Assembly (NCBI GenBank): GCA_903876795.1
Contig: CAIRBK010000050.1
Coordinates: 1-64,000, forward strand
DNA: 64,000 nt
DNA from: an uncultured Verrucomicrobiota bacterium
GTDB taxonomy: Bacteria > Verrucomicrobiota > Verrucomicrobiia > Opitutales > Opitutaceae
Direction: 5' to 3'
Part shown: positions 1 to 64,000 of the stretch, piece by piece
How the letters are laid out: every line of letters starts with the position of its first letter
Numbering within the stretch: the first letter of the stretch is position 1
The notes under the pieces: model-generated
Databases searched by the model: none
Seen by the model: only the letters and a program-made list of their open reading frames with translations
Told to the model about the DNA's origin: nothing
Made by a program: the position numbers and the translations under genes

Positions 1-1088
1 ACGTCCTCGCGACCGAGCGCCACGAATCCCGTCGCGTCGACCGCCAGCTGCGCGGCCGTTGCTCGCGCCAGGGCGACCCCGGCCTCACCAAGTTCTTCCT
101 CTCGCTTGAGGACAACCTCATGCGCCTCTTCCTCCAGGGCAACCTGGCCTCCCGTCTCATGGAGGGCTCCATGAAGGAGGGCGAGGAACTCGAACACCCC
201 TGGCTCAACCGCTCCATCGAAAGCGCCCAGAAAAAGGTCGAGCAGCAGAACTTCGCCCAGCGCAAACGCCTGCTCCAATACGACGACGTGCTCAACCAGC
301 AGCGCGAGGTCGTCTACGGCATCCGCAACGCCGCCATCCACGCCGATCGCCCCAAGAGCATCATCCTGGAGCAGATCGCCGAGGAGATCGACAGCCGCCT
401 GGAAAGCGCCGGCTTCACCGGCCGCTCGCCCGCCAACCAGACCGCCATCGACGGCTTCATCGGCTGGGTCAACGCCACCTTCCCCATCGGCCTGAAGGCC
501 GAGGAACTCTCCGGCGGCAACATCGAGACGCTCACCACGCTCGTCGTCGACCGCATCCGCAAGGCCTACGAGGTGAAGGAATCCGTCGAGATCCCCGAGG
601 CCCTCGGCTCGCTCGAACGCTACGTCATCATCCACGCCATCGACCACCACTGGCAGGAGCACCTCACCGAGATGGAGGAGCTGCGCCGCGCCATCGGCCT
701 GCGCAGCTACGGCCAGACCGATCCGCTCGTCGCCTACAAGGGCGAGGCGTTCAAGTATTTCGAGGAGATGATGGGCAACATCCGGCTCCAGATTTGCACG
801 GGGCTGTTCCGCAACGCCTCCAACATCGACGTGTTCGAAAACATGCTCGCGCTGCTCAGCCGCAGCGCCAAGGCCCAGGGTCCGGCCAACACGCCGGTGG
901 CGGCCGCCTCTCCCGCCCCCCAGATCACGACCACGATCACCACCGGCGGCGGCGAGGCCCCGGCGCCTGCGGAAAAAGAAGTGGAGCTGCCCAAGGTCAC
1001 CATTCGTCGCGAGGCGCCCAAGGTCGGCCGCAACGACCCTTGCCCCTGCGGCAGCGGCAAGAAGTTCAAGAACTGCCACGGCCAGTAA
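1..1088 (+). CDS. secA: Preprotein translocase ATPase SecA, C-terminal part (5' end outside window)
   Basis: SecA is the ATPase motor that pushes unfolded preproteins through SecYEG at the inner membrane. The open frame enters from the left edge, so the first Met inside the window (120) is internal. The first residues read [20 protein letters not shown], followed by SRQGDPG, which is the conserved motif VI region of the second helicase domain. Next comes the helical scaffold/wing region ([18 protein letters not shown]). A low-complexity Ala/Pro linker follows, and the protein ends in a SEC-C zinc motif ([12 protein letters not shown]), which binds Zn and SecB or ribosome in the family. Only about the last 360 residues of a roughly 900-1000 residue protein are present. 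No frame break is seen. It converges on the gene that follows. Confidence 0.97.
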
Positions 1089-1098
1089 GCGGCTCGAA

Positions 1099-1182
1099 AG
1101 GCAGGAGCCTGCTTGCAGGCGATTGGGGGAGGTTATCGGTGCACGGGCGGTGGACACATCGCCTGCTTGCAGGCTCCTGCCT
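1099..1182. repeat. REP-like bipartite inverted repeat between convergent genes
   Basis: Two 25-nt arms (1099-1123 and 1158-1182) are inverted copies of each other and differ only in the central TT/AA. Each arm is itself palindromic around GCCTGCTTGCAGGC. The arrangement resembles a bacterial REP/BIME unit. It lies in the 104-bp gap between the convergent secA and CNNM genes, so it could also act as a bidirectional transcription end. No T-tract follows either arm. Confidence 0.75.
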
Positions 1183-1192
1183 CGCTCACCGC

Positions 1193-2509
1193 CTACGCCC
1201 TCCGCGTCAACAGCACCTTGTCCACCCGGTGACGGTCCATGTCGGCCACCTCAAGTCTCCACCCGCACCACTCCACCCATTCGCCTTCACGAGGCAGGCG
1301 CCCCAGGCGCGTCTGCACATAGGCGCCCAGGCTCGTATCCGCCACCGCAGCCGCCGGCTCCGCTGCACCCGACACCCCGCCCAGGGCGGAAAATCGGCGG
1401 GCAAACTCGTCCCAGCTCATCGCCCCATCCACCATCCATGATCCGTCCTCGCGCTGCCAGGCCACCGGCGTCCGCCGGTGGCCGGGCTCGGGCAGATCCC
1501 CCACAATCGCTTCCATGAGATCAATCAGCGTGACGATGCCGACCACTGCGCCACCCGCGCCTCTGACCATGGCCAGGTGCTTGCCCGTCGTCTTAAAGGT
1601 CTCCAGCAGTTGCACCGCCGACAGCGTGGGCGGCACGAAGAGCGGCTGCGTCAAGTGATCGCGCAACCGGTTGCCCAGGCCGATGGCCGCGTTGGCCCAC
1701 AGCGCCTTCACTGAAACCAGCCCGATCACCCGCTCCGGCCCGCCGGCGTAGACTGGAAACAACGAATGCCCGCTGGCCACGATCTTGCGCCAGTTGACCT
1801 CGTCGGATGCATCCACATCGAGCCACACGATGCGCTCGGCCGGTGTCATGATTTCGGTCACCGGCCGCTCGTCGAGCCGCAGCACGCCTTCGACCATCGC
1901 CCGCTCGGCCCGGTGAAACACGCCGGCGGTAGTGCCCTGCTCGATCAGGTGTGAAATCTCCTCGGCCGACGGCGGCGTGTCCTTGTGCGCTCCGAAACCG
2001 AGCACCTTCAGCACCGCGTCGGTCGAGGCGGTCAGCCCCCATACAAACGGCATGGCCAGCCGGGACAACACGTTCATCGGGGCCGCCAGGAGCATCGCCT
2101 TGCCCTCGGGGTGGTTGAGTCCGATGCGCTTCGGCACCAACTCGCCCACCACCAGAGAGAGGTAGGTGATCAGGCCCACCACCACGGTGATGGCCACGCC
2201 CTCTGCGTAGGGACCCAGCGCCGGCCACTCGGCCGCCAGCCAGACGGCCAATTTGCCCGACAACCGCGCCCCGCCAAACGCGCCCGCCAGGATACCCACC
2301 AGCGTGATGCCGATCTGCACCGTGGACAGAAACCGCGTCGGGTCCTCGGCCAGGGCCAGCGCCGCCTTGGCGCGCACCGACCCCTCGCCGGCGAGTTTTT
2401 TGAGCCGCGCCTTGCGCGATGACAACACCGCGATCTCCGCCATGGCGAACACGCCGTTCGCCAGGAGGAGAAGCAGGATGATCAGGATTTCCGAAAGCGA
2501 GTCATGCAT
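1193..2509 (-). CDS. CNNM/CorC (HlyC-CorC) family membrane protein with DUF21 and CBS domains
   Basis: 438 residues from an ATG whose product begins MHDSLSEILIILLLLLANGV. The frame stays open 41 codons further upstream, but those residues are Arg/Pro-rich shadow sequence inside the neighbouring gene. Order: N-terminal DUF21 transmembrane domain (about 5-190, several hydrophobic helices), a CBS pair (about 210-330, including RPVTEIMTPAERIVWLD), and a C-terminal CorC_HlyC domain (about 345-435). Family members move or regulate Mg2+ and other divalent cations at the inner membrane; earlier names include hemolysin-like protein. It starts 1 bp after the stop of the upstream TerC-like gene, so the two are probably co-transcribed. 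The substrate cannot be told from sequence. Confidence 0.93.
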   Translation of the reverse strand: MHDSLSEILIILLLLLANGVFAMAEIAVLSSRKARLKKLAGEGSVRAKAALALAEDPTRFLSTVQIGITLVGILAGAFGGARLSGKLAVWLAAEWPALGPYAEGVAITVVVGLITYLSLVVGELVPKRIGLNHPEGKAMLLAAPMNVLSRLAMPFVWGLTASTDAVLKVLGFGAHKDTPPSAEEISHLIEQGTTAGVFHRAERAMVEGVLRLDERPVTEIMTPAERIVWLDVDASDEVNWRKIVASGHSLFPVYAGGPERVIGLVSVKALWANAAIGLGNRLRDHLTQPLFVPPTLSAVQLLETFKTTGKHLAMVRGAGGAVVGIVTLIDLMEAIVGDLPEPGHRRTPVAWQREDGSWMVDGAMSWDEFARRFSALGGVSGAAEPAAAVADTSLGAYVQTRLGRLPREGEWVEWCGWRLEVADMDRHRVDKVLLTRRA

Positions 2510-2510
2510 A

Positions 2511-3575
2511 TCAGGCCGCGCCGGCGGCCTCAGGCTTGGCCTTGGGCGGCATGAGCAAGGATACCGTGACCGACAAGGCCAGCAAGGTGCCGATGATGCC
2601 GAGCGACCACGAGATCGGGAACTTGCCGCCAAACGCGTGGTTGAGCCACACCATCTTCAGGCCCACGAACACCAGAATCACGCCGAGCGCGTATTTGAGC
2701 GCCCAGAACTTGTGCATCACGCCCGCGAGCAGGAAAAACAGCGCGCGCAGACCCAGGATCGCAAAGACGTTGGACGTGAACACAATCAGCGGCTCCTTGG
2801 TGATCGCGAAAATCGCCGGCACCGAATCGACCGCGAACACGATGTCCGTCACTTCGATGAACACCAGGCACACCAGCAACGGGGTCGCGTAAAGCACGCC
2901 GGATTTGCGCAGGAAAAACTTGTCGCCCTCGATGGTGGGGGTGACCGGGAGGAATTTCTTGAGCAGGCGGATGATCGGGTTCTTCTCCGGCTCGATGGGC
3001 TTCTCGGGGGCAAACAGGATCTTGATGCCGGTGAGAATCAGGAAGATGCCGAATATCCAGATGACCCACTCGTATTTCATCAGCGCCGCGCCGATGGAGA
3101 TGAAGATCACGCGGAACACCAGCGCGCCCAAAATGCCGAAGAACAGGATGCGATGCTGGTATTTGGCCGGTATGGCGAAGTAGGAAAACACGACCACGAA
3201 CACGAAGATGTTGTCCACCGAGAGGGACTTCTCGACCACGAAGCCGGTCAGGAACTCAAGCGCCGACTGGTTGGCGAGCCTGGCCGACTCGGCCGCGATG
3301 GCGGCGGTTTCGGTGATGCCCTGGGCCGCAAGCGCCTCCAGAAGGGGCGGATACTGCGGCAGCTTCCACTGCACATAGTGCCAAAAGCCAAACGCAAACA
3401 GGAGCGCCAGGGATATCCATGCCACGCTCCATCCGGCGGCCTCCTTGACCGACACCTCGTGGGCGTCGCGGTGAAAAACACCGAGGTCCAGGGCCAGCAT
3501 GCCGAGGACGAACAGCGTGAACAGCCCGTAGAACCACCAATAATCCGCGAAGGGAAACAGTAACAGGTTTTGCAT
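2511..3575 (-). CDS. TerC/Alx family integral membrane protein (probable metal-ion exporter)
   Basis: 354 residues with about nine hydrophobic segments across its length. Family signatures include ALDLGVFHRDAHEVSVKEA near the N-terminus, SVDNIFVFVVVFSYF in the middle (Asp in a membrane helix) and FIEVTDIVFAVDSVPAIFAI. These acidic membrane residues are the metal-binding positions of the TerC fold. Members such as Alx are linked to Mn2+ export, others to tellurite resistance. The start ATG is followed directly by a membrane helix. The 109 bp upstream hold no gene; I looked for a yybP-ykoY-type Mn riboswitch there and could not find its conserved core. It is the first gene of a two-gene unit with the CNNM-like gene. 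Confidence 0.93.
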   Translation of the reverse strand: MQNLLLFPFADYWWFYGLFTLFVLGMLALDLGVFHRDAHEVSVKEAAGWSVAWISLALLFAFGFWHYVQWKLPQYPPLLEALAAQGITETAAIAAESARLANQSALEFLTGFVVEKSLSVDNIFVFVVVFSYFAIPAKYQHRILFFGILGALVFRVIFISIGAALMKYEWVIWIFGIFLILTGIKILFAPEKPIEPEKNPIIRLLKKFLPVTPTIEGDKFFLRKSGVLYATPLLVCLVFIEVTDIVFAVDSVPAIFAITKEPLIVFTSNVFAILGLRALFFLLAGVMHKFWALKYALGVILVFVGLKMVWLNHAFGGKFPISWSLGIIGTLLALSVTVSLLMPPKAKPEAAGAA

Positions 3576-3684
3576 AAAGGAAGTGCATCAAACCCGAGTT
3601 CCGCCCGCGCACAAGGCTGCGGCTCTGGAAAATCAGCCTGTATTTCCACTTTCCACGCCGCGCCCACACTGGGACGGGATCCGA

Positions 3685-3860
3685 CTACATGCCCGGCCGC
3701 GGATTGGACGCGCCGGCCTGCGGTGTTTCCAGCGTGAGGCTCATGAGCGCCATGCCGCCGGCCGCATAGGGCTCGTTCACATAGACTTCGTTGCCACGCT
3801 GCACCAGAGCGAGGCCGTCCCAGACCCACGTCTCCCACTTCGGCGATGGAGCCGCCCCTG
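3685..3860 (-). pseudogene. Fragment resembling an Rhs/YD-repeat core end, fused to the broken TIR gene
   Basis: On the minus strand an open frame ends at 3685 with the peptide WETWVWDGLALVQRGNEVYV followed by NEPYAAGGM. The pattern W-x-x-W-x-W-D-G-L-A-L-x-Q-R-G-x-x-x-x-x-N-E-P resembles the end of the Rhs/YD-repeat core from verrucomicrobia as I remember it; this is pattern recognition, not a search. It is unlike the TPR sequence before it and lies in a third frame relative to the upstream TIR gene. I read it as a remnant of an unrelated Rhs-type gene joined to the truncated 3' end of the TIR array. Confidence 0.5.
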
Positions 3861-6469
3861 GCGAGGGTTCGGGAGAGTCGGCGCCGGCCGCAGGGTCTCT
3901 TCCATCCAGAGCACGCAGTCGGTAAAGGCGGCGGCATCTTCGGAGGGCATGACGTTGCCGGAGGCGTTGAGGGAGCGGTCGAGGGCCTTCAGATAGAGGT
4001 CGTAGACGGCCGGGGACTTGGCCAGCACCTGGGCACCGCCGTAAAGTCCGGCCTCGGTGCGAGCCTGCAGGAGGCGGGCGACCTCGGCGGCAATTTCGAC
4101 TGGATGGCAAAGACATCCTTGAGGTCGCGGTCGTAGGTCTGGCTCCAAAGGAGGGTCTCGTCGCGGGCGCGGCGCAGGTCGAGGGTGATGCGCAGACGGT
4201 CGCCGGCGCGGCGCACGGAGCCGGTGACAAGGTTGGCCACGCCGAGTTTTTCCGCGATCTCGGGCGGGGAGAGCGGGGAATTTTTGAAGGCAAGGTCGGA
4301 GCCGCAGGAGACGACCCTAAGATCGGGGATGCGGCCGAGGGTCGCGATGATTTCGGAGTGCATGCCCTCGGTGAAAAACGCGTTCTCCGGGTCGGGGCCG
4401 AGGTTCTCCAGTGGGAGGACGGCGAGGGATTTGTCGTCGGGAGCGGCGGGCGCGGCGGCAGTCGGGGCGGCGGACGCCGCAGATGCTTTTTCCTCCGGCC
4501 CCGGGGCGGCGTCGATCAGCGCCTGGAAACGCGGGTCGCCACGCAGTGGGTCGAAGACAGGATTGAGGCGGAGAAGGCTCTTGGTGATGCGGCCGGCCAA
4601 CCCTCGGTAGGTTGTCTTTCCCGTCATCGACTGTTCGAGCTGCGCCAGCGCCATGTCCGGCAGACCGACGGTGAGGGCCAACCCGGCGAGGTTGCCGAGC
4701 ATCGGTCCCATTTGCCCGGGGGGAAGCGTGGTGTTGCGTTGTTGCAGAATGCGGAAGATGCTCTGGGCTTCGTCGTTTCGACCGAGGCGAGCGAGGGCCC
4801 AGGCTTTCCAATGCATCGCCGGTGCATCCTCGGGGTTTTTGGCGAGTTCCCGCTCGGCTGCCTGGAGCGCGAGCTGCCAATCCGCCAGCGCCGCCTCCGG
4901 CTCGCCGGCCAATTCATGCGCCCAGGCGGTCAGCACGGCGCGTGGCCCGCGAAAAGAAGAGGACATCAGGTAGTCGCGCGGGATCCGACTGATGATCGCG
5001 AGGGCTTTTTTCGGTTCGCGAGCCCAGAGGTAAGCCAGGCCAGCCAGCGAACCGCCCCGGTCCTCGCTCAGATACCACGCGGGCCAGCGCTGCACGGCCG
5101 CAGTCGCTCCGGCGAGATCGCCCCGCCAGTGGAGTTTCATGAATACATCCCGATCCACGAGACGGGCGCTCGTCTGCCCCTGGAGGGCCTGCTCGACCGC
5201 GCGCTCGGCCTCGGCAAAACGGCCGACGCGTTGAAGCAAAGTGACGCGATCGCTTTTGAGCCGGGGATCGTCTGGCAAGAGCTCCAAAGCGCGATCAATG
5301 GCCGCCAAGCCCGTATCTGTCTCGCTGGCGGTCAGGGCGGCACGGCCCAATGCGCGCCAAACGCGCCAATCGTCAGGATGCTTTTCGGCCAATGCCTGCA
5401 TCCGCTGCAACACCGTCTGCGGATCCTCGCCCGCACGGCTCTGAGCCTGCCCCATCAGCAGGGCGGCTTCGATTGAATCGGGGGCCAGCTTCGCGGCACG
5501 GCTGGCTTGTGTTTGCAACAACGCCTCGCGCTCCGGCGAGAAGTCGAGGCCGTTGACCAACATGTCGGAAGAGAGTTGGGCGTGCAGTATCCAAGCCGAT
5601 GCCTCGGTGACATCCAGCGCCTCGGCTTTTTTTAGAAGTTCCTCGGCGAGCAAATAGGTCTCGCGGTTCATCTCGTCGCCCTCGTCGAGAATTTTGCGCG
5701 CCGTAGCGACGAGCTGCTGGGCCACCGTGAGCGCGGGCACCGGAGCGACGGCGGCGACGGGGGCGCTGGACGGCCGTGCGCTTTCCTTTGCCCGCTTGGG
5801 CGACCAAATCGCGATGGCGACAGTGGCAACCACCACCAAGCCCGCGATCAAGAGCGCGAGGGCGGCAAGGGCAACCACGCTCCCGATGAGCGTCTGCCAG
5901 AGCCATCGACGAGAGGGTTTATTGAGCCCGCCGGGCGGGTGGCCGCTGGCTTGGTCACTCACCGGGCCCACTGCGTGCCCAAACCCGTCGCGCCCCGAGC
6001 CCCCGGAATCCGTTTTCCCGCCCAGCAACTTACCCACGCGCTCGCCAAACTTCTCCGCGCCCTCCCCGCCCGGCAGGCGCGTCCACTGCACGGCCTTGAA
6101 CTCCGGCGGGACAAGCGCCTCGGTGTCCTTTGTCGCGTCGATCACCACCGGCAGGAGAAACGGCGTGCCGTCTGCCATGGTGTGGGTGCGCTGGGCGGCC
6201 AGTTTCCACTCCAGCCGGAAATACCCTTCGCGGCGCGCCTGGGTGTTGTCTGAGACCACCGGCACGAACAGAGCGCAACCCTTGATCTGGCCGCGGATTT
6301 TTTGGTCCCAAGCATCGCCGCCGGCGAGCTCGGCCTGGTCGAACCACACTTCGACGCCCGCCGCGCGCAGGGCGTCGGCAATGCGCTGCGCGGCGGCGGC
6401 GTCCTGCGAGGCGTAGGAGAGGAAGACGGCGGCGGGCGGGTTCATGGCGGGAGGAGTATCGGTCTTCAT
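3861..6469 (-). pseudogene. Broken TIR-TM-TPR-TolB-TPR receptor (frameshifted and truncated)
   Basis: Last gene of the array. The first frame encodes 826 residues: TIR (about 13-150; FLSYASQD; putative catalytic Glu87 in GYFRLEWKLA), a membrane segment (about 190-221), a TPR block (about 250-640) ending in the family motif PLRGDPRFQAL, then a TolB-like domain (about 670-795; SLAVLPLENL, FFTEGMHSEII). At about 4099 one base is missing relative to the paralogue at 13.5 kb, where FAIQSEIAAEVAR is intact. The sequence then continues in a second frame (EIAAEVARLLQARTEAGLYG) to about 3860, where homology stops and an Rhs-like fragment begins. Its ATG overlaps the upstream stop by 4 nt (ATGA). The single-base loss could be a sequencing error, but the truncated tail cannot. 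A product ending after the TolB domain may still be made. Confidence 0.85.
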
Positions 6470-8823
6470 AGCGGCCGGGCGTTGCGCAGGATTTCGTCAA
6501 AGCGCGGGTCGTCGGCCAGGCGCGACCAGCAGGGATCGAGGCGGAGCAAACGGGGCGAAGCGGAGATGGCAGCGGCGTTGGGGCCGGTCAGCAGACGCCG
6601 GAGAATCGCCAGGGCGTCATCCCGCCGCCCCATGAGCACATAAAGGCGACCGATACGGCTGAGTTCCGCCAGTTCGGTGTTGGCGTCCTTGCCGGCTATA
6701 TCGCGCAGGAGTTCGTCGGCGATGGCGGAGGCGTTAACGGTGTCGCCCGCAAAGAAGGAGGCGCGGGCCAGCTGGCTGCTGGCGTTCCACGCAACATTGC
6801 CATGCCACGCCCCATGTTGCAGGAACTCGCTCATCTCTCCCGCGAGTCCGGCGGCACGCGGGAGGTCGCCGAGCAGCCAGGCGATCATGGCACGCTCCAT
6901 GCCCAGCAGGCTGAGCGCGTTGACGTCGAGGCGAACGGTCTGGGTGTTCTTCAGTGCCGAGGTGGATAGCACCCGTTGCGCGGCCGGTAGGTCTCCATCG
7001 TAGAGGGCGGTGAGGTAACGACCGACTATGTTGTCGGGATTGCCATCCCCGATGGGCAGGCGTTCCAGGGATCGACGGAAACGCGCACCGTCACCATCGA
7101 CCTCGAAACGGGCGACTGCGACATGGCGCGCAATATCAAGATCCAACCCCATCTCCGGGCTCCGTGCGATCAACGCCTCGCCTTCGTCGGCCAGCTTGGC
7201 GTAACGACGCAGGTATAATTGGCTCAGGAACAACAAACGCCAACGACCCGCCCCCGAGTAAGGATCGACGGTGATGGCGGCGCGGGCGTTTGCCTCGGTC
7301 GCAGCAAAAAGACCGAGACGCCTGAGGTTAAGCGCCCTCAAGAAGAGGAGATCACTATCGCTCGGCGCGAGAACGGTGGCGGCGGCGAGGAAGGTCTCCG
7401 CCTGGACGTAGTCAAACGTGCACGCGTAGTGGAAAAATCCGGCCGCGCCCAGCGTCTCAGGCGTATCGCCACCCAGGCTCCGGGCGCGGTCAAGAGCGGC
7501 TCGGGCGCGGTCACGCCGCGCCTCTGAAGGATCGAACAAGGCGTAAGTAAAAAACGATGCGTGGACGCGGGAAAGCAAGGCCTGCGCTTCGGCAAAATCG
7601 GGGGACAACTGCACGACCTCCTCGATCAGCTTGAGCTGCCGGTCCCAGTCCTCTTTGGAGGAACCAGGGCTGAGGTCGCCCATCCTCCGCCGGGCCTGCA
7701 GATAGAGTTCATAAGCGTGCGGGTTCGCGGTCGGTCGACGCCCCAGGAGCGTGCGCTCGCCGGCAGTCAGGGTGGCGTCGAGCTGGCGGGCGACCTCCTG
7801 GGCAATAGCCGCTTGGATGGCGAAAACGTCGGTCAGCTCGCGCTCGTAGGCGTCGCCCCAGAGCTGGCGGCCGGAGGCGGCATCGACCAACTGGACCGCG
7901 ATGCGCACGCGATTGCCCGCGCGGCGCACGGTGCCTTCGACGACGGTGCCGATGCCCAGATCGGCCGAAATCTGGCGCAGGTTGCGGGTTTTGGGATCGG
8001 CGTAAGCGAGCACCGAGGAGCGGCTGATGACGCGGAGCGCGGAGACTTTGCCGAGGGCGGTGATGACCTCGTCGTGCATGCCGTCGGTGAAATCCGCACC
8101 CTCCGGCCCGGTGGTGAGATTGGCAAAAGGCAACACGGCGAGAAACTTCGGGTCGGCCTTCGCCGGCACCACCGCAGGTAATGCTGTCGGAAGCACGACC
8201 GCCGCCGGCGAAACTGGAACTGGTGCAGGTTTGCGCAGCAGAAACACAGCTAGAGCCGCGAGCACCGCGCAGCAGGTAATCACTGCCAAGCGAGGCCAGC
8301 GCCGGGCAGAGCTTGTCACCGGGACGGGCGGGCGCATCGAAACGTCGGCTTCAATCGTGGAGTTGGCCAACGACACGGACGACGGCGCGGAGCACAACAA
8401 TCGTTGTACTCGCGCTACAAACGCCGGCATCGCCTCGACACTCCTTAAGCGGGTCCACTGTACGGCTTTGAACTCTGTTGGCACGAGGGCGTCCGCGTCA
8501 CGGGTCGCGTCGATGACGACGGGCAGGATAAACGGCGTGCCGTCGGCGAAGGCGTGGGAGCGTTGCGCGGCCAGTTTCCACTCGATGCGGAAATACCCTT
8601 CGCGGCGGGCCTGCGTCGCCGCCGAGATTACGGGGATGAAGAGCCCGCAGCTGGCGATCTGGCTGCGGATCTTGGCATCCCAGGCATCGCCGCCGACGAG
8701 TGCGTCCTGGTCGAGCCACACCTCGACGCCGGCCGCGCGCAGGGCCTCGGCCAGGCGCTGCGCGGCGGCGGCGTCCTGGGAGGCGTAGGAGAGAAAGAGG
8801 GCCGTATCTTTGCTCGCGCTCAT
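6466..8823 (-). CDS. TIR-TM-TolB-TPR receptor, short form
   Basis: 785 residues. TIR domain about 8-145 with FLSYASQD, VEVWLDQDALVGGDAWD and the putative NADase Glu81 in GYFRIEWKLA. There is one membrane helix at about 178-196. The TolB-like COG5616 domain spans about 226-345 (FLAVLPFANL, DFTDGMHDEVI, VVEGTVRRAGNRVRIAVQLV). TPR-type helices run from about 366 to the end, which has the family C-terminal motif LADDPRFDEIL. TIR enzymes cleave NAD+ or make signalling products in defence. COG5616 domains otherwise sit next to cyclases, winged helices and TPRs in sensors. Inferred role: membrane-anchored receptor whose TPR half senses a ligand. ATGA overlaps join it to both neighbours, implying one translationally coupled operon of three genes. 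Confidence 0.9.
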   Translation of the reverse strand: MSASKDTALFLSYASQDAAAAQRLAEALRAAGVEVWLDQDALVGGDAWDAKIRSQIASCGLFIPVISAATQARREGYFRIEWKLAAQRSHAFADGTPFILPVVIDATRDADALVPTEFKAVQWTRLRSVEAMPAFVARVQRLLCSAPSSVSLANSTIEADVSMRPPVPVTSSARRWPRLAVITCCAVLAALAVFLLRKPAPVPVSPAAVVLPTALPAVVPAKADPKFLAVLPFANLTTGPEGADFTDGMHDEVITALGKVSALRVISRSSVLAYADPKTRNLRQISADLGIGTVVEGTVRRAGNRVRIAVQLVDAASGRQLWGDAYERELTDVFAIQAAIAQEVARQLDATLTAGERTLLGRRPTANPHAYELYLQARRRMGDLSPGSSKEDWDRQLKLIEEVVQLSPDFAEAQALLSRVHASFFTYALFDPSEARRDRARAALDRARSLGGDTPETLGAAGFFHYACTFDYVQAETFLAAATVLAPSDSDLLFLRALNLRRLGLFAATEANARAAITVDPYSGAGRWRLLFLSQLYLRRYAKLADEGEALIARSPEMGLDLDIARHVAVARFEVDGDGARFRRSLERLPIGDGNPDNIVGRYLTALYDGDLPAAQRVLSTSALKNTQTVRLDVNALSLLGMERAMIAWLLGDLPRAAGLAGEMSEFLQHGAWHGNVAWNASSQLARASFFAGDTVNASAIADELLRDIAGKDANTELAELSRIGRLYVLMGRRDDALAILRRLLTGPNAAAISASPRLLRLDPCWSRLADDPRFDEILRNARPL

Positions 8824-11800
8824 TTTAACTGGTCGTCAGCCAGACCCATGCCGCGAAGGAATTGCGGCCAGCGGGGATCGCCCCGAAGATTATTCAATAA
8901 CGGATCGCCTTTGATCACCAACAAGGAGCTAACGTGTTCCGACCGGGCTTTCTCCAGCCGGGCAAACGCCGCGTCCACCTCTCCGCGGAAAGCATGCAAC
9001 ATCGCGAAATCGTAGGCGGACAGCTGCCCCTCGCCGGACTGCGCCCGGGCCAACTCCGCGTCGGACTCCGCTCGCCGACCCATTCCGTGCAGCGAGATGA
9101 TGCGGCCAAACATGGCAGACTCGGGTCCGGCGGCGCTTGATCCCGCGAGCGCATCGTCCCAGCGGCCCTGATGCACCTGCAAATTCCACCGCATCACCCC
9201 GGGCAGGTAGCCCCCGGGACTGATCGCCTCCATGCGCCGCACCACCGGTTCGACCTCAGCCAGACGCCCGGAAAACAACAAGGCCATCCCGAGCGTCGTA
9301 TGCGCGCCGAGATTGTAGGGATCGATCTTGATGGCCTCGGAGGCGAGCGCCGCAGCTCCGGGGGCATCTCCGAGCACCAGCGTGCGCCATGACGCAGATT
9401 GCAGCACATCGGAACTGCCGGGCGCCAGCCGCAACGCTTCCTCACTGGCCCGGATGGCCGTCCGCCAATCCCAGGCCATGAGCGCCGAGTCGCCGAGGGC
9501 CGCCTGGGCTTCCGGCAAGTCGGGCGCCAGTCGCACCGCCTCCCGCGCAGCCGCCTGCGACTCGGCGCCCACCTGGGAAAACGAGGCCGTGCCCAGGCTC
9601 ATCTCCCAGTTCAGAGCAAAGGCCAGGTGCGCCCACGCTAGGGCGAAGCCGGGGTCCTTCGCCGCCGCCCTGCGGAACAGGCTGGAGCCGCGCGGCACGC
9701 TCTCCGTCGTCTTGAGGTTGAGCAAAAACTTGGCCTCGAGGAACAGCTGGTAGGCCTCGACATCGACCGTGCGCCCCTTCCCGCCCGCCACCGGCGCACC
9801 GGGAGCAATGACAGGCGCCGACGCCGTGGTCGCGCCCGGTTCCCCGAGCAGGGCCGTGCGCAACTGCTGCACGACTAGCCCCGCGATCTCGTCCTGCACG
9901 GCAAAAATATCCTTCATATCCCGCGTAAACGTCTCGCTCCACACGTGGAAACCATCCGCCGCCTTGATGAGCTGGGCGGTGATGCGGACCTTGTCGCCCG
10001 CCTTGCGCACGCTGCCCTCGACCACGTAGGCGACGCCGAGTTTTTGGGCGATCTCGGGGATGGGCACGTTCTGGCCCTTGAAGTAAAAGGCCGAGGTGCG
10101 GGCGGCGACTTTGAGGCGCGGGATTTTGGCGAGCACGTTGAGCAGCTCCTCGCTGATGCCGTCGGAGAAATACTCGTTGGCCTTTTCGTCGGAGAGATTG
10201 GCGAAGGCGAGCACGGCGATCGAAGGATCGGTGTTCGCGCCGGCGGCGGGCGCATTCCGGGCGGCGCCGGCCCGGCGGATATCCGCCAGCCAGCCTTCGC
10301 CCCGATGCACGATCTCCTTGAATCGCGAGTTCGCGCGCAGCGGGTCGAACTGCGGATTACGCAGTGACTGCAAAAACTCCGCCCAACCCAGGTTGGCACG
10401 GTTGACGCGCAGATCGAGTTCGGCGACGGCGTCCTCATGACGCCCGAGGAGCACGAGGAGGGCGGGATCGGGTCTTTGTCCCAGCTCGACAGCGGTCTCA
10501 TATTGTCCGGCGGCTTCCTCCTTTTGCCCGAGCAGCAGAAGCAGCCGGGCGCGCCAGAGCACCAGCCGTGAGTCCCGGGGTGCTTCGGTCAGACGAGCCT
10601 CCACCGCTTTGAGCGCGGCGCGAAACTCCACCTCCGCCGCCCGGGTTTTGCCGAGCATCGAGAGAGCCTCGCCCGCCAGAAAACCGCGCGGGATGAATTG
10701 TCGCCCTTCCTCGAAAAATTCACGTTGGGAGAGCCGCAGCGCCTCGAGGGCATTTCCCGGAGCGCCCGCGTTGAGGTGGTGTTGAACGACGAGGGCCACG
10801 ATGCGGTCCTCTCGCTGCACGGCGGCTGGCATACGTCCAAAGGCGGAGCGTACGCCCTCCAGGTCGCCCATACTATTCCGGTAAATAAATTCGAGATGCA
10901 GCGCCGAAGAAGACGGTCCGCGGGCCAGAGCACGTTCGAGGGCCGGCTCGACCTCTTCCAACCGGCCGCTGAGCCACGCCTCCCACGCGATTTGCGCCAA
11001 CGCGGTCGGATCCCCGCCCGGCAGCGCATCGGCGCGTTCCGCCCAGAGCCTTGTGGCGTCATGGTCTCGCCTCAGGTAGAAAACCTGCGCAAGCCGGCGA
11101 GCGATCCGTTGATCGCGGGGAAACCGAGTCCACAGTGCCTCCAGGCGCGCCGGCGATTTGGCCGCGCCGCCTGGCTGCTGATATTCGTAACGCTCCATCG
11201 CCAGCTCGGCGTCGGCCGAAGCCGGGGCCAGCCGCATCGCCCGCTCCGCCTGCCGGCGGGCTTCCTCCCTGAGCTCCTCCCCGCCTTCGTGGTAACTGGA
11301 GAACAGAATGAGGTTGGCCCGCGAGAGCGTCGCCCAGGCCTCGGCGTTGTCAGGGCTCAGGGCGAGGGCGCGCCGGCACAGTTCACTGGCGGCGCGGTAA
11401 TTTTCCCGCACCAACAAGGGATCGTCGTCAATCAACGCCTTGGCCTGCCGCACCCATTTCATCGACTCGGATTCCATTGCCTGCGCCGCAGCGGCGGGCG
11501 CGGCCCTCGCGCCGACTTCACCTGTGCCGCGCTCGACTCCCGCCGTCGCAAAACGCAAGGCCAACACCAGTCCGCCCAGCGCGCCGAGCAGTGGGGCCAG
11601 CATCCACCACCGCCAGGCCAGACCGCCGCGTCTGCGCGTGGACGGCGCGCCCGAGCCGTTCACAGGCTCCGACGCCCCGCCCGGCCCGGTGTCCACTCCG
11701 CCCAGCAGCCGCCGCACCCGCTCGCAAAACTTCTCCGCGCCCGCACCGCCGGGCAAGCGCGTCCACTGCACATCGCGGAATTCCTCCGGCACATGCGCCT

Positions 11801-12128
11801 CTGCGTCGCGGGTGTCGTCGATCACCACGGGCAGCAAAAACGCCTTCGCCGTCGCCATCGCGTGCGTGCGCCGGGCGGCGAGCTTCCATTCGATTCGGAA
11901 ATAACCCTCCAACCGCGCCTGCGTCGCCGCCGAAATCACCGGCACGAACAATGCGCAACCCTTGATCTGCCCGCGGATTTTTTGGTCCCACGCGTCGCCG
12001 CCGGCCAGCTCGGCCTGGTCGAACCACACCTCGACGCCCGCCGCCCGCAGCGCGGCGACGAGCGCGCGCGCAGCATCCTTGTCCTGCGACGCGTAGCTGA
12101 GGAATACGGCTTGGGGAGCGGAGTTCAT
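8820..12128 (-). CDS. TIR-TM-TPR-TolB-TPR receptor, long form
   Basis: 1102 residues. TIR about 5-143 (FLSYASQD; Glu80 in GYFRIEWKLA), membrane helix about 173-193, a first TPR block about 225-600 ending NPQFDPLRANSRF, a TolB-like domain about 630-760 (SIAVLAFANL, EYFSDGISEELLNVLAKI, DIFAVQDEIAGLVVQQL), then a second TPR block ending NNLRGDPRWPQFL. The LR-x-DPRF-type motif closes both TPR blocks, so the long form looks like a short-form receptor with a whole extra TPR module inserted before the TolB domain. It is first in the ATGA-coupled trio; a hairpin repeat precedes it. Putative catalytic and structural TIR residues are intact. Confidence 0.9.
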   Translation of the reverse strand: MNSAPQAVFLSYASQDKDAARALVAALRAAGVEVWFDQAELAGGDAWDQKIRGQIKGCALFVPVISAATQARLEGYFRIEWKLAARRTHAMATAKAFLLPVVIDDTRDAEAHVPEEFRDVQWTRLPGGAGAEKFCERVRRLLGGVDTGPGGASEPVNGSGAPSTRRRGGLAWRWWMLAPLLGALGGLVLALRFATAGVERGTGEVGARAAPAAAAQAMESESMKWVRQAKALIDDDPLLVRENYRAASELCRRALALSPDNAEAWATLSRANLILFSSYHEGGEELREEARRQAERAMRLAPASADAELAMERYEYQQPGGAAKSPARLEALWTRFPRDQRIARRLAQVFYLRRDHDATRLWAERADALPGGDPTALAQIAWEAWLSGRLEEVEPALERALARGPSSSALHLEFIYRNSMGDLEGVRSAFGRMPAAVQREDRIVALVVQHHLNAGAPGNALEALRLSQREFFEEGRQFIPRGFLAGEALSMLGKTRAAEVEFRAALKAVEARLTEAPRDSRLVLWRARLLLLLGQKEEAAGQYETAVELGQRPDPALLVLLGRHEDAVAELDLRVNRANLGWAEFLQSLRNPQFDPLRANSRFKEIVHRGEGWLADIRRAGAARNAPAAGANTDPSIAVLAFANLSDEKANEYFSDGISEELLNVLAKIPRLKVAARTSAFYFKGQNVPIPEIAQKLGVAYVVEGSVRKAGDKVRITAQLIKAADGFHVWSETFTRDMKDIFAVQDEIAGLVVQQLRTALLGEPGATTASAPVIAPGAPVAGGKGRTVDVEAYQLFLEAKFLLNLKTTESVPRGSSLFRRAAAKDPGFALAWAHLAFALNWEMSLGTASFSQVGAESQAAAREAVRLAPDLPEAQAALGDSALMAWDWRTAIRASEEALRLAPGSSDVLQSASWRTLVLGDAPGAAALASEAIKIDPYNLGAHTTLGMALLFSGRLAEVEPVVRRMEAISPGGYLPGVMRWNLQVHQGRWDDALAGSSAAGPESAMFGRIISLHGMGRRAESDAELARAQSGEGQLSAYDFAMLHAFRGEVDAAFARLEKARSEHVSSLLVIKGDPLLNNLRGDPRWPQFLRGMGLADDQLK

Positions 12129-12168
12129 GTTTATTTACGGTAGAGAGTTCAAAGTGGCGGGGCAGGGC

Positions 12169-12268
12169 TTTTTTGCGCTCCTTGCGTTCTTTGCGGTTAA
12201 AATGGCTTGGTAGCTCATAGGTTCATCTTTCGGAAAATTAACCGCAGAGAACGCAGAGAGCGCAGAGG
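12169..12268. repeat. CGCAAAGA hairpin element, copy A
   Basis: Left arm 12169-12200 (three TTTGCG-type units ending TTGCGGTTAA) and right arm 12238-12268 (TTAACCGCAGAGAACGCAGA, continuing) form a long imperfect hairpin with a loop of about 37 nt. Each arm is built of a 9-10 nt unit, CGCAAAGAA/G. The loop begins AAATGGCTTGG and contains GGTTCATCTTTCGGA, related to the loops of copies C and D. It fills the gap between two TIR genes on the same strand. Confidence 0.85.
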
Positions 12269-12292
12269 AAGAGGAAACGGCGTGGCGCATGG

Positions 12293-15200
12293 TTACAGCG
12301 GAGCGGAGTTGGCCGGGTCGTCCAGGAGTGCTTGGAAGCGAGGGTCGGCGCGCAGGTTGTCCCACGCGGGATCGACGCGGAGCATGGGCACAGTGAGGCC
12401 GGAGGGCTCGCGGAGGATTTTCGCAATCAGGGTGAGGGCGGCGTCGGTTTCGCCGAGATAAGCGAGGAGCTCGGCCTGTGCACTTACGAGCCGGAATCCT
12501 CGTAAACCTGCGCCGTTTACTTGATTGGAATACACGGTGATTTCGCGCAAGGCCTCGGCTTTGCGGCCGACGCGGGCCAAGGCGATCGCGCGGCGTAGGC
12601 CTTGTTGAGGAACTCCGATCTCGGGCAAGCCGTCCAATTCCTTGGTGAGGGAGAGAAGCTCCTTAAACGCCGCCTCCGCTTCGGTGGTGCGCCCGAGCCG
12701 GGAGAGAGCTTCGCCGCGCGCATGGAGCAACGTCCATCGATGGAGTGCGCCCAGTTTGGGGGTTGAGAGGGCTTGCTCGACCAGCGTTGGCACCTTTTCC
12801 CAAGCGCGGGCGCGACTAAGCCAGAGGACCGCGACGGGAGGCGCAAACTGGGCGGTGTTGGCGGGCAAGGCCCCGAAATATTGAAAGTCAATCTCCGCAA
12901 GATTCGGTTCAAACCCGCGCGCACGCATTTCGGTCAGTGCCTGGCGATGGGCCTCGATCCCTTTTAAGCGAGCCAGAAGCAAGAGGTAATTCTGCCAATA
13001 GACGGGGCGATAAGGATCGAGCGAAATAGCCTTTTTTATGGCGATGATAGCCTCTTTTTCTCGACCCATCCAGTTACGATTAAGGGCAAGAAAATTATAG
13101 GCCCATGATTCATTCGGTAATGCCCGAATAATGTTTTCGATGTAGCGATCCGCCTTATCGAAATCGCGTTCGATGTTGTTGTAGTAGGCCGCCAAACCGT
13201 GGTCCCCTGCCCCGCCCGGCATCAGTTCTGCGGCACGTTCGGCCCATTTTTTACAGGCCCGAGCAAGGGCGACGCGTTCGACTGGATCGCCGGACTGGCG
13301 GGCAGCGACTTCCAGGGCATTAGCGTAAAGTGCGGCGGCGGACGCAAAATTGGGATCCAGGGACAGCGACTTTTCGAGTTTGCTGAAAATGGCCTCCCAA
13401 TCGGAGCGCTCGATACGGTTAAAGAGCGCGAAGGCAGCGAGGAACTCCTCATAGGCTTGTGGATTTGCCGAGGTAAATCGGGCATTCACAAACGAGCCCT
13501 TGGTGGCGCGAGCTTGCAGGACGCGGGCGACCTCGGCGGCGATTTCGGACTGGATGGCGAAGACGTCTTTGAGGTCGCGGTCGAAGGTCTGGGACCAAAG
13601 GAGGGCATCGTCGCGGGCACGGCGCAGTTCCAGGGCGATGCGCAGGCGGTCGCCGGCGCGGCGCACGGAGCCGGTGACGAGGTTGGCCACGCCGAGTTTG
13701 GCGGCGATTTCGGGCGGGGGGAGCGGGGAATTCTTGAAGGCAAGGGCGGAGCCTCGGGAGACGACGCGTAGGTCGGGGATGCGGCCGAGGGTGGCGATGA
13801 TCTCGGAGTGCATGCCCTCGGTGAAAAACGCGTTCTCGGGATCGGGGCTGAGGTTCTCCAGCGGCAGTACTGCGAGGGACTTGTCGTCGGGCGCGGTGGC
13901 AGGCGGCATTGCGGACGCCTGAGCGGCGGGGGACGGGGGCGGTGCCAAGAGGGCCTTGATCTCGGCATCGTCGCGCCAAGGCATCATGGCAGGATCGAGT
14001 CGAAGATGGTTGCGCAGCAACTCGCGGGACCAGGGATGGACGGATGCCTCCCGCAGCAGGGTCAGGGCCTGCTCGCGGGCATCCATCTGCAAGAGGATAA
14101 AGGCCTCGTTGAGTAAGGATGGATTGGTGCCCGCGATGCGAAAAGGACGGGGTGCCGATTCGTAGAGCAAGGCCGCGCGGGCACGGGCCTCGCCGCGTCT
14201 TCCCAGCCGCAGCAAAGTCCACGCTTCGGGCAAAAGGACATCGGCCTGGGGGTCGCGGGCTTTTTCGCGGGCGATCTCGATCAAGGCGGCTTCATACTCC
14301 CGCCGGGACAGCTCCGGCTTGCCCTGCCAGGCTAGCAGGTCGCCGATTAACATACGCTTGGGAATGAGGCTGAAATCGCGCAACCAATCGCCGGGAAAGG
14401 CCCGCAAGGCCTGCAACCCCGCCTCCCACTGGCCGGTGGCGCGGGCATAGAAATAAAGCTCGCGGACAGGCCGGTCGGTCAGACGGAAATCGGCCGGCAA
14501 CAAGTCCAATAACCGCTTGGCCTCGGCGGCGTCTCCGTGACGAAGCAACATCAACCGGGCCTTGGCCAGCAAGGCGGCGGAGACCGGCCCGACGGCCAAG
14601 GTTTCGTCCAAGGCGGTTTCATACTCATCCAAACTTGATCGCATCGACACCAGCACGAGGGCCACCTGATAGCGCATCAGCGCGTCGTCGGGGAAGCGCT
14701 GGCTCGCCTCGCGGGCCAGCTTGAGCGCCCGTTCGGGCTGTTCCGTCCGCAAAAAATAAACCAGTGCCTGATGATAGCGTGAACGATCCGGCTGCAGTTT
14801 GATCGCCTGCTCCAGAAGTGTAACCGCGCGCGCAGGATCGGCGTTGCGGAAGGTCAGGTTCCAACCGAGGGCGTAGAGCGCCTCGGGATGATCGGGGGCG
14901 AGTTTGAGCGCGCGCTCGCTCCAGCTTCGCGCCTGCTTGAAACGCTCCTCTGTCCGGTCAAAGCCGCGGTTGATAAAGGTGTTATTGATGAGGGCGCAGA
15001 CGATCACGGCTTCCGGGTCATTGGGGCGCAGAGCCAGCGTTTTATTGGCCAACTCCTCGGCCAGCCGACAATCCTCCCGCGTTCCGTTAAGCGCCTCGAT
15101 CAGGGCCATTGCCTGCCGCAGATCGGCATCGCGGGGGAACTGCGCAGCCTTGTCCAACGATGTGGCCGCGTGGCTCTTCGCGACCGACACGCCCGGCGGG

Positions 15201-15799
15201 TTGGTCGACGCAGAACCGGATATCCCGAGCCATGCCCATGCGGCCACGCCCGCGCAGGCCAAGGCTCCCGCGATGAGCGACCAGCGCCTGGCCAAGCGTC
15301 CGCGCGCCGGAGCGGTCAACCCGCCCGCCGAGGGCGCGGAGTCTCGGGAGCGAATGTCCGCCGGAGCACCGTCCAGCAAAGAGCGCACCCGGGAGCAGAA
15401 CGCCGGCGACGCCTCCCCGCCCGGCAGGCGCGTCCACTGCACGGCCTTGAACTCCGCAGGCGCCAGGGCTTCCCCGTCTTTTGTGCCGTCGATCACCACG
15501 GGCAGGAGAAAAGGCGTGCCGTCGGCCATCGCGTGCGTGCGCTGCGCGGCGAGTTTCCACTCGATACGGAAATACCCTTCCCGCCGCGCCTGCGTCGCCG
15601 CCGATATCACGGGGATGAAGAGCGCGCACTCGGCAATCTGGCGGCGGATCTTCGCGTCCCAAGCATCGCCGCCCACCAGCTCGTTTTGATCAAACCACAC
15701 CTCGACGCCGGCCGCTCGCAGGGCGGCGACGAGCGCGCGCGCCGCCGCAGCGTCCTGCGACGCGTAGCTGAGGAAAACGGCGTGGGTTGCTTGGGTCAT
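12293..15799 (-). CDS. TIR-TM-TPR-TolB-TPR receptor, long form
   Basis: 1168 residues from the ATG giving MTQATHAVFLSYASQD; the frame is open 8 codons further, but alignment with paralogues favours this start. TIR about 6-143 with Glu80 in GYFRIEWKLA and FDQNELVGGDAWD; membrane helix about 173-193; first TPR block about 215-625; TolB-like domain about 650-770 (SLAVLPLENLSPDPENAFF, GSVRRAGDRLRIALEL, DVFAIQSEIAAEVARVLQA); second TPR block to the C-terminus, which ends LRADPRFQALLDDP. Its TolB domain is nearly identical to that of the broken gene at 3.9-6.5 kb, while the flanking TPRs differ. Hairpin repeats flank it on both sides, so it is probably its own transcription unit. Inferred role: sensor with TIR effector output at the inner membrane. 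Confidence 0.9.
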   Translation of the reverse strand: MTQATHAVFLSYASQDAAAARALVAALRAAGVEVWFDQNELVGGDAWDAKIRRQIAECALFIPVISAATQARREGYFRIEWKLAAQRTHAMADGTPFLLPVVIDGTKDGEALAPAEFKAVQWTRLPGGEASPAFCSRVRSLLDGAPADIRSRDSAPSAGGLTAPARGRLARRWSLIAGALACAGVAAWAWLGISGSASTNPPGVSVAKSHAATSLDKAAQFPRDADLRQAMALIEALNGTREDCRLAEELANKTLALRPNDPEAVIVCALINNTFINRGFDRTEERFKQARSWSERALKLAPDHPEALYALGWNLTFRNADPARAVTLLEQAIKLQPDRSRYHQALVYFLRTEQPERALKLAREASQRFPDDALMRYQVALVLVSMRSSLDEYETALDETLAVGPVSAALLAKARLMLLRHGDAAEAKRLLDLLPADFRLTDRPVRELYFYARATGQWEAGLQALRAFPGDWLRDFSLIPKRMLIGDLLAWQGKPELSRREYEAALIEIAREKARDPQADVLLPEAWTLLRLGRRGEARARAALLYESAPRPFRIAGTNPSLLNEAFILLQMDAREQALTLLREASVHPWSRELLRNHLRLDPAMMPWRDDAEIKALLAPPPSPAAQASAMPPATAPDDKSLAVLPLENLSPDPENAFFTEGMHSEIIATLGRIPDLRVVSRGSALAFKNSPLPPPEIAAKLGVANLVTGSVRRAGDRLRIALELRRARDDALLWSQTFDRDLKDVFAIQSEIAAEVARVLQARATKGSFVNARFTSANPQAYEEFLAAFALFNRIERSDWEAIFSKLEKSLSLDPNFASAAALYANALEVAARQSGDPVERVALARACKKWAERAAELMPGGAGDHGLAAYYNNIERDFDKADRYIENIIRALPNESWAYNFLALNRNWMGREKEAIIAIKKAISLDPYRPVYWQNYLLLLARLKGIEAHRQALTEMRARGFEPNLAEIDFQYFGALPANTAQFAPPVAVLWLSRARAWEKVPTLVEQALSTPKLGALHRWTLLHARGEALSRLGRTTEAEAAFKELLSLTKELDGLPEIGVPQQGLRRAIALARVGRKAEALREITVYSNQVNGAGLRGFRLVSAQAELLAYLGETDAALTLIAKILREPSGLTVPMLRVDPAWDNLRADPRFQALLDDPANSAPL

Positions 15800-15838
15800 G
15801 TTAAAAGACCTCAGAGAGTACAAAGTCGGCAGGGCTGG

Positions 15839-15958
15839 TTTTTTTGCGCTCTTTGCGCTCTTTGCGTTCTTTGCGGTTAAATCGGTTTGGGAGATCGGAA
15901 ATTAGGGCAGTCAGAAGAGCCGAAGAATTAACCGCAAAGAGCGCAAAGAACGCAGAGA
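15839..15958. repeat. CGCAAAGA hairpin element, copy B
   Basis: Left arm 15839-15880 carries four TTTGCG-type units and ends TTTGCGGTTAA. Right arm 15928-15958 begins TTAACCGCAAAGAGCGCAAA. The 47-nt loop starts AAATCGGTTTGGGAGATCGGA. It lies between a TIR gene and an ATPase gene. Confidence 0.85.
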
Positions 15959-15983
15959 AAGAGTAAATGGCGGTGCTCATGGG

Positions 15984-17111
15984 TTAGTTTATCTCGTCCA
16001 AACCAGTTACTGCGATTTCCATGCCTGCGACGTGTTTTACGTAGGCGCGATCCACGCCCGGACTCACCAGGTAGTTTTTCCCTTCGGGATAGGCGGATCG
16101 AAACACCTTGAGCGCCGAGGGATCGAAGGCGGCGGGGTCCCATTTGCATTCGTAGGCATCCACTGCGTCGCGCGCCCGCGGACGCACGAAATCCACTTCG
16201 TGCCCGGCCTTGTCCCGCCAGTAACGCACCGTCTCATCCGGCCACTGCGCCTGAAAGGCCTCCAGCACCAGATGCTCCCACAACACACCCCGGTCGCTCG
16301 GGCGCAGCGGGTCCCAGCCATGCGCGAAACTCACGAAACCGGTGTCGAAGGCATAGGCCTTGGGCTGGCGCACGAGCTCGCCCTGCCCTCCGCCGTGAAA
16401 GGGGTGCACGAGGGTCAGCGCCTGGGTGATTTCCAGCGCCTGCAGATGGCTGTCCACCGTGGCGCGGGCGATGCCCAAAGCGGTCGCGGTGCGCGAGGTT
16501 TCCAACTGCCCGCCGCTCTGGCGCAGCACATATTCGAAGAGCGCGTTGAAGCGGTTGATGTCGCGAAACCCAAACAGCCGCTGGATGTCGCGCGCGAAAA
16601 ACGAATCGAGCCACTCCCGGTAAAAACCCGGCTCCTTCCGCCCCGCGAGCAAGGCCGGGGGCAGCCCGCCGTGATAAAGCCGCTTCTCCAGCGTCGCGCC
16701 AAACGCCCCCAGCTCCCCCGTGAGCACGGGCACTAAGCGGAGCTGGCGCTTCCGCCCGGTCAGGGTATCGCGGAACTTCTTGCTCGCCGCGAGGGTGGAC
16801 GACCCGGTGGCCAGCACGCGCAATTCGGGGAATTCATCCGCCGCGATCTTGAGCACCCGACTCGGGTCGCTCAGTTGGTGAATCTCATCAAACGCCACCA
16901 CCGGCCGGTCGCAGTTTTTGAAAAACAACACCGGGTCGCGCAGCCTGTCCTCCGTCGCCGGCAGGTCGCAGTTGACCACCAGGCAACGGTCTTCCCCGAG
17001 GCTCTGCGCCAGGGTGGTTTTGCCCGAACGCCGTACCCCGGCGAGCCACACTATCGGAGCCTGTTGCCACGCCTGCTCCAGTCGTTGTTGCCAAAAGGGT
17101 CGGGTAATCAT
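15984..17111 (-). CDS. AAA_14 / DUF4143 family ATPase
   Basis: 375 residues. The N-terminal P-loop is GVRRSGKTT (about 25-33), followed by the Walker B-like VVAFDEIHQL and the sensor-like LATGSSTL. These are typical of the AAA_14 ATPase that heads DUF4143 proteins. A winged-helix-like stretch follows (RTATALGIARATVDSHLQAL). The C-terminal DUF4143 part has a PD-(D/E)XK-like pattern, HEVDFV then YECKW. Biochemical function is not established for the family. It stands alone between hairpin repeats inside the TIR array. The AT content rises just upstream of the start, with a CATACT...AGTATG inverted pair. A second family member lies at 22.2-23.3 kb. It may be an island passenger rather than part of the TIR system. 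Confidence 0.88.
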   Translation of the reverse strand: MITRPFWQQRLEQAWQQAPIVWLAGVRRSGKTTLAQSLGEDRCLVVNCDLPATEDRLRDPVLFFKNCDRPVVAFDEIHQLSDPSRVLKIAADEFPELRVLATGSSTLAASKKFRDTLTGRKRQLRLVPVLTGELGAFGATLEKRLYHGGLPPALLAGRKEPGFYREWLDSFFARDIQRLFGFRDINRFNALFEYVLRQSGGQLETSRTATALGIARATVDSHLQALEITQALTLVHPFHGGGQGELVRQPKAYAFDTGFVSFAHGWDPLRPSDRGVLWEHLVLEAFQAQWPDETVRYWRDKAGHEVDFVRPRARDAVDAYECKWDPAAFDPSALKVFRSAYPEGKNYLVSPGVDRAYVKHVAGMEIAVTGLDEIN

Positions 17112-17116
17112 GTCGT

Positions 17117-17153
17117 CATACTAATCAAATAATCTGACTTTTTGTAAAGTATG
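17117..17153 (-). promoter_or_regulatory. AT-rich upstream region with short inverted repeat, possible operator
   Basis: Immediately upstream of the ATPase start, CATACT (17117-17122) and AGTATG (17148-17153) are inverted across 25 AT-rich bases. The placement matches the better repeat found upstream of the second ATPase. A TTTACA-like element lies inside it, but no well-spaced -10 was found. Confidence 0.35.
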
Positions 17154-17252
17154 GTTGCGTGATGCCTGCAGAGTCGCCCTGCCGCCGCCGCGTGCTGTGT
17201 GCCGCGAGACGTGGGAAAGAAATAGGGCGGGTGATGATGAGGTCATTGGCTT

Positions 17253-17450
17253 TACCGCAGAGAACGCAAAGAGCGCAGAGAGCGGAAGGTTCGGGTCTTT
17301 GTGCGCTCTGCGTTCTTTGTGGTTAAATGGGTTTGACGGTTCGTGGGTTCGGAAGTCGGAGAAATTAACCGCAGAGATCGCAGAGATCGCAGAGATCGCA
17401 GAGAACGGAGGGATCGGTTTCTTTGCGCTCTTTGCGTTCTTTGCGGTTAA
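17253..17450. repeat. CGCAAAGA hairpin element, copy C (four arms)
   Basis: Four arms alternate: 17253-17281 (ACCGCAGAGAACGCAAAGAG), 17298-17326 (reverse orientation), 17364-17407 and 17420-17450 (reverse). The third arm contains consecutive CGCAGAGAT units in tandem. The sequence between arms two and three reads AAATGGGTTTGACGGTTCGT then GGGTTCGGA, matching copy D closely. The block accounts for most of the 373-bp gap between the ATPase gene and the next TIR gene; no coding sequence was seen in the gap. Confidence 0.85.
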
Positions 17451-17484
17451 AAACGGTTTGGAAGATCGGAGGCATCGGTGGGAA

Positions 17485-19848
17485 TCATGGGTCCACGGGG
17501 TCAGGCAGGCTGGCGGAGTGTTGCTCGGCCAGGCGCACCCAGGCTTGGAAACGCGGGTCGCCCCGTAGCGAGGCGAAGCGGGGGTTCCAGCGCAGGTCGA
17601 GCGAGGGGATAACTCCGGTGGACCAGACTTTTTCGAGCAGAGACAGAGCCGCCTCGTTCTGCCCGGTGGTGGCTAGCAATCCCGCCACTCGGGTGTGAGG
17701 GTTGACATCCAGCGCCGATTGGTTGGATGCGATGCTTTGCGACAAATCGTTAAGCAAGGCACGCGCCCGGTCGGTATGTCCGACGAGGTGTTCGAGCTGA
17801 ATTATATTGGCCAGCACGACACGGGCTTGGTTGCCGGCCGCATAACGTGAGTTTAACAACTCCAAGGTTTCCTTGGCCTGATCGGGAACTGAACCAAGCG
17901 CGGTGCAAAGGTCGAGCCAGCCACCGCCCGACCAGTGGGGGCTATCCGTCATGATGGAGGAGGGACGCTCAAGGGCTTGAGCAAAGGCCAGGCGGGCCTC
18001 CTCATCACGCCCCAACCAGTGGTGGAGACGGCCTCTAAGCGCCGGGCTGGCGGGGTGCGCCGGTGCGATGCGCTCCAGCAGAGCCAACGCCGAGGCGGGA
18101 CCACGCCAGCGGAGTCGGTTATCAATCAGATTGGTGAGACCTGGAGTTTCATCCGCATCGCCGAGACGCACGGCGCGCAGAAAGAGCGCCTCTGCCTTGG
18201 GATAAGCACCGGTGTTCCGCGCAAAATTCCCGTAGTTGTTTATCCAAGTGCGATTTTGTGGATCGAGCCGGAGCAAGGCTTCGCCATGTTGGTTAAAAAT
18301 GGCGATTGCGGTCGCGATCCTTGGCTCGAACTCGGCGAGGGCGATTTGCCCGGCGGACCAGCGGATGTCTTCGAGGCCGAGGGAGCGGGCTTGTGCCAGG
18401 AGTTTGGTGGCGGTGGCTGCGTCACGATCCACTGAGGCTGCGAGCAATGCGGCGACATACAGCACATCGGGCGAGGCGGGTTGCAGGGCTTGGGCGCGGG
18501 CCAGGGCCTCTTTGATCAGGGCCAGGCGTTGCGGACTATTGTCGCGTCCGCCGCGATACGCCCCCAAAGCCGCCTCGGCCAGACTGGCCCAAGCTAGAGC
18601 AAAATCCGGTGCGAGGGTGACCGCTTCACGAAAGTGGGCGATGGCCTTTTCCTGGCCCTGGCCGCTGACCGCAAGCGCCCGCCCCCGCAGGTAGGCGTCG
18701 TAGGCGGCGGGGTTGGCGGTGAGCTGGACGGGGCCGGTGGCGGTGGCGGTGCGGCGGGTGATTTTTTCGAGCACGGCGCGGGCGACTTCGTCCTGCAGGG
18801 CAAAGACATCGGTGAGCTGACGGTCAAAGGAGCCGAGGTTTTCGGCAAAGCCATCGGCGGCGCGGATGAGCTGGACGGTAATGCGCACGCGGTCACCCGC
18901 CCGGCGCACGGACCCCTCGACCAGGCGGGCGACGCCGAGGGTGCGGGCGATCTCGGTGAGCGGGACGTTTTTACCCTTGAAGGAAAACGCCGAGGTGCGG
19001 GCGATGACGCGCAGGTCTTTTTCGCGGGAAAGCACGTTGAGGATCTCCTCGGTGAGACCATCGGAAAAGTATTCCTGCGCCGGGTCGCCGGAGAGGTTGG
19101 CAAAGGGCAGGACGGCGAGGGATTTGACGTCGAGCGTGGGTGTGGCCGCGGCAGCCTCGGGCGCAGGCACCGAGGTGGACAGCGGCGCTACGGCGGCGAC
19201 TGCGCCGCCGGGGGCGGACGCCGGTCTCAGCCAGAAAAGCAAAGCCGCCCCGAGCGCTACGCCGCCGAGGGCCAGACCGGCGAGCAGTAGCCGCCGTGGC
19301 GGCACCTGGCGGACCGACGCGGCGGGCGGGACGCCCACCGCAGCCCCCGGGACGGGGGCGCTCCCCGGACCTTCGGACAGCGGAGCCGACACAGCCGCCG
19401 CAGTCGCCCCCAGGAGCTTCGCCACCCGTGCGCAGAACTTCTCCGCATTTTCCCCGCCGGGCAGGCGCGTCCACTGCACGGCCTTAAACTCCGGCGGGAC
19501 CAGTGCCTCGGCGTCGCGGGTCGCGTCGATCACCACGGGCAACAGAAACGGCGTGCCGTCGGCCATCGTGTGGGTGCGCTGCGCCGCCAGTTTCCACTCC
19601 AAGCGGAAATACCCCTCCCGCCGCGCCTGGGTTGCCGCCGAAATCACCGGCACGAATAACGCACACGCGGCGATCTGGCTGCGGATCTTGGCGTCCCACG
19701 CGTCGCCGCCGGCCAACTCGTTTTGATCAAACCACACCTCCATACCCGCCGCGCGCAACGCTCCGACGATGCGCTGCGCCGCCTCCGCGTCTTGCGACGC
19801 GTAGCTGAGGAAGACGGCTTTGTTCGTGGAGCTACTCATGGTCGTCAC
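17485..19848 (-). CDS. TIR-TM-TolB-TPR receptor, short form
   Basis: 787 residues from a GTG that overlaps the upstream stop (GTGA); an ATG three codons later gives MSSSTNKAVFLSYASQD and is an alternative start. TIR about 11-147 with putative catalytic Glu84 in GYFRLEWKLA; an Ala/Pro linker; membrane helix about 186-207 (LLLAGLALGGVALGAALLFW); TolB-like domain about 243-360 (SLAVLPFANLSGDPAQEYF, LVEGSVRRAGDRVRITVQLI); TPR half about 375-770 ending LRGDPRFQAWV and SLPDPVDP. Linker and membrane helix are almost the same as in the gene at 23.5-25.9 kb, although the TPR halves differ. It is the last gene of a coupled set of ATPase plus two TIR genes. Confidence 0.9.
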   Translation of the reverse strand: MTTMSSSTNKAVFLSYASQDAEAAQRIVGALRAAGMEVWFDQNELAGGDAWDAKIRSQIAACALFVPVISAATQARREGYFRLEWKLAAQRTHTMADGTPFLLPVVIDATRDAEALVPPEFKAVQWTRLPGGENAEKFCARVAKLLGATAAAVSAPLSEGPGSAPVPGAAVGVPPAASVRQVPPRRLLLAGLALGGVALGAALLFWLRPASAPGGAVAAVAPLSTSVPAPEAAAATPTLDVKSLAVLPFANLSGDPAQEYFSDGLTEEILNVLSREKDLRVIARTSAFSFKGKNVPLTEIARTLGVARLVEGSVRRAGDRVRITVQLIRAADGFAENLGSFDRQLTDVFALQDEVARAVLEKITRRTATATGPVQLTANPAAYDAYLRGRALAVSGQGQEKAIAHFREAVTLAPDFALAWASLAEAALGAYRGGRDNSPQRLALIKEALARAQALQPASPDVLYVAALLAASVDRDAATATKLLAQARSLGLEDIRWSAGQIALAEFEPRIATAIAIFNQHGEALLRLDPQNRTWINNYGNFARNTGAYPKAEALFLRAVRLGDADETPGLTNLIDNRLRWRGPASALALLERIAPAHPASPALRGRLHHWLGRDEEARLAFAQALERPSSIMTDSPHWSGGGWLDLCTALGSVPDQAKETLELLNSRYAAGNQARVVLANIIQLEHLVGHTDRARALLNDLSQSIASNQSALDVNPHTRVAGLLATTGQNEAALSLLEKVWSTGVIPSLDLRWNPRFASLRGDPRFQAWVRLAEQHSASLPDPVDP

Positions 19849-22199
19849 AACGGCGAGGTGTTTTTCGGATCATCCAGTAGTGCTTGGAAACCTGCATCTT
19901 CGCGGACGTTGTCCCACGCCGGATCGGCCTTGAGCATGGGCACCGTCAGCCCCCAGGGTACGCGGAGGAGTTTGGCGAGCAGCTCGACGCAGTCATGCGG
20001 GCGGTTGAGGTAGGCATGGAGTTCGGCGAGCTCGCGTTCACGTTCGGAGAGCAGCCGAGGAGCGAGGTTCCGAACGACATCGAGATGCCGCCGCGCGGCG
20101 CTTACCGCCTCGTCCGCCCGGCCCAAACGAGACAGAGCTAGCGCCTGCCAGCCGTTTTTTTGCGAGGGGCCGACCTCGGCGATTTCGGCCAGTTTTTGCA
20201 CGAGAGACATCAGAGCCGCAGCCGATTGGCCGGCAGCCTCCGTGCGACCGAGTTTTTGCAAACCGTCCGTCTGGTAGCGCAGAAAGATCAGGCGATTGAG
20301 GTCTTGGGTTGCAGATTTGCCAAGCTCAGCTTCCGCGAGCGCGACCACGTCGGCCACGCGGCGCGCGCGCCAGAGCCAGCCGATCCGCTCGGCGGCGGCC
20401 ATGCCATCGAGTGCGGAGGGGATCTCGCCGAAGAGCGCAAATTGCCATTCGGGGTTATCTGTTCCCCGCGTGGATGCGTGGTATCGGGCTTTTTCCTCCT
20501 GAAACGCACCCACGCGGCGAAGCCTGACCAGACTCCCAAGATAGTTGGACCAGTAAACGGGCCTGAGCGGATCAAGGGTGATCGCGCGACGCCAGGCTGA
20601 CAGCGCTTCCTTCTCCTGGCCCATTGCATCGGAAAAAATGCCCACGTAATTATAACCCGTGGCTTCGTTGGGCAGGGCTCGCACCACATTCTGAGCATAC
20701 GTCAATCCACGGGCGTAATCCCGGGACGCCTGGCCATAGTATGATGCCAGCCCGTAGTCGCCCGCACCTCCCGGGGCCAAGCGGGAGCCCGTTTCTGCCC
20801 ACCGTTTTGATTCCGCGGCATAGCGCAGGCGCGTGACGGGGTCTTTATCATTGCGGTAGGCGAACCAATTCGAGGTGGCCAGCAAAGTGGCCGCCCCCGC
20901 AAACGCCGGGTCCAGAGACATGGCCTGTTCGGCCTGCTCAATGACTGCCACATACGGCGAAGGGCTGGCACTGTATCCAGGCGGGACTGAATTGAACAAC
21001 GCGAGCGCACGGAGAAAACAATCATACGCCCGGGGATTCTGCGTGGTGAAGCGCCCCAGCAAAAAACTGCCCGTCGCCAGGCGCGCCTGGAGCACCCTGG
21101 CCACCTGCTCGGCGATCTCACTTTGCAAGGTAAGCACGTCCTGCAAATCGCGGTCGCCCTTCGGCAGCGACCACAGCAGCGCCTCGTCGCTCGCGCGGCG
21201 AAGCTCCAGCTGGATGCGGACCTTGTCGTTGGCCCGGCGCACGCTGCCGGTGATCACGTTGGCGACGCCGAGTTTTTGCGCGATCTCCGCCAGCGATGCG
21301 TTGGCGCCCTTGAACGCGAGCGCCGAGCTGCGCGAGATGACTTTCAAATCGGCGATTTGCGTGAGCGTGGAAATGATCTCCGCGTGTATGCCTTCGGTAA
21401 AATAAGCGTTGTCCGGATCGGGGCTGAGGTTTTCAAGCGGGAGAACAACCAGGGATTTTTCGCTCACCGCCGGCTCCGCCGTCGAAGCCGCCCGGCTTGC
21501 CTGTGCCGCTGCGGCGGCGGGACCGGCGACAGGCGGCGATGCCGGATCTAAGCCAACTGCACCGGGTGTTCCCACCGGGGACACCGGTTCCCCGGCGGGC
21601 GGACGCAGCACGAAGAATACACCACCGACGAGCGCGGCCCCCGCAAAGACCCAGGGCCAGGCATGAACGTGCGGCTTGCGCGGTGCAGATGGGATGTGGT
21701 CGGGCGCTGAGGGATCCACGCGCGCAGCCTGCCCGCGTGCGTACTTCCCAGTACCGCCGCCCAGCACTTGCTTCACGCGCGCGCAAAAGGCCGGCGTGGC
21801 CTCGCCGCCCGGCAGGCGCGTCCACTGCACGGCTTTGAACTCCTCGGGGACCAAAGCTTCGCCATCGCGAGTGGTGTCAATAACCACGGGTAAAAGGAAG
21901 GGCGTGCCGCGAGCCATCATGTGCGTGCGTTGAGCCGCGATGTTCCATTCCAACCGGAAATACCCTTCCCGCCGCGCCTGCGTCGCCGCCGAGATTACCG
22001 GCACGAACAAGGCGCACGCGGCGATCTGGCCACGGATCTTCGCATCCCAGGCATCACCGCCGACCAGCTCGTTTTGGTCAAACCACACCTCGACGCCGGC
22101 CGCACGCAGCGCAGCGACCAGCGCGCGCGCCGCCTCCGCGTCTTGTGACGCGTAGCTGAGAAAGACGGCAGCGGTGGCGGCGTTGGCGGGAGAGTTCAT
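19845..22199 (-). CDS. TIR-TM-TolB-TPR receptor, short form
   Basis: 784 residues. TIR about 11-147 with Glu84 in GYFRLEWNIA (a small change from the usual EWKLA); FDQNELVGGDAWD; membrane helix about 181-198 (WPWVFAGAALVGGVFFVL); a Pro/Ala linker; TolB-like domain about 247-365 (SLVVLPLENLSPDPDNAYF, VITGSVRRANDKVRIQLEL); TPR half with repeated Ala-rich helices, ending REDAGFQALLDDP. Downstream it overlaps the next TIR gene by GTGA. Upstream it overlaps the DUF4143 ATPase stop by ATGA, so in this unit an ATPase and two receptors are translationally linked. Inferred function as for the other array members. Confidence 0.9.
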   Translation of the reverse strand: MNSPANAATAAVFLSYASQDAEAARALVAALRAAGVEVWFDQNELVGGDAWDAKIRGQIAACALFVPVISAATQARREGYFRLEWNIAAQRTHMMARGTPFLLPVVIDTTRDGEALVPEEFKAVQWTRLPGGEATPAFCARVKQVLGGGTGKYARGQAARVDPSAPDHIPSAPRKPHVHAWPWVFAGAALVGGVFFVLRPPAGEPVSPVGTPGAVGLDPASPPVAGPAAAAAQASRAASTAEPAVSEKSLVVLPLENLSPDPDNAYFTEGIHAEIISTLTQIADLKVISRSSALAFKGANASLAEIAQKLGVANVITGSVRRANDKVRIQLELRRASDEALLWSLPKGDRDLQDVLTLQSEIAEQVARVLQARLATGSFLLGRFTTQNPRAYDCFLRALALFNSVPPGYSASPSPYVAVIEQAEQAMSLDPAFAGAATLLATSNWFAYRNDKDPVTRLRYAAESKRWAETGSRLAPGGAGDYGLASYYGQASRDYARGLTYAQNVVRALPNEATGYNYVGIFSDAMGQEKEALSAWRRAITLDPLRPVYWSNYLGSLVRLRRVGAFQEEKARYHASTRGTDNPEWQFALFGEIPSALDGMAAAERIGWLWRARRVADVVALAEAELGKSATQDLNRLIFLRYQTDGLQKLGRTEAAGQSAAALMSLVQKLAEIAEVGPSQKNGWQALALSRLGRADEAVSAARRHLDVVRNLAPRLLSERERELAELHAYLNRPHDCVELLAKLLRVPWGLTVPMLKADPAWDNVREDAGFQALLDDPKNTSPL

Positions 22200-23347
22200 C
22201 CTGTTTCCTTACCAAGGATTTCTAAAAGTCCGGACAAAGACGCGAGCCCGCTTTGGCCATTAAAAACCGTGTCCTTCACCTGGGCTACCAGCACCCGGCG
22301 ATCGGCTCCGATGAGCTCGGCCGCCTTGTTGAAGCGCGCAAACTCGGCCTCGCCCGGGTTGGACGTGAGTTTGACTTCCACCGCCCAGAGACGGCTGTCC
22401 AGTTGGAAGACCAAATCCACTTCGTAGCCGTCCGTCGTGCGAAAATAGTGCGGCGTCACCACCTTGCCCCGCGCCGCCAGCCATTCGACGACCTGGCCGA
22501 TGACAAACCCCTCCCAACTGGCCCCGACCCAAGCTTGGTTGAGCAGTGCATCCGCGTTGTTGATACCGAGCAAGGCATGCAACAGACCGGTATCCCGCCA
22601 ATAAACGCGCGGGGAGCGGATGAGGCGTTTTTTAAGATTGGGCAACCACGGGGGCAGCCGCCGGAGCAGGAAGGCCCCCTCCAGAAAATCCAGGTAACTG
22701 TTCACCGTGTGGTAACTCAGGCCAAGACTTTGCCCGATCTGGCTGGCGTTCCAAATCTGCCCGTGCACGGCGGCCGTCATGCGCAGAAAACGCTCCGTGA
22801 CCGCCGGTTTGGCCGGCAGCCCCCACGTCGGCAGGTCGCGTTGCGCCAGCAAGGTCAGGTAGTCGAGCTGCCACTGCGGGAAACGTCCGCCCCCCGTCGC
22901 GCCGCCTTCGGGAAAGCCGCCCAAAAGCCAGCGTTCGGCCAAAGGCAGGTCGGGCAGTTCGGCGCTTAACAACGGTGCCAGTTCGATGAGCGCGAGCCGA
23001 CCCGCGAGCGACTCGGATACTTCCCGCATGAGCGCCGGCGACACGGAACCGAGCAGCAAAAAGCGCCCGGTGCGTGTTCGGTCGGCATCGATCGCCCCGC
23101 GCAAGCGCGGAAACACCTCGGGCCACGCCTGCGCCTCGTCGAGCACGACCAGGCCGGATCGCCCCATCAAGGCGTCCCATTGCAAATCCAACCGCAGGCG
23201 CTCGGCCGGTAGCTCAAGGTCAAAATACAACGAAGAAAGCGCCCGCGCGAGGGTCGTCTTTCCCGCCTGCCGCGGCCCCACCAAGCCTGCCGCCGGGTAA
23301 TCCGCCAACCTCGCCGCCACTAAAGACTGAATCGTTCGTGTGATCAT
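22196..23347 (-). CDS. AAA_14 / DUF4143 family ATPase, first gene of a TIR unit
   Basis: 383 residues from the ATG giving MITRTIQSLVAARLADYPAA; the frame is open 16 codons further, but those codons cross the inverted repeat upstream. The P-loop GPRQAGKTTLA is the classic family form. GLVVLDEAQAWPE is Walker B and LLLGSVSPALM is sensor-like. The winged-helix-like stretch includes ASQIGQSLGLSYHTVNSYLD. The DUF4143 end has YEVDLVF and WAVEVKL, a PD-(D/E)XK-like pattern, and closes with VFNGQSGLASLSGLLE. Its stop overlaps the ATG of the following TIR gene (ATGA), so it is built into the TIR operon rather than merely nearby. Activity is unknown for the family. Confidence 0.88.
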   Translation of the reverse strand: MITRTIQSLVAARLADYPAAGLVGPRQAGKTTLARALSSLYFDLELPAERLRLDLQWDALMGRSGLVVLDEAQAWPEVFPRLRGAIDADRTRTGRFLLLGSVSPALMREVSESLAGRLALIELAPLLSAELPDLPLAERWLLGGFPEGGATGGGRFPQWQLDYLTLLAQRDLPTWGLPAKPAVTERFLRMTAAVHGQIWNASQIGQSLGLSYHTVNSYLDFLEGAFLLRRLPPWLPNLKKRLIRSPRVYWRDTGLLHALLGINNADALLNQAWVGASWEGFVIGQVVEWLAARGKVVTPHYFRTTDGYEVDLVFQLDSRLWAVEVKLTSNPGEAEFARFNKAAELIGADRRVLVAQVKDTVFNGQSGLASLSGLLEILGKETG

Positions 23348-23348
23348 A

Positions 23349-23380
23349 TTGCTAAATAGAATATGGTTTCTGTTTAGCAA
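23349..23380 (-). promoter_or_regulatory. Perfect 8-bp inverted repeat at the ATPase start, possible operator
   Basis: TTGCTAAA (23349-23356) and TTTAGCAA (23373-23380) are a perfect inverted pair 16 nt apart, directly upstream of the DUF4143 gene start in the most AT-rich stretch of the island. Symmetry and position fit an operator for self-regulation, or a terminal repeat left by insertion of the ATPase gene. Neither can be shown from sequence alone. Confidence 0.5.
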
Positions 23381-23399
23381 AAAAAATGCTGACAACGTA

Positions 23400-23504
23400 A
23401 TTCAGGGTCCCCGCCGCGCGGAGGGAAGCCCGACGCGCGCGCCGTCTCCGCGTCCGGCGATGCGTGGCTGAGGAAAACAGGTTGAGAGATAGGGACGTGT
23501 TCAT
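23400..23504 (-). pseudogene. Vestigial TIR N-terminus (remnant of a ninth receptor)
   Basis: An ATG at 23504-23502 overlaps the upstream TIR gene stop (ATGA), exactly as at every intact junction. After a one-base frame slip the sequence reads VFLSHASPDAETARA, which aligns with the conserved VFLSYASQDAEAARA opening of the receptors. Homology then stops within about 100 bp, before the AT-rich region that leads into the DUF4143 gene. It looks like a receptor gene cut off near its start by insertion or deletion. Confidence 0.75.
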
Positions 23505-25858
23505 GGATCGACGGGATCGGGCAGGCTGGCGACGCGGGCCTCTTGCTCGCGGCAGATCGCCTCGAAGCGCGGGTTGCCGCGCAGCGGGGCGAGGAGCGGG
23601 TCGGAGCCTACCCCGTAGCCGCTGATCGTCGGGGAGAAGATTTTTGAGCTTACCACCGACTCCAGCGAGACGAGCGCCGATTCTGAATCTCCCAACTGCG
23701 CATAAAAGATAGTTTTTCTCGGTAAAACGATTCTGGGGGCGTCTTGGCCGACAGCGGACGCAGTGGGTTGCCATTCCTTGAGCAGTGCCCGGGCGCGCTC
23801 CGTCTGACCACGGATGATCTCCACTTGGATCAACGTGCCGAGCACGTTGCCCGCCCGGTCGCCCGCGTCGTAGCGTTGGCTGGCTTGAGCGTAAACGTGG
23901 TCCATCAAGGTGCGCAGATCCGCCGTAGCGCCGGCCAAGTGGGCCTCCAGCCAACCACGGGTGGACCAAATATTGCTTTCGAGGGCAAAAGTCTCGCCCA
24001 GCGCGGGCAACACTTCGATGTAGGCGGCCCGCGCCTCGGCCAGTTGGCCGGTGCGAACCCAGGAACGGGCCAGCAAGTAGCGCCGGTGGATAGGGGAAAT
24101 CTCCAGACGGCGAGCCAAGGCTTCGGCCGCCGCCGGACCACGCCAAGACAAGCGGTTTTGCCAGAGATTTTGCAACGGGCCGACGATGTTTCCGGGGTCC
24201 AGTTTCAAGGCGCGGGCGTAGTAAACCTCGGACTCAGGAAAGCGGCTCGCCGCAACCGCATCCCGCCCAGCTGCGTTAAGTAAGTTGGCATTGAGGGGAT
24301 CGAGATCGACGGCCCTACGGTAAAGTCCGTTGCTGGCGACCAAGTCCATTTGAACGCTCGCAAAGTCTGCCCGCAGAGTGAGGACAGACGCGTGATCACG
24401 GCCTAGGATGGCTTCGGCCTCGGCCATGCAGCGTTCGGCCCGCGCCAAGTCCCCCTGACCTAAAAGAAAGCGAGCTTCGGCGAGATGGGCTTCAGGCAGC
24501 GTGGGGCGCAACTGGCGGGCGCGCACAAGAGCGTGGGCGATTTCATCCACTTGGACCGAAGTGCGGCTCAGCCCGCTTAACCGAATGCGAGCCAAGGCGT
24601 CGGCCAGGGCAGCCCACGCGGGGGCGAAGTCGGGGTCAAGGCTGGTGGCTTGGCGGAACTGCGCGACGGCTTCTCGCAATAAGGTAAGGTTGCGGCGGAG
24701 GAGCTGGAGACCCTTGGTGTAGTCCTCGTAGGCGGCGAGGTTGGCGGTGGGCGCGGGCACGGCCTTCTGGGTGTCGCCGCGGTCGAGACGGGCGGCGACC
24801 TTTTGGGCGATCTCGGACTGGATGGCAAAGATGTCGGTCAATTCGCGGTCAAAGGTCTCGGACCAGAGCTGGGTGTCGTTGGGCGCGTCGATGAGGCGGG
24901 CGGAGATGCGCAGGCGGGAACCGGCGCGGCGCACACTGCCGTCGATGACCATGGCGACGTTGAGTTCGCGGGCGATCTGCGGCAGCCCGAGGTTTTTGCC
25001 CTTCAACGCGAAGGAGGAGGTGCGCCCGATCACGCGCAGGCCGCGATTGAGGGCGAGGCGATCAAGGATTTCCTCGGTGATGCCATCGGAAAAATACTCC
25101 TGCCCGGCATCGCCGCTGAGGTTGGCAAACGGCAGGACCACGATGCGGATGCCCTCCTTCGCGGCCACAGCGGAGGCCGATGCGGCGGGCGGAGGCACCG
25201 AGGAGGACAGCGGCGCGGCGGCAGCGACTGCGCCGCCGGGGACGGGCGCCGGACGCAGCCAGAAGAGCAAAGCCACGCCGAGCGCCACAACACCGAGCAA
25301 CAGACCGGCGAGCAGGAGCCGCGGGGGCGGCATCCGGAGGGCAGAAGCGGCGGGCGGGACGCCCGCCGCAGCCCCCGGGACGGGGGCGCTCCCCGGACCT
25401 TCGGACAGCGGAGCCGACACAGCCGCCCCCAAGAGCTTCGCCACCCGCAAGCAGAACTTCTCCGCATTTTCCCCGCCCGGCAGGCGAGTCCATTGGACGG
25501 CACGGAACTCCGGCGGGGCATCCGCTTCGGCATCACGGGTCGTGTCGATGACCACAGGGAGGAGAAAGGCGGTCCGCTCCGACATCATGTGTGAGCGCTG
25601 GGCAGCCAGTTTCCACTCCAGCCGGAAATACCCCTCTCGGCGCGCTTGGGTATTGGCCGAAATCACCGGGATAAACAGCGCACACGAACTGATCTGCCCA
25701 CGGATCTTCGCATCCCACGCGTCGCCGCCGGCCAGCTCGGCCTGGTCGAACCACACCTCGACGCCGGCCGCGCGCAACGCCTCGACGAGGGCGCGCGCCG
25801 CCTCGGCGTCTTGCGACGCGTAGCTAAGAAATACAGCTTTGGCTTCGGCGGTTTTCAT
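23501..25858 (-). CDS. TIR-TM-TolB-TPR receptor, short form
   Basis: 785 residues from the ATG giving MKTAEAKAVFLSYASQD. The frame is open 87 codons upstream, but that part is shadow sequence in the neighbouring gene, and this ATG makes the ATGA overlap seen throughout the array. TIR about 7-145 with Glu81 in GYFRLEWKLA; linker SAPLSEGPGSAPVPGAA; membrane helix about 181-201; TolB-like domain about 236-355 (IVVLPFANLSGDAGQEYF, VIDGSVRRAGSRLRISARLI, DIFAIQSEIAQKVAARL); TPR half ending PLRGNPRFEAI and SLPDPVDP. It shares linker, membrane helix and C-terminal tail with the gene at 17.5-19.8 kb. Downstream it runs into the vestigial TIR start. Confidence 0.9.
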   Translation of the reverse strand: MKTAEAKAVFLSYASQDAEAARALVEALRAAGVEVWFDQAELAGGDAWDAKIRGQISSCALFIPVISANTQARREGYFRLEWKLAAQRSHMMSERTAFLLPVVIDTTRDAEADAPPEFRAVQWTRLPGGENAEKFCLRVAKLLGAAVSAPLSEGPGSAPVPGAAAGVPPAASALRMPPPRLLLAGLLLGVVALGVALLFWLRPAPVPGGAVAAAAPLSSSVPPPAASASAVAAKEGIRIVVLPFANLSGDAGQEYFSDGITEEILDRLALNRGLRVIGRTSSFALKGKNLGLPQIARELNVAMVIDGSVRRAGSRLRISARLIDAPNDTQLWSETFDRELTDIFAIQSEIAQKVAARLDRGDTQKAVPAPTANLAAYEDYTKGLQLLRRNLTLLREAVAQFRQATSLDPDFAPAWAALADALARIRLSGLSRTSVQVDEIAHALVRARQLRPTLPEAHLAEARFLLGQGDLARAERCMAEAEAILGRDHASVLTLRADFASVQMDLVASNGLYRRAVDLDPLNANLLNAAGRDAVAASRFPESEVYYARALKLDPGNIVGPLQNLWQNRLSWRGPAAAEALARRLEISPIHRRYLLARSWVRTGQLAEARAAYIEVLPALGETFALESNIWSTRGWLEAHLAGATADLRTLMDHVYAQASQRYDAGDRAGNVLGTLIQVEIIRGQTERARALLKEWQPTASAVGQDAPRIVLPRKTIFYAQLGDSESALVSLESVVSSKIFSPTISGYGVGSDPLLAPLRGNPRFEAICREQEARVASLPDPVDP

Positions 25859-28161
25859 TTCGCGAAGGGGTCGGGCTGGGCGGCGGCGTAGGCGGCTTCG
25901 GCTTTCATCAGCGCTTGGAAGCGGGGGTCGTTCCGAATCGGAGCAAAAGCGGGCAGATACTGGAGCAGGTAGCCGGGATGCCAGCCGCTGCGCATCGCTT
26001 CCTGCAACAAGGCCATGGCGTTGTCCGGTCGCCCCAGGCGGGCATAGAGCGCAGCTGCGTCGCGACAAAAAAAGTCGGCCCGGTAACTTGGGGTCAACGA
26101 GGCGGTGCGCTGGTCCCACGCTTCCAACTCCCGTAGGGCAGCCTCCTCGTCGCCGAGGAACAGCTCGATGAAGACAAGACTTCGTGCACTCACTACCCCC
26201 TCGGCAATTTCTTTTTGCAACTGAGTACGGGCCATTTCGGCCAAGGGGCGCAACGGAGCGGGATCGTCCACTAAGCGATAGAGATCAAAGAGCAGTCGCT
26301 GGCTGTGTCCGCTGGCCAGTGCTGCTTGCAGAGCGGGCAAGGCTTCGCGCACGAGCACCCGCGCTTCGCGCTCGTGCCCGAGTATGAGGTGAATCGAGGC
26401 GGCGTAGGCCTTGCGCTGCAGCGGACCGAAATTGGGATCGCGATTGATCAGCTTTAAGGTCGCTTCCGGTCCCTGCAAAGCGAGTTGTGCCAAGACAAGG
26501 TTGGTCTGCTGGAGGATAAACTCTTGGGCGGGCCCGGCGAGCGCACTGGCTTTCTCATAAAAACGAAAGGCTTCGGCGATGTTGCCGCCCGCAATGTATG
26601 CTACTCCGAGGATCGTGGCCGCATCTCCGTTTTGCGGGTCCAGGCGAAAGGCCTCTTGCGCGAGGGACAGGAAGAGCGCCGGGTTACCCGCAAAGCGGGC
26701 GAGCTCGGCTTCCGCCAACCGAAGTTCCGGAGTCGGCGCGCCCAAGGACGCCGCTTTGGCCAGCGCGGCCGTGGCCGCCGGGAAGAGGTTGGCTTGCAGC
26801 GCAATCCGGCCTTCTACGATGTAAGCGAGCTGGGGATCGGGATCGAGTGCCCGAGCCTGAGCCAAGGCCTCCCGGGCCAGTTTGAGATACTGGGGGCGAG
26901 GAGTGCGCGTGGCTGCTTCCGCCATACGCAGCCAGGCCAGAGTGAAGCGCGCATCCAGCGCGACCGCCTGTTGAAAGAGCGGAATGGAGGCCATAGCCCC
27001 TTGCTGGCTCTGTCGTTGGAGACCGAGGGCCCGGAGATAGAGTTCGTAAGCCGCGAGGTTGGTGGTGGGGACGACGTTGGCGGTGGCAAGCGAGGCGGTG
27101 GCGGCGGCGTTTTCCGCTGACGTGAGCCGCGCGGTGATTTTCTGGGCGATCTCCGTCTGCACCGCGAAGATGTCGGTCAACTCCCGGTCAAAAGTTTCTG
27201 ACCAGACGTTTTCTCCGGTGGTGGTGTCGATCAACTGCGCGGTGATACGCAGCTTGTTACCCGCCCGGCGCACGCTGCCCTCGATCACGTTGCCCACCTG
27301 TAGCTCTTGGGCGATTTGTTTGAGGGGCGTGTTCTTACCCTTGTAGTAAAAGGAAGACGTCCGCGCCATCACCCGCAGGCCCCGCACCTTGGCCAGCTTG
27401 TCGAGGATCTCCTCGGACAGACCGTCGGAGAAATACTCGCTGTCCTTTTCGGAACTCAGGTTGGCAAAAGGCAGGACCGCGATGGCCTTGGGGTCGAGCG
27501 CGGGCGCAGCGGGTGTGGGGGCGGGAGCCGTAACCGCAGGCGACGCGGGCGCGGCGAGGGCCACCGCCAAGGGCCGGGGGAGGTTGAGCAGAAACGCGGC
27601 GAGCGCCAGCACACCCGCAGCCAGTCCTGCGGCGACCAGCCAAGGGATGCGCGATTTAGGCTTAGGCGATACCGACGATGCCGACGCGGGCGGGACGCTC
27701 ACTGCGGAGGGGCCTGGAGCGGCGCTTGCGGGATGCAGAATCGTTTTCAGACGCAGGATAAACGCAGCCGTAGGCTCGCCGCCCGGCAGGCGCGTCCATT
27801 GCACGGCGCGAAACTCGGCGGGCACCTTGGCGTCGCTGTCGCGGGTGTCGTCGATCACCACGGGCAGCAGGAAGGCTTTTTCCTCCGCGATTCCGTGCGA
27901 ACGCTGGGCCGCCAGTTTCCATTCAATGCGAAAAAATCCTTCGAGACGCGCCTGGGTTGCCGCCGAGATCACGGGAACGAACAACGCACAGGCGGCAATC
28001 TGGCTGCGGATCTTGGCATCCCAAGCGTCGCCGCCGACAAGCTCGGCCTGGTCGAACCAGACCTCGATGCCCGCAGCGCGCAGGGCGGCGACAAGCGCGC
28101 GCGCCGCCTCTGCGTCCTGCGAGGCGTAGCTGAGGAATACGGCATTGGTAGCTGGGTTCAT
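25855..28161 (-). CDS. TIR-TM-TolB-TPR receptor, short form; first of the array
   Basis: 768 residues. TIR about 6-143 with putative catalytic Glu80 in GFFRIEWKLA; membrane helix about 172-193 (PWLVAAGLAAGVLALAAFLL); Ala/Pro linker; TolB-like domain about 225-345 (AIAVLPFANLSSEKDSEYF, EGSVRRAGNKLRITAQLI, DIFAVQTEIAQKI); TPR half about 370-750, Ala- and Leu-rich with repeated helix pairs, ending IRNDPRFQALMKAE. The stop overlaps the next TIR gene by ATGA. Copy D of the hairpin element lies upstream, marking the start of this transcription unit. Function inferred as for the other members; I know of no characterised protein with this exact TIR-TolB-TPR order. Confidence 0.9.
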   Translation of the reverse strand: MNPATNAVFLSYASQDAEAARALVAALRAAGIEVWFDQAELVGGDAWDAKIRSQIAACALFVPVISAATQARLEGFFRIEWKLAAQRSHGIAEEKAFLLPVVIDDTRDSDAKVPAEFRAVQWTRLPGGEPTAAFILRLKTILHPASAAPGPSAVSVPPASASSVSPKPKSRIPWLVAAGLAAGVLALAAFLLNLPRPLAVALAAPASPAVTAPAPTPAAPALDPKAIAVLPFANLSSEKDSEYFSDGLSEEILDKLAKVRGLRVMARTSSFYYKGKNTPLKQIAQELQVGNVIEGSVRRAGNKLRITAQLIDTTTGENVWSETFDRELTDIFAVQTEIAQKITARLTSAENAAATASLATANVVPTTNLAAYELYLRALGLQRQSQQGAMASIPLFQQAVALDARFTLAWLRMAEAATRTPRPQYLKLAREALAQARALDPDPQLAYIVEGRIALQANLFPAATAALAKAASLGAPTPELRLAEAELARFAGNPALFLSLAQEAFRLDPQNGDAATILGVAYIAGGNIAEAFRFYEKASALAGPAQEFILQQTNLVLAQLALQGPEATLKLINRDPNFGPLQRKAYAASIHLILGHEREARVLVREALPALQAALASGHSQRLLFDLYRLVDDPAPLRPLAEMARTQLQKEIAEGVVSARSLVFIELFLGDEEAALRELEAWDQRTASLTPSYRADFFCRDAAALYARLGRPDNAMALLQEAMRSGWHPGYLLQYLPAFAPIRNDPRFQALMKAEAAYAAAQPDPFAK

Positions 28162-28186
28162 GGGAGTGAGCGGTGAGGTCGGGAAA

Positions 28187-28377
28187 CTAACCGCAGAGAG
28201 AGCGGAAATCGGAAGGTTTGGTTCTTTGTGCTCTTTGCGTTCTTTGCGGTTAAAATGGCTTGGTGGTTCGTGGGTTCGGATTTCGGAGTATTAACCGCAG
28301 AGAACGCAAAGAACGCAGAGACCGGAGGGCGGGGGATCGAGTCGGGGCTTTGCGCTCTTTGCGTTCTTTGCGGTTAA
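28187..28377. repeat. CGCAAAGA hairpin element, copy D (four arms)
   Basis: Arms at 28187-28205 (short, forward), 28221-28253 (reverse), 28291-28320 (forward, ACCGCAGAGAACGCAAAGAA) and 28348-28377 (reverse, ending TTTGCGGTTAA). The stretch between the second and third arms reads AAATGGCTTGGTGGTTCGTG then GGTTCGGATTTCGGA, almost the same as in copy C. So loop and arms are both conserved. It fills the 237-bp gap between the first receptor gene and the SIR2-like/TIR gene. Confidence 0.85.
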
Positions 28378-28398
28378 AGCGGTTTGGGAAGGCGGTGG

Positions 28399-29136
28399 TT
28401 AACCGAGTAATTCCCGCAGGCGGCGCAGAAAGTCCGGGGTGGGTTCGGCGCCGGGCAGGCGGGTCAAGTGGTTTTGCAGGAACTTGGCCGGGACCAGCGC
28501 CTCGGCCTTGGGGGTGGCGTCAACGCAGACGGGCAGTATGTAGGCCGCGCCCTCGGCCATGCCGCGGGTGCGGTCCACCGCCCACGACCACTCTCGGCGG
28601 AAGTAGCCCTCGACGTGGCGCTGGGTGGCGGCGGAGATGACCGGGATGAAGAAGGAGCAGCGGGCGATGTTGCGCTGGATCTTGCGGTCGAAATCGTCGC
28701 CGCCCTCCCGGCGGTCGAGGTCGTACCAGGTGGCGATGCCGGCGGCGTCGAAGGCGGCCTTGAGCCGCTGAACGGCGGGCAGATCGTCGCGGGTGTAGCT
28801 GATGAACCCGGCGCGGGCGGGCTTCTCGCGGGCGGGCGGCAGGAAACGACGCGGATCGGCGGCGAGGCCGAACGATGCTGCCTGGGCAGGCTCGTTGAGG
28901 GTGGCCTCGGGCGGCAGTTCCTCCAACGGGATGCCGCAGCGGGCGGCTAGAAGCGGGGCGAGCCAGGCGTGCAGGTTCCGGGGGCCGGCTTCGGTCTCAA
29001 CGACGAGCAATTCGGAACCGATGACGGGGATGACTTTCCGTTCCTCGATGTGGTTGAGCAGGTCGTCCCGTGGGTCGTCATCGAAAAGTCCGGTGACAAT
29101 TTCAGGGTGCTGTATCGACGTTGAGGAGGCGAACAT
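28399..29136 (-). CDS. Short SIR2-like/TIR protein
   Basis: 245 residues from the ATG giving MFASSTSIQHPEIVTGLFDD; start uncertain (the frame is open 14 codons further). Residues about 20-100 (LLNHIEERKVIPVIGSELLV then NLHAWLAPLLAARCGIP) resemble the first part of the SIR2-like domain that precedes TIR in some bacterial proteins. That domain is cut short: after RRFLPPAREKPARAGF the TIR begins (about 107-240; FISYTRDD, YDLDRREGGDDFDRKI, Glu in GYFRREWSWA). The TIR is clearly different from the array TIRs. There is no membrane helix and no TPR. It is likely a defence-type NADase; the shortened first domain suggests an internal deletion or a minimal variant. Confidence 0.75.
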   Translation of the reverse strand: MFASSTSIQHPEIVTGLFDDDPRDDLLNHIEERKVIPVIGSELLVVETEAGPRNLHAWLAPLLAARCGIPLEELPPEATLNEPAQAASFGLAADPRRFLPPAREKPARAGFISYTRDDLPAVQRLKAAFDAAGIATWYDLDRREGGDDFDRKIQRNIARCSFFIPVISAATQRHVEGYFRREWSWAVDRTRGMAEGAAYILPVCVDATPKAEALVPAKFLQNHLTRLPGAEPTPDFLRRLRELLG

Positions 29137-29615
29137 AGGCTGGGCTTTCACGGAGCATGAGCCCGCGCAGCACAGCAAAAATCACGCCGCAGAAGTCGGG
29201 CAATGGGGAGTGTTTGCGAAATGTCACCATGACCGGGTCCAGGATGACAAAGACGGCAAGGGGAGGAGACGTCCGCCCGGACGCTTGAATTTAGTTCAAT
29301 AAACCCGAAAGCTGCAGGCGGACCGGGTCGTCCCGCATGAACTGTTGGTCGCCTGCCGATCGCGACACCCGCTGCAAGCGTCCAACGCGCATATGGGCAT
29401 CGCGCGCGAGGCGATGGCCCGGCCGGTCATTCGCCGGCGCTCGCCGCCGCGGGTTTGTTGCCTGGTTGATAGGCCACTGTTGCGGCGGCATTCGCGTGAG
29501 CCACTTGGCTCAACTGCGGATTTTAGGATCAAACCCGGGTGAGCGGGCGGTAAAGGCGACCAAATGCCTTGCCAGTCCCCGGGGCTGCTGGCAGCGGTTT
29601 CGGAACGTATTCACC
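29137..29615. other. 479-bp divergent intergenic region without recognised gene
   Basis: The region lies between the minus-strand SIR2-like/TIR gene and the plus-strand SLOG gene, so it should carry both promoters, but no convincing -35/-10 pair was found. A 66-residue minus-strand frame (29291-29491) is open; its peptide matches nothing I recognise. AT content rises only around 29288-29310. Confidence 0.5.
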
Positions 29616-31100
29616 ATGCCGGACGCCTCCAGCCAGTTACCCGAGTTTCATGTTGTCGGATTCTCCGGCCACCGGCACCTCGACGATGGCGGCGGTGTTG
29701 CGGCCGCCATCGCCGGCGTGTTGAACGCCCTGCGCGAGGAGATTGCCGGGGAGTGGGTGGCGTTGTCCTCGGTGGCGGCTGGCGGCGACCGGTTGTTCAT
29801 CGAGCAGGCGCGCAAGACGGGGCTTTCCTGGCATGCGATTCTGCCACTGCCGAGGGCGGAGTTCGCGAAGGATTTCACCGAGGCCGAGTGGGCGGAAACA
29901 GAAGGTGTGCTCGTGCAGGCGGAGCATGTGCGCGTCATCACCGAAAACGGCACGCGTGAAGACGCATATCTCGACTGCGGCATGGAAACCGTCAACGGGG
30001 CCGATGTATTGCTGGCGGTGTGGGATGGGGAGCCGGCGCGGGGCAAGGGAGGCACTGCCGATGTGATCGCCTATGCGCGGTCGATACAAAAGCCGGTGGT
30101 GATCATCGACGTCGCGACCCTCGCGGTGCGGCGGGAAAACTGGCGGCGGCTGGAGCATGCCGACTCCAGCCTGGCCCACCTGAACCTGCTGCCCGAGGCC
30201 AGCGGCGTGCCGGGGGAAAACCCTTTCAAGGCGCCCGACGCCGTTTTCCGCTTCCAGCAGAAATGTGATTTTGCGGCCAGCCGCGGGGCGCCGCAGTTCA
30301 GGCGCCTGATCGTGTTTGCCGTGCTGCTGCACGTCACGGCCACGCTGGTCGCCGCAGCCGGCCTGTCCTTCGATCTGCATTCGCTGCTGTTGCCTTGGGT
30401 CAAGCTCGCGTGCCTGGTCGGCGCGCTCGGCGTGGCCTTCGTGCTCAAGCACCACTCCCATTCGCATCACAACTGGGTGCGGGCGCGGCTGTCGTCGGAG
30501 TTTTGCCGCTCCGCCCTGGCGACCTGGGGCCTGCCGAGGGCGGCCCCGCTGTTCGAGGACCTGGACCTGCCCGGAGTGCACAGCCTGACGCGTTCCCTGC
30601 ACATTCTCCACAGCCGCTCCGCCAACACCGCGCCCGTCCCGCTGGAGGAGTTCAAGCGCGTCTACCTGGAAAAGCGCATCGGCGACCAGCTCGCCTACTA
30701 TGCGCGGCAGGAGGGCCGGGCGCTGCCCCTGTTCCGGCGGCTCAAGACCGGCTTCTGGGCGGCCACGATCCTGGCGCTGGCGTGCACGGCGTGTTATGCG
30801 ACCGCCGCCACGTTCCACGCGGAAGTGCCCGCGTGGATGCACACGACGGTCTTCTATTTCCTGCCGATCACGCTGCCGGTGGTCGCCGCCGCGTTGATCT
30901 CGTTCATCTCGATCAACGACCTGCAGCGGCGCGGGGCGCGTTACCGCGAGATGCAGCTCATGCTCGAGCGAAGCCGCACCCAGATCACCCATTGCCAGAC
31001 CTGGAACAGCCTCGAGCGCATCGTGCTGAGAACCGAACGCTCGTTGCTCAACGAGGTGCTTGAGTGGCACTCGATCACCAGCTTTTCCGAGTCGCACTGA
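29616..31100 (+). CDS. SLOG-domain protein with four membrane helices (SLATT/DUF4231-like end)
   Basis: 494 residues from the ATG giving MPDASSQLPEFHVVGFSGHR; the frame is open 93 codons upstream, but that sequence has no protein-like character. Residues about 10-168 are a SLOG/LOG-type Rossmann domain: VVGFSGHRHL, LSSVAAGGDRLFIEQARKTG, LPLPRAEFAKDF, then ADVLLAVWDGEPARGKGGTA. Hydrophobic segments lie at about 231-250 and 260-277, and again at 380-400 and 410-433. Residues about 345-490 (EKRIGDQLAYYARQE) resemble SLATT/DUF4231 effectors. Comparative studies place SLOG proteins as sensors or processors of nucleotide signals and SLATT as a membrane pore effector in conflict systems. Its position next to TIR genes supports an immune role; that is inference. 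Confidence 0.75.
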   Translation: MPDASSQLPEFHVVGFSGHRHLDDGGGVAAAIAGVLNALREEIAGEWVALSSVAAGGDRLFIEQARKTGLSWHAILPLPRAEFAKDFTEAEWAETEGVLVQAEHVRVITENGTREDAYLDCGMETVNGADVLLAVWDGEPARGKGGTADVIAYARSIQKPVVIIDVATLAVRRENWRRLEHADSSLAHLNLLPEASGVPGENPFKAPDAVFRFQQKCDFAASRGAPQFRRLIVFAVLLHVTATLVAAAGLSFDLHSLLLPWVKLACLVGALGVAFVLKHHSHSHHNWVRARLSSEFCRSALATWGLPRAAPLFEDLDLPGVHSLTRSLHILHSRSANTAPVPLEEFKRVYLEKRIGDQLAYYARQEGRALPLFRRLKTGFWAATILALACTACYATAATFHAEVPAWMHTTVFYFLPITLPVVAAALISFISINDLQRRGARYREMQLMLERSRTQITHCQTWNSLERIVLRTERSLLNEVLEWHSITSFSESH

Positions 31101-31243
31101 TTCCGAAGCGACCAAATGACCGTCTGGCGGAAAACTGCCCGATCAGGCGGGCCTCGAGCGGATACCGCCGGCTTCAAGCGCGGATGAAAGCCACGAGCCT
31201 CCGCTTGCACACGCTCGGCTGACAGGCACACTCGCCGCTTCCC

Positions 31244-32950
31244 GTGACCGCTCCCATCGCCTCTCTCTCCTTCGATTCCAACGACGACTCAGCCTCCGAG
31301 TCTCCGCGCTGGTGGCGTCAAAACGCGACCCTGATCCACGCCGCCGCGGTGTTCATCGCCACCGTCGTGCTCACCGTCCTGGCCTTCCCGCCGTCACGCA
31401 CGCCGGAATTTGCCTACGCCTTCGCCGCACCCGCGCTGTTCTGGGCCTACCTGAAACCGTCGTTCCGTCTCTACGCCTGGACCGTCCTCGGCGCCCAGGC
31501 CGTCGCCTGGACGATCCTGCTCGGGTGGTTGCAGCATGTAACCATCGGCGGGCTGCTGCTCCTCGGACCGTTCATGGGCGTGTGGATCGGCCTGTGGTTC
31601 CTCGCCGCGCGCTGGACCCTGCCGCGACTGCCGGGGTTGTCCACACCGTTGCGCCTGATCGGCATGTTCGGCCTCGCCGGCCTCTGGGTGGTCGGCGAAT
31701 GGACGCGCACATGGGTGCTCAGCGGCTTCCCTTGGATGCCGCTCGCGGCGACCCAGTGGCAACGCATGAGCATCCTGCAAATCGCCGCGTTCACCGGCTC
31801 CGGCGGCGTGTCGTTTGTGCTCATCTCGGTGAACCTCGGTTTCACCGCCTACGCGCACCGCCTGATGCGAGAAGGCCGCAGCGGACTGGGCAAACGCTCC
31901 CAGGAGTTTTTCGCCGCGCTCCTGCTGCTGGTGGCCTGCGTGGCCATGCAGGTGCAGGAAACCTTTGATCGCCACCGCTATTCGCTGCCGCTGGGGCGCG
32001 TGGCCTTTGTGCAGCCGTTCATCCCGCAGGAAATCAAATGGGACAACTCCCAGGGCCCGGCCATCCTGGGAGTCCTCGAAAACCTCACGCTCTCCGCCGC
32101 CGCCGCCAAGCCCGACCTCATCCTCTGGCCCGAGGCCACCACCCCGTGGGCCGTGAAGGGCGACGATCAGATGCGCGGTTGGGTCGAGCAACTCACCGCA
32201 CGGGCCGGCGCGCCGCTCATCCTCGGTTCGATCGCGCGCCAGCCCGCAGCAGGCGATCCGTCCGAGGAAGATTGGTTCAACTCCGTTTTCGCGGTCGATC
32301 CGACCACCGGCCTCCAATCGCATTTCTACGCCAAACGGAAACTCGTGCCGTTCGGCGAATTCGTCCCTTTCCGGCCGGTGCTCGGCTGGCTCGAAAAGGT
32401 CGTTCCCGTGGGCGGGGACTTCCAGCCCGGCTCCTCCCCTGCCCCCTTGGTCCTGCCGATCGGCGGACGCCCGCTGGCGTTCGGTCCGCTGCTGTGCTAC
32501 GAGGACATATTCCCGGCGCTGGCCAGGGAGAGCGTGCTCGCCGGCTCCGACGTGCTCGTCGTGCACACCAACAACGGCTGGTTCGGCCAGGGCGGCGCGG
32601 CCTACCAACATGCGTCAAACTCCGTGCTGCGCGCCGTGGAGACACGCCGGCCCGTCCTGCGCTGCGGCAACGGCGGCTGGAGCGGCTGGATCGACGAGTT
32701 CGGCAGCATCCGCGCCGTGCTCCTGCGTGATCCCGTGACCGGCAAAATCACCCACACCAACCCCAAGGCCGCGCCGCAAGGCACGGTCTATTTCCGCGGC
32801 ACGCAGACCATCACGGTCACGGCCGACGCCCGTTGGCTGGGCCGCCAAAGCTTCTACGTCCAACACGGCGACTGGTTCGTGCTCACTTCGGCCGCGCTGG
32901 CCCTTTACGCGTTCATGATGCTGCGCTCCCGCAAAACCGCGGCACCCTGA
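31244..32950 (+). CDS. lnt: Apolipoprotein N-acyltransferase
   Basis: 568 residues, GTG start (an in-frame ATG is not available nearby). Lnt adds the third acyl chain to the N-terminal Cys of lipoproteins at the periplasmic face of the inner membrane. About eight hydrophobic segments fill the first 230 residues, followed by the nitrilase-like catalytic domain. The triad is visible: Glu297 in LWPEATTPW, Lys364 in YAKRKLVPFGEFVP, Cys418 in LLCYEDIFPALAR. HTNNGWFGQGGAAYQH matches the family. The protein is longer than the E. coli enzyme (512), mainly at the N-terminus and in a C-terminal extension ending in a membrane helix. It stands alone with 140 bp upstream and 86 bp downstream. Confidence 0.96.
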   Translation: MTAPIASLSFDSNDDSASESPRWWRQNATLIHAAAVFIATVVLTVLAFPPSRTPEFAYAFAAPALFWAYLKPSFRLYAWTVLGAQAVAWTILLGWLQHVTIGGLLLLGPFMGVWIGLWFLAARWTLPRLPGLSTPLRLIGMFGLAGLWVVGEWTRTWVLSGFPWMPLAATQWQRMSILQIAAFTGSGGVSFVLISVNLGFTAYAHRLMREGRSGLGKRSQEFFAALLLLVACVAMQVQETFDRHRYSLPLGRVAFVQPFIPQEIKWDNSQGPAILGVLENLTLSAAAAKPDLILWPEATTPWAVKGDDQMRGWVEQLTARAGAPLILGSIARQPAAGDPSEEDWFNSVFAVDPTTGLQSHFYAKRKLVPFGEFVPFRPVLGWLEKVVPVGGDFQPGSSPAPLVLPIGGRPLAFGPLLCYEDIFPALARESVLAGSDVLVVHTNNGWFGQGGAAYQHASNSVLRAVETRRPVLRCGNGGWSGWIDEFGSIRAVLLRDPVTGKITHTNPKAAPQGTVYFRGTQTITVTADARWLGRQSFYVQHGDWFVLTSAALALYAFMMLRSRKTAAP

Positions 32951-33036
32951 AAGCAACGCCGCCGCCGGCACACGAAAGCCCGGCGCAATTTGCGCTTCAT
33001 TGGACGCTGGACATGGGTCATTGATCACTTTTCTCC

Positions 33037-34482
33037 ATGTCCCCGACCACTCCCGCCGCTCCCGCACCCATCCCCGTCACCGTTCTCACCGGCTTCCTCG
33101 GCGCCGGCAAGACCACCCTGCTCAACCGCATCCTCACCGAGCAGCATGGCAAAAAACTCGCCGTCATCGAAAACGAGTTCGGCGAGGTCGGCGTGGACAA
33201 CCAGCTCGTCATCCAGAGCGACGAGGAAATCTTCGAGATGAACAACGGCTGTATCTGCTGCTCCGTGCGCGGCGACCTGATCCGCATCCTCGGTCGCCTC
33301 ATGAAGCGCAAGGACCGCCTTGACGGCATCCTCATCGAGACCACCGGTCTCGCCGACCCCGGCCCGGTCGCCCAGACGTTCTTCACCGACGACGAGATGC
33401 GCGCCCGCTTCCGCCTCGACAGCATCGTCACCGTCGTGGACGCCAAACACGTCCTCCTGCACATCGACGATGCGCCCGAGGTCAAAAAACAAATCGGTTT
33501 CGCCGACGTCATCATTCTCAACAAAACCGATCTCGTCACCCCCGCCGAGGCCGACGCCATCGCCGGCCGCATCCACAAGATCAACGCCGCCGCCAAAATC
33601 CACCGCACGCAAAACTCCGCCATCGACCTCAGGCACGTGCTCAACGTCGGCGGCTTCAACCTCTCCCGCGCCACCGAGCTCGACCCGAAGTTCCTGGAAC
33701 CGTCCTACCCCTTCGAATGGGCCGGCGTCTATGCCCTGCCCAAGGGCGAGCACCCGCTCGTCATCGGCCACTGCCACCACCATGACGAGGGCTGCGGCCA
33801 CGATCACTCCCATGAGGATCACGCTCACGACGGCGAGGAGCACGACCACCACCATCATCACGGCCCCGAGGGCACCCTCGACATCGTTGTCATGCCGGTG
33901 AAATCCTTCGCCGAAACCGACCTCGCCGCCGCCCGCGACGCCGCCGTGCTCGTCTTCTCCGACTGGGAAAAACAGGTGAAGCCCGGCGAGACCGTTGTCC
34001 CCGGCGGCACGCTCCAACGCCTGCAAATCGGCGAACACGCCCACGCCCACTTCGGCCTCACCATTGCCGAACCGGGCTTGTTCATGGTCTTCGAGGCCTG
34101 CGGACACCATCCGCTGCACATCCAGGTGATGGGCGAAAACGTGAAGCCCGGCTGGCAACAAGACTACGAGCACACCCACTCGCATGACGACGACGTGAGC
34201 AGCGTCGGCATCACCGAAAAAGGCGACCTCGACGGCAAAAAACTCAACGACTGGATCGGCCAGCTCCTCAAGGTGAAGGGCAACGACATCTACCGCTGCA
34301 AGGGCGTGCTCGCGGTGAAAGGTTCGCCCAACCGTCTGGTTTTCCAAGGCGTGCACATGCTCTTCGACGCCAAGTTCGACACCCCCTGGGGAACTGCCCC
34401 GCGCACCAACACCCTGGTGTTCATCGGCAAAAACCTCGACCGCGCCGCCCTCACCGAAGGCTTCAAAGGCTGCCTGACCTGA
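33037..34482 (+). CDS. CobW/COG0523 family GTPase (probable zinc metallochaperone)
   Basis: 481 residues. G1 motif [12 protein letters not shown] at about 14-25, then [12 protein letters not shown]. The family metal site NNGCICC (Cys72, Cys74, Cys75) is followed by IETTGLADP and LNKTDLV. A His/Asp-rich insert of about 30 residues (246-278: [15 protein letters not shown]-like runs) separates the GTPase domain from the CobW C-terminal domain, which has a further His stretch (EHTHSHDDD). His-rich inserts are typical of zinc-handling members. The following WD40 gene begins 14 bp after its stop, so the two are co-transcribed. A small Cys protein of a type I associate with CobW loci lies further downstream. 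A cobalt or nitrile-hydratase role is not excluded. Confidence 0.93.
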
Positions 34483-34496
34483 ACGCTCCGCCACCC

Positions 34497-35501
34497 ATGC
34501 AACTCACCAAGCACTGGGCCGCCCAGCTCGACGACTATGTGATCGACCTCGGCTGGTCGGCCGACGGCACCCGCCTCGCCGCCGCCGCGTCCTCGGGGCC
34601 CGTCTCGCTCTTCGCCACGATCGACGGCGCCCGCACCGATCTCCCCGGCCACGACGACGGCGCCAACTGCCTCGCCTGGCACCCCGCCCAACCCGCGCTC
34701 CTCGCCACCGGCGGACAAGACGCCAAGGTCAAACTCTGGGACGCCGACAGCGCCCAGCACACCGCCAGCGCCGGAGTCGGCGGCGCCTGGATCGAGCACC
34801 TCGCGTGGTCTCCCGACGGAGCCAAGCTCGCCGTCGCCGCCGGACGCCAGCTCGCGTTTCTCCGCGCCGACGGCTCGACTTTGCACACGTTCAAGCCCGC
34901 GCCCAAAACCATCAGCGCGATCGCCTGGCAACCCGCCGGCGGCTGCCTCGCCTCGGCCTACTTCGGCGGCGTGTGCCTGTGGGACGCCGATGATTTTATC
35001 GCCCAGAAGGAATTCGCCTACGCCAACGGCATTCATGCCCTCGTCTGGTCGCCCGACAACCGCTGGCTTGTCTCCGGCAACCAGGACCCGAGCGTGCACC
35101 TCTGGCTCCCCGACACGACCGACGAATTCCACATGAGCGGCTACGAGGGCAAGGTGAAGGAGCTCTCCTTCGACCGCGACTCGCACTGGCTCGCCACCGG
35201 CGGAGGACAAGACGCCTGCCTCTGGGACTGCACCGGCGCCGGCCCCGAAGGCCGCGAGCCCACCATGTTGCCCCACCAGGCCAAGGTCTGCGCCGTGGCG
35301 TTTCAACACGCTCACGGCCTGCTCGCCACCGCCTCGCAGGACGGCGTGGTGCAACTCTGGAGCCCCGAGCGCCCGAAGCCCCTTCGCGCCACCGTAAAAA
35401 TGCCTGTGCCCGCCACCAAGCTCGCCTGGTCCCCCGACGACGGCCTCCTCGCCGTCGGCAGCGAAAAAGGCGTCGTCTACGTCCTCAAGGTCGAAGACTG
35501 A
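34497..35501 (+). CDS. WD40 repeat beta-propeller protein
   Basis: 334 residues forming about seven WD40-type repeats: LGWSADGTRLAAAAS, LAWHPAQPALLATGGQDAKV ending LWD, LAWSPDGAKLAVAAG, IAWQPAGGCLASAYFGGVC, LVWSPDNRWLVSGNQDPSVH, LSFDRDSHWLATGGGQDACL and AWSPDDGLLAVGSEKG. There is no signal peptide, so it is probably cytoplasmic. Its place directly behind the CobW GTPase gene suggests a partner or scaffold for that protein. CobW-WD40 gene pairs occur in several phyla to my recollection, but the molecular role is not known. A strong palindrome follows the stop within 3 bp. Confidence 0.92.
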   Translation: MQLTKHWAAQLDDYVIDLGWSADGTRLAAAASSGPVSLFATIDGARTDLPGHDDGANCLAWHPAQPALLATGGQDAKVKLWDADSAQHTASAGVGGAWIEHLAWSPDGAKLAVAAGRQLAFLRADGSTLHTFKPAPKTISAIAWQPAGGCLASAYFGGVCLWDADDFIAQKEFAYANGIHALVWSPDNRWLVSGNQDPSVHLWLPDTTDEFHMSGYEGKVKELSFDRDSHWLATGGGQDACLWDCTGAGPEGREPTMLPHQAKVCAVAFQHAHGLLATASQDGVVQLWSPERPKPLRATVKMPVPATKLAWSPDDGLLAVGSEKGVVYVLKVED

Positions 35502-35503
35502 GC

Positions 35504-35540
35504 CGAACCAAGTGTCACCTAATAGGTGACACTTGGTTCG
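35504..35540. terminator. Perfect 17-bp palindrome with 3-nt loop
   Basis: Arm 35504-35520 (CGAACCAAGTGTCACCT) and arm 35524-35540 are perfectly complementary around AAT. The stem is very stable and begins just after the WD40 stop codon, but no T-run follows on either strand. It probably ends or insulates the CobW-WD40 transcript; it could also be a dispersed palindromic repeat. Confidence 0.65.
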
Positions 35541-35559
35541 GGCTCACCCGCCTCAGTGC

Positions 35560-36639
35560 ATGAAACCGGCCGTTTCCGGCGAAGTCCACCGCACGTCCCG
35601 CCGCCAGGCGCTCATCCCGCTGGGCATCGGCGTGGTGTTTCTCGGCATCGGGCTCTGGGCCGTCTCGACCATTTGGACGAATGGCGACCGAACCTTTGCG
35701 TGGTTTTGGGGCTCGTTCCGGTTTCTCGGCAGCAGCGCCGCCGCGGTGAACGGCCTCATGGGCCTGCGCACACCTCCGGTCCATGCCGTGCTCTCCGCCG
35801 ACGGCCTCGCACTTCCCTTCCTGCGCGCAACGCAGATCCCGTGGTCCCACATCCTCGACGTGCGGCTCGCCCCCGGGAAGTTAACCGACTCGGAGGGCAC
35901 CCACCACGTCTTCAAGGAACCGCTCATCCGCCGCATGCGCGATCTCGCGCCATTGCAAACCGGAAAGGCGGCCCGCTGGACCCAAGGCATGACCGCGCCG
36001 CTGGAGGACGGCACGGTCGAGTTCATGGTGCAGACCCTATCCTGTCCGCTGCCGGCCAACGAGCTGCTGGCCCGCATCCAATCCCGCCTGCTCGGCGAAC
36101 CCGTGCCCGTGCTGCCCGCAGCCGCGGACGCCGCAGTGAGCACCTTCGGTGGACGCCTGATCAGCCCCCCGCCCCCAAACCTCCGAGTCCACATGGACAA
36201 AATCAGCGCGCTCGTCACCTGCTTGATCGGAGCCGCGATAGTCGCTTTCGGCGCCCATCAATGGAAACGCGGCCATGACGCGCTGAACTGGACCCGGGCC
36301 CATGCATTCCTCAAACACGCGGACGTGACGGAGTCATCGGACAGGCGAAGCACGTACCGGGGAATCAGGGTTCACTACGAGTTTACCCGCCAGGGATGGA
36401 CCTACACCGGTGCCGATCTGGATGTGAGCTCCAACGACGGCTCCAAGGACTACGTGGAATCCAAGCTCGGGGAATACCCCGCCGGACAGCGCTTCACGGT
36501 TTACTTCGATCCCCAGAACCCGGCCGACTCCGCCTTCCATCCCCCCGCCAAGCGGGTTGCCTACGAATGGCTGGGCGGCGGGGCGGCCTTCCTCGTTTTC
36601 GGGTTTTTCCTTTGGCGTTTCCGCGTCCGACGCACCTGA
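35560..36639 (+). CDS. Membrane protein with DUF3592-like domain
   Basis: 359 residues from the ATG giving MKPAVSGEVHRTSRRQALIP; the open frame starts 9 codons earlier inside the palindrome tail. Membrane helices lie near the N-terminus (ALIPLGIGVVFLGIGLWAVS and a second about 40 residues later), in the middle (SALVTCLIGAAIVAFGAHQW) and at the C-terminus (GGGAAFLVFGFFLWRF). Between the last two lies the DUF3592 pattern: W-T-R-A-H-A, RGIRVHYEFTRQGWTYTGAD, YPAGQRFTVYFDPQNPADSA. The first half resembles a membrane PH-like domain (VHAVLSADGLALPFLRATQI). Function is unknown for the family. It is 7 bp upstream of the small gene that follows. Confidence 0.8.
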   Translation: MKPAVSGEVHRTSRRQALIPLGIGVVFLGIGLWAVSTIWTNGDRTFAWFWGSFRFLGSSAAAVNGLMGLRTPPVHAVLSADGLALPFLRATQIPWSHILDVRLAPGKLTDSEGTHHVFKEPLIRRMRDLAPLQTGKAARWTQGMTAPLEDGTVEFMVQTLSCPLPANELLARIQSRLLGEPVPVLPAAADAAVSTFGGRLISPPPPNLRVHMDKISALVTCLIGAAIVAFGAHQWKRGHDALNWTRAHAFLKHADVTESSDRRSTYRGIRVHYEFTRQGWTYTGADLDVSSNDGSKDYVESKLGEYPAGQRFTVYFDPQNPADSAFHPPAKRVAYEWLGGGAAFLVFGFFLWRFRVRRT

Positions 36640-36646
36640 TTTATTT

Positions 36647-36925
36647 ATGCACCGATTCATCCCAGAATCCGGCGCGACGGATCGGTCGCTAAATCCCGAA
36701 TACACCGCCGCGATTAAACGTTGGACGCGCGAAACTCTCGCCTTGGCCGACGAGGCCGTCGTTTCGGTGATGGAGTCGCCGTGCAGGGACGAAGGGTGTC
36801 CGCTGGTCGAAACCGTCATCGCCGTCTTTGACGAACACGGCACCCGCACCTGGAAACTCACCCGCCCCCGCGCGGCCGTAACCAAGACCATGATCCGTCA
36901 AACGCTCGGGGCTCCCAACGGCTGA
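36647..36925 (+). CDS. Small CxxxxC protein of a type I associate with CobW loci
   Basis: 92 residues from the ATG giving MHRFIPESGATD. The core reads VSVMESPCRDEGCPLVETVI then AVFDEHGTRTWKLTRP. This C-x4-C-P-x-x-E-T-V pattern is one I associate, from memory, with small proteins encoded close to CobW/COG0523 GTPases. The two cysteines could bind metal. It follows the DUF3592-like gene by 7 bp. A MITE-like element begins 1 bp after its stop. A role in metal delivery is inference from context only. Confidence 0.7.
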   Translation: MHRFIPESGATDRSLNPEYTAAIKRWTRETLALADEAVVSVMESPCRDEGCPLVETVIAVFDEHGTRTWKLTRPRAAVTKTMIRQTLGAPNG

Positions 36926-36926
36926 T

Positions 36927-37233
36927 ACCAATGGATGGAAGCCTTTAGGCTGAAGGGTGTTGCTGAAATAAAGCGGGTTGGCGTGAGAGGAGAAGCGGGC
37001 TCGGCCAATGCGGCCGAGACGGAGGCGACCCGGCGGGTCGTGTCGTCGAGGTCAACGCCGGCCCAGCAGGCTTATCCTTTCACTCGCAGAGTTCGACGAC
37101 CTGAGTTCTTGCAGAAACACGGCCTAAACGATCTCCAAACCGAAATCGCTCCGCGATTCCGCTACGTTGGGAATCCGTAGCGGAACGGCGGAGCCGTTTC
37201 GTCCGAATAGCCTTCATTCACGCATCCATTGGT
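36927..37233. mobile_element. MITE-like element with 11-bp terminal inverted repeats
   Basis: ACCAATGGATG (36927-36937) and CATCCATTGGT (37223-37233) are perfect inverted ends of a 307-bp block with no recognisable gene. Both ends also carry GAAGCC/GAAGGC-type sequence just inside. A 26-nt inverted pair lies near the right end. No target-site duplication is visible. It is probably a non-autonomous insertion or the remnant of one. Confidence 0.55.
37141..37201. repeat. Imperfect 26-bp hairpin inside the MITE-like element
   Basis: Arms 37141-37166 and 37176-37201 pair with four mismatches around a 9-nt loop (CGCTCCGCGATTCCGCTACG on the left; CGTAGCGGAACGGCGGAGCC on the right). It could terminate transcripts from either side or be a structural part of the element. 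Confidence 0.6.
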
Positions 37234-37265
37234 TTGACGGACAGCGGGTGCCTCCGGATTCGGTC

Positions 37266-37296
37266 ACAAAAAAGGCGGCCCGCGCGGGGCCGCCTT
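37266..37296 (-). terminator. Rho-independent terminator of the choice-of-anchor I gene
   Basis: Stem AAGGCGGCCC (37272-37281) with GGGCCGCCTT (37287-37296). Read on the minus strand it is followed by a run of T (37268-37273). It lies 22 bp beyond the stop of the minus-strand gene. Confidence 0.85.
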
Positions 37297-37317
37297 GCGC
37301 ATGATTGCGGGGCTTGA

Positions 37318-39135
37318 TCAAGAAACGCGGCGGCGGCGGAAAACCGCGAGGCCGAGCGCACCCAAACCGGCCAGGGCGGCATAGGTGGAGGGCTCGGGAA
37401 TGGCGGAGACCGAAGTCACCTCAAACACGCCGATCGAGCCGTTGCCACCAGTGCCTTCAAAGCCGACTATCAGCAGGTTTTTCCCGGTGGAGTTGCCGGC
37501 GGCTCCAGCCGCAAGAAAGAGCATGGATTCCGGGGAGATATAAACGCCGCCGTCCACACCGTCGGTCGTGCCGGTCACGGGGTTGAAATAGCCCGCGATG
37601 AAAACGTTGTTCAGATCGGTGATGTCGAACTGGAAGATGCCGTTTTCGCGTTCGTTGCCGATGAACACGAAGTCTTTGCCGTCAAAACTGCCGAAGGCCA
37701 GTGCCTCGGGCTCGGGGCCCTTGTCGTCGGAACGGGTATCCGTGTTGGTGGTCAGACCGCTGTTCATGTTGAACGACGAGGGGTTGTTGGCGGCCACATA
37801 CTCCTCGATCATGGCGTCGGAGTCGAAGGCGATGGAGAGGCTGCCGTCTGCCTCAACCTTCCAAATGGTGAAGCTGCGGGTGCCCATCATGGTCGGCACA
37901 TCGATATCGCCGTCCAAATCGGTGTCACCTTGGTCCTTGAGGATGTTCAGGCGACCGATTCCGGTGTTGTTGACGATGGGATCGACGGTGCTGTCGATAT
38001 CGGGATTCAAGAGCACATTGGAGCCGGGACGAGGATCGCGATCCGCGTTTTGAGCCCCTGCGCGCATGAGATCGCCGTCATCGGGACGGGCATCGCCCTC
38101 GTTGGCGGTAACCAGGTAGGTGGAGCCGGCGCGTTCAAACTTGGTCATGGTGTCGGGCATGGGCAGGCCGACGACGGTGTCGTTACGATTGGTAAGGGTG
38201 GAGAAGGTCAGCGGGCCTGATCCGTCCGGGTCGGGACCATCGCGGTCGGACGCATCAATCACCTGGGAAATTCCGGGCAGGCTGCTGATCGAGGTGAATT
38301 TGCCGCTGACCAGATCCAGTGTGGCGATCGCGTTGTTTTCCTGGAGGGTGATGTAGGCCGTGTTGTTGCTGGCGGTGATGTATTCGGGCTCGATGTCGGC
38401 AATGTTGGCCGTTTTCACCGTGAGGGTATCGAGTCGCGAGTTACGCACGCCGGCGATGGTCGCCGTGCCGGCGAGATTTGGCGCGCTGAAATCGTAAGTC
38501 ACCACGTTGGCCTGGGTGACGTTGGCCGTGATGTCGGCGGCGGAGGTGATGCCGTTCAAGCTGATCACGCTCACCGATCCGGGGCGATTGAAGGCCTCGG
38601 GGGTGGCTACGGAAGTCGCCTGGTTACCGCTATACTCGGTGGTGGAACCGTATTCGCCTTCGTTGGCGATGAGCAGCTTGGTGCCATCGGGGGTGATGGT
38701 GACCGAGTCGGGATGGTAACCCACGTCGAGTGTCTTGATTATGGAGCCGTTAGACTTGTCGAAGATCGCGATGCGACCGAAGTCGGTAGCGGACGTGGCC
38801 GTCGGGATAACAGTGGCAACACCGAAGCCGCGGGCGTCATTGAGCACGCTGGAAATCGAGGAGGTGCCGGCGGCGGTGTTGAACACGCCGTTCAGGTCGA
38901 CCGAATAGGAGGACGAAAGAGCGCCGTTGGAACCGAGGGTGTAAGCCTGAATCGAATGGCTGGCCGAGGCTCCGCCGATCGAATTGGTCGAGAGCAAAGA
39001 GCCATCGGCAAATGAGACGATCTCGCCGCCATTGGGCAGGGCGACGCCCGAGAGAAAGGAGACCTCGGCAGAGGCCGAGAAGGGAAGCAGCACGCACGAG
39101 GCGCCCGCGAGGAAGGTGTGCAGTCTGGTTCGCAT
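37318..39135 (-). CDS. Secreted choice-of-anchor I family protein with PEP-CTERM tail
   Basis: 605 residues from the ATG giving MRTRLHTFLAGASCVLLPF, a clear signal peptide ending near SASA. The body is rich in Ser, Thr, Asn and Gly with beta-propeller-like elements (VGYHPDSVTITPDGTKLLIA, NEGEYG, DIEPEYITASNNTAYITLQE, LVTANEGDAR, GPEPEALAFG). This order is the hallmark of the choice-of-anchor I family, which is related to alkaline-phosphatase-associated proteins. The C-terminus IPEPSTYAALAGLGALGLAV followed by RRRR is a PEP-CTERM signal: PEP motif, membrane helix, basic end. It is processed by an exosortase and the protein goes to the surface or matrix. It is a single gene with its own terminator. 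Confidence 0.92.
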   Translation of the reverse strand: MRTRLHTFLAGASCVLLPFSASAEVSFLSGVALPNGGEIVSFADGSLLSTNSIGGASASHSIQAYTLGSNGALSSSYSVDLNGVFNTAAGTSSISSVLNDARGFGVATVIPTATSATDFGRIAIFDKSNGSIIKTLDVGYHPDSVTITPDGTKLLIANEGEYGSTTEYSGNQATSVATPEAFNRPGSVSVISLNGITSAADITANVTQANVVTYDFSAPNLAGTATIAGVRNSRLDTLTVKTANIADIEPEYITASNNTAYITLQENNAIATLDLVSGKFTSISSLPGISQVIDASDRDGPDPDGSGPLTFSTLTNRNDTVVGLPMPDTMTKFERAGSTYLVTANEGDARPDDGDLMRAGAQNADRDPRPGSNVLLNPDIDSTVDPIVNNTGIGRLNILKDQGDTDLDGDIDVPTMMGTRSFTIWKVEADGSLSIAFDSDAMIEEYVAANNPSSFNMNSGLTTNTDTRSDDKGPEPEALAFGSFDGKDFVFIGNERENGIFQFDITDLNNVFIAGYFNPVTGTTDGVDGGVYISPESMLFLAAGAAGNSTGKNLLIVGFEGTGGNGSIGVFEVTSVSAIPEPSTYAALAGLGALGLAVFRRRRVS

Positions 39136-39263
39136 AGGAGACCGCCCAAGCAAACCTACCGTTCCGCGACCGCCAGACTTGCAGTGTAAATTGGAGGTTA
39201 CGCCGTCACAAACATGGCGGTCATGTTACGGGGTGCCAGGCGGCGCTGGATGCCGCAAAGCAC

Positions 39264-41171
39264 TCATGGCAACTTCGCCGCCTCGGCCTCGAGTCGGGTG
39301 ACAAGTTCGTCCATCTGGTCGATCACGGCCTGCACGGTCTCGCGCTTGGAGAGGTCCACTCCGGCCTTGCGTAGCTGCTCCATGGGATGGTCGTTGCCGC
39401 CGCTCTTGAGCAGCGTGAGGTAGCGCTCGGTCGCGGCGGCGCGCTCTTCCGGAGCGCCGGTGTTCATCGCCTTGTAGAGCTGCGCCGACGAGGCGAAGCA
39501 GGTCGCGTATTGGTAGACGTAGTAGGGCGAGTTGTAGAAATGGGGGATGCGCGTCCAGGTGTAGCGATAAAGCTCATCGTGGGTGATCGCGTCGCCGTAG
39601 TATTCCTTGAGAAGGCCGCCGTAGAGATTGCCGAAGACTTCGGCGGTGAGCGGCTCGCCTTTCTCGGCCAGAGAGTGGGCGCGGAGCTCGAAGTCGGCGA
39701 AAAGCACCTGCGTGTAGAATGTGCCCACGATCGCGTCGATGGCGTGCTGGAGCAGGAGGAACCGGGCCTTGGGATCATTGCTCTCGGCGAGCAGTTTTTC
39801 GAGCAGCAGGCGTTCGTTGATGGTCGAGGCGACCTCGGCTACGAAGATCGTGTAGTCGGCCGTGACAAAGGGCTGGTTCTCCTCCGAGAGGCGCGTGTGC
39901 ATCGCGTGCCCCATCTCGTGCGCAAACGTGAACACCGCGTCGAGCGTGTCGTTGTAGTTCATCAGCACATACGGGCCGACGCCGTAGACTCCCGCGCTGT
40001 AGGCGCCGGAGCGTTTGCCCTCGTTTTCATAGACGTCGATGCGGTTGCGTTCGAGCAGTTCGGCGAGCTTCGCCTGGTATTCCTCGCCCAGCGGGGAGAC
40101 CGAGGCGCGCACCAGATCCCGGGCCGGCGTGTAGGGCCAGACGGTTTCGTCCTTCACCAGCGGAATCTGGCCGTCGTAAAGGTGATAGGTTTCCAAGCCG
40201 AGGATTTTCTGCCGCAGCCGGAAGTAGCGCCTCAGCGGCGCGGTGCCGGCGCGGACCGTGTCCACGAGATTGGTGTAGACCTCGGTCGGGATGGCGTTGC
40301 CGTCCAGCGCGCGGGCGAGGGTGGACGGATAATCGCGGGCCTGGGTCAGGAACCAACCGCGTTCCAGGATTCCGCGGTAGATGGCGGCGTAGGTGTTCTT
40401 GGTCGCCTCGTAGGTCTTCAGGTTGGCGGCAAAGGCCTTGGCGCGGTCGGCCTGGTTGTAGTTGGTGGCGAGAATCGACTGATAAGCGCCCGGGGTCAGG
40501 GTGACGTCCTTGCCGTCGGAGAGCGTGACGGCGGGGAACTTGATGTCGGAGGTGCTGAGCTCCGAGTAGATGGAGCGGGGAGTCTCGTTGAAGCGCGTGG
40601 CGAAAGAGAGGAGTTTCTCGCCCTTTTCATCGAGGACATGCTTTTGCTGGCGGTAGGCGTCGAGGATCGGGAAGCGGTAGGGCGCGAGGTCCGGCGTGGT
40701 GTCGAGCCAGCCGCGCATGGTGGCCTCGGGCACGGCCAGCAACTCCGGGTTGAACCAGGCGGTGGCGGTGCCGAACTTGGCGAAAAGCGCCTGCACGCGC
40801 TGGAGACGGCCGCCGACCTCCTGGTTGCGCGTATCGGTGTCGCGTTGAAGCTGCGGATAGCGGAACACGCGATACTGGAGGATGCCGATCTCGTCGTAGA
40901 GCCGGTAGGCCGCGAGCACGGCGGCGGGGCCGTCCTTGAGCGAGCCCTTGAGGGCGGCAAAGGAATCCATCTTGGTCTCGATCTCCTTCATGCCCTGCTC
41001 CCAGGAGGTCCAATCGGGATAGATGGGAGAAAAATCCCATTTGTAGCCGGCGGCTATCTCGGCGCGGTTGCGGGTGGCGGGCTTGGTTTCGGCTTGGGCG
41101 TGGGTCATCAGCAAAGAAAAGGCGGTGGCGAGGAAGAACGGACGGACAAGTATGGGTAGTTTACCGATCAT
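39264..41171 (-). CDS. pepF: Exported M3-family oligoendopeptidase F
   Basis: 635 residues from the ATG giving MIGKLPILVRPFFLATAFSL; the frame is open far upstream, but only this start gives a signal peptide (ends HAQA). The zinc site is HEMGHAMH at about 414-421 (HExxH), followed about 25 residues later by the Glu of TINERLLLEKL. PYVLMNYNDTLDAVFTFAHE and YYVYQYATCFASS are typical of M3B oligoendopeptidases. The enzyme cleaves short peptides; the signal peptide suggests a periplasmic or secreted version, unlike the cytosolic Lactococcus PepF. It is divergent from the HAD gene, with 84 bp between starts. Confidence 0.93.
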   Translation of the reverse strand: MIGKLPILVRPFFLATAFSLLMTHAQAETKPATRNRAEIAAGYKWDFSPIYPDWTSWEQGMKEIETKMDSFAALKGSLKDGPAAVLAAYRLYDEIGILQYRVFRYPQLQRDTDTRNQEVGGRLQRVQALFAKFGTATAWFNPELLAVPEATMRGWLDTTPDLAPYRFPILDAYRQQKHVLDEKGEKLLSFATRFNETPRSIYSELSTSDIKFPAVTLSDGKDVTLTPGAYQSILATNYNQADRAKAFAANLKTYEATKNTYAAIYRGILERGWFLTQARDYPSTLARALDGNAIPTEVYTNLVDTVRAGTAPLRRYFRLRQKILGLETYHLYDGQIPLVKDETVWPYTPARDLVRASVSPLGEEYQAKLAELLERNRIDVYENEGKRSGAYSAGVYGVGPYVLMNYNDTLDAVFTFAHEMGHAMHTRLSEENQPFVTADYTIFVAEVASTINERLLLEKLLAESNDPKARFLLLQHAIDAIVGTFYTQVLFADFELRAHSLAEKGEPLTAEVFGNLYGGLLKEYYGDAITHDELYRYTWTRIPHFYNSPYYVYQYATCFASSAQLYKAMNTGAPEERAAATERYLTLLKSGGNDHPMEQLRKAGVDLSKRETVQAVIDQMDELVTRLEAEAAKLP

Positions 41172-41255
41172 GGCGGAAAGGGATAACGCTTTCGCCGCTT
41201 GCGTCGAGCCGAGCCAGGCGAAAGGTGGACAACCTTTGATTTTATAAATTCCCGT

Positions 41256-41903
41256 ATGCTCCGCGCTCTCATTTTCGATTTCGACGGCCTGCTGGTGGAC
41301 ACCGAGACGGTGCTCATCGACGCCTGGGTGCAGGTGCATGAGGAGGACGGCTTGGTCTGCGATCGCAGTTTGCTGCATCAAATCGTAGGCCACACCGATG
41401 TCGTCCACGACTACTGGTCGGCCTACGCTCCCGAGGTGGATCGCGCCGTCCTGGAGGGGCGCTACCGAAGCGTCGCCCGCAAACTCACCCTGGACGCCCC
41501 GCCCTTGCCCGGCACCGTGGCCCTGCTGCAATCGGCGCGCGGAGCGGGCCTCAAAATAGGCCTCGCGTCCAACTCCACGCATGCTCACGTCGAGGGCCAC
41601 CTGGCCCACCGCGGGATGCTCGGCTACTTCGATCACATCGCCTGCCGCGACGACGTGCCCGTGGGCAAGCCAGAGCCGCACGTCTATCTCGCCGCGCTGC
41701 ACGGTCTAGGCGTCGAGGCGGGCCGCACCGTGGCCTTCGAGGATTCGGTGCCCGGCCATGTGGCCGCCCACCGCGCCGGCCTCAAGGTCGTGGTCGTGCC
41801 CAACCCCTCGACGGTGCACTGCGATTTCGCACACGCGTCGCTCAAGCTCGAATCACTGGCCGACCTCTCGCTTGCCGACATCAAAGCGACGCTGACACGA
41901 TAA
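41256..41903 (+). CDS. HAD superfamily hydrolase, beta-phosphoglucomutase-like subfamily
   Basis: 215 residues. Start at the ATG giving MLRALIFDFDGLLVDTETVL, which places motif I (DFDGLLVDTE) at the N-terminus as usual; the frame is open 19 codons earlier. Motif II is LASNS, motif III the Lys in GKPEPHVYL, and motif IV FEDSVPGHVAA. A helical cap lies between motifs I and II. These enzymes dephosphorylate small metabolites or act as phosphomutases; the exact substrate is not predictable. It probably forms its own unit. Confidence 0.9.
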   Translation: MLRALIFDFDGLLVDTETVLIDAWVQVHEEDGLVCDRSLLHQIVGHTDVVHDYWSAYAPEVDRAVLEGRYRSVARKLTLDAPPLPGTVALLQSARGAGLKIGLASNSTHAHVEGHLAHRGMLGYFDHIACRDDVPVGKPEPHVYLAALHGLGVEAGRTVAFEDSVPGHVAAHRAGLKVVVVPNPSTVHCDFAHASLKLESLADLSLADIKATLTR

Positions 41904-41934
41904 ATCCACTCACCCCGGGACTTCCCGCTGGATT

Positions 41935-42678
41935 TCACCCTGATGCGAGCCGGGAGCGCAACCAGCCGGGCCGGTCGGTGGTGATGCTCGCGACTCCGGC
42001 GGCAGCCAGTTCCCGGGCGCGCCGCGCGTCGTTCACCGTCCAGACATGCAATTCCAACCCGTCGGCGCGCAAGCGCTCGACGAGTCGGGCGTCGATCGGC
42101 CAGCCCGCGCTCACGCCCAGGCCGGCAAACCCGGCCTCGCGACAAATCGTGACAAGCCCGGACTGCCTGGAAGGCGTGCCCTCCGGCGTGTCGGCGAGCA
42201 GCAGCACCGGACACTCCGGCAACGCCTGCCGCGCCTCGCGCAGGGCCTCGACTTCAAAGCTAATCAACACCACCTGCGCCAGCGGCACCGGACCTGCGGC
42301 CAACACGCGGCGCAACGACGAAACGAGGCCGTCGGCCGCCTTTAATTCGACATAAAGCCGTCGCCCGGCCGGCACGGTCGCCAACACTTCGGCCAGCGTC
42401 GGCACGCGCTCGCCCCGAAACGCCGCGCCTTTCCACACGCCCGCGTCGAGTTTTTTGATCTCGGCCAGCGTGAGCGCGTCCACCCGCGCATCTCGCCCCG
42501 TCGTGCGCAACAGGGTGGGATCGTGGATAGCGACCACCTCGCCGTCTTGCGTGAGGTGCACATCGATCTCCACCGCCTCGGCCTGTTGCATCCACCCCAG
42601 CCTGATCGACGCCAGGGTGTTTTCCGGGGCCTCCTGCGAAGCCCCCCGGTGGGCGACGATGGCGACGGTGCTTTTCAT
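41935..42678 (-). CDS. ugpQ: Glycerophosphodiester phosphodiesterase
   Basis: 247 residues. GDPD signatures: AHRGASQEAPENTLASI with catalytic His10 and Arg11; VEIDVHLTQDGEVVAIHDPT, which holds the metal-binding Glu and Asp and the second catalytic His; then YVELK. It ends with GLELHVWTVNDARRARELA, which is typical of the family. It hydrolyses glycerophosphodiesters to glycerol-3-phosphate and an alcohol. There is no signal peptide, so it acts in the cytoplasm like UgpQ. It lies 9 bp beyond the exonuclease-like gene on the same strand, so the pair is probably co-transcribed. Confidence 0.93.
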   Translation of the reverse strand: MKSTVAIVAHRGASQEAPENTLASIRLGWMQQAEAVEIDVHLTQDGEVVAIHDPTLLRTTGRDARVDALTLAEIKKLDAGVWKGAAFRGERVPTLAEVLATVPAGRRLYVELKAADGLVSSLRRVLAAGPVPLAQVVLISFEVEALREARQALPECPVLLLADTPEGTPSRQSGLVTICREAGFAGLGVSAGWPIDARLVERLRADGLELHVWTVNDARRARELAAAGVASITTDRPGWLRSRLASG

Positions 42679-42687
42679 GCGGAAACG

Positions 42688-43335
42688 CTAATCAAAAAGA
42701 CCGCCCTGTCGCAACGCCGAGCGCTTTTCTCCGTCCAGCGTGCTCATGGCCAGCAACCAACCGCACGACTGCTCCGCCACGGAGGTTTCCGAAGCCAATC
42801 GCCCGAGCAGCAGCGCGCCCGCCAACGCATCGTAGAGAGCCGCGTGATAGCGGCGCCGATTCGGCGGACAATGCCGCCCGGCCCACTCGTCGAGTGACGC
42901 CTGCAAGCCGAACACCGCGACCAGATCCGCCAGTTTCGCGGATGCGAGCGACGGGTAGAGCTGCGGGTAGAGCCGCCCCGTGTCGATCCACGGCCCCCAG
43001 TCGGTCAACGCCGCGCCCGGCCGCGCGAAATCCGGCGAGTGCCGCGTGTAGGGCCACACCGATTTGATGAGCGTGTTCTCGGCGTTGGCGAAATGCGCCG
43101 CCAGCGGCCCCGTTTCGCGCCACGCGGCAAACCGTTCGAAGTCCTCGCCGAACGCCGCATGATCCGCGACCGCCGCCGCATCGAGTCCGTGCACTGCGGC
43201 GTCCTCCGCCCGCACGCGCCCGGTGGCCCGGCAAAGGCGCGTGTGTGCCGCCACGATCTCCACGCCGCGCAACGTGACCACGCCGTATTCGAGAATCCCG
43301 GACGCGAGGCTGCCCTCGAAATCGACGAAGTGCAT
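42688..43335 (-). CDS. DnaQ-like 3'-5' exonuclease (DEDD)
   Basis: 215 residues from the ATG giving MHFVDFEGSLASGILEYGVV; the frame is open 21 codons further through Cys-rich repeat sequence that is unlikely to be coding. Exo I is VDFEGS (Asp5, Glu7). The Exo II region is AHFANAENTLI. Exo III is RRYHAALYDALAGALLL, a His with an Asp five residues on. This matches the DnaQ/RNase T-type fold found in proofreading subunits and small DNA or RNA exonucleases. The substrate is unknown. It precedes the GDPD gene by 9 bp. Confidence 0.8.
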   Translation of the reverse strand: MHFVDFEGSLASGILEYGVVTLRGVEIVAAHTRLCRATGRVRAEDAAVHGLDAAAVADHAAFGEDFERFAAWRETGPLAAHFANAENTLIKSVWPYTRHSPDFARPGAALTDWGPWIDTGRLYPQLYPSLASAKLADLVAVFGLQASLDEWAGRHCPPNRRRYHAALYDALAGALLLGRLASETSVAEQSCGWLLAMSTLDGEKRSALRQGGLFD

Positions 43336-43359
43336 GAGTTGCGCGGTCCAGGAGTTGCC

Positions 43360-43524
43360 CACGCAACACACGCAACACACGCCACGAACCGAGTCCAAAC
43401 ATTACTCCTTCCCCGCCCGCCCTGCGGAACAACTAACACAATGGGTTAATTGTTTCGTGGACGCCGGCGCCGGGACGTGACGGAGGGGGCGGTTTTTTTC
43501 CGTGTGTTCCGCGCGTTCCGCGGG
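43360..43524. repeat. CGTGTGTT-type short-unit repeats in a divergent gap
   Basis: CACGCAACACACGCAACACA (43360 on) is a tandem of a 10-nt unit. CCGTGTGTTCCGCGCGTTCC (43500-43519) is a related unit in the other orientation. They bracket the promoter region between two divergent genes. A third piece lies at 45520-45547. The organisation recalls the CGCAAAGA hairpins of the TIR island, but with a different unit. Confidence 0.45.
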
Positions 43525-43538
43525 CAACACTGGCCGCC

Positions 43539-44303
43539 GTGGATTTAACGCCCTATCGCACGTTTCTGACCGAACTCGCCCTGCGCAGCGGGGACTTTCT
43601 GCGCCCGCTTTTCGCCGACCCCTCGCTGGGCGTCGAGTTCAAGTCCGACCAGTCCCCCGTGACCGCCGCCGACCGAGGGGCCGAGGAACTCCTTCGCGCG
43701 CTCATCGCGAATAAATTCCCCTCGCACGGCGTCATCGGAGAGGAGTTCGACGCGGTGAACGCCGGCGCGGAGTTTGTCTGGGTGCTCGACCCGATCGACG
43801 GCACCAAGTCGTTCATCACCGGCGTGCCACTGTGGGGCACTCTCATCGCCCTACTCCACCAGGGCCAGCCCGTGCTGGGTGCGATTCACCAGCCGATCCT
43901 TCAACAACTCATGATCGGCGACGGTACGACGACAACGCTCAACAACCGTCCCGTCCGCGTGCGCCCGTGTTCGCGCCTTGAGGACGCCACTCTGCTCATC
44001 AGCGACCCGCTCAATCCGGCCCGCTACCAAAACGGTCCCGCTTACGACGCCCTCATCCGCCGCGCACGCCTCGTGCGCACCTGGGGCGACTGCTATGGCT
44101 ACCTCCTGCTTGCCTCCGGCCGGGCCGATATCGTCATGGATCCGATCATGAACCCCTGGGACATCGCCGCCCTCGTGCCGGTGGTGCGCGGAGCCGGCGG
44201 CGTGATCACCGACTGGCATGGCGGCGCGCCATATCCGGCAGAATCCACCGTGGCGGCCGTCCCCGGCCTGCATGAACAGGTGATCGCCGCGCTTAAGGCG
44301 TAG
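43539..44303 (+). CDS. hisN: Inositol-monophosphatase family phosphatase, histidinol-phosphatase type
   Basis: 254 residues, GTG start. IMPase motifs: PVTAADRGAEELLR, GVIGEEF (metal-binding Glu), WVLDPIDGTKSFITGVPLWG (the D-P-I-D-G-T core) and DPIMNPWDIAALVPVVRGAG (C-terminal metal Asp). The SFITGVPLWGTLIAL pattern and the length fit the HisN subgroup that converts L-histidinol phosphate to histidinol; 3'-phosphoadenosine phosphatase or IMPase are alternatives. No his genes are near, so the assignment rests on motif details alone. The upstream gap carries short repeats. Confidence 0.85.
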   Translation: MDLTPYRTFLTELALRSGDFLRPLFADPSLGVEFKSDQSPVTAADRGAEELLRALIANKFPSHGVIGEEFDAVNAGAEFVWVLDPIDGTKSFITGVPLWGTLIALLHQGQPVLGAIHQPILQQLMIGDGTTTTLNNRPVRVRPCSRLEDATLLISDPLNPARYQNGPAYDALIRRARLVRTWGDCYGYLLLASGRADIVMDPIMNPWDIAALVPVVRGAGGVITDWHGGAPYPAESTVAAVPGLHEQVIAALKA

Positions 44304-44369
44304 CCTCGCACCAGGCGGCGCCAGGACCCAAAGAACTTGCCCACACAACAGGCAAAAACCTAGCGTTTG

Positions 44370-45098
44370 ATGCATTATGATCCCTCGCTGTTCCGTGCGG
44401 GCCCTTGTGGCCGCTCTGCCGCTCCTGACGATTTCAGCCCTCACACCCGCCGGCGGCAGGTGCAAACCCTCACCGACCAGCAGGGCCGCGTACTCAAAGC
44501 CCAGGTCCTTGCGGTGGATAACGGGAAGGTGAAAATCAAACGCGAGGACGGCCAGACGTTCGAGCTCCCGTTGGCCACACTGAGCGGCGAGACCCAAAAA
44601 TCACTGAAAGTTTGGGCCGAGAAGGCCGCCTCCGAAATCCCCGCCGGCGCGGTCACCGTGGAGTTGAGCCGCGGTATGTTCAGCGTCACCAAAAACGAGG
44701 ACGAGGGCATGGTCGTGTCCGAGGAAGAGTGGGGCTACAGCCTCACCCTTACCAACCGCACCGCGAAGCCCCTGCAAAACATCCGAATCGAATATGTCCT
44801 CTTCGCCAAGCCGGACCAGGATCCGGGCAAGGACAAGGCGGCCGCCATACTCAAGCGCACCAATGGTTCGACCACGGTCAAGGAGATCGCCGGCAACAAC
44901 CGCGCGGTCGTGAGGACCGACACGATCAAGATTTACAAACAAAAGCTTAAGCCTGGCTTTGTCTGGAAGGACAAGGGCGGCAGTGACACGATCCGCGACA
45001 CGCTTTATGGAGTCTGGATAAAGGCCTACGTGGGGGAACAGGTCGTGGCGGAAATCTGCAACCCCTCCAGCCTCGGCAAGACCGAGAAAGGCCCTTGA
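44370..45098 (+). CDS. Secreted SHD1-like domain protein, apparently frameshifted in its signal peptide
   Basis: From the ATG at 44370 the frame gives 242 residues, but its first 30 (MHYDPSLFRAGPCGRSAAPD) look random. In the +1 frame an ATG at 44377 gives MIPRCSVRALVAALPLLTIS then ALTPAGG, a good signal peptide. The mature part, QVQTLTDQQGRVLKAQVLAV and onward, lies in the original frame. One base is therefore missing, or two extra, near 44450-44457. The first domain (QGRVLKAQVLAVDNGKVKIK, FELPLATLS) resembles the SHD1-like domain of many planctomycete and verrucomicrobial exported proteins. A beta-rich second half (YSLTLTNRTAKPLQNIRIEY) follows. Function unknown. A terminator follows. Confidence 0.65.
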   Translation: MHYDPSLFRAGPCGRSAAPDDFSPHTRRRQVQTLTDQQGRVLKAQVLAVDNGKVKIKREDGQTFELPLATLSGETQKSLKVWAEKAASEIPAGAVTVELSRGMFSVTKNEDEGMVVSEEEWGYSLTLTNRTAKPLQNIRIEYVLFAKPDQDPGKDKAAAILKRTNGSTTVKEIAGNNRAVVRTDTIKIYKQKLKPGFVWKDKGGSDTIRDTLYGVWIKAYVGEQVVAEICNPSSLGKTEKGP

Positions 45099-45117
45099 GG
45101 GGAACAGGGCGGCGACG

Positions 45118-45143
45118 AAGCCCGCTCAGCGGCGGGCTTTTTT
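45118..45143 (+). terminator. Rho-independent terminator
   Basis: AAGCCCGC (45118-45125) pairs with GCGGGCTT (45132-45139), followed by a T-run to 45143. It lies 20 bp after the plus-strand stop and overlaps the last codons of the convergent queF. Confidence 0.85.
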
Positions 45144-45497
45144 CGCGGCCGGGACCTTGTATTCGGCGGTGACGACGGAGGAGAAGCCGCCGCGGGCCTT
45201 CCAATCTGCGATGATCGTGAGCGAACGCGGCTTGAGCACGGAGCCCAGGTCGTCGCAGATCTGGTTGGTCGCGGCCTCGAAGAAGATGCCCTTGTTGCGG
45301 AAAGCGTGAAAGTAGAGCTTCAGGGACTTGAGCTCGACGCAGGTTTTGTCAGCCACGTAGCGCACCGTGATGTTGGCGAAATCGGGATGGCCGGTCATGG
45401 GGCACACCGACGTGAACTCGTGATGCGTGTGCGCGATGATGAAATCGCGGTGCGGCGCGGGATTCGGAAAGGTTTCAAGGATTTTAGGATCGGCCAT
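45126..45497 (-). CDS. queF: NADPH-dependent preQ0 reductase
   Basis: 123 residues, a typical short (type I) QueF. It reduces 7-cyano-7-deazaguanine to preQ1 for queuosine in tRNA. The nucleophile is Cys32 in FTSVCPMTGHPDFANITV. The QueF signature E-L-K-S-L-K-x-Y is present (Glu55, Lys57, Lys60), and Asp39 lies in the HPDF motif. FHAFRNKGIFFEAATNQI and LTIIADWKARGG are conserved family stretches. It ends in a basic KKARR tail. No queuosine synthesis gene is nearby. Short CACGGAA repeat units lie just upstream of its start. Confidence 0.96.
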   Translation of the reverse strand: MADPKILETFPNPAPHRDFIIAHTHHEFTSVCPMTGHPDFANITVRYVADKTCVELKSLKLYFHAFRNKGIFFEAATNQICDDLGSVLKPRSLTIIADWKARGGFSSVVTAEYKVPAAKKARR

Positions 45498-45519
45498 GGT
45501 GATGGAATGGGTTGCCCGG

Positions 45520-45547
45520 GGAACACACGGAATACACGGAAAAAATC
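45520..45547. repeat. CACGGAA short-unit repeat
   Basis: GGAACACACGGAATACACGG then AAAAAAT: two 10-nt units of the ACACGGAA type upstream of queF, related to the repeats near 43.4-43.5 kb. Confidence 0.45.
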
Positions 45548-45597
45548 AATGCCCGACCCGACTTTCCGCTTCGTCGGGGGGAGGAGAAGGCTCCGGC

Positions 45598-47208
45598 TCA
45601 GGTCGCGGTCTCGGTGAAACGGGATTCGCGGATGACGGTGACCTTAATGGTGCTCGGGTATTGGAGTTCGGACTCGATGCGCTGGCGAAGCTCCTTGGCG
45701 ATGCCCTGGGCCTGCTCGTCGGTGACGCTCTGGGGATTGACGACCACACGGACTTCGCGGCCCGCCTGGATCGCGTAGGCCTGGTGCACGCCCTGGATGG
45801 ACAAGGCGAGTTTTTCGAGGCGCTCGAGCCGCTGGATGTAGCCGGTCATCGATTCGGCGCGGGCCCCCGGCCGCACGGCTGAAACCGTGTCGGCGAGGAT
45901 GACCAGCCCGGCATAAACGGTCTCGGGCTTCACCTCCTCATGGTGCGTGGCGATCGCGTTGACCACGATGGGAGTCTCGCCGTGACGCTTCACAAACGCG
46001 GCACCGATGGCGGCGTGGCTGCCTTCATAATCGCCCTCGATGGCCTTGCCGATGTCGTGCAACAGGCCGGCACGTTTGGCCAGGCTCGGATCGAGCCCCG
46101 TCTCACTGGCCAGCATTGAACAAAGGAAACCGACCTCGATCGAGTGATCGAGGGCGTTCTGAGTGTAGGAAAAGCGATACTTGAGGCGGCCGAGCACCTT
46201 GATGATTTCTGCGTGAAGACCGTTGATACCCAGCTTCTGCACGGCATCCTCTCCGGATTGCTGGACGTTGAGCTCCACGTCTTCCTTGGCCCGATGGTAA
46301 AAATCCTCGATGGAAGCCGGGTGGATGCGGCCGTCCTTCACCAGACCTTCGAGTGTGAGGCGGGCGATCTCGCGGCGCACGGGATCAAAGGACGAGATGA
46401 GCACCATCTGCGGGGATTCGTCGATCAGCAGGGTGACGCCGGTGGTGGCCTCGAAGGATTTGATGTTACGACCCTCGCGGCCGATGATGCGGCCCTTCAT
46501 CTCCTCGCTCGGCAGTTGCACGATGGTGGCGGTGATGTCGTTGTTGGGCTTCGCGGCGAGCCGCTGCATCGCGGTGATGAGGATGCGCTTGGCCTCGTTG
46601 TTCAGGTCCTGTTCGGAACGGTCGAGAATCTGGTGGCGCAGGGCCCGCAACTCGTCCTGGCACTCGAGCTGCACCTCTTCACGAAGGGCGCGCTTGATCT
46701 CCTCGGCATCCATCTGGGAGACGCCCTCGAGCCGCTTGCGCAGGGACTTGGAGAGGGTGCGGATGGCGTCGCGCGCCTGTTTGATGGCGGCGCTTTCGCG
46801 GGCGAGCCGCTCGCTTTTCTGCTCCAGCTGGTAATCGAGCAGGCCCAGCGACTCTTCGTGGGAACGGATTTCGCGCAGCTTGACCTCGCTCTCGATGTCG
46901 CGCCGGTCAAACTCCCGGCTGATGTCCGCGCGCCGGGCGGCGATTTCCTCCTCGGCCTTTTGCTTGATCTCATGGGCGGCCACGGCGGCTTCGCGCTTGG
47001 CAACCTCAAGCATCTCGGCGGCGCGCTCGACGGCGGCGTTGCGAGTCCGGCGGGTCAAAAACCACACCGTGATGAAGCCCCCGCTCAGGCCAAAGGCAGC
47101 GGCTGCGGCCAAAGCCCAAAACGTCGGACCGCCTGCGGCCAGGGGAAAGCTGAGGATGTAAGGGCCGACTGGATTCAAGGATGCCGGATGGTGGGAAACA
47201 GCAATCAA
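45598..47208 (-). CDS. rny: Ribonuclease Y
   Basis: 536 residues, TTG start taken for lack of a better Met. RNase Y is a membrane-anchored endonuclease that begins mRNA decay. Order: an N-terminal membrane helix (FWALAAAAAFGLSGGFITVW), a long coiled coil (about 45-210, Glu/Arg/Ala-rich), a KH domain (GRIIGREGRNIKSFEATTGV), an HD domain with the metal-binding pair in LLHDIGKAIEG and further on NAIATHHEEV, and a conserved C-terminal domain ending IKVTVIRESR. Length matches the family (about 520). It is divergent from rodA; the annotated starts are only 17 bp apart, so one of the two is probably further inside its gene. Confidence 0.95.
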   Translation of the reverse strand: MIAVSHHPASLNPVGPYILSFPLAAGGPTFWALAAAAAFGLSGGFITVWFLTRRTRNAAVERAAEMLEVAKREAAVAAHEIKQKAEEEIAARRADISREFDRRDIESEVKLREIRSHEESLGLLDYQLEQKSERLARESAAIKQARDAIRTLSKSLRKRLEGVSQMDAEEIKRALREEVQLECQDELRALRHQILDRSEQDLNNEAKRILITAMQRLAAKPNNDITATIVQLPSEEMKGRIIGREGRNIKSFEATTGVTLLIDESPQMVLISSFDPVRREIARLTLEGLVKDGRIHPASIEDFYHRAKEDVELNVQQSGEDAVQKLGINGLHAEIIKVLGRLKYRFSYTQNALDHSIEVGFLCSMLASETGLDPSLAKRAGLLHDIGKAIEGDYEGSHAAIGAAFVKRHGETPIVVNAIATHHEEVKPETVYAGLVILADTVSAVRPGARAESMTGYIQRLERLEKLALSIQGVHQAYAIQAGREVRVVVNPQSVTDEQAQGIAKELRQRIESELQYPSTIKVTVIRESRFTETAT

Positions 47209-47225
47209 AGTTCAATCTCGCAATC

Positions 47226-48560
47226 ATGCCCCGGCCATTCTCCACGGGCCGCCCATGCCGGGTTTTCGCCCGCAAGACCCACGCGGAGGTTGCGCCGGGC
47301 CGGCCCAACGCCTTTGTTCAACGCGTGGCCGGCACCCTGCGCACTCCCCTCGAACTCCTTGGCGTCTTTAAAACGACGACCCGCGAGCGCTTCGACTGGA
47401 TCACCCCTCTGGCCATGCTCGCGCTCGGAAGCATCGGGGTGGCCTTCATCTACAGCGCGCAGTTCTCGACCAACCAAAACAACTGGATCACCCAGATCGT
47501 CTGGCTGGCGGCGGGGGCCGTCCTGTATGTGGCCGTCTCGCTCATCGACTACCGGTTCTGGCTGAGCATCTCCCACTGGTTTTATCTCGGTTGCATTTTG
47601 ACCCTCCTTTTGGTGCTCACGCCGGGCATCGGCACCGAACGCTACGGCGCGCAGCGTTGGCTGGACCTGGGTTTTTTCGCCCTGCAACCCTCCGAACCCA
47701 CCAAGGCCGCCGTGCTGCTGGTGACGGCCGGCATCCTTATCCGCTCCAAAGTCGGTACCATCGCCCAGTCCGTCGGGACGCTCGGCAAATTGGCGCTTGC
47801 GGCGGGTTTTCCCATCTTCCTTATCCTGCTCCAACCCGATATCAAATCGGCGATTGTGCTGCCCCCCGTGATCTTCTCGATGCTCTACGTCTCCAAGCTT
47901 TCGACCCGCTTTTTCGCGGCGGCCTTGGGCGCGTTTTTGATCCTCGTGAGCATCATCACTCTGGACTGCTACCGCTACGTTAAATTCATGGACAGCAACA
48001 ACCTGTCCTACTCGTCCGATAAGGGTCGTTTCGAGCCGCACACCTGGGTGCCCTTGTATGATTACCAGCGCAACCGCATCATCTCGTTCGCCATGCCCGA
48101 CAAGATCGACCCGAACGGCGTGGGCTGGAACCAGCGCCAGTCGCTCATCTCGGTCGGTTCCGGCGGGCTCACCGGCAAAGGCTGGACGCAGGGCACGCAG
48201 GCCCAGTTGGGCTACCTGCCGCGCGCCGTCGCGCACAACGATTTCATCGCCTCGGTCATCGCCGAGGAAAAAGGATTTTTGGGAAGTGTCACCGTTTTAG
48301 GTCTGTTCGGCATAGTGATGTTCAACGGCATCCGCATTGCGGGCCTGTCGCGAGACCGGTTCGGCACCTTGATCGCCATCGGCGTGACGGTGCTCTTCGC
48401 CGTGCACGTCTTTGTTAACATCGCGATGACGATCGGACTCGTGCCCATCACGGGCATACCGCTTCCCTTTATCAGCTACGGTGGCTCCTTTGTGCTGAGT
48501 TGCTGCTTGCTGCAAGGACTGGTTCAAAGCGTCTATCGCTTCCGCAAGGACTTCACATGA
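47226..48560 (+). CDS. rodA: Rod shape-determining SEDS protein RodA
   Basis: 444 residues from the ATG giving MPRPFSTGRP; a GTG at 47325 (VAGTLRTPLELLGVF) is an attractive alternative because it leaves room for divergent promoters. SEDS proteins polymerise glycan strands for cell elongation at the inner membrane. There are about ten hydrophobic segments; the first is LAMLALGSIGVAFIYSAQFS. Signatures: GAQRWLDLGFFALQPSEPTK, ILLQPDIKSAIVLPP (with the catalytic Asp region in QPD), NDFIASVIAEEKGFLGS and GIPLPFISYGGS. RodA rather than FtsW is favoured by the elongated loop after helix seven and the absence of a division cluster. No mre or pbp genes lie within the window. Confidence 0.94.
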   Translation: MPRPFSTGRPCRVFARKTHAEVAPGRPNAFVQRVAGTLRTPLELLGVFKTTTRERFDWITPLAMLALGSIGVAFIYSAQFSTNQNNWITQIVWLAAGAVLYVAVSLIDYRFWLSISHWFYLGCILTLLLVLTPGIGTERYGAQRWLDLGFFALQPSEPTKAAVLLVTAGILIRSKVGTIAQSVGTLGKLALAAGFPIFLILLQPDIKSAIVLPPVIFSMLYVSKLSTRFFAAALGAFLILVSIITLDCYRYVKFMDSNNLSYSSDKGRFEPHTWVPLYDYQRNRIISFAMPDKIDPNGVGWNQRQSLISVGSGGLTGKGWTQGTQAQLGYLPRAVAHNDFIASVIAEEKGFLGSVTVLGLFGIVMFNGIRIAGLSRDRFGTLIAIGVTVLFAVHVFVNIAMTIGLVPITGIPLPFISYGGSFVLSCCLLQGLVQSVYRFRKDFT

Positions 48561-48662
48561 AACTGAAGCCTGGATACGATATTGACCGCTCTGCCGGAAT
48601 TTCCTGCGCCGCAACTCCCGCCCAAGGGTCCGCCGTTCAAACCAACCCGGACAACGACAACC

Positions 48663-50414
<1,752 letters not shown>

Positions 50415-50419
50415 GCTTG

Positions 50420-50452
50420 GCACCTCCCCTTAATTGGGGAGGTGCACTTTTT
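50420..50452 (+). terminator. Rho-independent terminator of the RNase E/G gene
   Basis: GCACCTCCCC (50420-50429) pairs perfectly with GGGGAGGTGC (50436-50445) around a 6-nt loop, then ACTTTTTG. Confidence 0.92.
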
Positions 50453-50649
50453 GTGCTTTTTTGCCAAAGCATGTAAGACTCAAGCCACGCCACTACGTGA
50501 CCATAAGCACATGGTGCATCGCCGGGATCTAAGGCGAAGGCCAAATTCATGAATAGTACATTGGCAAAGTGGCCTGCTGACGAAATCAAGCCATGTGAAA
50601 ACACCCTCTTCCACATCGCCGACAACGTTTTCGTTTCCCGTTCATAATC

Positions 50650-53600
50650 ATGAGCACCGGACCTAAAACGCCCTCAGTCACATCGCTTTCAATCGCGGTC
50701 ACTGTCGATCCCGCGATCAACTACGCCTTCCAGCAAAACGCGATTCCGGTCATCAAAGAGCTGCGTTTTCAGAACGATGTTATCGCTCGGAAGGATCTTA
50801 TCATTCGGCTCACCACAGAACCCGTCTTTGCGGCACCGGTGGAAATCCGGCTGCAAGGCATCGCGGCTAACGGCGAATATCGCGTCGCGGCGCTCGACCT
50901 GAAACTGAGTCACGACTTTCTCGCCGGACTGAATGAAAAAGTCTCCGGGTGGCTAAAGACCGAAGTCGTCGATGGCGACACGGTGCTGTGCTCACGCACA
51001 GACCCTATCGCGCTACTTGCTCGAAACGAGTGGTGCGGGCTCGTATCCCTGCCCGAAATTCTCGCGGCTTTCATTTTGCCCAACGACGTCGGCGTGATGA
51101 CGATTCTTGACCGAGCTTCGGAACTGCTCCGCGAACACACGGGGCGCGGCGCTTTCAACGCCTATCAGGACAAAAGCCGTAAACGTGCCTGGGAGCAGAT
51201 CGCCGCCATCTACAAAGCCGTCGGGGAGCTCGACCTTCGCTACATGGTCGCCCCGGCCAGCTTCGAGACCACCGGGCAGAAAGTCCGCTCGCCGTCCGAC
51301 ATTCTCACCCAACGTTTCGGCAACTGCCTCGACCTCTCGCTTCTGTTCGCGGCCTGCTGCGAACAGGTCGGGCTCCATCCGGTCGTTTTGATACACGAAG
51401 GCCACGCCTATGCAGGCTGTTGGTTGGGCGAGACTAGAATGGCAGAGCCAACCAAGGACGACCTACAGGATATTCGTAAGGGCGTCGATAATTCAGAGCT
51501 AACCGTCTTTGAAAGCACCGCCGTCGCCGACGAGCGTCCTGGCACGTTAGCCGATGCCGAACTCTTGGCCCGTCCGCACCTCGAAACCGAAAAGCCCTTC
51601 CGCCTCGCATTGGACGTGCGCCGGTCGCGCATCGCGCGCATTCACCCGCTCCCGATTCCTGGTCAGGTGGCCGCAACCTCCACCGGTTCGGGCGGGCTGG
51701 TATCAAGCGAAACGGGTCTGGGCGTGCGTGACTTCATCGACTCCGTCGAAGTTGACGTCGCGCCTACAGTCAAAGCCGCCACGCGCATCGACCAATGGAA
51801 AAGCCGTCTGCTCGACCTCAGCCTTCGGAACCGACTGCTCAACTTTAAGGAGACCAAGTGCACCATCCGCATCCTCTCCTCCGCGCCCGAGCATGTGGAG
51901 GATGAGTTGGCCGCCGAGCGCGAACTTTCGCTCCAGCCAAAGCCGAAGTTGATGAGCGAGGACGATCCTCGTCACGCCGCCACCTACACCAAGCAGCAGC
52001 GCACCGACGCGCTCAACGACCACCTGTGCGACGAACTCGCCCGCGGTCGCCTTTGCACCGGTCTCGACGAATCCGAAAACGCCCGCCGCCTCACCGAACT
52101 CTACCGAGCCGCGCGCGGCGCTCTAGACGAGAACGGCACCAACACCCTCTTCGCCGCCGTCGGTTTCCTCGAATGGCGCGAGACCGAGCACAGCGACCGC
52201 GTCCTGCGCGCGCCGCTCCTGCTCGTGCCTGTGGAGTTGAAGCGCAAATCCGTGCTCGAAGGTTTTACCCTGCGCCGTATCGACGAGGAAACACGCCTCA
52301 ACGTCACCCTCATGGAAATGCTCCGGCAAAATTTCCAAAAGGAGATTCCCGGTCTCGACCCGCTCCCCGAAGAAGACAATGGCGTGAACGTCACCCGCGT
52401 TTTTCAACTTTTCCGCGACGCCGTTCGCGATCTCGCAGGCTGGGAAGTAAAGACCGAAATCTGGCTCGGTCAGTTTTCCTTCACCAAATTTCTCCTTTGG
52501 AAAGACCTCGCCGACCGGCTCGAAGACCTCACGCGCAACCGCATCGTAAACCACCTCGTCCACGACGCCGGGGCGCAGTATCCCAATCCCCCCGAAGACA
52601 TCACGCCTCGTCAGCTCGACGATTTGTTTCACCCGCGCGACATCTTTTGCCCACGCAGTGCCGACTCTTCGCAGCTAGCCGCCGTCATGGCCGCCGCCGC
52701 CGGTCACGACTTTGTGCTCGAAGGCCCGCCCGGCACCGGAAAATCGCAGACTATCACCAACATCATCGCGCACTGCCTCTCTCGGGGAAAACGTGTGCTC
52801 TTCGTCGCCGAAAAACGCGCCGCACTCGATGTCGTTCACCGCCGTCTGCGCGAAGATGGTCTGGAGCCCTTCTGCCTGGAGCTGCACTCGAACAAAACCG
52901 GCAAGGCCGACGTGCTGGCGCAGTTCGACCGCACCCTGAAATTCATCGACCAGTCCTCGCCGTCCGATTGGGATCATCGCACGGCGGAGTTGGAGAAACT
53001 CCGCGCTTCGCTTAACGCTTACACCCGCGCTCTGCACCGGCGAAACCCCTCCGGTCTGAGCGCCCACTATTGCCTCGATTACCTCCTCCCGCGCAAAGAC
53101 GAGTCCGTGGTGCGCCTCGACCGCTGGCCGTCGATTCTCGAAACCTCGGCCGAAACTCTGGATGGCGCACGCCTGCTCTGCCGTTTGCTGCAAGAGCGCT
53201 CACGTCCGCTCGTGCCACTGACCGATCACGCCCTCGCGCCGCTGGCCCGCGAAGAGTGGTCACCCTCTTGGGCGGAACGGACGCTCGACCGCATGCGTGA
53301 ACTGGGTGGTCTCGCCACAACTGCCCTCGACGCCACACGCGAACTCCGCACGTGGTTGCGGCGCGCAGGCAGCACGGCCACACGCCAGGAACTCGCCCAC
53401 CTCGGTGCACTTGTTGAAAGCCTGCTGGCCCCTGAGCCAGTCGGTGCCGCCTTCGCCACCACGCCGTGGAATCAACTCGCCGCCGACCTCGACGGTTGGA
53501 TCGCGCTCGCGCGGGAACGCCCCGAACTGCGGACCAAGTTGATGCCGATTCATATCCCGGTGCCCGCAAATACCGTCACGATGCCGTGTGAGACATGGAC

Positions 53601-56600
53601 GGACGGTGCGGCGGAGCGGATTTTCGAGCACGGTCGCGAACTCGTCGGTTTCACCAAGGCGGCCATCGAATCGTCTCGCGATCTACGCATGTGGCTGCAA
53701 GCGCCAGGTGCCCATACTTCGCGCGCGGAACTTGCTCAATTTGTCGCCTTGGTGGACAGCCTGCTTAGCCCGGCTCCGGTGGCCGAGGCGTTCGCGACCA
53801 CACCGTGGAACCAGTGGGTGCGTGACTTCGACGGATGGATTGCGCTCGTAAAGGAACGCGTGGAACTCCGTGCGAAGCTCGTTGGCTACGATGAAACCAA
53901 ACTCCTCGCGCTCGAACTCGATCCACTGAATCAGAAATGGCAGTCGGCGCAGTCCGCATGGTTTCTGATGAAGTGGCTGCGCATCGGCAGCGTACGTCGA
54001 CGACTCCGCACGGCGCGTCTCGATAAAATGAAACCCGATCTCGCCACGCTCGGCGATGTATTGACTGCGGCCTTGCGCCTCCGTGCGGTCAACGCCGCGC
54101 TGGCTGCCGCGTCGCTCCAAGCCGAAAAACTTCTCGGCGATGCCTGGGAGCACGGTGAACCCCAAACCGACATGCTCGACTATGTGCGCAGTTGGGGCGG
54201 CACGCTCCATGACCGCCTCGTTGCCTGCGCTCCGGATGGCACCGACTGGCAGGCGCAACTTCGCGTGCTCATCAGCGGTCTCTTCCGGGACGGACCGGCT
54301 ACTTACGCCATCGGCACAACAGTCGGGAACCGGCTCGCTCGTTTTCGCGATACGATTGGTAAATTCGACGAGGCCTTTGGCTCCTTCGCGTCCGAGGCCG
54401 CACTCACGCGCGATCCCTTGGACGAAGCCCGTGATCACCTCGCGGCCGTCGCGACGGCACTGGGTCAGTTCCTGGCCTCTGCCCAACGTCTCCGCGCCAG
54501 CAACGCCCAACTAGCCGCCACCGCGCCAACCGCGCAGGCGTGTCTTGGCGTGCTCTGGGCGAAGGGCGAGCCCTCGGCTGACGCCCTCGTGCGCGCCCGT
54601 GCGTGGGGCGAGGTTCTCCACCCACGCATACTTGCTTGCGCCGGCGATGACCTCGGTTGGCTCGGTCAGCTGCGGCAATTGCTCGCAGGTCTCTTCGGCG
54701 AAGGTCCGACGGTATATGCACTGGGCACCAGTATCGGCGGACGCCTGGTGCGGTATCACGAGGCGTTAACGCGTTTCTCAGAAGTCTACGAGGCCTTTGC
54801 CACCGACGTTCGTCTGCGACGCGAGGTGTTCGACACAGCGACGGATCATCTCGTCGCGGTGCAGGCACTGACCGAACGCTTGCCGACCGCGTGGGGCAGG
54901 ATTCGCGATTGGTGCTCGTGGCAAAAAGTCCGTCACCAAGGCCTCGCACTCGGTCTCGCTCCGGTGATCGAAAAGCTGGAGTCTCCCGAAGGTCACTCGC
55001 TCAACCTGCCGGCTTTGTTTGAACGTAGCTTCCGCCGTGCGATGTTGTTCGCCTCCATTGAATGCTCGCAGGCCTTGCGCGAATTCTTCGGACGCGAGCA
55101 CTCGGAACGCATCGAGCGTTTCCGCGAGGTGGATGAAAGGCTCGCCAGCCTCACTCGCGATCTCATCCGCGCCAATCTCGCCGGAGGCATTCCGCGCGAC
55201 CAACTCCAGAGCGATATTCCCAAGTCCGAAATCGGCCTGCTCCGAAAAGAGATCGGTAAAAAGACCCGCCACATACCGGTGCGCCAGTTGCTCAGTCGCA
55301 TCCCGAAGCTGCTCCCCAAGCTCAAGCCCTGCGTGCTCATGAGTCCCCTATCCGTCGCACAATACTTGGAAGCATCGCATGAGAGCTTCGATGTGGTGAT
55401 CTTCGACGAGGCGTCACAAATCCCCGTGTGGGACGCCATCGGAGCCATCGCACGCGGCAAACAACTCATCGTGGTGGGCGACCCGAAACAGCTCCCGCCG
55501 ACCAACTTCTTCAACAGCAGCGGTGACGACGAGGACGACCTCACGCCCGAGGAACACAAAGACCTCGAAAGCATCCTCGACGAACTCATGACCAACGGCC
55601 TGCGCCACAAGCGCCTCCAATGGCACTACCGCAGCCGTCACGAAGGCCTCATCACCTTCAGCAACCGCCAGTATTACGAGAACGATCTGCTCACGTTTCC
55701 ATCTCCCGAGGCCGGTCACGGTGGGGTGCGTTTCAAGCACCTGCCGGAGGCACGCTACGACAAGGGCAAGTCGCGCACAAACCGCGGCGAGGCCGTCGCT
55801 CTAGTCGATGATCTGGTCGCTCGCCTGCGCAAGACCGACGGCCCGCGCCGTTCCTTCGGCGTCGTCACCTTCAGCCAGGCCCAGCAAAAACTCGTCGAAG
55901 ACTTGCTCGACCAGAAGCGACGTGAACATCCGGAAATCGAACTCCACTTTGGCGATGAACCGCCGGTGGAGGGCGAGCCGGTCTTTGTGAAAAACCTGGA
56001 GAGTGTGCAGGGTGACGAGCGCGACGTGATCCTGTTCTCAATCTGCTATGGCCCTGACGAATCCGGCAAAGTCTCGATGAACTTCGGTCCGCTCAACCGC
56101 GACGGTGGTGAGCGTCGGCTCAACGTCGCCGTGACCCGCGCCAAGCACGAGGTGCTCGTTTATAGTGGCCTGCGCGCCGACCAGATCGACCTCACCCGCA
56201 CGCGCGCGAAGGGCGTGCGCGACCTAAAATACTTCCTCGACTACGCTGACCGTGGGCCGAAGGCACTCGCCGCCGTGACCATGGCATCCGATGAGGCCGA
56301 AGCGGATTCCGAATTCGAGAGGATGATCGCCGACCGTATCCGCAAAGCCGGTTACGATGTGCATCACCAAGTCGGCTGTTCCGGCTACCGCATCGACCTC
56401 GCGGTTGTCGATCCGTCCGCACCGGGGCGTTATCTGCTGGGCATCGAATGCGACGGCGCGACCTACCACCGCGCCGCCACCGCACGCGACCGAGACAAGC
56501 TCCGCCAGCTCATTCTCGAAGGCCTTGGCTGGAAGCTACACCGCATTTGGTCAACTGACTGGTGGCACGACTCCGACAAGGAAATCGAAAAACTACTCAG

Positions 56601-56643
56601 TAAGATCAACTCGACGTTGCCCAAACCTGCATTCAACAACTGA
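50650..56643 (+). CDS. Giant DUF4011 / SF1 helicase / Vsr-like nuclease protein
   Basis: 1997 residues. Order: a beta-rich N-terminal region; a transglutaminase-like segment with FGNCLDLSLLFAACCEQVGL (Cys about 224) and HEGHAYAGCWL (His about 252); DUF4011 (SRLLDLSLRNRLLNF, about 386-400); helicase motif I GPPGTGKSQTITNI (about 692); a long helical insert with two tandem duplications (about 880-1085 and 1160-1435); motif II VVIFDEASQIP (about 1582); motif III GDPKQLPP; motif VI NVAVTRAKHE (about 1825); and a C-terminal PD-(D/E)XK/Vsr-like nuclease (YRIDLAVVDP, GIECDGATYHRA, about 1890-1990). Such proteins are common in defence islands and probably act on invading DNA. No partner gene adjoins it, so it may act alone. 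Confidence 0.88.
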   Translation: MSTGPKTPSVTSLSIAVTVDPAINYAFQQNAIPVIKELRFQNDVIARKDLIIRLTTEPVFAAPVEIRLQGIAANGEYRVAALDLKLSHDFLAGLNEKVSGWLKTEVVDGDTVLCSRTDPIALLARNEWCGLVSLPEILAAFILPNDVGVMTILDRASELLREHTGRGAFNAYQDKSRKRAWEQIAAIYKAVGELDLRYMVAPASFETTGQKVRSPSDILTQRFGNCLDLSLLFAACCEQVGLHPVVLIHEGHAYAGCWLGETRMAEPTKDDLQDIRKGVDNSELTVFESTAVADERPGTLADAELLARPHLETEKPFRLALDVRRSRIARIHPLPIPGQVAATSTGSGGLVSSETGLGVRDFIDSVEVDVAPTVKAATRIDQWKSRLLDLSLRNRLLNFKETKCTIRILSSAPEHVEDELAAERELSLQPKPKLMSEDDPRHAATYTKQQRTDALNDHLCDELARGRLCTGLDESENARRLTELYRAARGALDENGTNTLFAAVGFLEWRETEHSDRVLRAPLLLVPVELKRKSVLEGFTLRRIDEETRLNVTLMEMLRQNFQKEIPGLDPLPEEDNGVNVTRVFQLFRDAVRDLAGWEVKTEIWLGQFSFTKFLLWKDLADRLEDLTRNRIVNHLVHDAGAQYPNPPEDITPRQLDDLFHPRDIFCPRSADSSQLAAVMAAAAGHDFVLEGPPGTGKSQTITNIIAHCLSRGKRVLFVAEKRAALDVVHRRLREDGLEPFCLELHSNKTGKADVLAQFDRTLKFIDQSSPSDWDHRTAELEKLRASLNAYTRALHRRNPSGLSAHYCLDYLLPRKDESVVRLDRWPSILETSAETLDGARLLCRLLQERSRPLVPLTDHALAPLAREEWSPSWAERTLDRMRELGGLATTALDATRELRTWLRRAGSTATRQELAHLGALVESLLAPEPVGAAFATTPWNQLAADLDGWIALARERPELRTKLMPIHIPVPANTVTMPCETWTDGAAERIFEHGRELVGFTKAAIESSRDLRMWLQAPGAHTSRAELAQFVALVDSLLSPAPVAEAFATTPWNQWVRDFDGWIALVKERVELRAKLVGYDETKLLALELDPLNQKWQSAQSAWFLMKWLRIGSVRRRLRTARLDKMKPDLATLGDVLTAALRLRAVNAALAAASLQAEKLLGDAWEHGEPQTDMLDYVRSWGGTLHDRLVACAPDGTDWQAQLRVLISGLFRDGPATYAIGTTVGNRLARFRDTIGKFDEAFGSFASEAALTRDPLDEARDHLAAVATALGQFLASAQRLRASNAQLAATAPTAQACLGVLWAKGEPSADALVRARAWGEVLHPRILACAGDDLGWLGQLRQLLAGLFGEGPTVYALGTSIGGRLVRYHEALTRFSEVYEAFATDVRLRREVFDTATDHLVAVQALTERLPTAWGRIRDWCSWQKVRHQGLALGLAPVIEKLESPEGHSLNLPALFERSFRRAMLFASIECSQALREFFGREHSERIERFREVDERLASLTRDLIRANLAGGIPRDQLQSDIPKSEIGLLRKEIGKKTRHIPVRQLLSRIPKLLPKLKPCVLMSPLSVAQYLEASHESFDVVIFDEASQIPVWDAIGAIARGKQLIVVGDPKQLPPTNFFNSSGDDEDDLTPEEHKDLESILDELMTNGLRHKRLQWHYRSRHEGLITFSNRQYYENDLLTFPSPEAGHGGVRFKHLPEARYDKGKSRTNRGEAVALVDDLVARLRKTDGPRRSFGVVTFSQAQQKLVEDLLDQKRREHPEIELHFGDEPPVEGEPVFVKNLESVQGDERDVILFSICYGPDESGKVSMNFGPLNRDGGERRLNVAVTRAKHEVLVYSGLRADQIDLTRTRAKGVRDLKYFLDYADRGPKALAAVTMASDEAEADSEFERMIADRIRKAGYDVHHQVGCSGYRIDLAVVDPSAPGRYLLGIECDGATYHRAATARDRDKLRQLILEGLGWKLHRIWSTDWWHDSDKEIEKLLSKINSTLPKPAFNN

Positions 56644-56703
56644 TTTTCGTGCCAATCCGTGGCTGGAAAAACCGAGATTTGGGCCATTTTGGTGCCTGTA
56701 GAT

Positions 56704-57243
56704 ATGACTTTATTTAACATCAAAAAGAGGCGACTAAAACCCTCCCGTTTCCCCCTCTACGTCTGGCTCGGCGCCCTGCCGTTTTTCACCGCGCACATCT
56801 GGCTCACCTCCCTCGAACTGCCGGCCCGGGTCGCCACGCACTTCAATGCGGCGGGCGAACCCGACGGCTGGATGACCCGCGATAACCATGTCGCCAGCCT
56901 GATCGCGCTCGGCCTCGGCATGTCGGCCTTCATCGTCGGCCTGTGCTACGCAATGCGCTGGTTCCCCAAAGCCCGACTGAGCGTGCCCAACCAGGCGCTT
57001 TGGCAAAAACCCGCCCACCGCCCCGCCGCCCTGGCCTTCATTTTCTATCACGCCTTCTGGCTCGGCACCTGGGCACTGGTGTTCATCGCGGCGGTCAACC
57101 ACTTCATCGTCGCCGCCAACCGCCCTGAGGCCGCCACCCTGGCCAATCGCGGCCTGCTGATCACCGCCGGCCTCTTCACGGCCGGCATTCTCGCCTGGAT
57201 TTTTATCCTCGTGCGTTTTTTCCAGAAGGCGCCGCCGCGCTGA
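56704..57243 (+). CDS. DUF1648-type membrane protein
   Basis: 179 residues from the ATG giving MTLFNIKKRRLKPSRFPLYV; a GTG 15 codons earlier is open but less likely. There are four hydrophobic segments. The first is followed by LPARVATHFNAAGEPDGWMT, the DUF1648 signature (P-x-x-x-x-x-H-F-N-x-x-G-x-x-D-G-W). Proteins with this domain include SdpI-like immunity and signal-transduction membrane proteins, but a lone copy like this has no assigned function. It starts 60 bp after the helicase-nuclease gene on the same strand; an SdpI-type relation to it is not supported by anything visible. Confidence 0.8.
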   Translation: MTLFNIKKRRLKPSRFPLYVWLGALPFFTAHIWLTSLELPARVATHFNAAGEPDGWMTRDNHVASLIALGLGMSAFIVGLCYAMRWFPKARLSVPNQALWQKPAHRPAALAFIFYHAFWLGTWALVFIAAVNHFIVAANRPEAATLANRGLLITAGLFTAGILAWIFILVRFFQKAPPR

Positions 57244-57454
57244 CCGCACGCGCCTGCCGCCCCCGCCGGATGTGCACGAACAGCACGACCGGCAAGGCCA
57301 GACCGAACCCGAGGTGCGCCAGGCTCGCCGCCGCGCGAAATCCTTCCGATCCCGAGTAATAAAGCGCGTAGCCGGTGGCCGCCAGCACGCCGCAAAACGC
57401 CACCATGCCCGCGCCGCTCGCGCGGTTGCCGCGTCCGTTCCGGGACGCGCTGCC
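57203..57454 (-). pseudogene. Truncated small membrane protein (C-terminal fragment)
   Basis: A minus-strand frame reads RGNRASGAGMVAFCGVLAAT, then GYALYYSGSEGFRAAASLAH and LGFGLALPVVLFVHIRRGR. There are two membrane helices with a His at the end of each. This looks like the C-terminal half of a small cytochrome b-type or DUF4405-like membrane protein. An in-frame stop lies just upstream, and nothing recognisable precedes it. The far end overlaps the last 40 bp of the convergent gene. From the Met at 57406 it would encode 67 residues. Confidence 0.45.
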
Positions 57455-57611
57455 TCAACCCAAACGCCCGGGGACGGGCGTTGCCATACGCAAACGGCAG
57501 GTGGCGCGCCCGCTCGCCACGGCCGGCCCGCCGGCCGACTTAAGGACCGTCGGAGCCCTTTTGGTTAAGCCGTAGCCTGCATTACCCTCATTAAATCATT
57601 CAAAAAATCAT

Positions 57612-57641
57612 AAATCACAGAAGAATCTATTGTTGTGATTT
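57612..57641 (-). terminator. Possible AT-rich terminator after the phytochrome gene
   Basis: AAATCACA (57612-57619) pairs with TGTGATTT (57634-57641). On the minus strand a T-run follows within 3 nt (57602-57607). The stem is weak and AT-only in parts. Confidence 0.4.
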
Positions 57642-57696
57642 TTGAGCTTTTTTTGGCGATTCGGCACCAGACGGTGGTTGTGACTGTAGTTTAACT

Positions 57697-60600
57697 TCAA
57701 CTGCTCTCGGCGAAGCCAGGAGGGGGGTGGGCAAGGATCATTTTTCCGAGGTCGGCAAGGGTGTAGGGCTTGGCGATGAAGCCGACGCCAAAGGGCGTCA
57801 TGCTGCCGCCTCGGTCCTGCCAGGCCTCGGAGTAGCCGCTCATGAGGAAGATGCGGGCCTCGGGGAGGAGCTGGCGCAGGGCGGGGGTGATTTCGAGGCC
57901 GCCCTCGCCGTCCTTGATGGTGATGTCGAGGAGGCACACGAGTTTGTTGCCCTGGTCGCGGTGGCCCGGGGCGGCGGCGAGGAGGGCGGCGCCGGTCTTG
58001 AAGCTGAGTATTTCCATGCCGATGCGGCTGAAAAATTCGTTGAGGAGGCGAGTTTGCACGGTGTCGTCCTCCAGGAGCAGGATGCGGGTGATGGCGCGAC
58101 CGGTTTCGTGAGGGGCGTCGATATTCTGAGGATGTTTAATGGAAGAGACGCCGCCTAGCTTCTTGGGCAGGGTGATGACAAAGACGGCCCCCGTGTTGGA
58201 GTTGGTCTCCAGCTTGATATGGCCGTTGAGCCGCTCGACGAGGCTGTGGACGACGTGGAGGCCGAGGCCGGAGCCGGCGGCCTTGGTGGTGACGTAGGGC
58301 TCGAAGATGCGCTCGCCGAGATTTTTGGGGATGCCCGGGCCGGTGTCGCGCAGGCGCAGCTGGATCTGGTCGGGGCGCGGGCTGGACGCGTCGAGGAAAA
58401 TGGAGCCTTTTTCCTTCATGGCCTGGCGCGCATTGATGAGGAGATTGAACAGGATCTGCTTGAGGAGGTTGGGGTCCGACGAGATGGTGAGCCCGTGGTC
58501 CTGCACATCGATCACGGCGCTGACGGCGGAGCCGCGCAGGGCGAAGGTGGTGGTCTCGCGCAGGAAGGTGACCAGGAGAATGGGCTCGTTGTGCAGGGGC
58601 TGGTCCTTGGTGAAAGCGAGCAACTGGCGGGCGACGTGGGTAGCGGCCTTGATCTCGCCGACGAGGTTGTTGGTAAGGTCCAGGACGTTGGCGGGGACGT
58701 CCGGGAGGCTTTGGATGAGCTCGGCGGAGAGGCTGATGGAGGCGAGGTAGTTGTTGAAATCGTGGGCGACGCCGCCGGCGAGGCGCTCGATGGCGTCGCG
58801 CTTGCCCTGCCGGAGGGTTTCGTCCTCGCCGAGCTTGCGGTCGGTGATGTCAAAAAAGTAGCCGTCCCAGACGTAGTTGCCGTCGTCGAGGACGCGGGGG
58901 CTGGAGGAGCCGTGGACCCAGCGGATGCCGCGCTCGGGGTGGACGATGCGGAAATCGGCCTCGAAGTCCCTGTGGCCGAGGAAGGCCGTGCTGATGCAGT
59001 CATCCAGGCGTGAGCGATCATCGGGGTGGACACGGGCAAAGAAGGGGGAGGCGTCGGTGCGTACATCATCCGGCGAGAGGGCGAAAATCGAGCGGATGCC
59101 CTCGGAGGCGTAGGAGAAGCAACTGCCGCCGCCGTAGGAGCGCCTGAACTCGTAGAGCATGCCCGGCACGTGCATGGAAATGGCGGCGACCTGTGCGTCG
59201 CGCTGGCGCAGGTCGTCCTGGGCCTGCTTGAGCTTGGTCTGGTCGAAGAGGTAGCTGCGGATGTTGACGCAGGTGCCGTCGGGGGCGTACTCGGGCAGGG
59301 TGAACTCATAGAACCAGCGGTAGCTGCCGTCGTGATGGCGGAGGCGATAGGAAGACTCGAAGAAGAGCATTTTTCGGAAGAGGCGTTCACGGGTGTCGGC
59401 GATGAGCTCGGCGAGGTCGGCGGGGTGGATGAGGCTTTCGTAGAGGAAGCCGGGCGCGGTGAGTTCTTCCGAAGAGTAGCCGATGAGGGAGCGGATGTTG
59501 GCGGAGACGTATTCGATGGGCCAGCCGCAGTCCGGACCGGTGATGAGCACGGCGACGGGGCCGACGGCGAAGAGGCGGCGTTCGCGTTCGACGAGGTCGG
59601 CGGCCCGCTTTTTTTCGGTGATGTCCGCCTGCACGCTGATGAAGCCGATGTGTTTGCCGTCGGGGGAAAAGTGGGGGACGATATCGAGCTGATTCCAGTA
59701 GGGGGTGCCATCCCTGGCATAGTTCAATAGCTCGCCTTGGTAACGTTGCTTCGTCTCGAGCGCGGCATGAATGGCTGCCAGGGTGGCGGGATCGCTGCCG
59801 GGTCCCTGGAGGAAAACGGGCGTGCGTCCGACAACCTCCGCCGAGGCATAGCCTGTGATGCGGGTGAACGAGTCGTTGACCCAGGTGATGCGCCGTTCGA
59901 TGTCGGTGAAAACGACGGAGTCGCCGGTGTGCTGGGTGACCAGGGCGAGGCGGGAGTTGGCTTCCTGGGTCTCGATCAGCGAGGTGACGTCTATTTTGCA
60001 GCCGACGACGCGCAACGGTTCGCCTTCGGGTCCCCAGGAGATGACCCGGCCGGAGTTGAGGTGGTAGCGCGTGGAACCGTCCTTGTGACGGAAGCGCATG
60101 CGCTCCTTGAAGGAGGTTTCGCCGCGGCTGGCGACGTGCCGGGCGAAGGAGCGGTCCGCCTTGGCCAAGTCTTCGGGGAAGGCGAAGGTGCGCCAGGCGT
60201 CGGGATGGTTTGGAAATTCGTCTTCGCCGTAGCCGAGCATGGCCTTGTAGGCGGGACTGTAGAACGCGACGCCCAGCTCGAGGTCGAAGTCCCAATAGCC
60301 GGCGAACGCATCGTCCAAAATGGTGCGGAGGATGGTGCGTTCTTCCTCGAGGGCGATTTCGCCGAGGTGGCGCTCGGTGATGTCGCGGGCGATGCAGAGG
60401 AACTGGCCGGGCGAGCTGGGCACTATCCGGGTCTCGTAGTGACATTGGCCGGTGTCGGGCAGGGCAAGGGTGTAGTGGATTTTCACCTCGGCTTTAGCCC
60501 CCGATTGCAGGAGGGCGATCGACTTGAAAAACTCGTCGGCGACTCCGGCGGGCAGGACCGTGCGGATGGATTTTCCGAGCAGCTCGGCCTTGGGCAGTGC

Positions 60601-62250
60601 GGCGGCGGCCCCGGCAGGGATATGGGCGTCCAGATGGATGCCGTCCTCATCAAGAACGAAGAGCACGTCGGGCATGGCGGCGAGCATGGCGACGCGGCGC
60701 TGTTCGCTGTAGCGGAACTTGGTCTCGGCGCGAAGGCGCTCCTGGATGAGCTGGCCGTTGCGCAGGGTGAGGGCGAGGTTGTGGACGTAATCCACCTCGG
60801 GTTCGGACCAGGGCTGGGAGCATCCGCGTTTGATTTCCGTCCACGCGGCAAACGAAGAGCGGGGGGTGAGCCGTCCATCGTCGCCCAAGGAAACGGTTTG
60901 GCGGGGATCGCCGCCCCAGCGCAATTCACGGGCAGATTCGGGGCGGAAAAACACCAGCCAGACTCTGGAGTTCGAGCCAAGGTTGGCCGCCAGGATGCCG
61001 GAAGCCGTGTTCGGCCACGGGAAATCGAGCTGGCGGGGCGCGTCCGGCAGGGCGACGTTGGATTTGTTTCCATGCCGGGTCTGCAACCAGGAAAACAGGA
61101 GGCGACAGCTTTCCCGGGACGGGCATTGGCCGATGAGGTCGGCGTCGTCCGGCCCAAGGAGAGCGGCCCCGTTGGCGGCAATGGGAGCGAGTATCGTCTC
61201 GGCCAGCGTGAGAAAAGTTTCCGCGGCGGTGTGCTGGCCGTTGAGTTGGAGCCCGGCGTGCACCACGTGGTTGCGGAGCGTGGCCTGCTGTAAGGAATGC
61301 TGCCGGCTGGTGATCGCGTCGATATGCACGCATGCGATCTCGGCGAGGGAGAGGGCGGTGTCGCGGTGCAGGGGCGGTATCCAGCGGGGGGTGTCGTGAT
61401 GGCAGGCGACCAGGCCCCAAAGTTTCCCGTCAACGACCAGACTGATGACAAGGGTGGCCCGCACATCCATGTTGCGCAGGTATTGGAGATGGACAGGAGA
61501 GACGGACCTGGCGGAGCAGCCCGTGAGGTTGAGGGCGGCGGCCGAGGTGCCACCACTGGCACTCAAGAGCGGAACGGGGGTGTAATCGACGTCGGGAATC
61601 AGGCGTATCCGGTCGGAAAGATACAGTTCGCGCGCCTGCGCGGGGATGTCGGTCGCGGGATAATGCAGGCCGAGGTAGCGGATGCGGTTGCCCTGCCGCG
61701 ATTCCGCGACGACCTCGCCATGCCAGTCCTCGTGGAACTTGTAGAGCATCACGCGGTGGTAACCCAGCATACTCCGGAAGAGGGCGGCGGTGGTGCCAAG
61801 AAGCGTCTCGATCGTGGTGCTGCGGGAAAGCTGCAGCAGATCGGCGGGCGTGATCACGGGCGCGAGGTTGGCGGAATCGCGCTGCCCGCATGATTCGATC
61901 TGCACGCACCAGTTTTCGGACTGTTGATGACTGCTGGCGACCAGTTCGATTTCCGGCTTGCCGGGAGGACGGAAAACGAGGGTGCGGCTCAGGCCGAGAC
62001 CGCTGTGCGCATAGGTTTCGGAGTCGAGGCCGGGAATCAGGTCCTGGACGGGGATGCCCAGGGCGGCACCGGGTGTGATGCCAAGAATGTCCGCAAGGTT
62101 GGCGCTGGCGTAAACGACCTCGGGATGGCCGCGCCGGCCCGCGAGCAGGGCGGCGTAGGGCTGGATTTTCCCTGGATAGCGGATGGGCTCATCAGCGCAC
62201 CGGGCGTGGAGTTCATCGAGACTGGGTTGGCGGGTGGGCTCTTCGGACAT
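57697..62250 (-). CDS. Hybrid bacteriophytochrome histidine kinase with five extra PAS domains
   Basis: 1517 residues from the ATG giving MSEEPTRQPSLDELHARCAD. Cys18 (RCADEPIRYPGKIQP) is the expected biliverdin attachment site. PAS_2 (about 18-120) is followed by GAF (about 150-315; HYPATDIPAQARELY with the conserved Asp, VHLQYLRNMDVRATLVISLV), then PHY (about 330-500) with the tongue motif PRSSF. Five PAS domains follow; the third is LOV-like (FLQGPGSDP, LLNYARDGTPYWN) but has TP where LOV has NC. Then come HisKA (VAHDFNNYLASISLS), HATPase (NLLINARQA, DTGPGIP, GSGLGLHVV) and a receiver (CLLDITIKDGEGG). It should sense red/far-red light and pass phosphate to its own and perhaps the upstream receiver. 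It lies 13 bp after the PP2C gene. No heme oxygenase gene is in the window. Confidence 0.93.
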   Translation of the reverse strand: MSEEPTRQPSLDELHARCADEPIRYPGKIQPYAALLAGRRGHPEVVYASANLADILGITPGAALGIPVQDLIPGLDSETYAHSGLGLSRTLVFRPPGKPEIELVASSHQQSENWCVQIESCGQRDSANLAPVITPADLLQLSRSTTIETLLGTTAALFRSMLGYHRVMLYKFHEDWHGEVVAESRQGNRIRYLGLHYPATDIPAQARELYLSDRIRLIPDVDYTPVPLLSASGGTSAAALNLTGCSARSVSPVHLQYLRNMDVRATLVISLVVDGKLWGLVACHHDTPRWIPPLHRDTALSLAEIACVHIDAITSRQHSLQQATLRNHVVHAGLQLNGQHTAAETFLTLAETILAPIAANGAALLGPDDADLIGQCPSRESCRLLFSWLQTRHGNKSNVALPDAPRQLDFPWPNTASGILAANLGSNSRVWLVFFRPESARELRWGGDPRQTVSLGDDGRLTPRSSFAAWTEIKRGCSQPWSEPEVDYVHNLALTLRNGQLIQERLRAETKFRYSEQRRVAMLAAMPDVLFVLDEDGIHLDAHIPAGAAAALPKAELLGKSIRTVLPAGVADEFFKSIALLQSGAKAEVKIHYTLALPDTGQCHYETRIVPSSPGQFLCIARDITERHLGEIALEEERTILRTILDDAFAGYWDFDLELGVAFYSPAYKAMLGYGEDEFPNHPDAWRTFAFPEDLAKADRSFARHVASRGETSFKERMRFRHKDGSTRYHLNSGRVISWGPEGEPLRVVGCKIDVTSLIETQEANSRLALVTQHTGDSVVFTDIERRITWVNDSFTRITGYASAEVVGRTPVFLQGPGSDPATLAAIHAALETKQRYQGELLNYARDGTPYWNQLDIVPHFSPDGKHIGFISVQADITEKKRAADLVERERRLFAVGPVAVLITGPDCGWPIEYVSANIRSLIGYSSEELTAPGFLYESLIHPADLAELIADTRERLFRKMLFFESSYRLRHHDGSYRWFYEFTLPEYAPDGTCVNIRSYLFDQTKLKQAQDDLRQRDAQVAAISMHVPGMLYEFRRSYGGGSCFSYASEGIRSIFALSPDDVRTDASPFFARVHPDDRSRLDDCISTAFLGHRDFEADFRIVHPERGIRWVHGSSSPRVLDDGNYVWDGYFFDITDRKLGEDETLRQGKRDAIERLAGGVAHDFNNYLASISLSAELIQSLPDVPANVLDLTNNLVGEIKAATHVARQLLAFTKDQPLHNEPILLVTFLRETTTFALRGSAVSAVIDVQDHGLTISSDPNLLKQILFNLLINARQAMKEKGSIFLDASSPRPDQIQLRLRDTGPGIPKNLGERIFEPYVTTKAAGSGLGLHVVHSLVERLNGHIKLETNSNTGAVFVITLPKKLGGVSSIKHPQNIDAPHETGRAITRILLLEDDTVQTRLLNEFFSRIGMEILSFKTGAALLAAAPGHRDQGNKLVCLLDITIKDGEGGLEITPALRQLLPEARIFLMSGYSEAWQDRGGSMTPFGVGFIAKPYTLADLGKMILAHPPPGFAESS

Positions 62251-62263
62251 GGTAACCGTGCGG

Positions 62264-63008
62264 TCAGGCCGAAGGCGGAATCGCTTCGGAAAAAAAGTCG
62301 ATGACGATGGCCGTGGCATTGTCTCGGCCGCCGCGGACATTCGCAACATGGATGAGGGCCTGCGCGAAGCCGAGCGGGCTGGGCTGGGCGACGCTCAGGG
62401 CGGCGAGGTCGGTGGTGTCGAGGGCGCAGGTGACGCCGTCGCTGCAAAGGATGATGCGGTCGCCCGGCGACACGGCGACGCGATGGGTTTCGCAGGAGAG
62501 AGGGGCCGACTGGCCGAGGTAGCGGTCGAGCGTGGCCGGCGGTAGAAAACCGGCGGCGGGCGCGAGACCGACGACCACGACGGGGGGCGGGGCTGGTGTG
62601 CTCCGTGGTGAGGCGCACGACTTCGCCGGCGCGGCCGCGTTGAATGAAGGCGGCGCTGTCGCCGACGTGGGCGATTTCGCAGCATCCGGGGCCGATGCGC
62701 AGGAGCGTGAGCGTGGTGCCGATGCCCATGTGCCGGTGGATCACGCGGCCGAGCTGGCCGACGGCGTCGTGGCAGGCGGCGACGAGTTCGGCGAGCGGGC
62801 GGCCGGGATCGGCGGGCGGCGTGGCCTGCCGGATAAGACTGCGGATGGCGCATTCGCTGGCGCGTTCGCCGTAGGGCAGGCCGCCGATGCCGTCGGCGAT
62901 GGCGAACAGGCCGCGGGGGACGTCGAGGAGGTAGCGGTCCTCGTTGGTTGCGCGCATGCGGCCCACGGTGGTGGCGGCCCCGGCGGAGGTTTGAACGGCG
63001 GAGTTCAA
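62264..63008 (-). pseudogene. PP2C-type Ser/Thr phosphatase, frameshifted as sequenced
   Basis: A TTG start overlaps the upstream stop (TTGA). The first frame gives GRMRATNEDRYLLDVPRGLF, AIADGIGGLPYGERASE and IAHVGDSAAFIQRGRAGEVV as far as RLTTEHTSPAP. The second frame then continues LAPAAGFLPPATLDRYLGQS, SPGDRIILCSDGVTCALD and RGGRDNATAIVIDFF. All PP2C metal motifs are present across the two frames. The shift falls in a run of six G on the plus strand (62582-62587), where five would keep the frame. That makes a sequencing indel likely, so the gene may well be intact. Expected product about 245 residues, cytoplasmic. It lies between a receiver gene and the phytochrome gene, suggesting a phosphorylation branch in the same pathway. 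Confidence 0.85.
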
Positions 63009-64000
63009 GGTTGGACGGCCCCCAAAAGGTTCCAGGCCTGGCGCAGGTCGCGGGTGTATTCGTCGAAGAAATCGGCGTAGCGCTGGATCTGGCTGAAGTC
63101 GGAGCCGAGGCTGACGGCGAGGGCGGCGTGCTGGAGGCGGAGGGCGTCGATGGACTGGCCGGGGGTTTGACGGAGGGCCTGTTTGAGAATCGCGACCAGG
63201 GTGTGCCAGTCGAAGTTCTGGAGTTGGCTGGAGAGCCAGTCGGCGCCCTCGTCGGTGAGGGTGGCGGGGGCGGGCAGCGAGGAGAGCCACCAGGTGCAGA
63301 GCAACAGGGTGTCGGCCGGATTCACGCCCGGGGCGGGCAGTTGGAAGATCGCCTGGTTGAGCCGCAGGTAGAGCGTTTCGGTAATTTCGTGGCGGTCGAT
63401 CAATTCATCGGGGGTGGCGTTGGCGGCGATCAGCCAGGGCTTCCCGCGCCGCGCCGCACGGGTCGTATGGCCGATGGCGTTTTGCTCGGCCGGGGGGATG
63501 GTTTGGAGCGACTGGGTGTAATAGACGGCGTCCTCGGGGGGGGGCACGTCGGGCGGGGCCGGATAATCGCGGAGGGAGGGCGCGAGCAGTGAGAGAAGTT
63601 CGGAGGGGAAGCGTCCGTCGGGCGTGACCAGGAAGAGCGGGCTGGCCCCGTCCTTGAGATGGTCGTCGAGAGACTGGAGGGTTTTGCCAAGGGCCTCCTG
63701 CCAGGCGAGGGTGTGCAAGACGCCTTTGCCCGCCGTCGAGGGGGAGTTCGCCTCGGGAGCGACGACGATGGACGAGCACAGGTCGATGATGGATTTTATG
63801 GAAAGAGGTTTCTCCAGAACGTGGCGGCAGCCGGTGTTGATGGCGGCGGTCCAGCGCTCGACGGTGAGGTTTCCCGAAAAGAGAATGCAGACGACGTCGG
63901 GGCGGCGGGCCTTGATGCGACTGATGAGCTCGACGCCGTTCATGCCGTCCATCTGGTAATCGGTGAGGACTATTTTCACGCTGGGGATATCGGAGAGGGC
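63005..64000 (-). CDS. Receiver-domain protein with degenerate sigma54-activator-like region (5' end outside window)
   Basis: The frame runs off the right edge. The visible part begins ALSDIPSVKIVLTDYQMDGM, the phosphoacceptor Asp region of a response-regulator receiver, followed by LFSGN (conserved Ser/Thr position) and EKPLS (conserved Lys). The first 40-50 residues of the domain are missing. The rest, about 240 residues, includes PPAEQNAIGHTTRAARRGKP, then WLIAANATPDELIDRHEITE and TLYLRLNQAIFQLPAP. This recalls the sensor II and LYYRLN end of sigma54-activator ATPases, but with no Walker A. A helical C-terminus follows. No DNA-binding domain was seen. TTGA overlap with the PP2C gene indicates coupling in the phytochrome operon. 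Confidence 0.75.
   Translation of the reverse strand, partial: ALSDIPSVKIVLTDYQMDGMNGVELISRIKARRPDVVCILFSGNLTVERWTAAINTGCRHVLEKPLSIKSIIDLCSSIVVAPEANSPSTAGKGVLHTLAWQEALGKTLQSLDDHLKDGASPLFLVTPDGRFPSELLSLLAPSLRDYPAPPDVPPPEDAVYYTQSLQTIPPAEQNAIGHTTRAARRGKPWLIAANATPDELIDRHEITETLYLRLNQAIFQLPAPGVNPADTLLLCTWWLSSLPAPATLTDEGADWLSSQLQNFDWHTLVAILKQALRQTPGQSIDALRLQHAALAVSLGSDFSQIQRYADFFDEYTRDLRQAWNLLGAVQP

Follow-up and report, generated by a model that had tools for sequence, protein, structure and literature searches.

In the TIR gene array examined here, a truncated and frame-shifted 5' end of a TIR gene (REM1) lies directly upstream of an ATPase gene, and comparable stubs recur ahead of related ATPase genes in other genomes. 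The array belongs to an uncultured Opitutaceae bacterium and was studied within what we call the window, namely the whole 64,000-nucleotide stretch of DNA that was analysed. With a probability of roughly 55%, we favour the explanation that REM1 is the scar of a TIR gene truncated when a unit composed of operator, ATPase gene and TIR gene start entered by one-sided recombination, which would have re-headed the TIR gene lying downstream.

A truncated TIR gene start upstream of ATPase 1

The features around REM1 are the following:

23501..25858, minus strand: intact TIR-TPR gene, whose stop overlaps the REM1 ATG
23410..23504, minus strand: REM1, TIR gene 5' stub, whose ATG overlaps the previous stop; homologous as far as about codon 30, with two net frame changes
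23349..23381, minus strand: ATPase 1 palindrome (TTTGCTAAACAG...TTTAGCAA), 1 bp ahead of the ATPase 1 ATG
22196..23347, minus strand: ATPase 1, AAA_14 + DUF4143 (PDC-S01), 383 aa, whose stop overlaps the next TIR ATG (ATGA)
19845..22199, minus strand: intact TIR-TPR gene T22199, directly after ATPase 1

The TCAT at positions 23501-23504 holds the TGA stop (23503-23501) of the TIR gene whose ATG is at 25858, overlapping the minus-strand ATG at 23504. The original prediction had read this place as a vestigial ninth TIR gene, entered through a normal ATGA junction, recognisable out of frame with the ATG and losing its homology ahead of the DUF4143 gene, and each of these points was borne out by the analysis. 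Specifically, VFLSHASPDAETARA does read out of frame with the ATG at 23504; it is followed by SLRAAG, previously overlooked, which is back in the ATG frame, so that the REM1 homology extends to 23410 with two net frame changes and ends 62 bp ahead of the ATPase 1 ATG (23347). The array comprises 8 intact genes of the TIR-TPR kind and, at 28399-29178, one more TIR gene, hence 'ninth' fits the count of the former kind.

Tested as the remnant of a TIR gene (TIR_2, PF13676), REM1 proved homologous at the DNA level, beyond chance, to the start of TIR genes. TIR 5' DNA is recognisable over about 70 bp, the best match being 57/71 identical in a DNA alignment against the intact array members carried out with slightly different penalties. 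Local DNA alignments against the 8 intact TIR genes gave scores of 32 to 70, compared to shuffle maxima of 24-30; the best was obtained with T28161, for which the score of 70 compares to a maximum of 28 in 300 dinucleotide shuffles. In addition, nhmmer with a model made of the 8 TIR genes returned REM1 at 25.8 bits (E=4.7e-8 for 64 kb), ranking first below the 9 real TIR domains in the scan of the whole window.

A complete TIR domain with the catalytic glutamate is absent from REM1, whose homology stops at about codon 30, and its two net frame changes leave the stub without an open reading frame. The glutamate in question is that of frLEW, at HMM position 79, a putative catalytic residue so assigned on the basis of a known motif and of a loose alignment to 7uxr. 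REM1 is best read as a dead scar rather than a working gene: a TIR-TPR receptor gene cut short near its start, which has kept its ATGA overlap with the preceding gene and has since drifted through substitutions and indels.

A probable second, more decayed stub around ATPase 2

A similar layout was found around the second ATPase gene of the array:

17420..17470, minus strand: left copy of a direct repeat (48/51), bracketing REM2 and ATPase 2
17164..17246, minus strand: REM2, probable second and more decayed TIR 5' stub (MTSSSPALFLSHVS... from an ATG), upstream of ATPase 2
17112..17153, minus strand: conserved element directly ahead of the ATPase 2 ATG; imperfect inverted repeat
15984..17111, minus strand: ATPase 2, AAA_14 + DUF4143 (PDC-S01), 375 aa
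15969..15980, minus strand: possible third stub, ATGAGCACCGCC after the ATPase 2 stop; 12 bases, short
15850..15899, minus strand: right copy of the direct repeat, upstream of the intact TIR gene starting at 15799
12293..15799, minus strand: intact TIR-TPR gene, after ATPase 2

REM2 is the next-best match after REM1 in the whole-window nhmmer scan (17245-17180 on the minus strand, 7.4 bits, E=0.017). With a broader profile it reaches 4.7 bits, which is above all of the 545 shuffled regions (maximum 3.9) and below the 6-bit line used for the relatives. REM2 is graded as a probable TIR stub. The ATGAGCACCGCC stretch is identical to the intact TIR start that follows the ATPase 2 of G611, a protein 89% identical to ATPase 2 of the window, and as a third stub it is suggestive only. 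The 17-nt core of the repeat bracketing REM2 and ATPase 2 has just two occurrences in the genome. Copies of a dispersed palindromic repeat (TTAACCGCAAAGAACGCAAAGAGCG...) also occupy the array intergenic gaps around ATPase 2, at 17120-17470 and 15830-15960.

The ATPases and their start-codon elements

Both ATPases match the PADLOC profile PDC-S01, with E=1.5e-81 for ATPase 1 and 8.4e-49 for ATPase 2. With regard to a putative PD-(D/E)XK-like domain fused to the AAA ATPase, alignment indicated invariant E309/D311 and nearly invariant E324 and K326, and the start Met of ATPase 1 is nearly invariant among 24 aligned proteins. An AlphaFold2 model of ATPase 1 (mean pLDDT 89) found its best PDB similarity in the Pyrococcus abyssi ATPase 2qen, and Foldseek retrieved AAA/STAND ATPases, together with the Can2 nuclease at a low TM-score. 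As matches to a PADLOC candidate, ATPases 1 and 2 are candidate anti-phage genes. Elsewhere, G000 carries a second, degenerate ATPase-1-like gene (G000:C15:1336-1938, locus L036), remote from TIR genes, with an N-terminal part 62% identical and the middle missing.

Each ATPase type (A1, A2) carries its own distinct element against the start codon. The A1 palindrome, TTGCAAAATAGAAA...TTTCTA...TGCAA, is present in Opitutaceae, Acidobacteriota, Planctomycetota, Myxococcota and others; in a test for inverted repeats, 8/10 Opitutaceae and 14/28 other A1 upstream regions outscored 99 or more of 100 shuffles. In the same test the A2 element, conserved and an imperfect inverted repeat, scored in 0/8 Opitutaceae and 2/3 distant regions. 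No match to the A1 operator near the training scores was found elsewhere in the arrays, where it might have marked a regulator of TIR genes, by a matrix trained on the same sites, and no second operator copy stands beside the ATPases in the arrays scanned.

On the downstream side, the ATPase stop overlaps an ATG as ATGA in 8/9 A1 loci, and in 5/5 A2 loci an ATG follows 3-7 nt past the ATPase stop. An intact TIR gene starts within about 190 bp downstream of nearly every array ATPase. In G108 and G598, a repeat comes after the ATG at the ATPase stop and the intact TIR gene begins slightly later.

TIR stubs recur upstream of ATPases in relatives

TIR genes of the window's kind were detected in 22/387 genomes of the phylum sample, 17 of which (own genome included) belong to the window's family. 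The ATPases are patchy as well, with the A1 type in 10/252 and the A2 type in 8/252 family genomes; close relatives of ATPase 1 are 75-84% identical in 9 others and those of ATPase 2 are 79-89% identical in 7 others, several of these genomes being Opitutaceae MAGs. Among the A1-type ATPases in loci L136-L187, L159 and L181, both from Opitutae/Opitutaceae, were the only ones with a TIR context.

The ATPase is immediately preceded by a TIR 5' stub in G442, G496, G598, G578, G185, G528, G603 and the Lacunisphaera contig L181. The roughly 400 bp ahead of every start were scanned uniformly, with a threshold of 6 bits, above the maximum of 3.9 bits reached by 545 shuffled regions; the G578 stub, spotted by eye, scored 7.9 bits. 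The ATPase set leaves aside L117 (N-terminus outside the model) and L123-L127, and includes L181, added by hand, whose contig ends inside the gene. Stubs above 6 bits were found upstream of 9/17 ATPases (6/10 A1-type, 3/7 A2-type), compared to 6/80 TIR genes not following an ATPase and 1/12 following one. Fisher's test gave p=5.0e-5 for 9/17 vs 6/80 and p=3.8e-5 against 7/92, values that overstate independence because the genomes are related. The stub-then-ATPase arrangement looks like the usual scar of how such ATPase genes sit in TIR arrays.

The association is not absolute, as 8/17 ATPases have no upstream stub above 6 bits. In G606 and G611 a complete TIR gene and no stub precedes the ATPase, in G190 a non-TIR gene does so, and both G190 and G473 are without an upstream TIR gene, the operator element being present. 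Conversely, stubs lie upstream of intact TIR genes with no ATPase in G152 (two) and in G598. A further variant is found at locus L116 of G578. Here a short stub comes first, then an A2 operator lacking its ATPase, a small gene that matches antitoxins weakly (E about 0.002, under the curated cut-offs) and a PIN-domain gene (E=4.2e-16), the stop of which forms an ATGA overlap with the following TIR gene. The TIR gene of this locus (1839-4427) encodes an 862-aa product in which, judged by eye, formylglycine-enzyme-like and hydrolase-like stretches appear to stand in place of the TPR part.

These data bear on two broader claims of the original prediction. That the arrays change by insertion and deletion is well illustrated by the G578 locus, which keeps a stub and a leftover ATPase operator and has a PIN-domain gene pair in the same slot. 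The proposal that REM1 records the loss of a receptor, perhaps upon ATPase entry, holds as far as the link to the ATPase is concerned (9/17 vs 6/80), while a net loss is unsupported, with the G152 and G598 stubs occurring without an ATPase. The intact TIR start found so close behind nearly every array ATPase implies that the event may have re-headed, rather than removed, a gene.

Stub ends fall at about codons 16, 20, 30, 39, 39, 41, 46 and 72 (by protein or DNA profile), and the G598 fragment reaches 74. These differing end points show that the stubs do not descend from a single junction. Even so, the TIR homology that can be aligned gives out 39-85 bp (mostly 50-76) ahead of the ATPase ATG, on the border of the conserved operator region, and all stubs stop short of TIR HMM position 79, the putative catalytic glutamate. 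Two readings fit this shortness: the cuts may fall preferentially where homology is shared among TIR genes, or orphan TIR domains of greater length may be harmful.

The array site in the same genus

A TIR protein match was obtained in 0/12 same-genus genomes searched. In the window the array is flanked by terC (2511-3575) and lnt (31244-32950), and the corresponding regions were compared in 10 of the 11 relatives with an lnt match (all except G006). In 3/10 of them (G010, G011 and G009) terC and lnt are neighbours, 165-285 bp apart by tblastn edges, so the array of about 27 kb is missing entire where both flanks are visible; in the other 7/10, terC was not found in the stretch examined, some of these being short contigs. 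Since the whole array is missing where the flanks are visible, the comparison with close relatives suggested by the original prediction cannot reveal an intact receptor at this site, and none of the genomes searched has this array in an ATPase-free form.

Origin of the stubs

From the shared architecture, the enrichment of stubs ahead of ATPases and the conserved ATPase/TIR junction we infer the following route and order of events, for which the varied stub ends and the patchy presence of the ATPases also speak. DNA carrying operator, ATPase and TIR start would recombine into a resident TIR array, its right side anchored by homology in the conserved TIR domain and its left side joined at a non-homologous point within the resident TIR 5' region, which would leave a stub upstream and a re-headed intact TIR gene downstream. 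The incoming unit would start, together with the palindrome, roughly 50-60 bp before the ATPase ATG and extend as far as the ATGA that it shares with the following TIR gene.

If transfer is confined to the TIR 5' part, ectodomains should not be shared within an ATPase type, as was observed: 0/11 best matches of the TIR ectodomains after ATPases were shared between loci of the same type, a result that rejects co-transfer of the ATPase with a specific downstream ectodomain. Against the favoured recombination, the mosaic predicted for the TIR 5' ends is only weakly seen, with a mean identity of 0.730 within A1 followers vs a background of 0.683-0.690; these are ungapped identities with no significance figure, and the second segment is unreliable owing to indels. 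Also counting against it, 6/11 post-ATPase ectodomains find their best match within the set across types (reached in 20/5000 permutations); without same-genome matches this becomes 4/11 (reached in 507/5000), so that the excess is slight and mostly within-genome. The stubs without any ATPase in G152 and G598 and the 8/17 ATPases without a stub above 6 bits count against it too.

The main rival is plain deletion, the version of the original prediction, in which a ninth TIR gene stood at this place and all but its first 30 codons were removed before, during or after ATPase entry. It accounts for the truncated TIR 5' ends that precede intact TIR genes without an ATPase in G152 and G598, and REM1 is not specially close to the downstream TIR gene (rank 4/8), as expected for a separate gene. 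However, random deletions should give fragments of all lengths, while every stub ends before TIR HMM position 79, and the intact post-ATPase proteins listed run to 625-1166 aa, unlike the short stubs; moreover, independent deletions ending exactly at the ATGA junction would be needed in most A1 loci (8/9). We regard plain deletion as possible and rather doubtful.

A broader proposal is that PDC-S01 genes are mobile cassettes, made of palindrome and ATPase, which repeatedly seat at TIR gene starts in Opitutaceae arrays and leave stubs cut before the catalytic glutamate, with the slot being reused as in G578. The cut would be tolerated only before that residue because an orphan active TIR domain would be toxic. 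Target-site duplications or terminal repeats flanking all copies, as expected of a mobile element with defined ends, were not found: unique flanking direct repeats occur at 2 loci only, with a repeat-family match at G577. We regard this proposal as speculative and unlikely. Apparent tRNA 3' fragments (38-bp match) flanking an ATPase 2 relative in G500 resembled attachment sites, a reading that was set aside; ARAGORN found no intact tRNA in the stretch. These tRNA-like fragments lie at about 8034-8090 and 9479-9516 of L123, with no TIR gene near the ATPase.

Target-site duplication would mean that nothing was lost: the ATPase would have inserted at the start of the downstream TIR gene, whose own 5' end, once duplicated, forms the stub. 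The direct repeats point in this direction: in the window, 48/51 repeats with a core unique to this pair in the genome flank the REM2-ATPase 2 segment, and in G108 the direct repeats on either side of ATPase 1 are 113/124 identical, with a loop that has just two occurrences in the genome. A stub made in this way should resemble the gene behind it; instead, the stub finds its best match in the downstream TIR gene in just 1/7 cases (ranks 4/8, 5/8, 2/4, 3/3, 1/5, 2/3 and 2/3; the G152a row is void, its query overlapping the intact gene, and G152b was not used), and in G496, where about 200 bp can be aligned, that gene comes last of 3. Target-site duplication is thus disfavoured as a general rule and, for REM1, improbable. 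The two ATPase segments bracketed by unique direct repeats (window and G108) nevertheless indicate that repeat-driven rearrangement is part of the story. A similar dispersed repeat, reading PAFAKATARQ when translated, joins the TIR stubs right after YAS in G152, G185 and G598.

A functional leader, in which the stub is a short translated frame coupling ATPase translation to the upstream TIR operon, appears very improbable. It would explain why the ATGA junction to the previous gene is retained and why, in G185, G528 and G603, the stub frames stay open across the operator in one register and close about 14 nt ahead of the ATPase ATG, although for the A2 frames of G185 and G603 a single junction may have been inherited. 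REM1 shifts frame twice and G442 has a frameshift, and the ATPases of G606, G611 and G190, which have no stub, together with the operator retained in G190 and G473 without an upstream TIR gene, indicate that the stub is not a required leader. Finally, chance resemblance of REM1 to TIR DNA, conceivable for a short stretch in a high-GC genome, is refuted by the score of 70 vs a shuffle maximum of 28, by E=4.7e-8 and by the recurrence in relatives.

Relation to known systems

TIR domains serve as effectors in several anti-phage systems, such as Thoeris ThsB, CBASS TIR proteins and TIR proteins associated with short Argonautes. The array TIR_2 domain resembles them, with weak PADLOC matches to Aga_TIR, SAVED-TIR and ThsB, and its solved relatives include the AbTIR NAD+ hydrolase. 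It differs in being fused to a TPR-containing C-terminal part within an 8-gene array, and the PADLOC matches span the TIR part only.

In the available portion of PMC12988326, PDC-S01 is described as an ATPase fused to PD-(D/E)XK, the fourth most common defence candidate across prokaryotes, with validation pending for most PDC systems. Both array ATPases match its profile and carry AAA_14 + DUF4143; what sets them apart is their location inside TIR arrays, with TIR stubs upstream and a TIR start downstream, and a start-codon palindrome that the same portion of PMC12988326 does not mention. The TIR stub-ATPase arrangement was not found in the literature on DUF4143, COG1373 and PDC-S01, in a search that mostly stopped short of full texts.

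As a truncated, frame-shifted 5' end in a tandem array, REM1 resembles the pseudogenes and fragments of tandem arrays in general, from which it differs in that the cut recurs ahead of one partner gene type, within the first ~75 codons and before the putative catalytic glutamate. The REM1 scar itself is minor; what deserves follow-up is the recurrence of the stub-ATPase architecture, together with the PDC-S01 palindrome. The recurrence connects two poorly understood entities, the TIR-TPR arrays and the PDC-S01 system, still unvalidated according to the portion of PMC12988326 available. The A1 palindrome, kept at the PDC-S01 start codon across several phyla, raises the question of whether the ATPase binds or controls its own gene, and the pattern of stub lengths raises that of selection against orphan TIR domains.

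Other features of the window

The TIR gene at the array head (28399-29178, minus strand) encodes 259 aa, with only about 125 residues ahead of the TIR domain. Its relative in G108 (L075:9815-11254) is 479 aa long and has a SIR2_2 domain; of this SIR2-like part, the gene in the window has apparently lost most. A SLATT_1 (2TM effector) gene (29337-31100, plus strand) separates the TIR array from lnt, in the stretch missing from the three relatives. The right half of the window contains very long reading frames of 1997 and 1550 aa, at 50650-56643 (plus strand) and 57697-62349 (minus strand), respectively.
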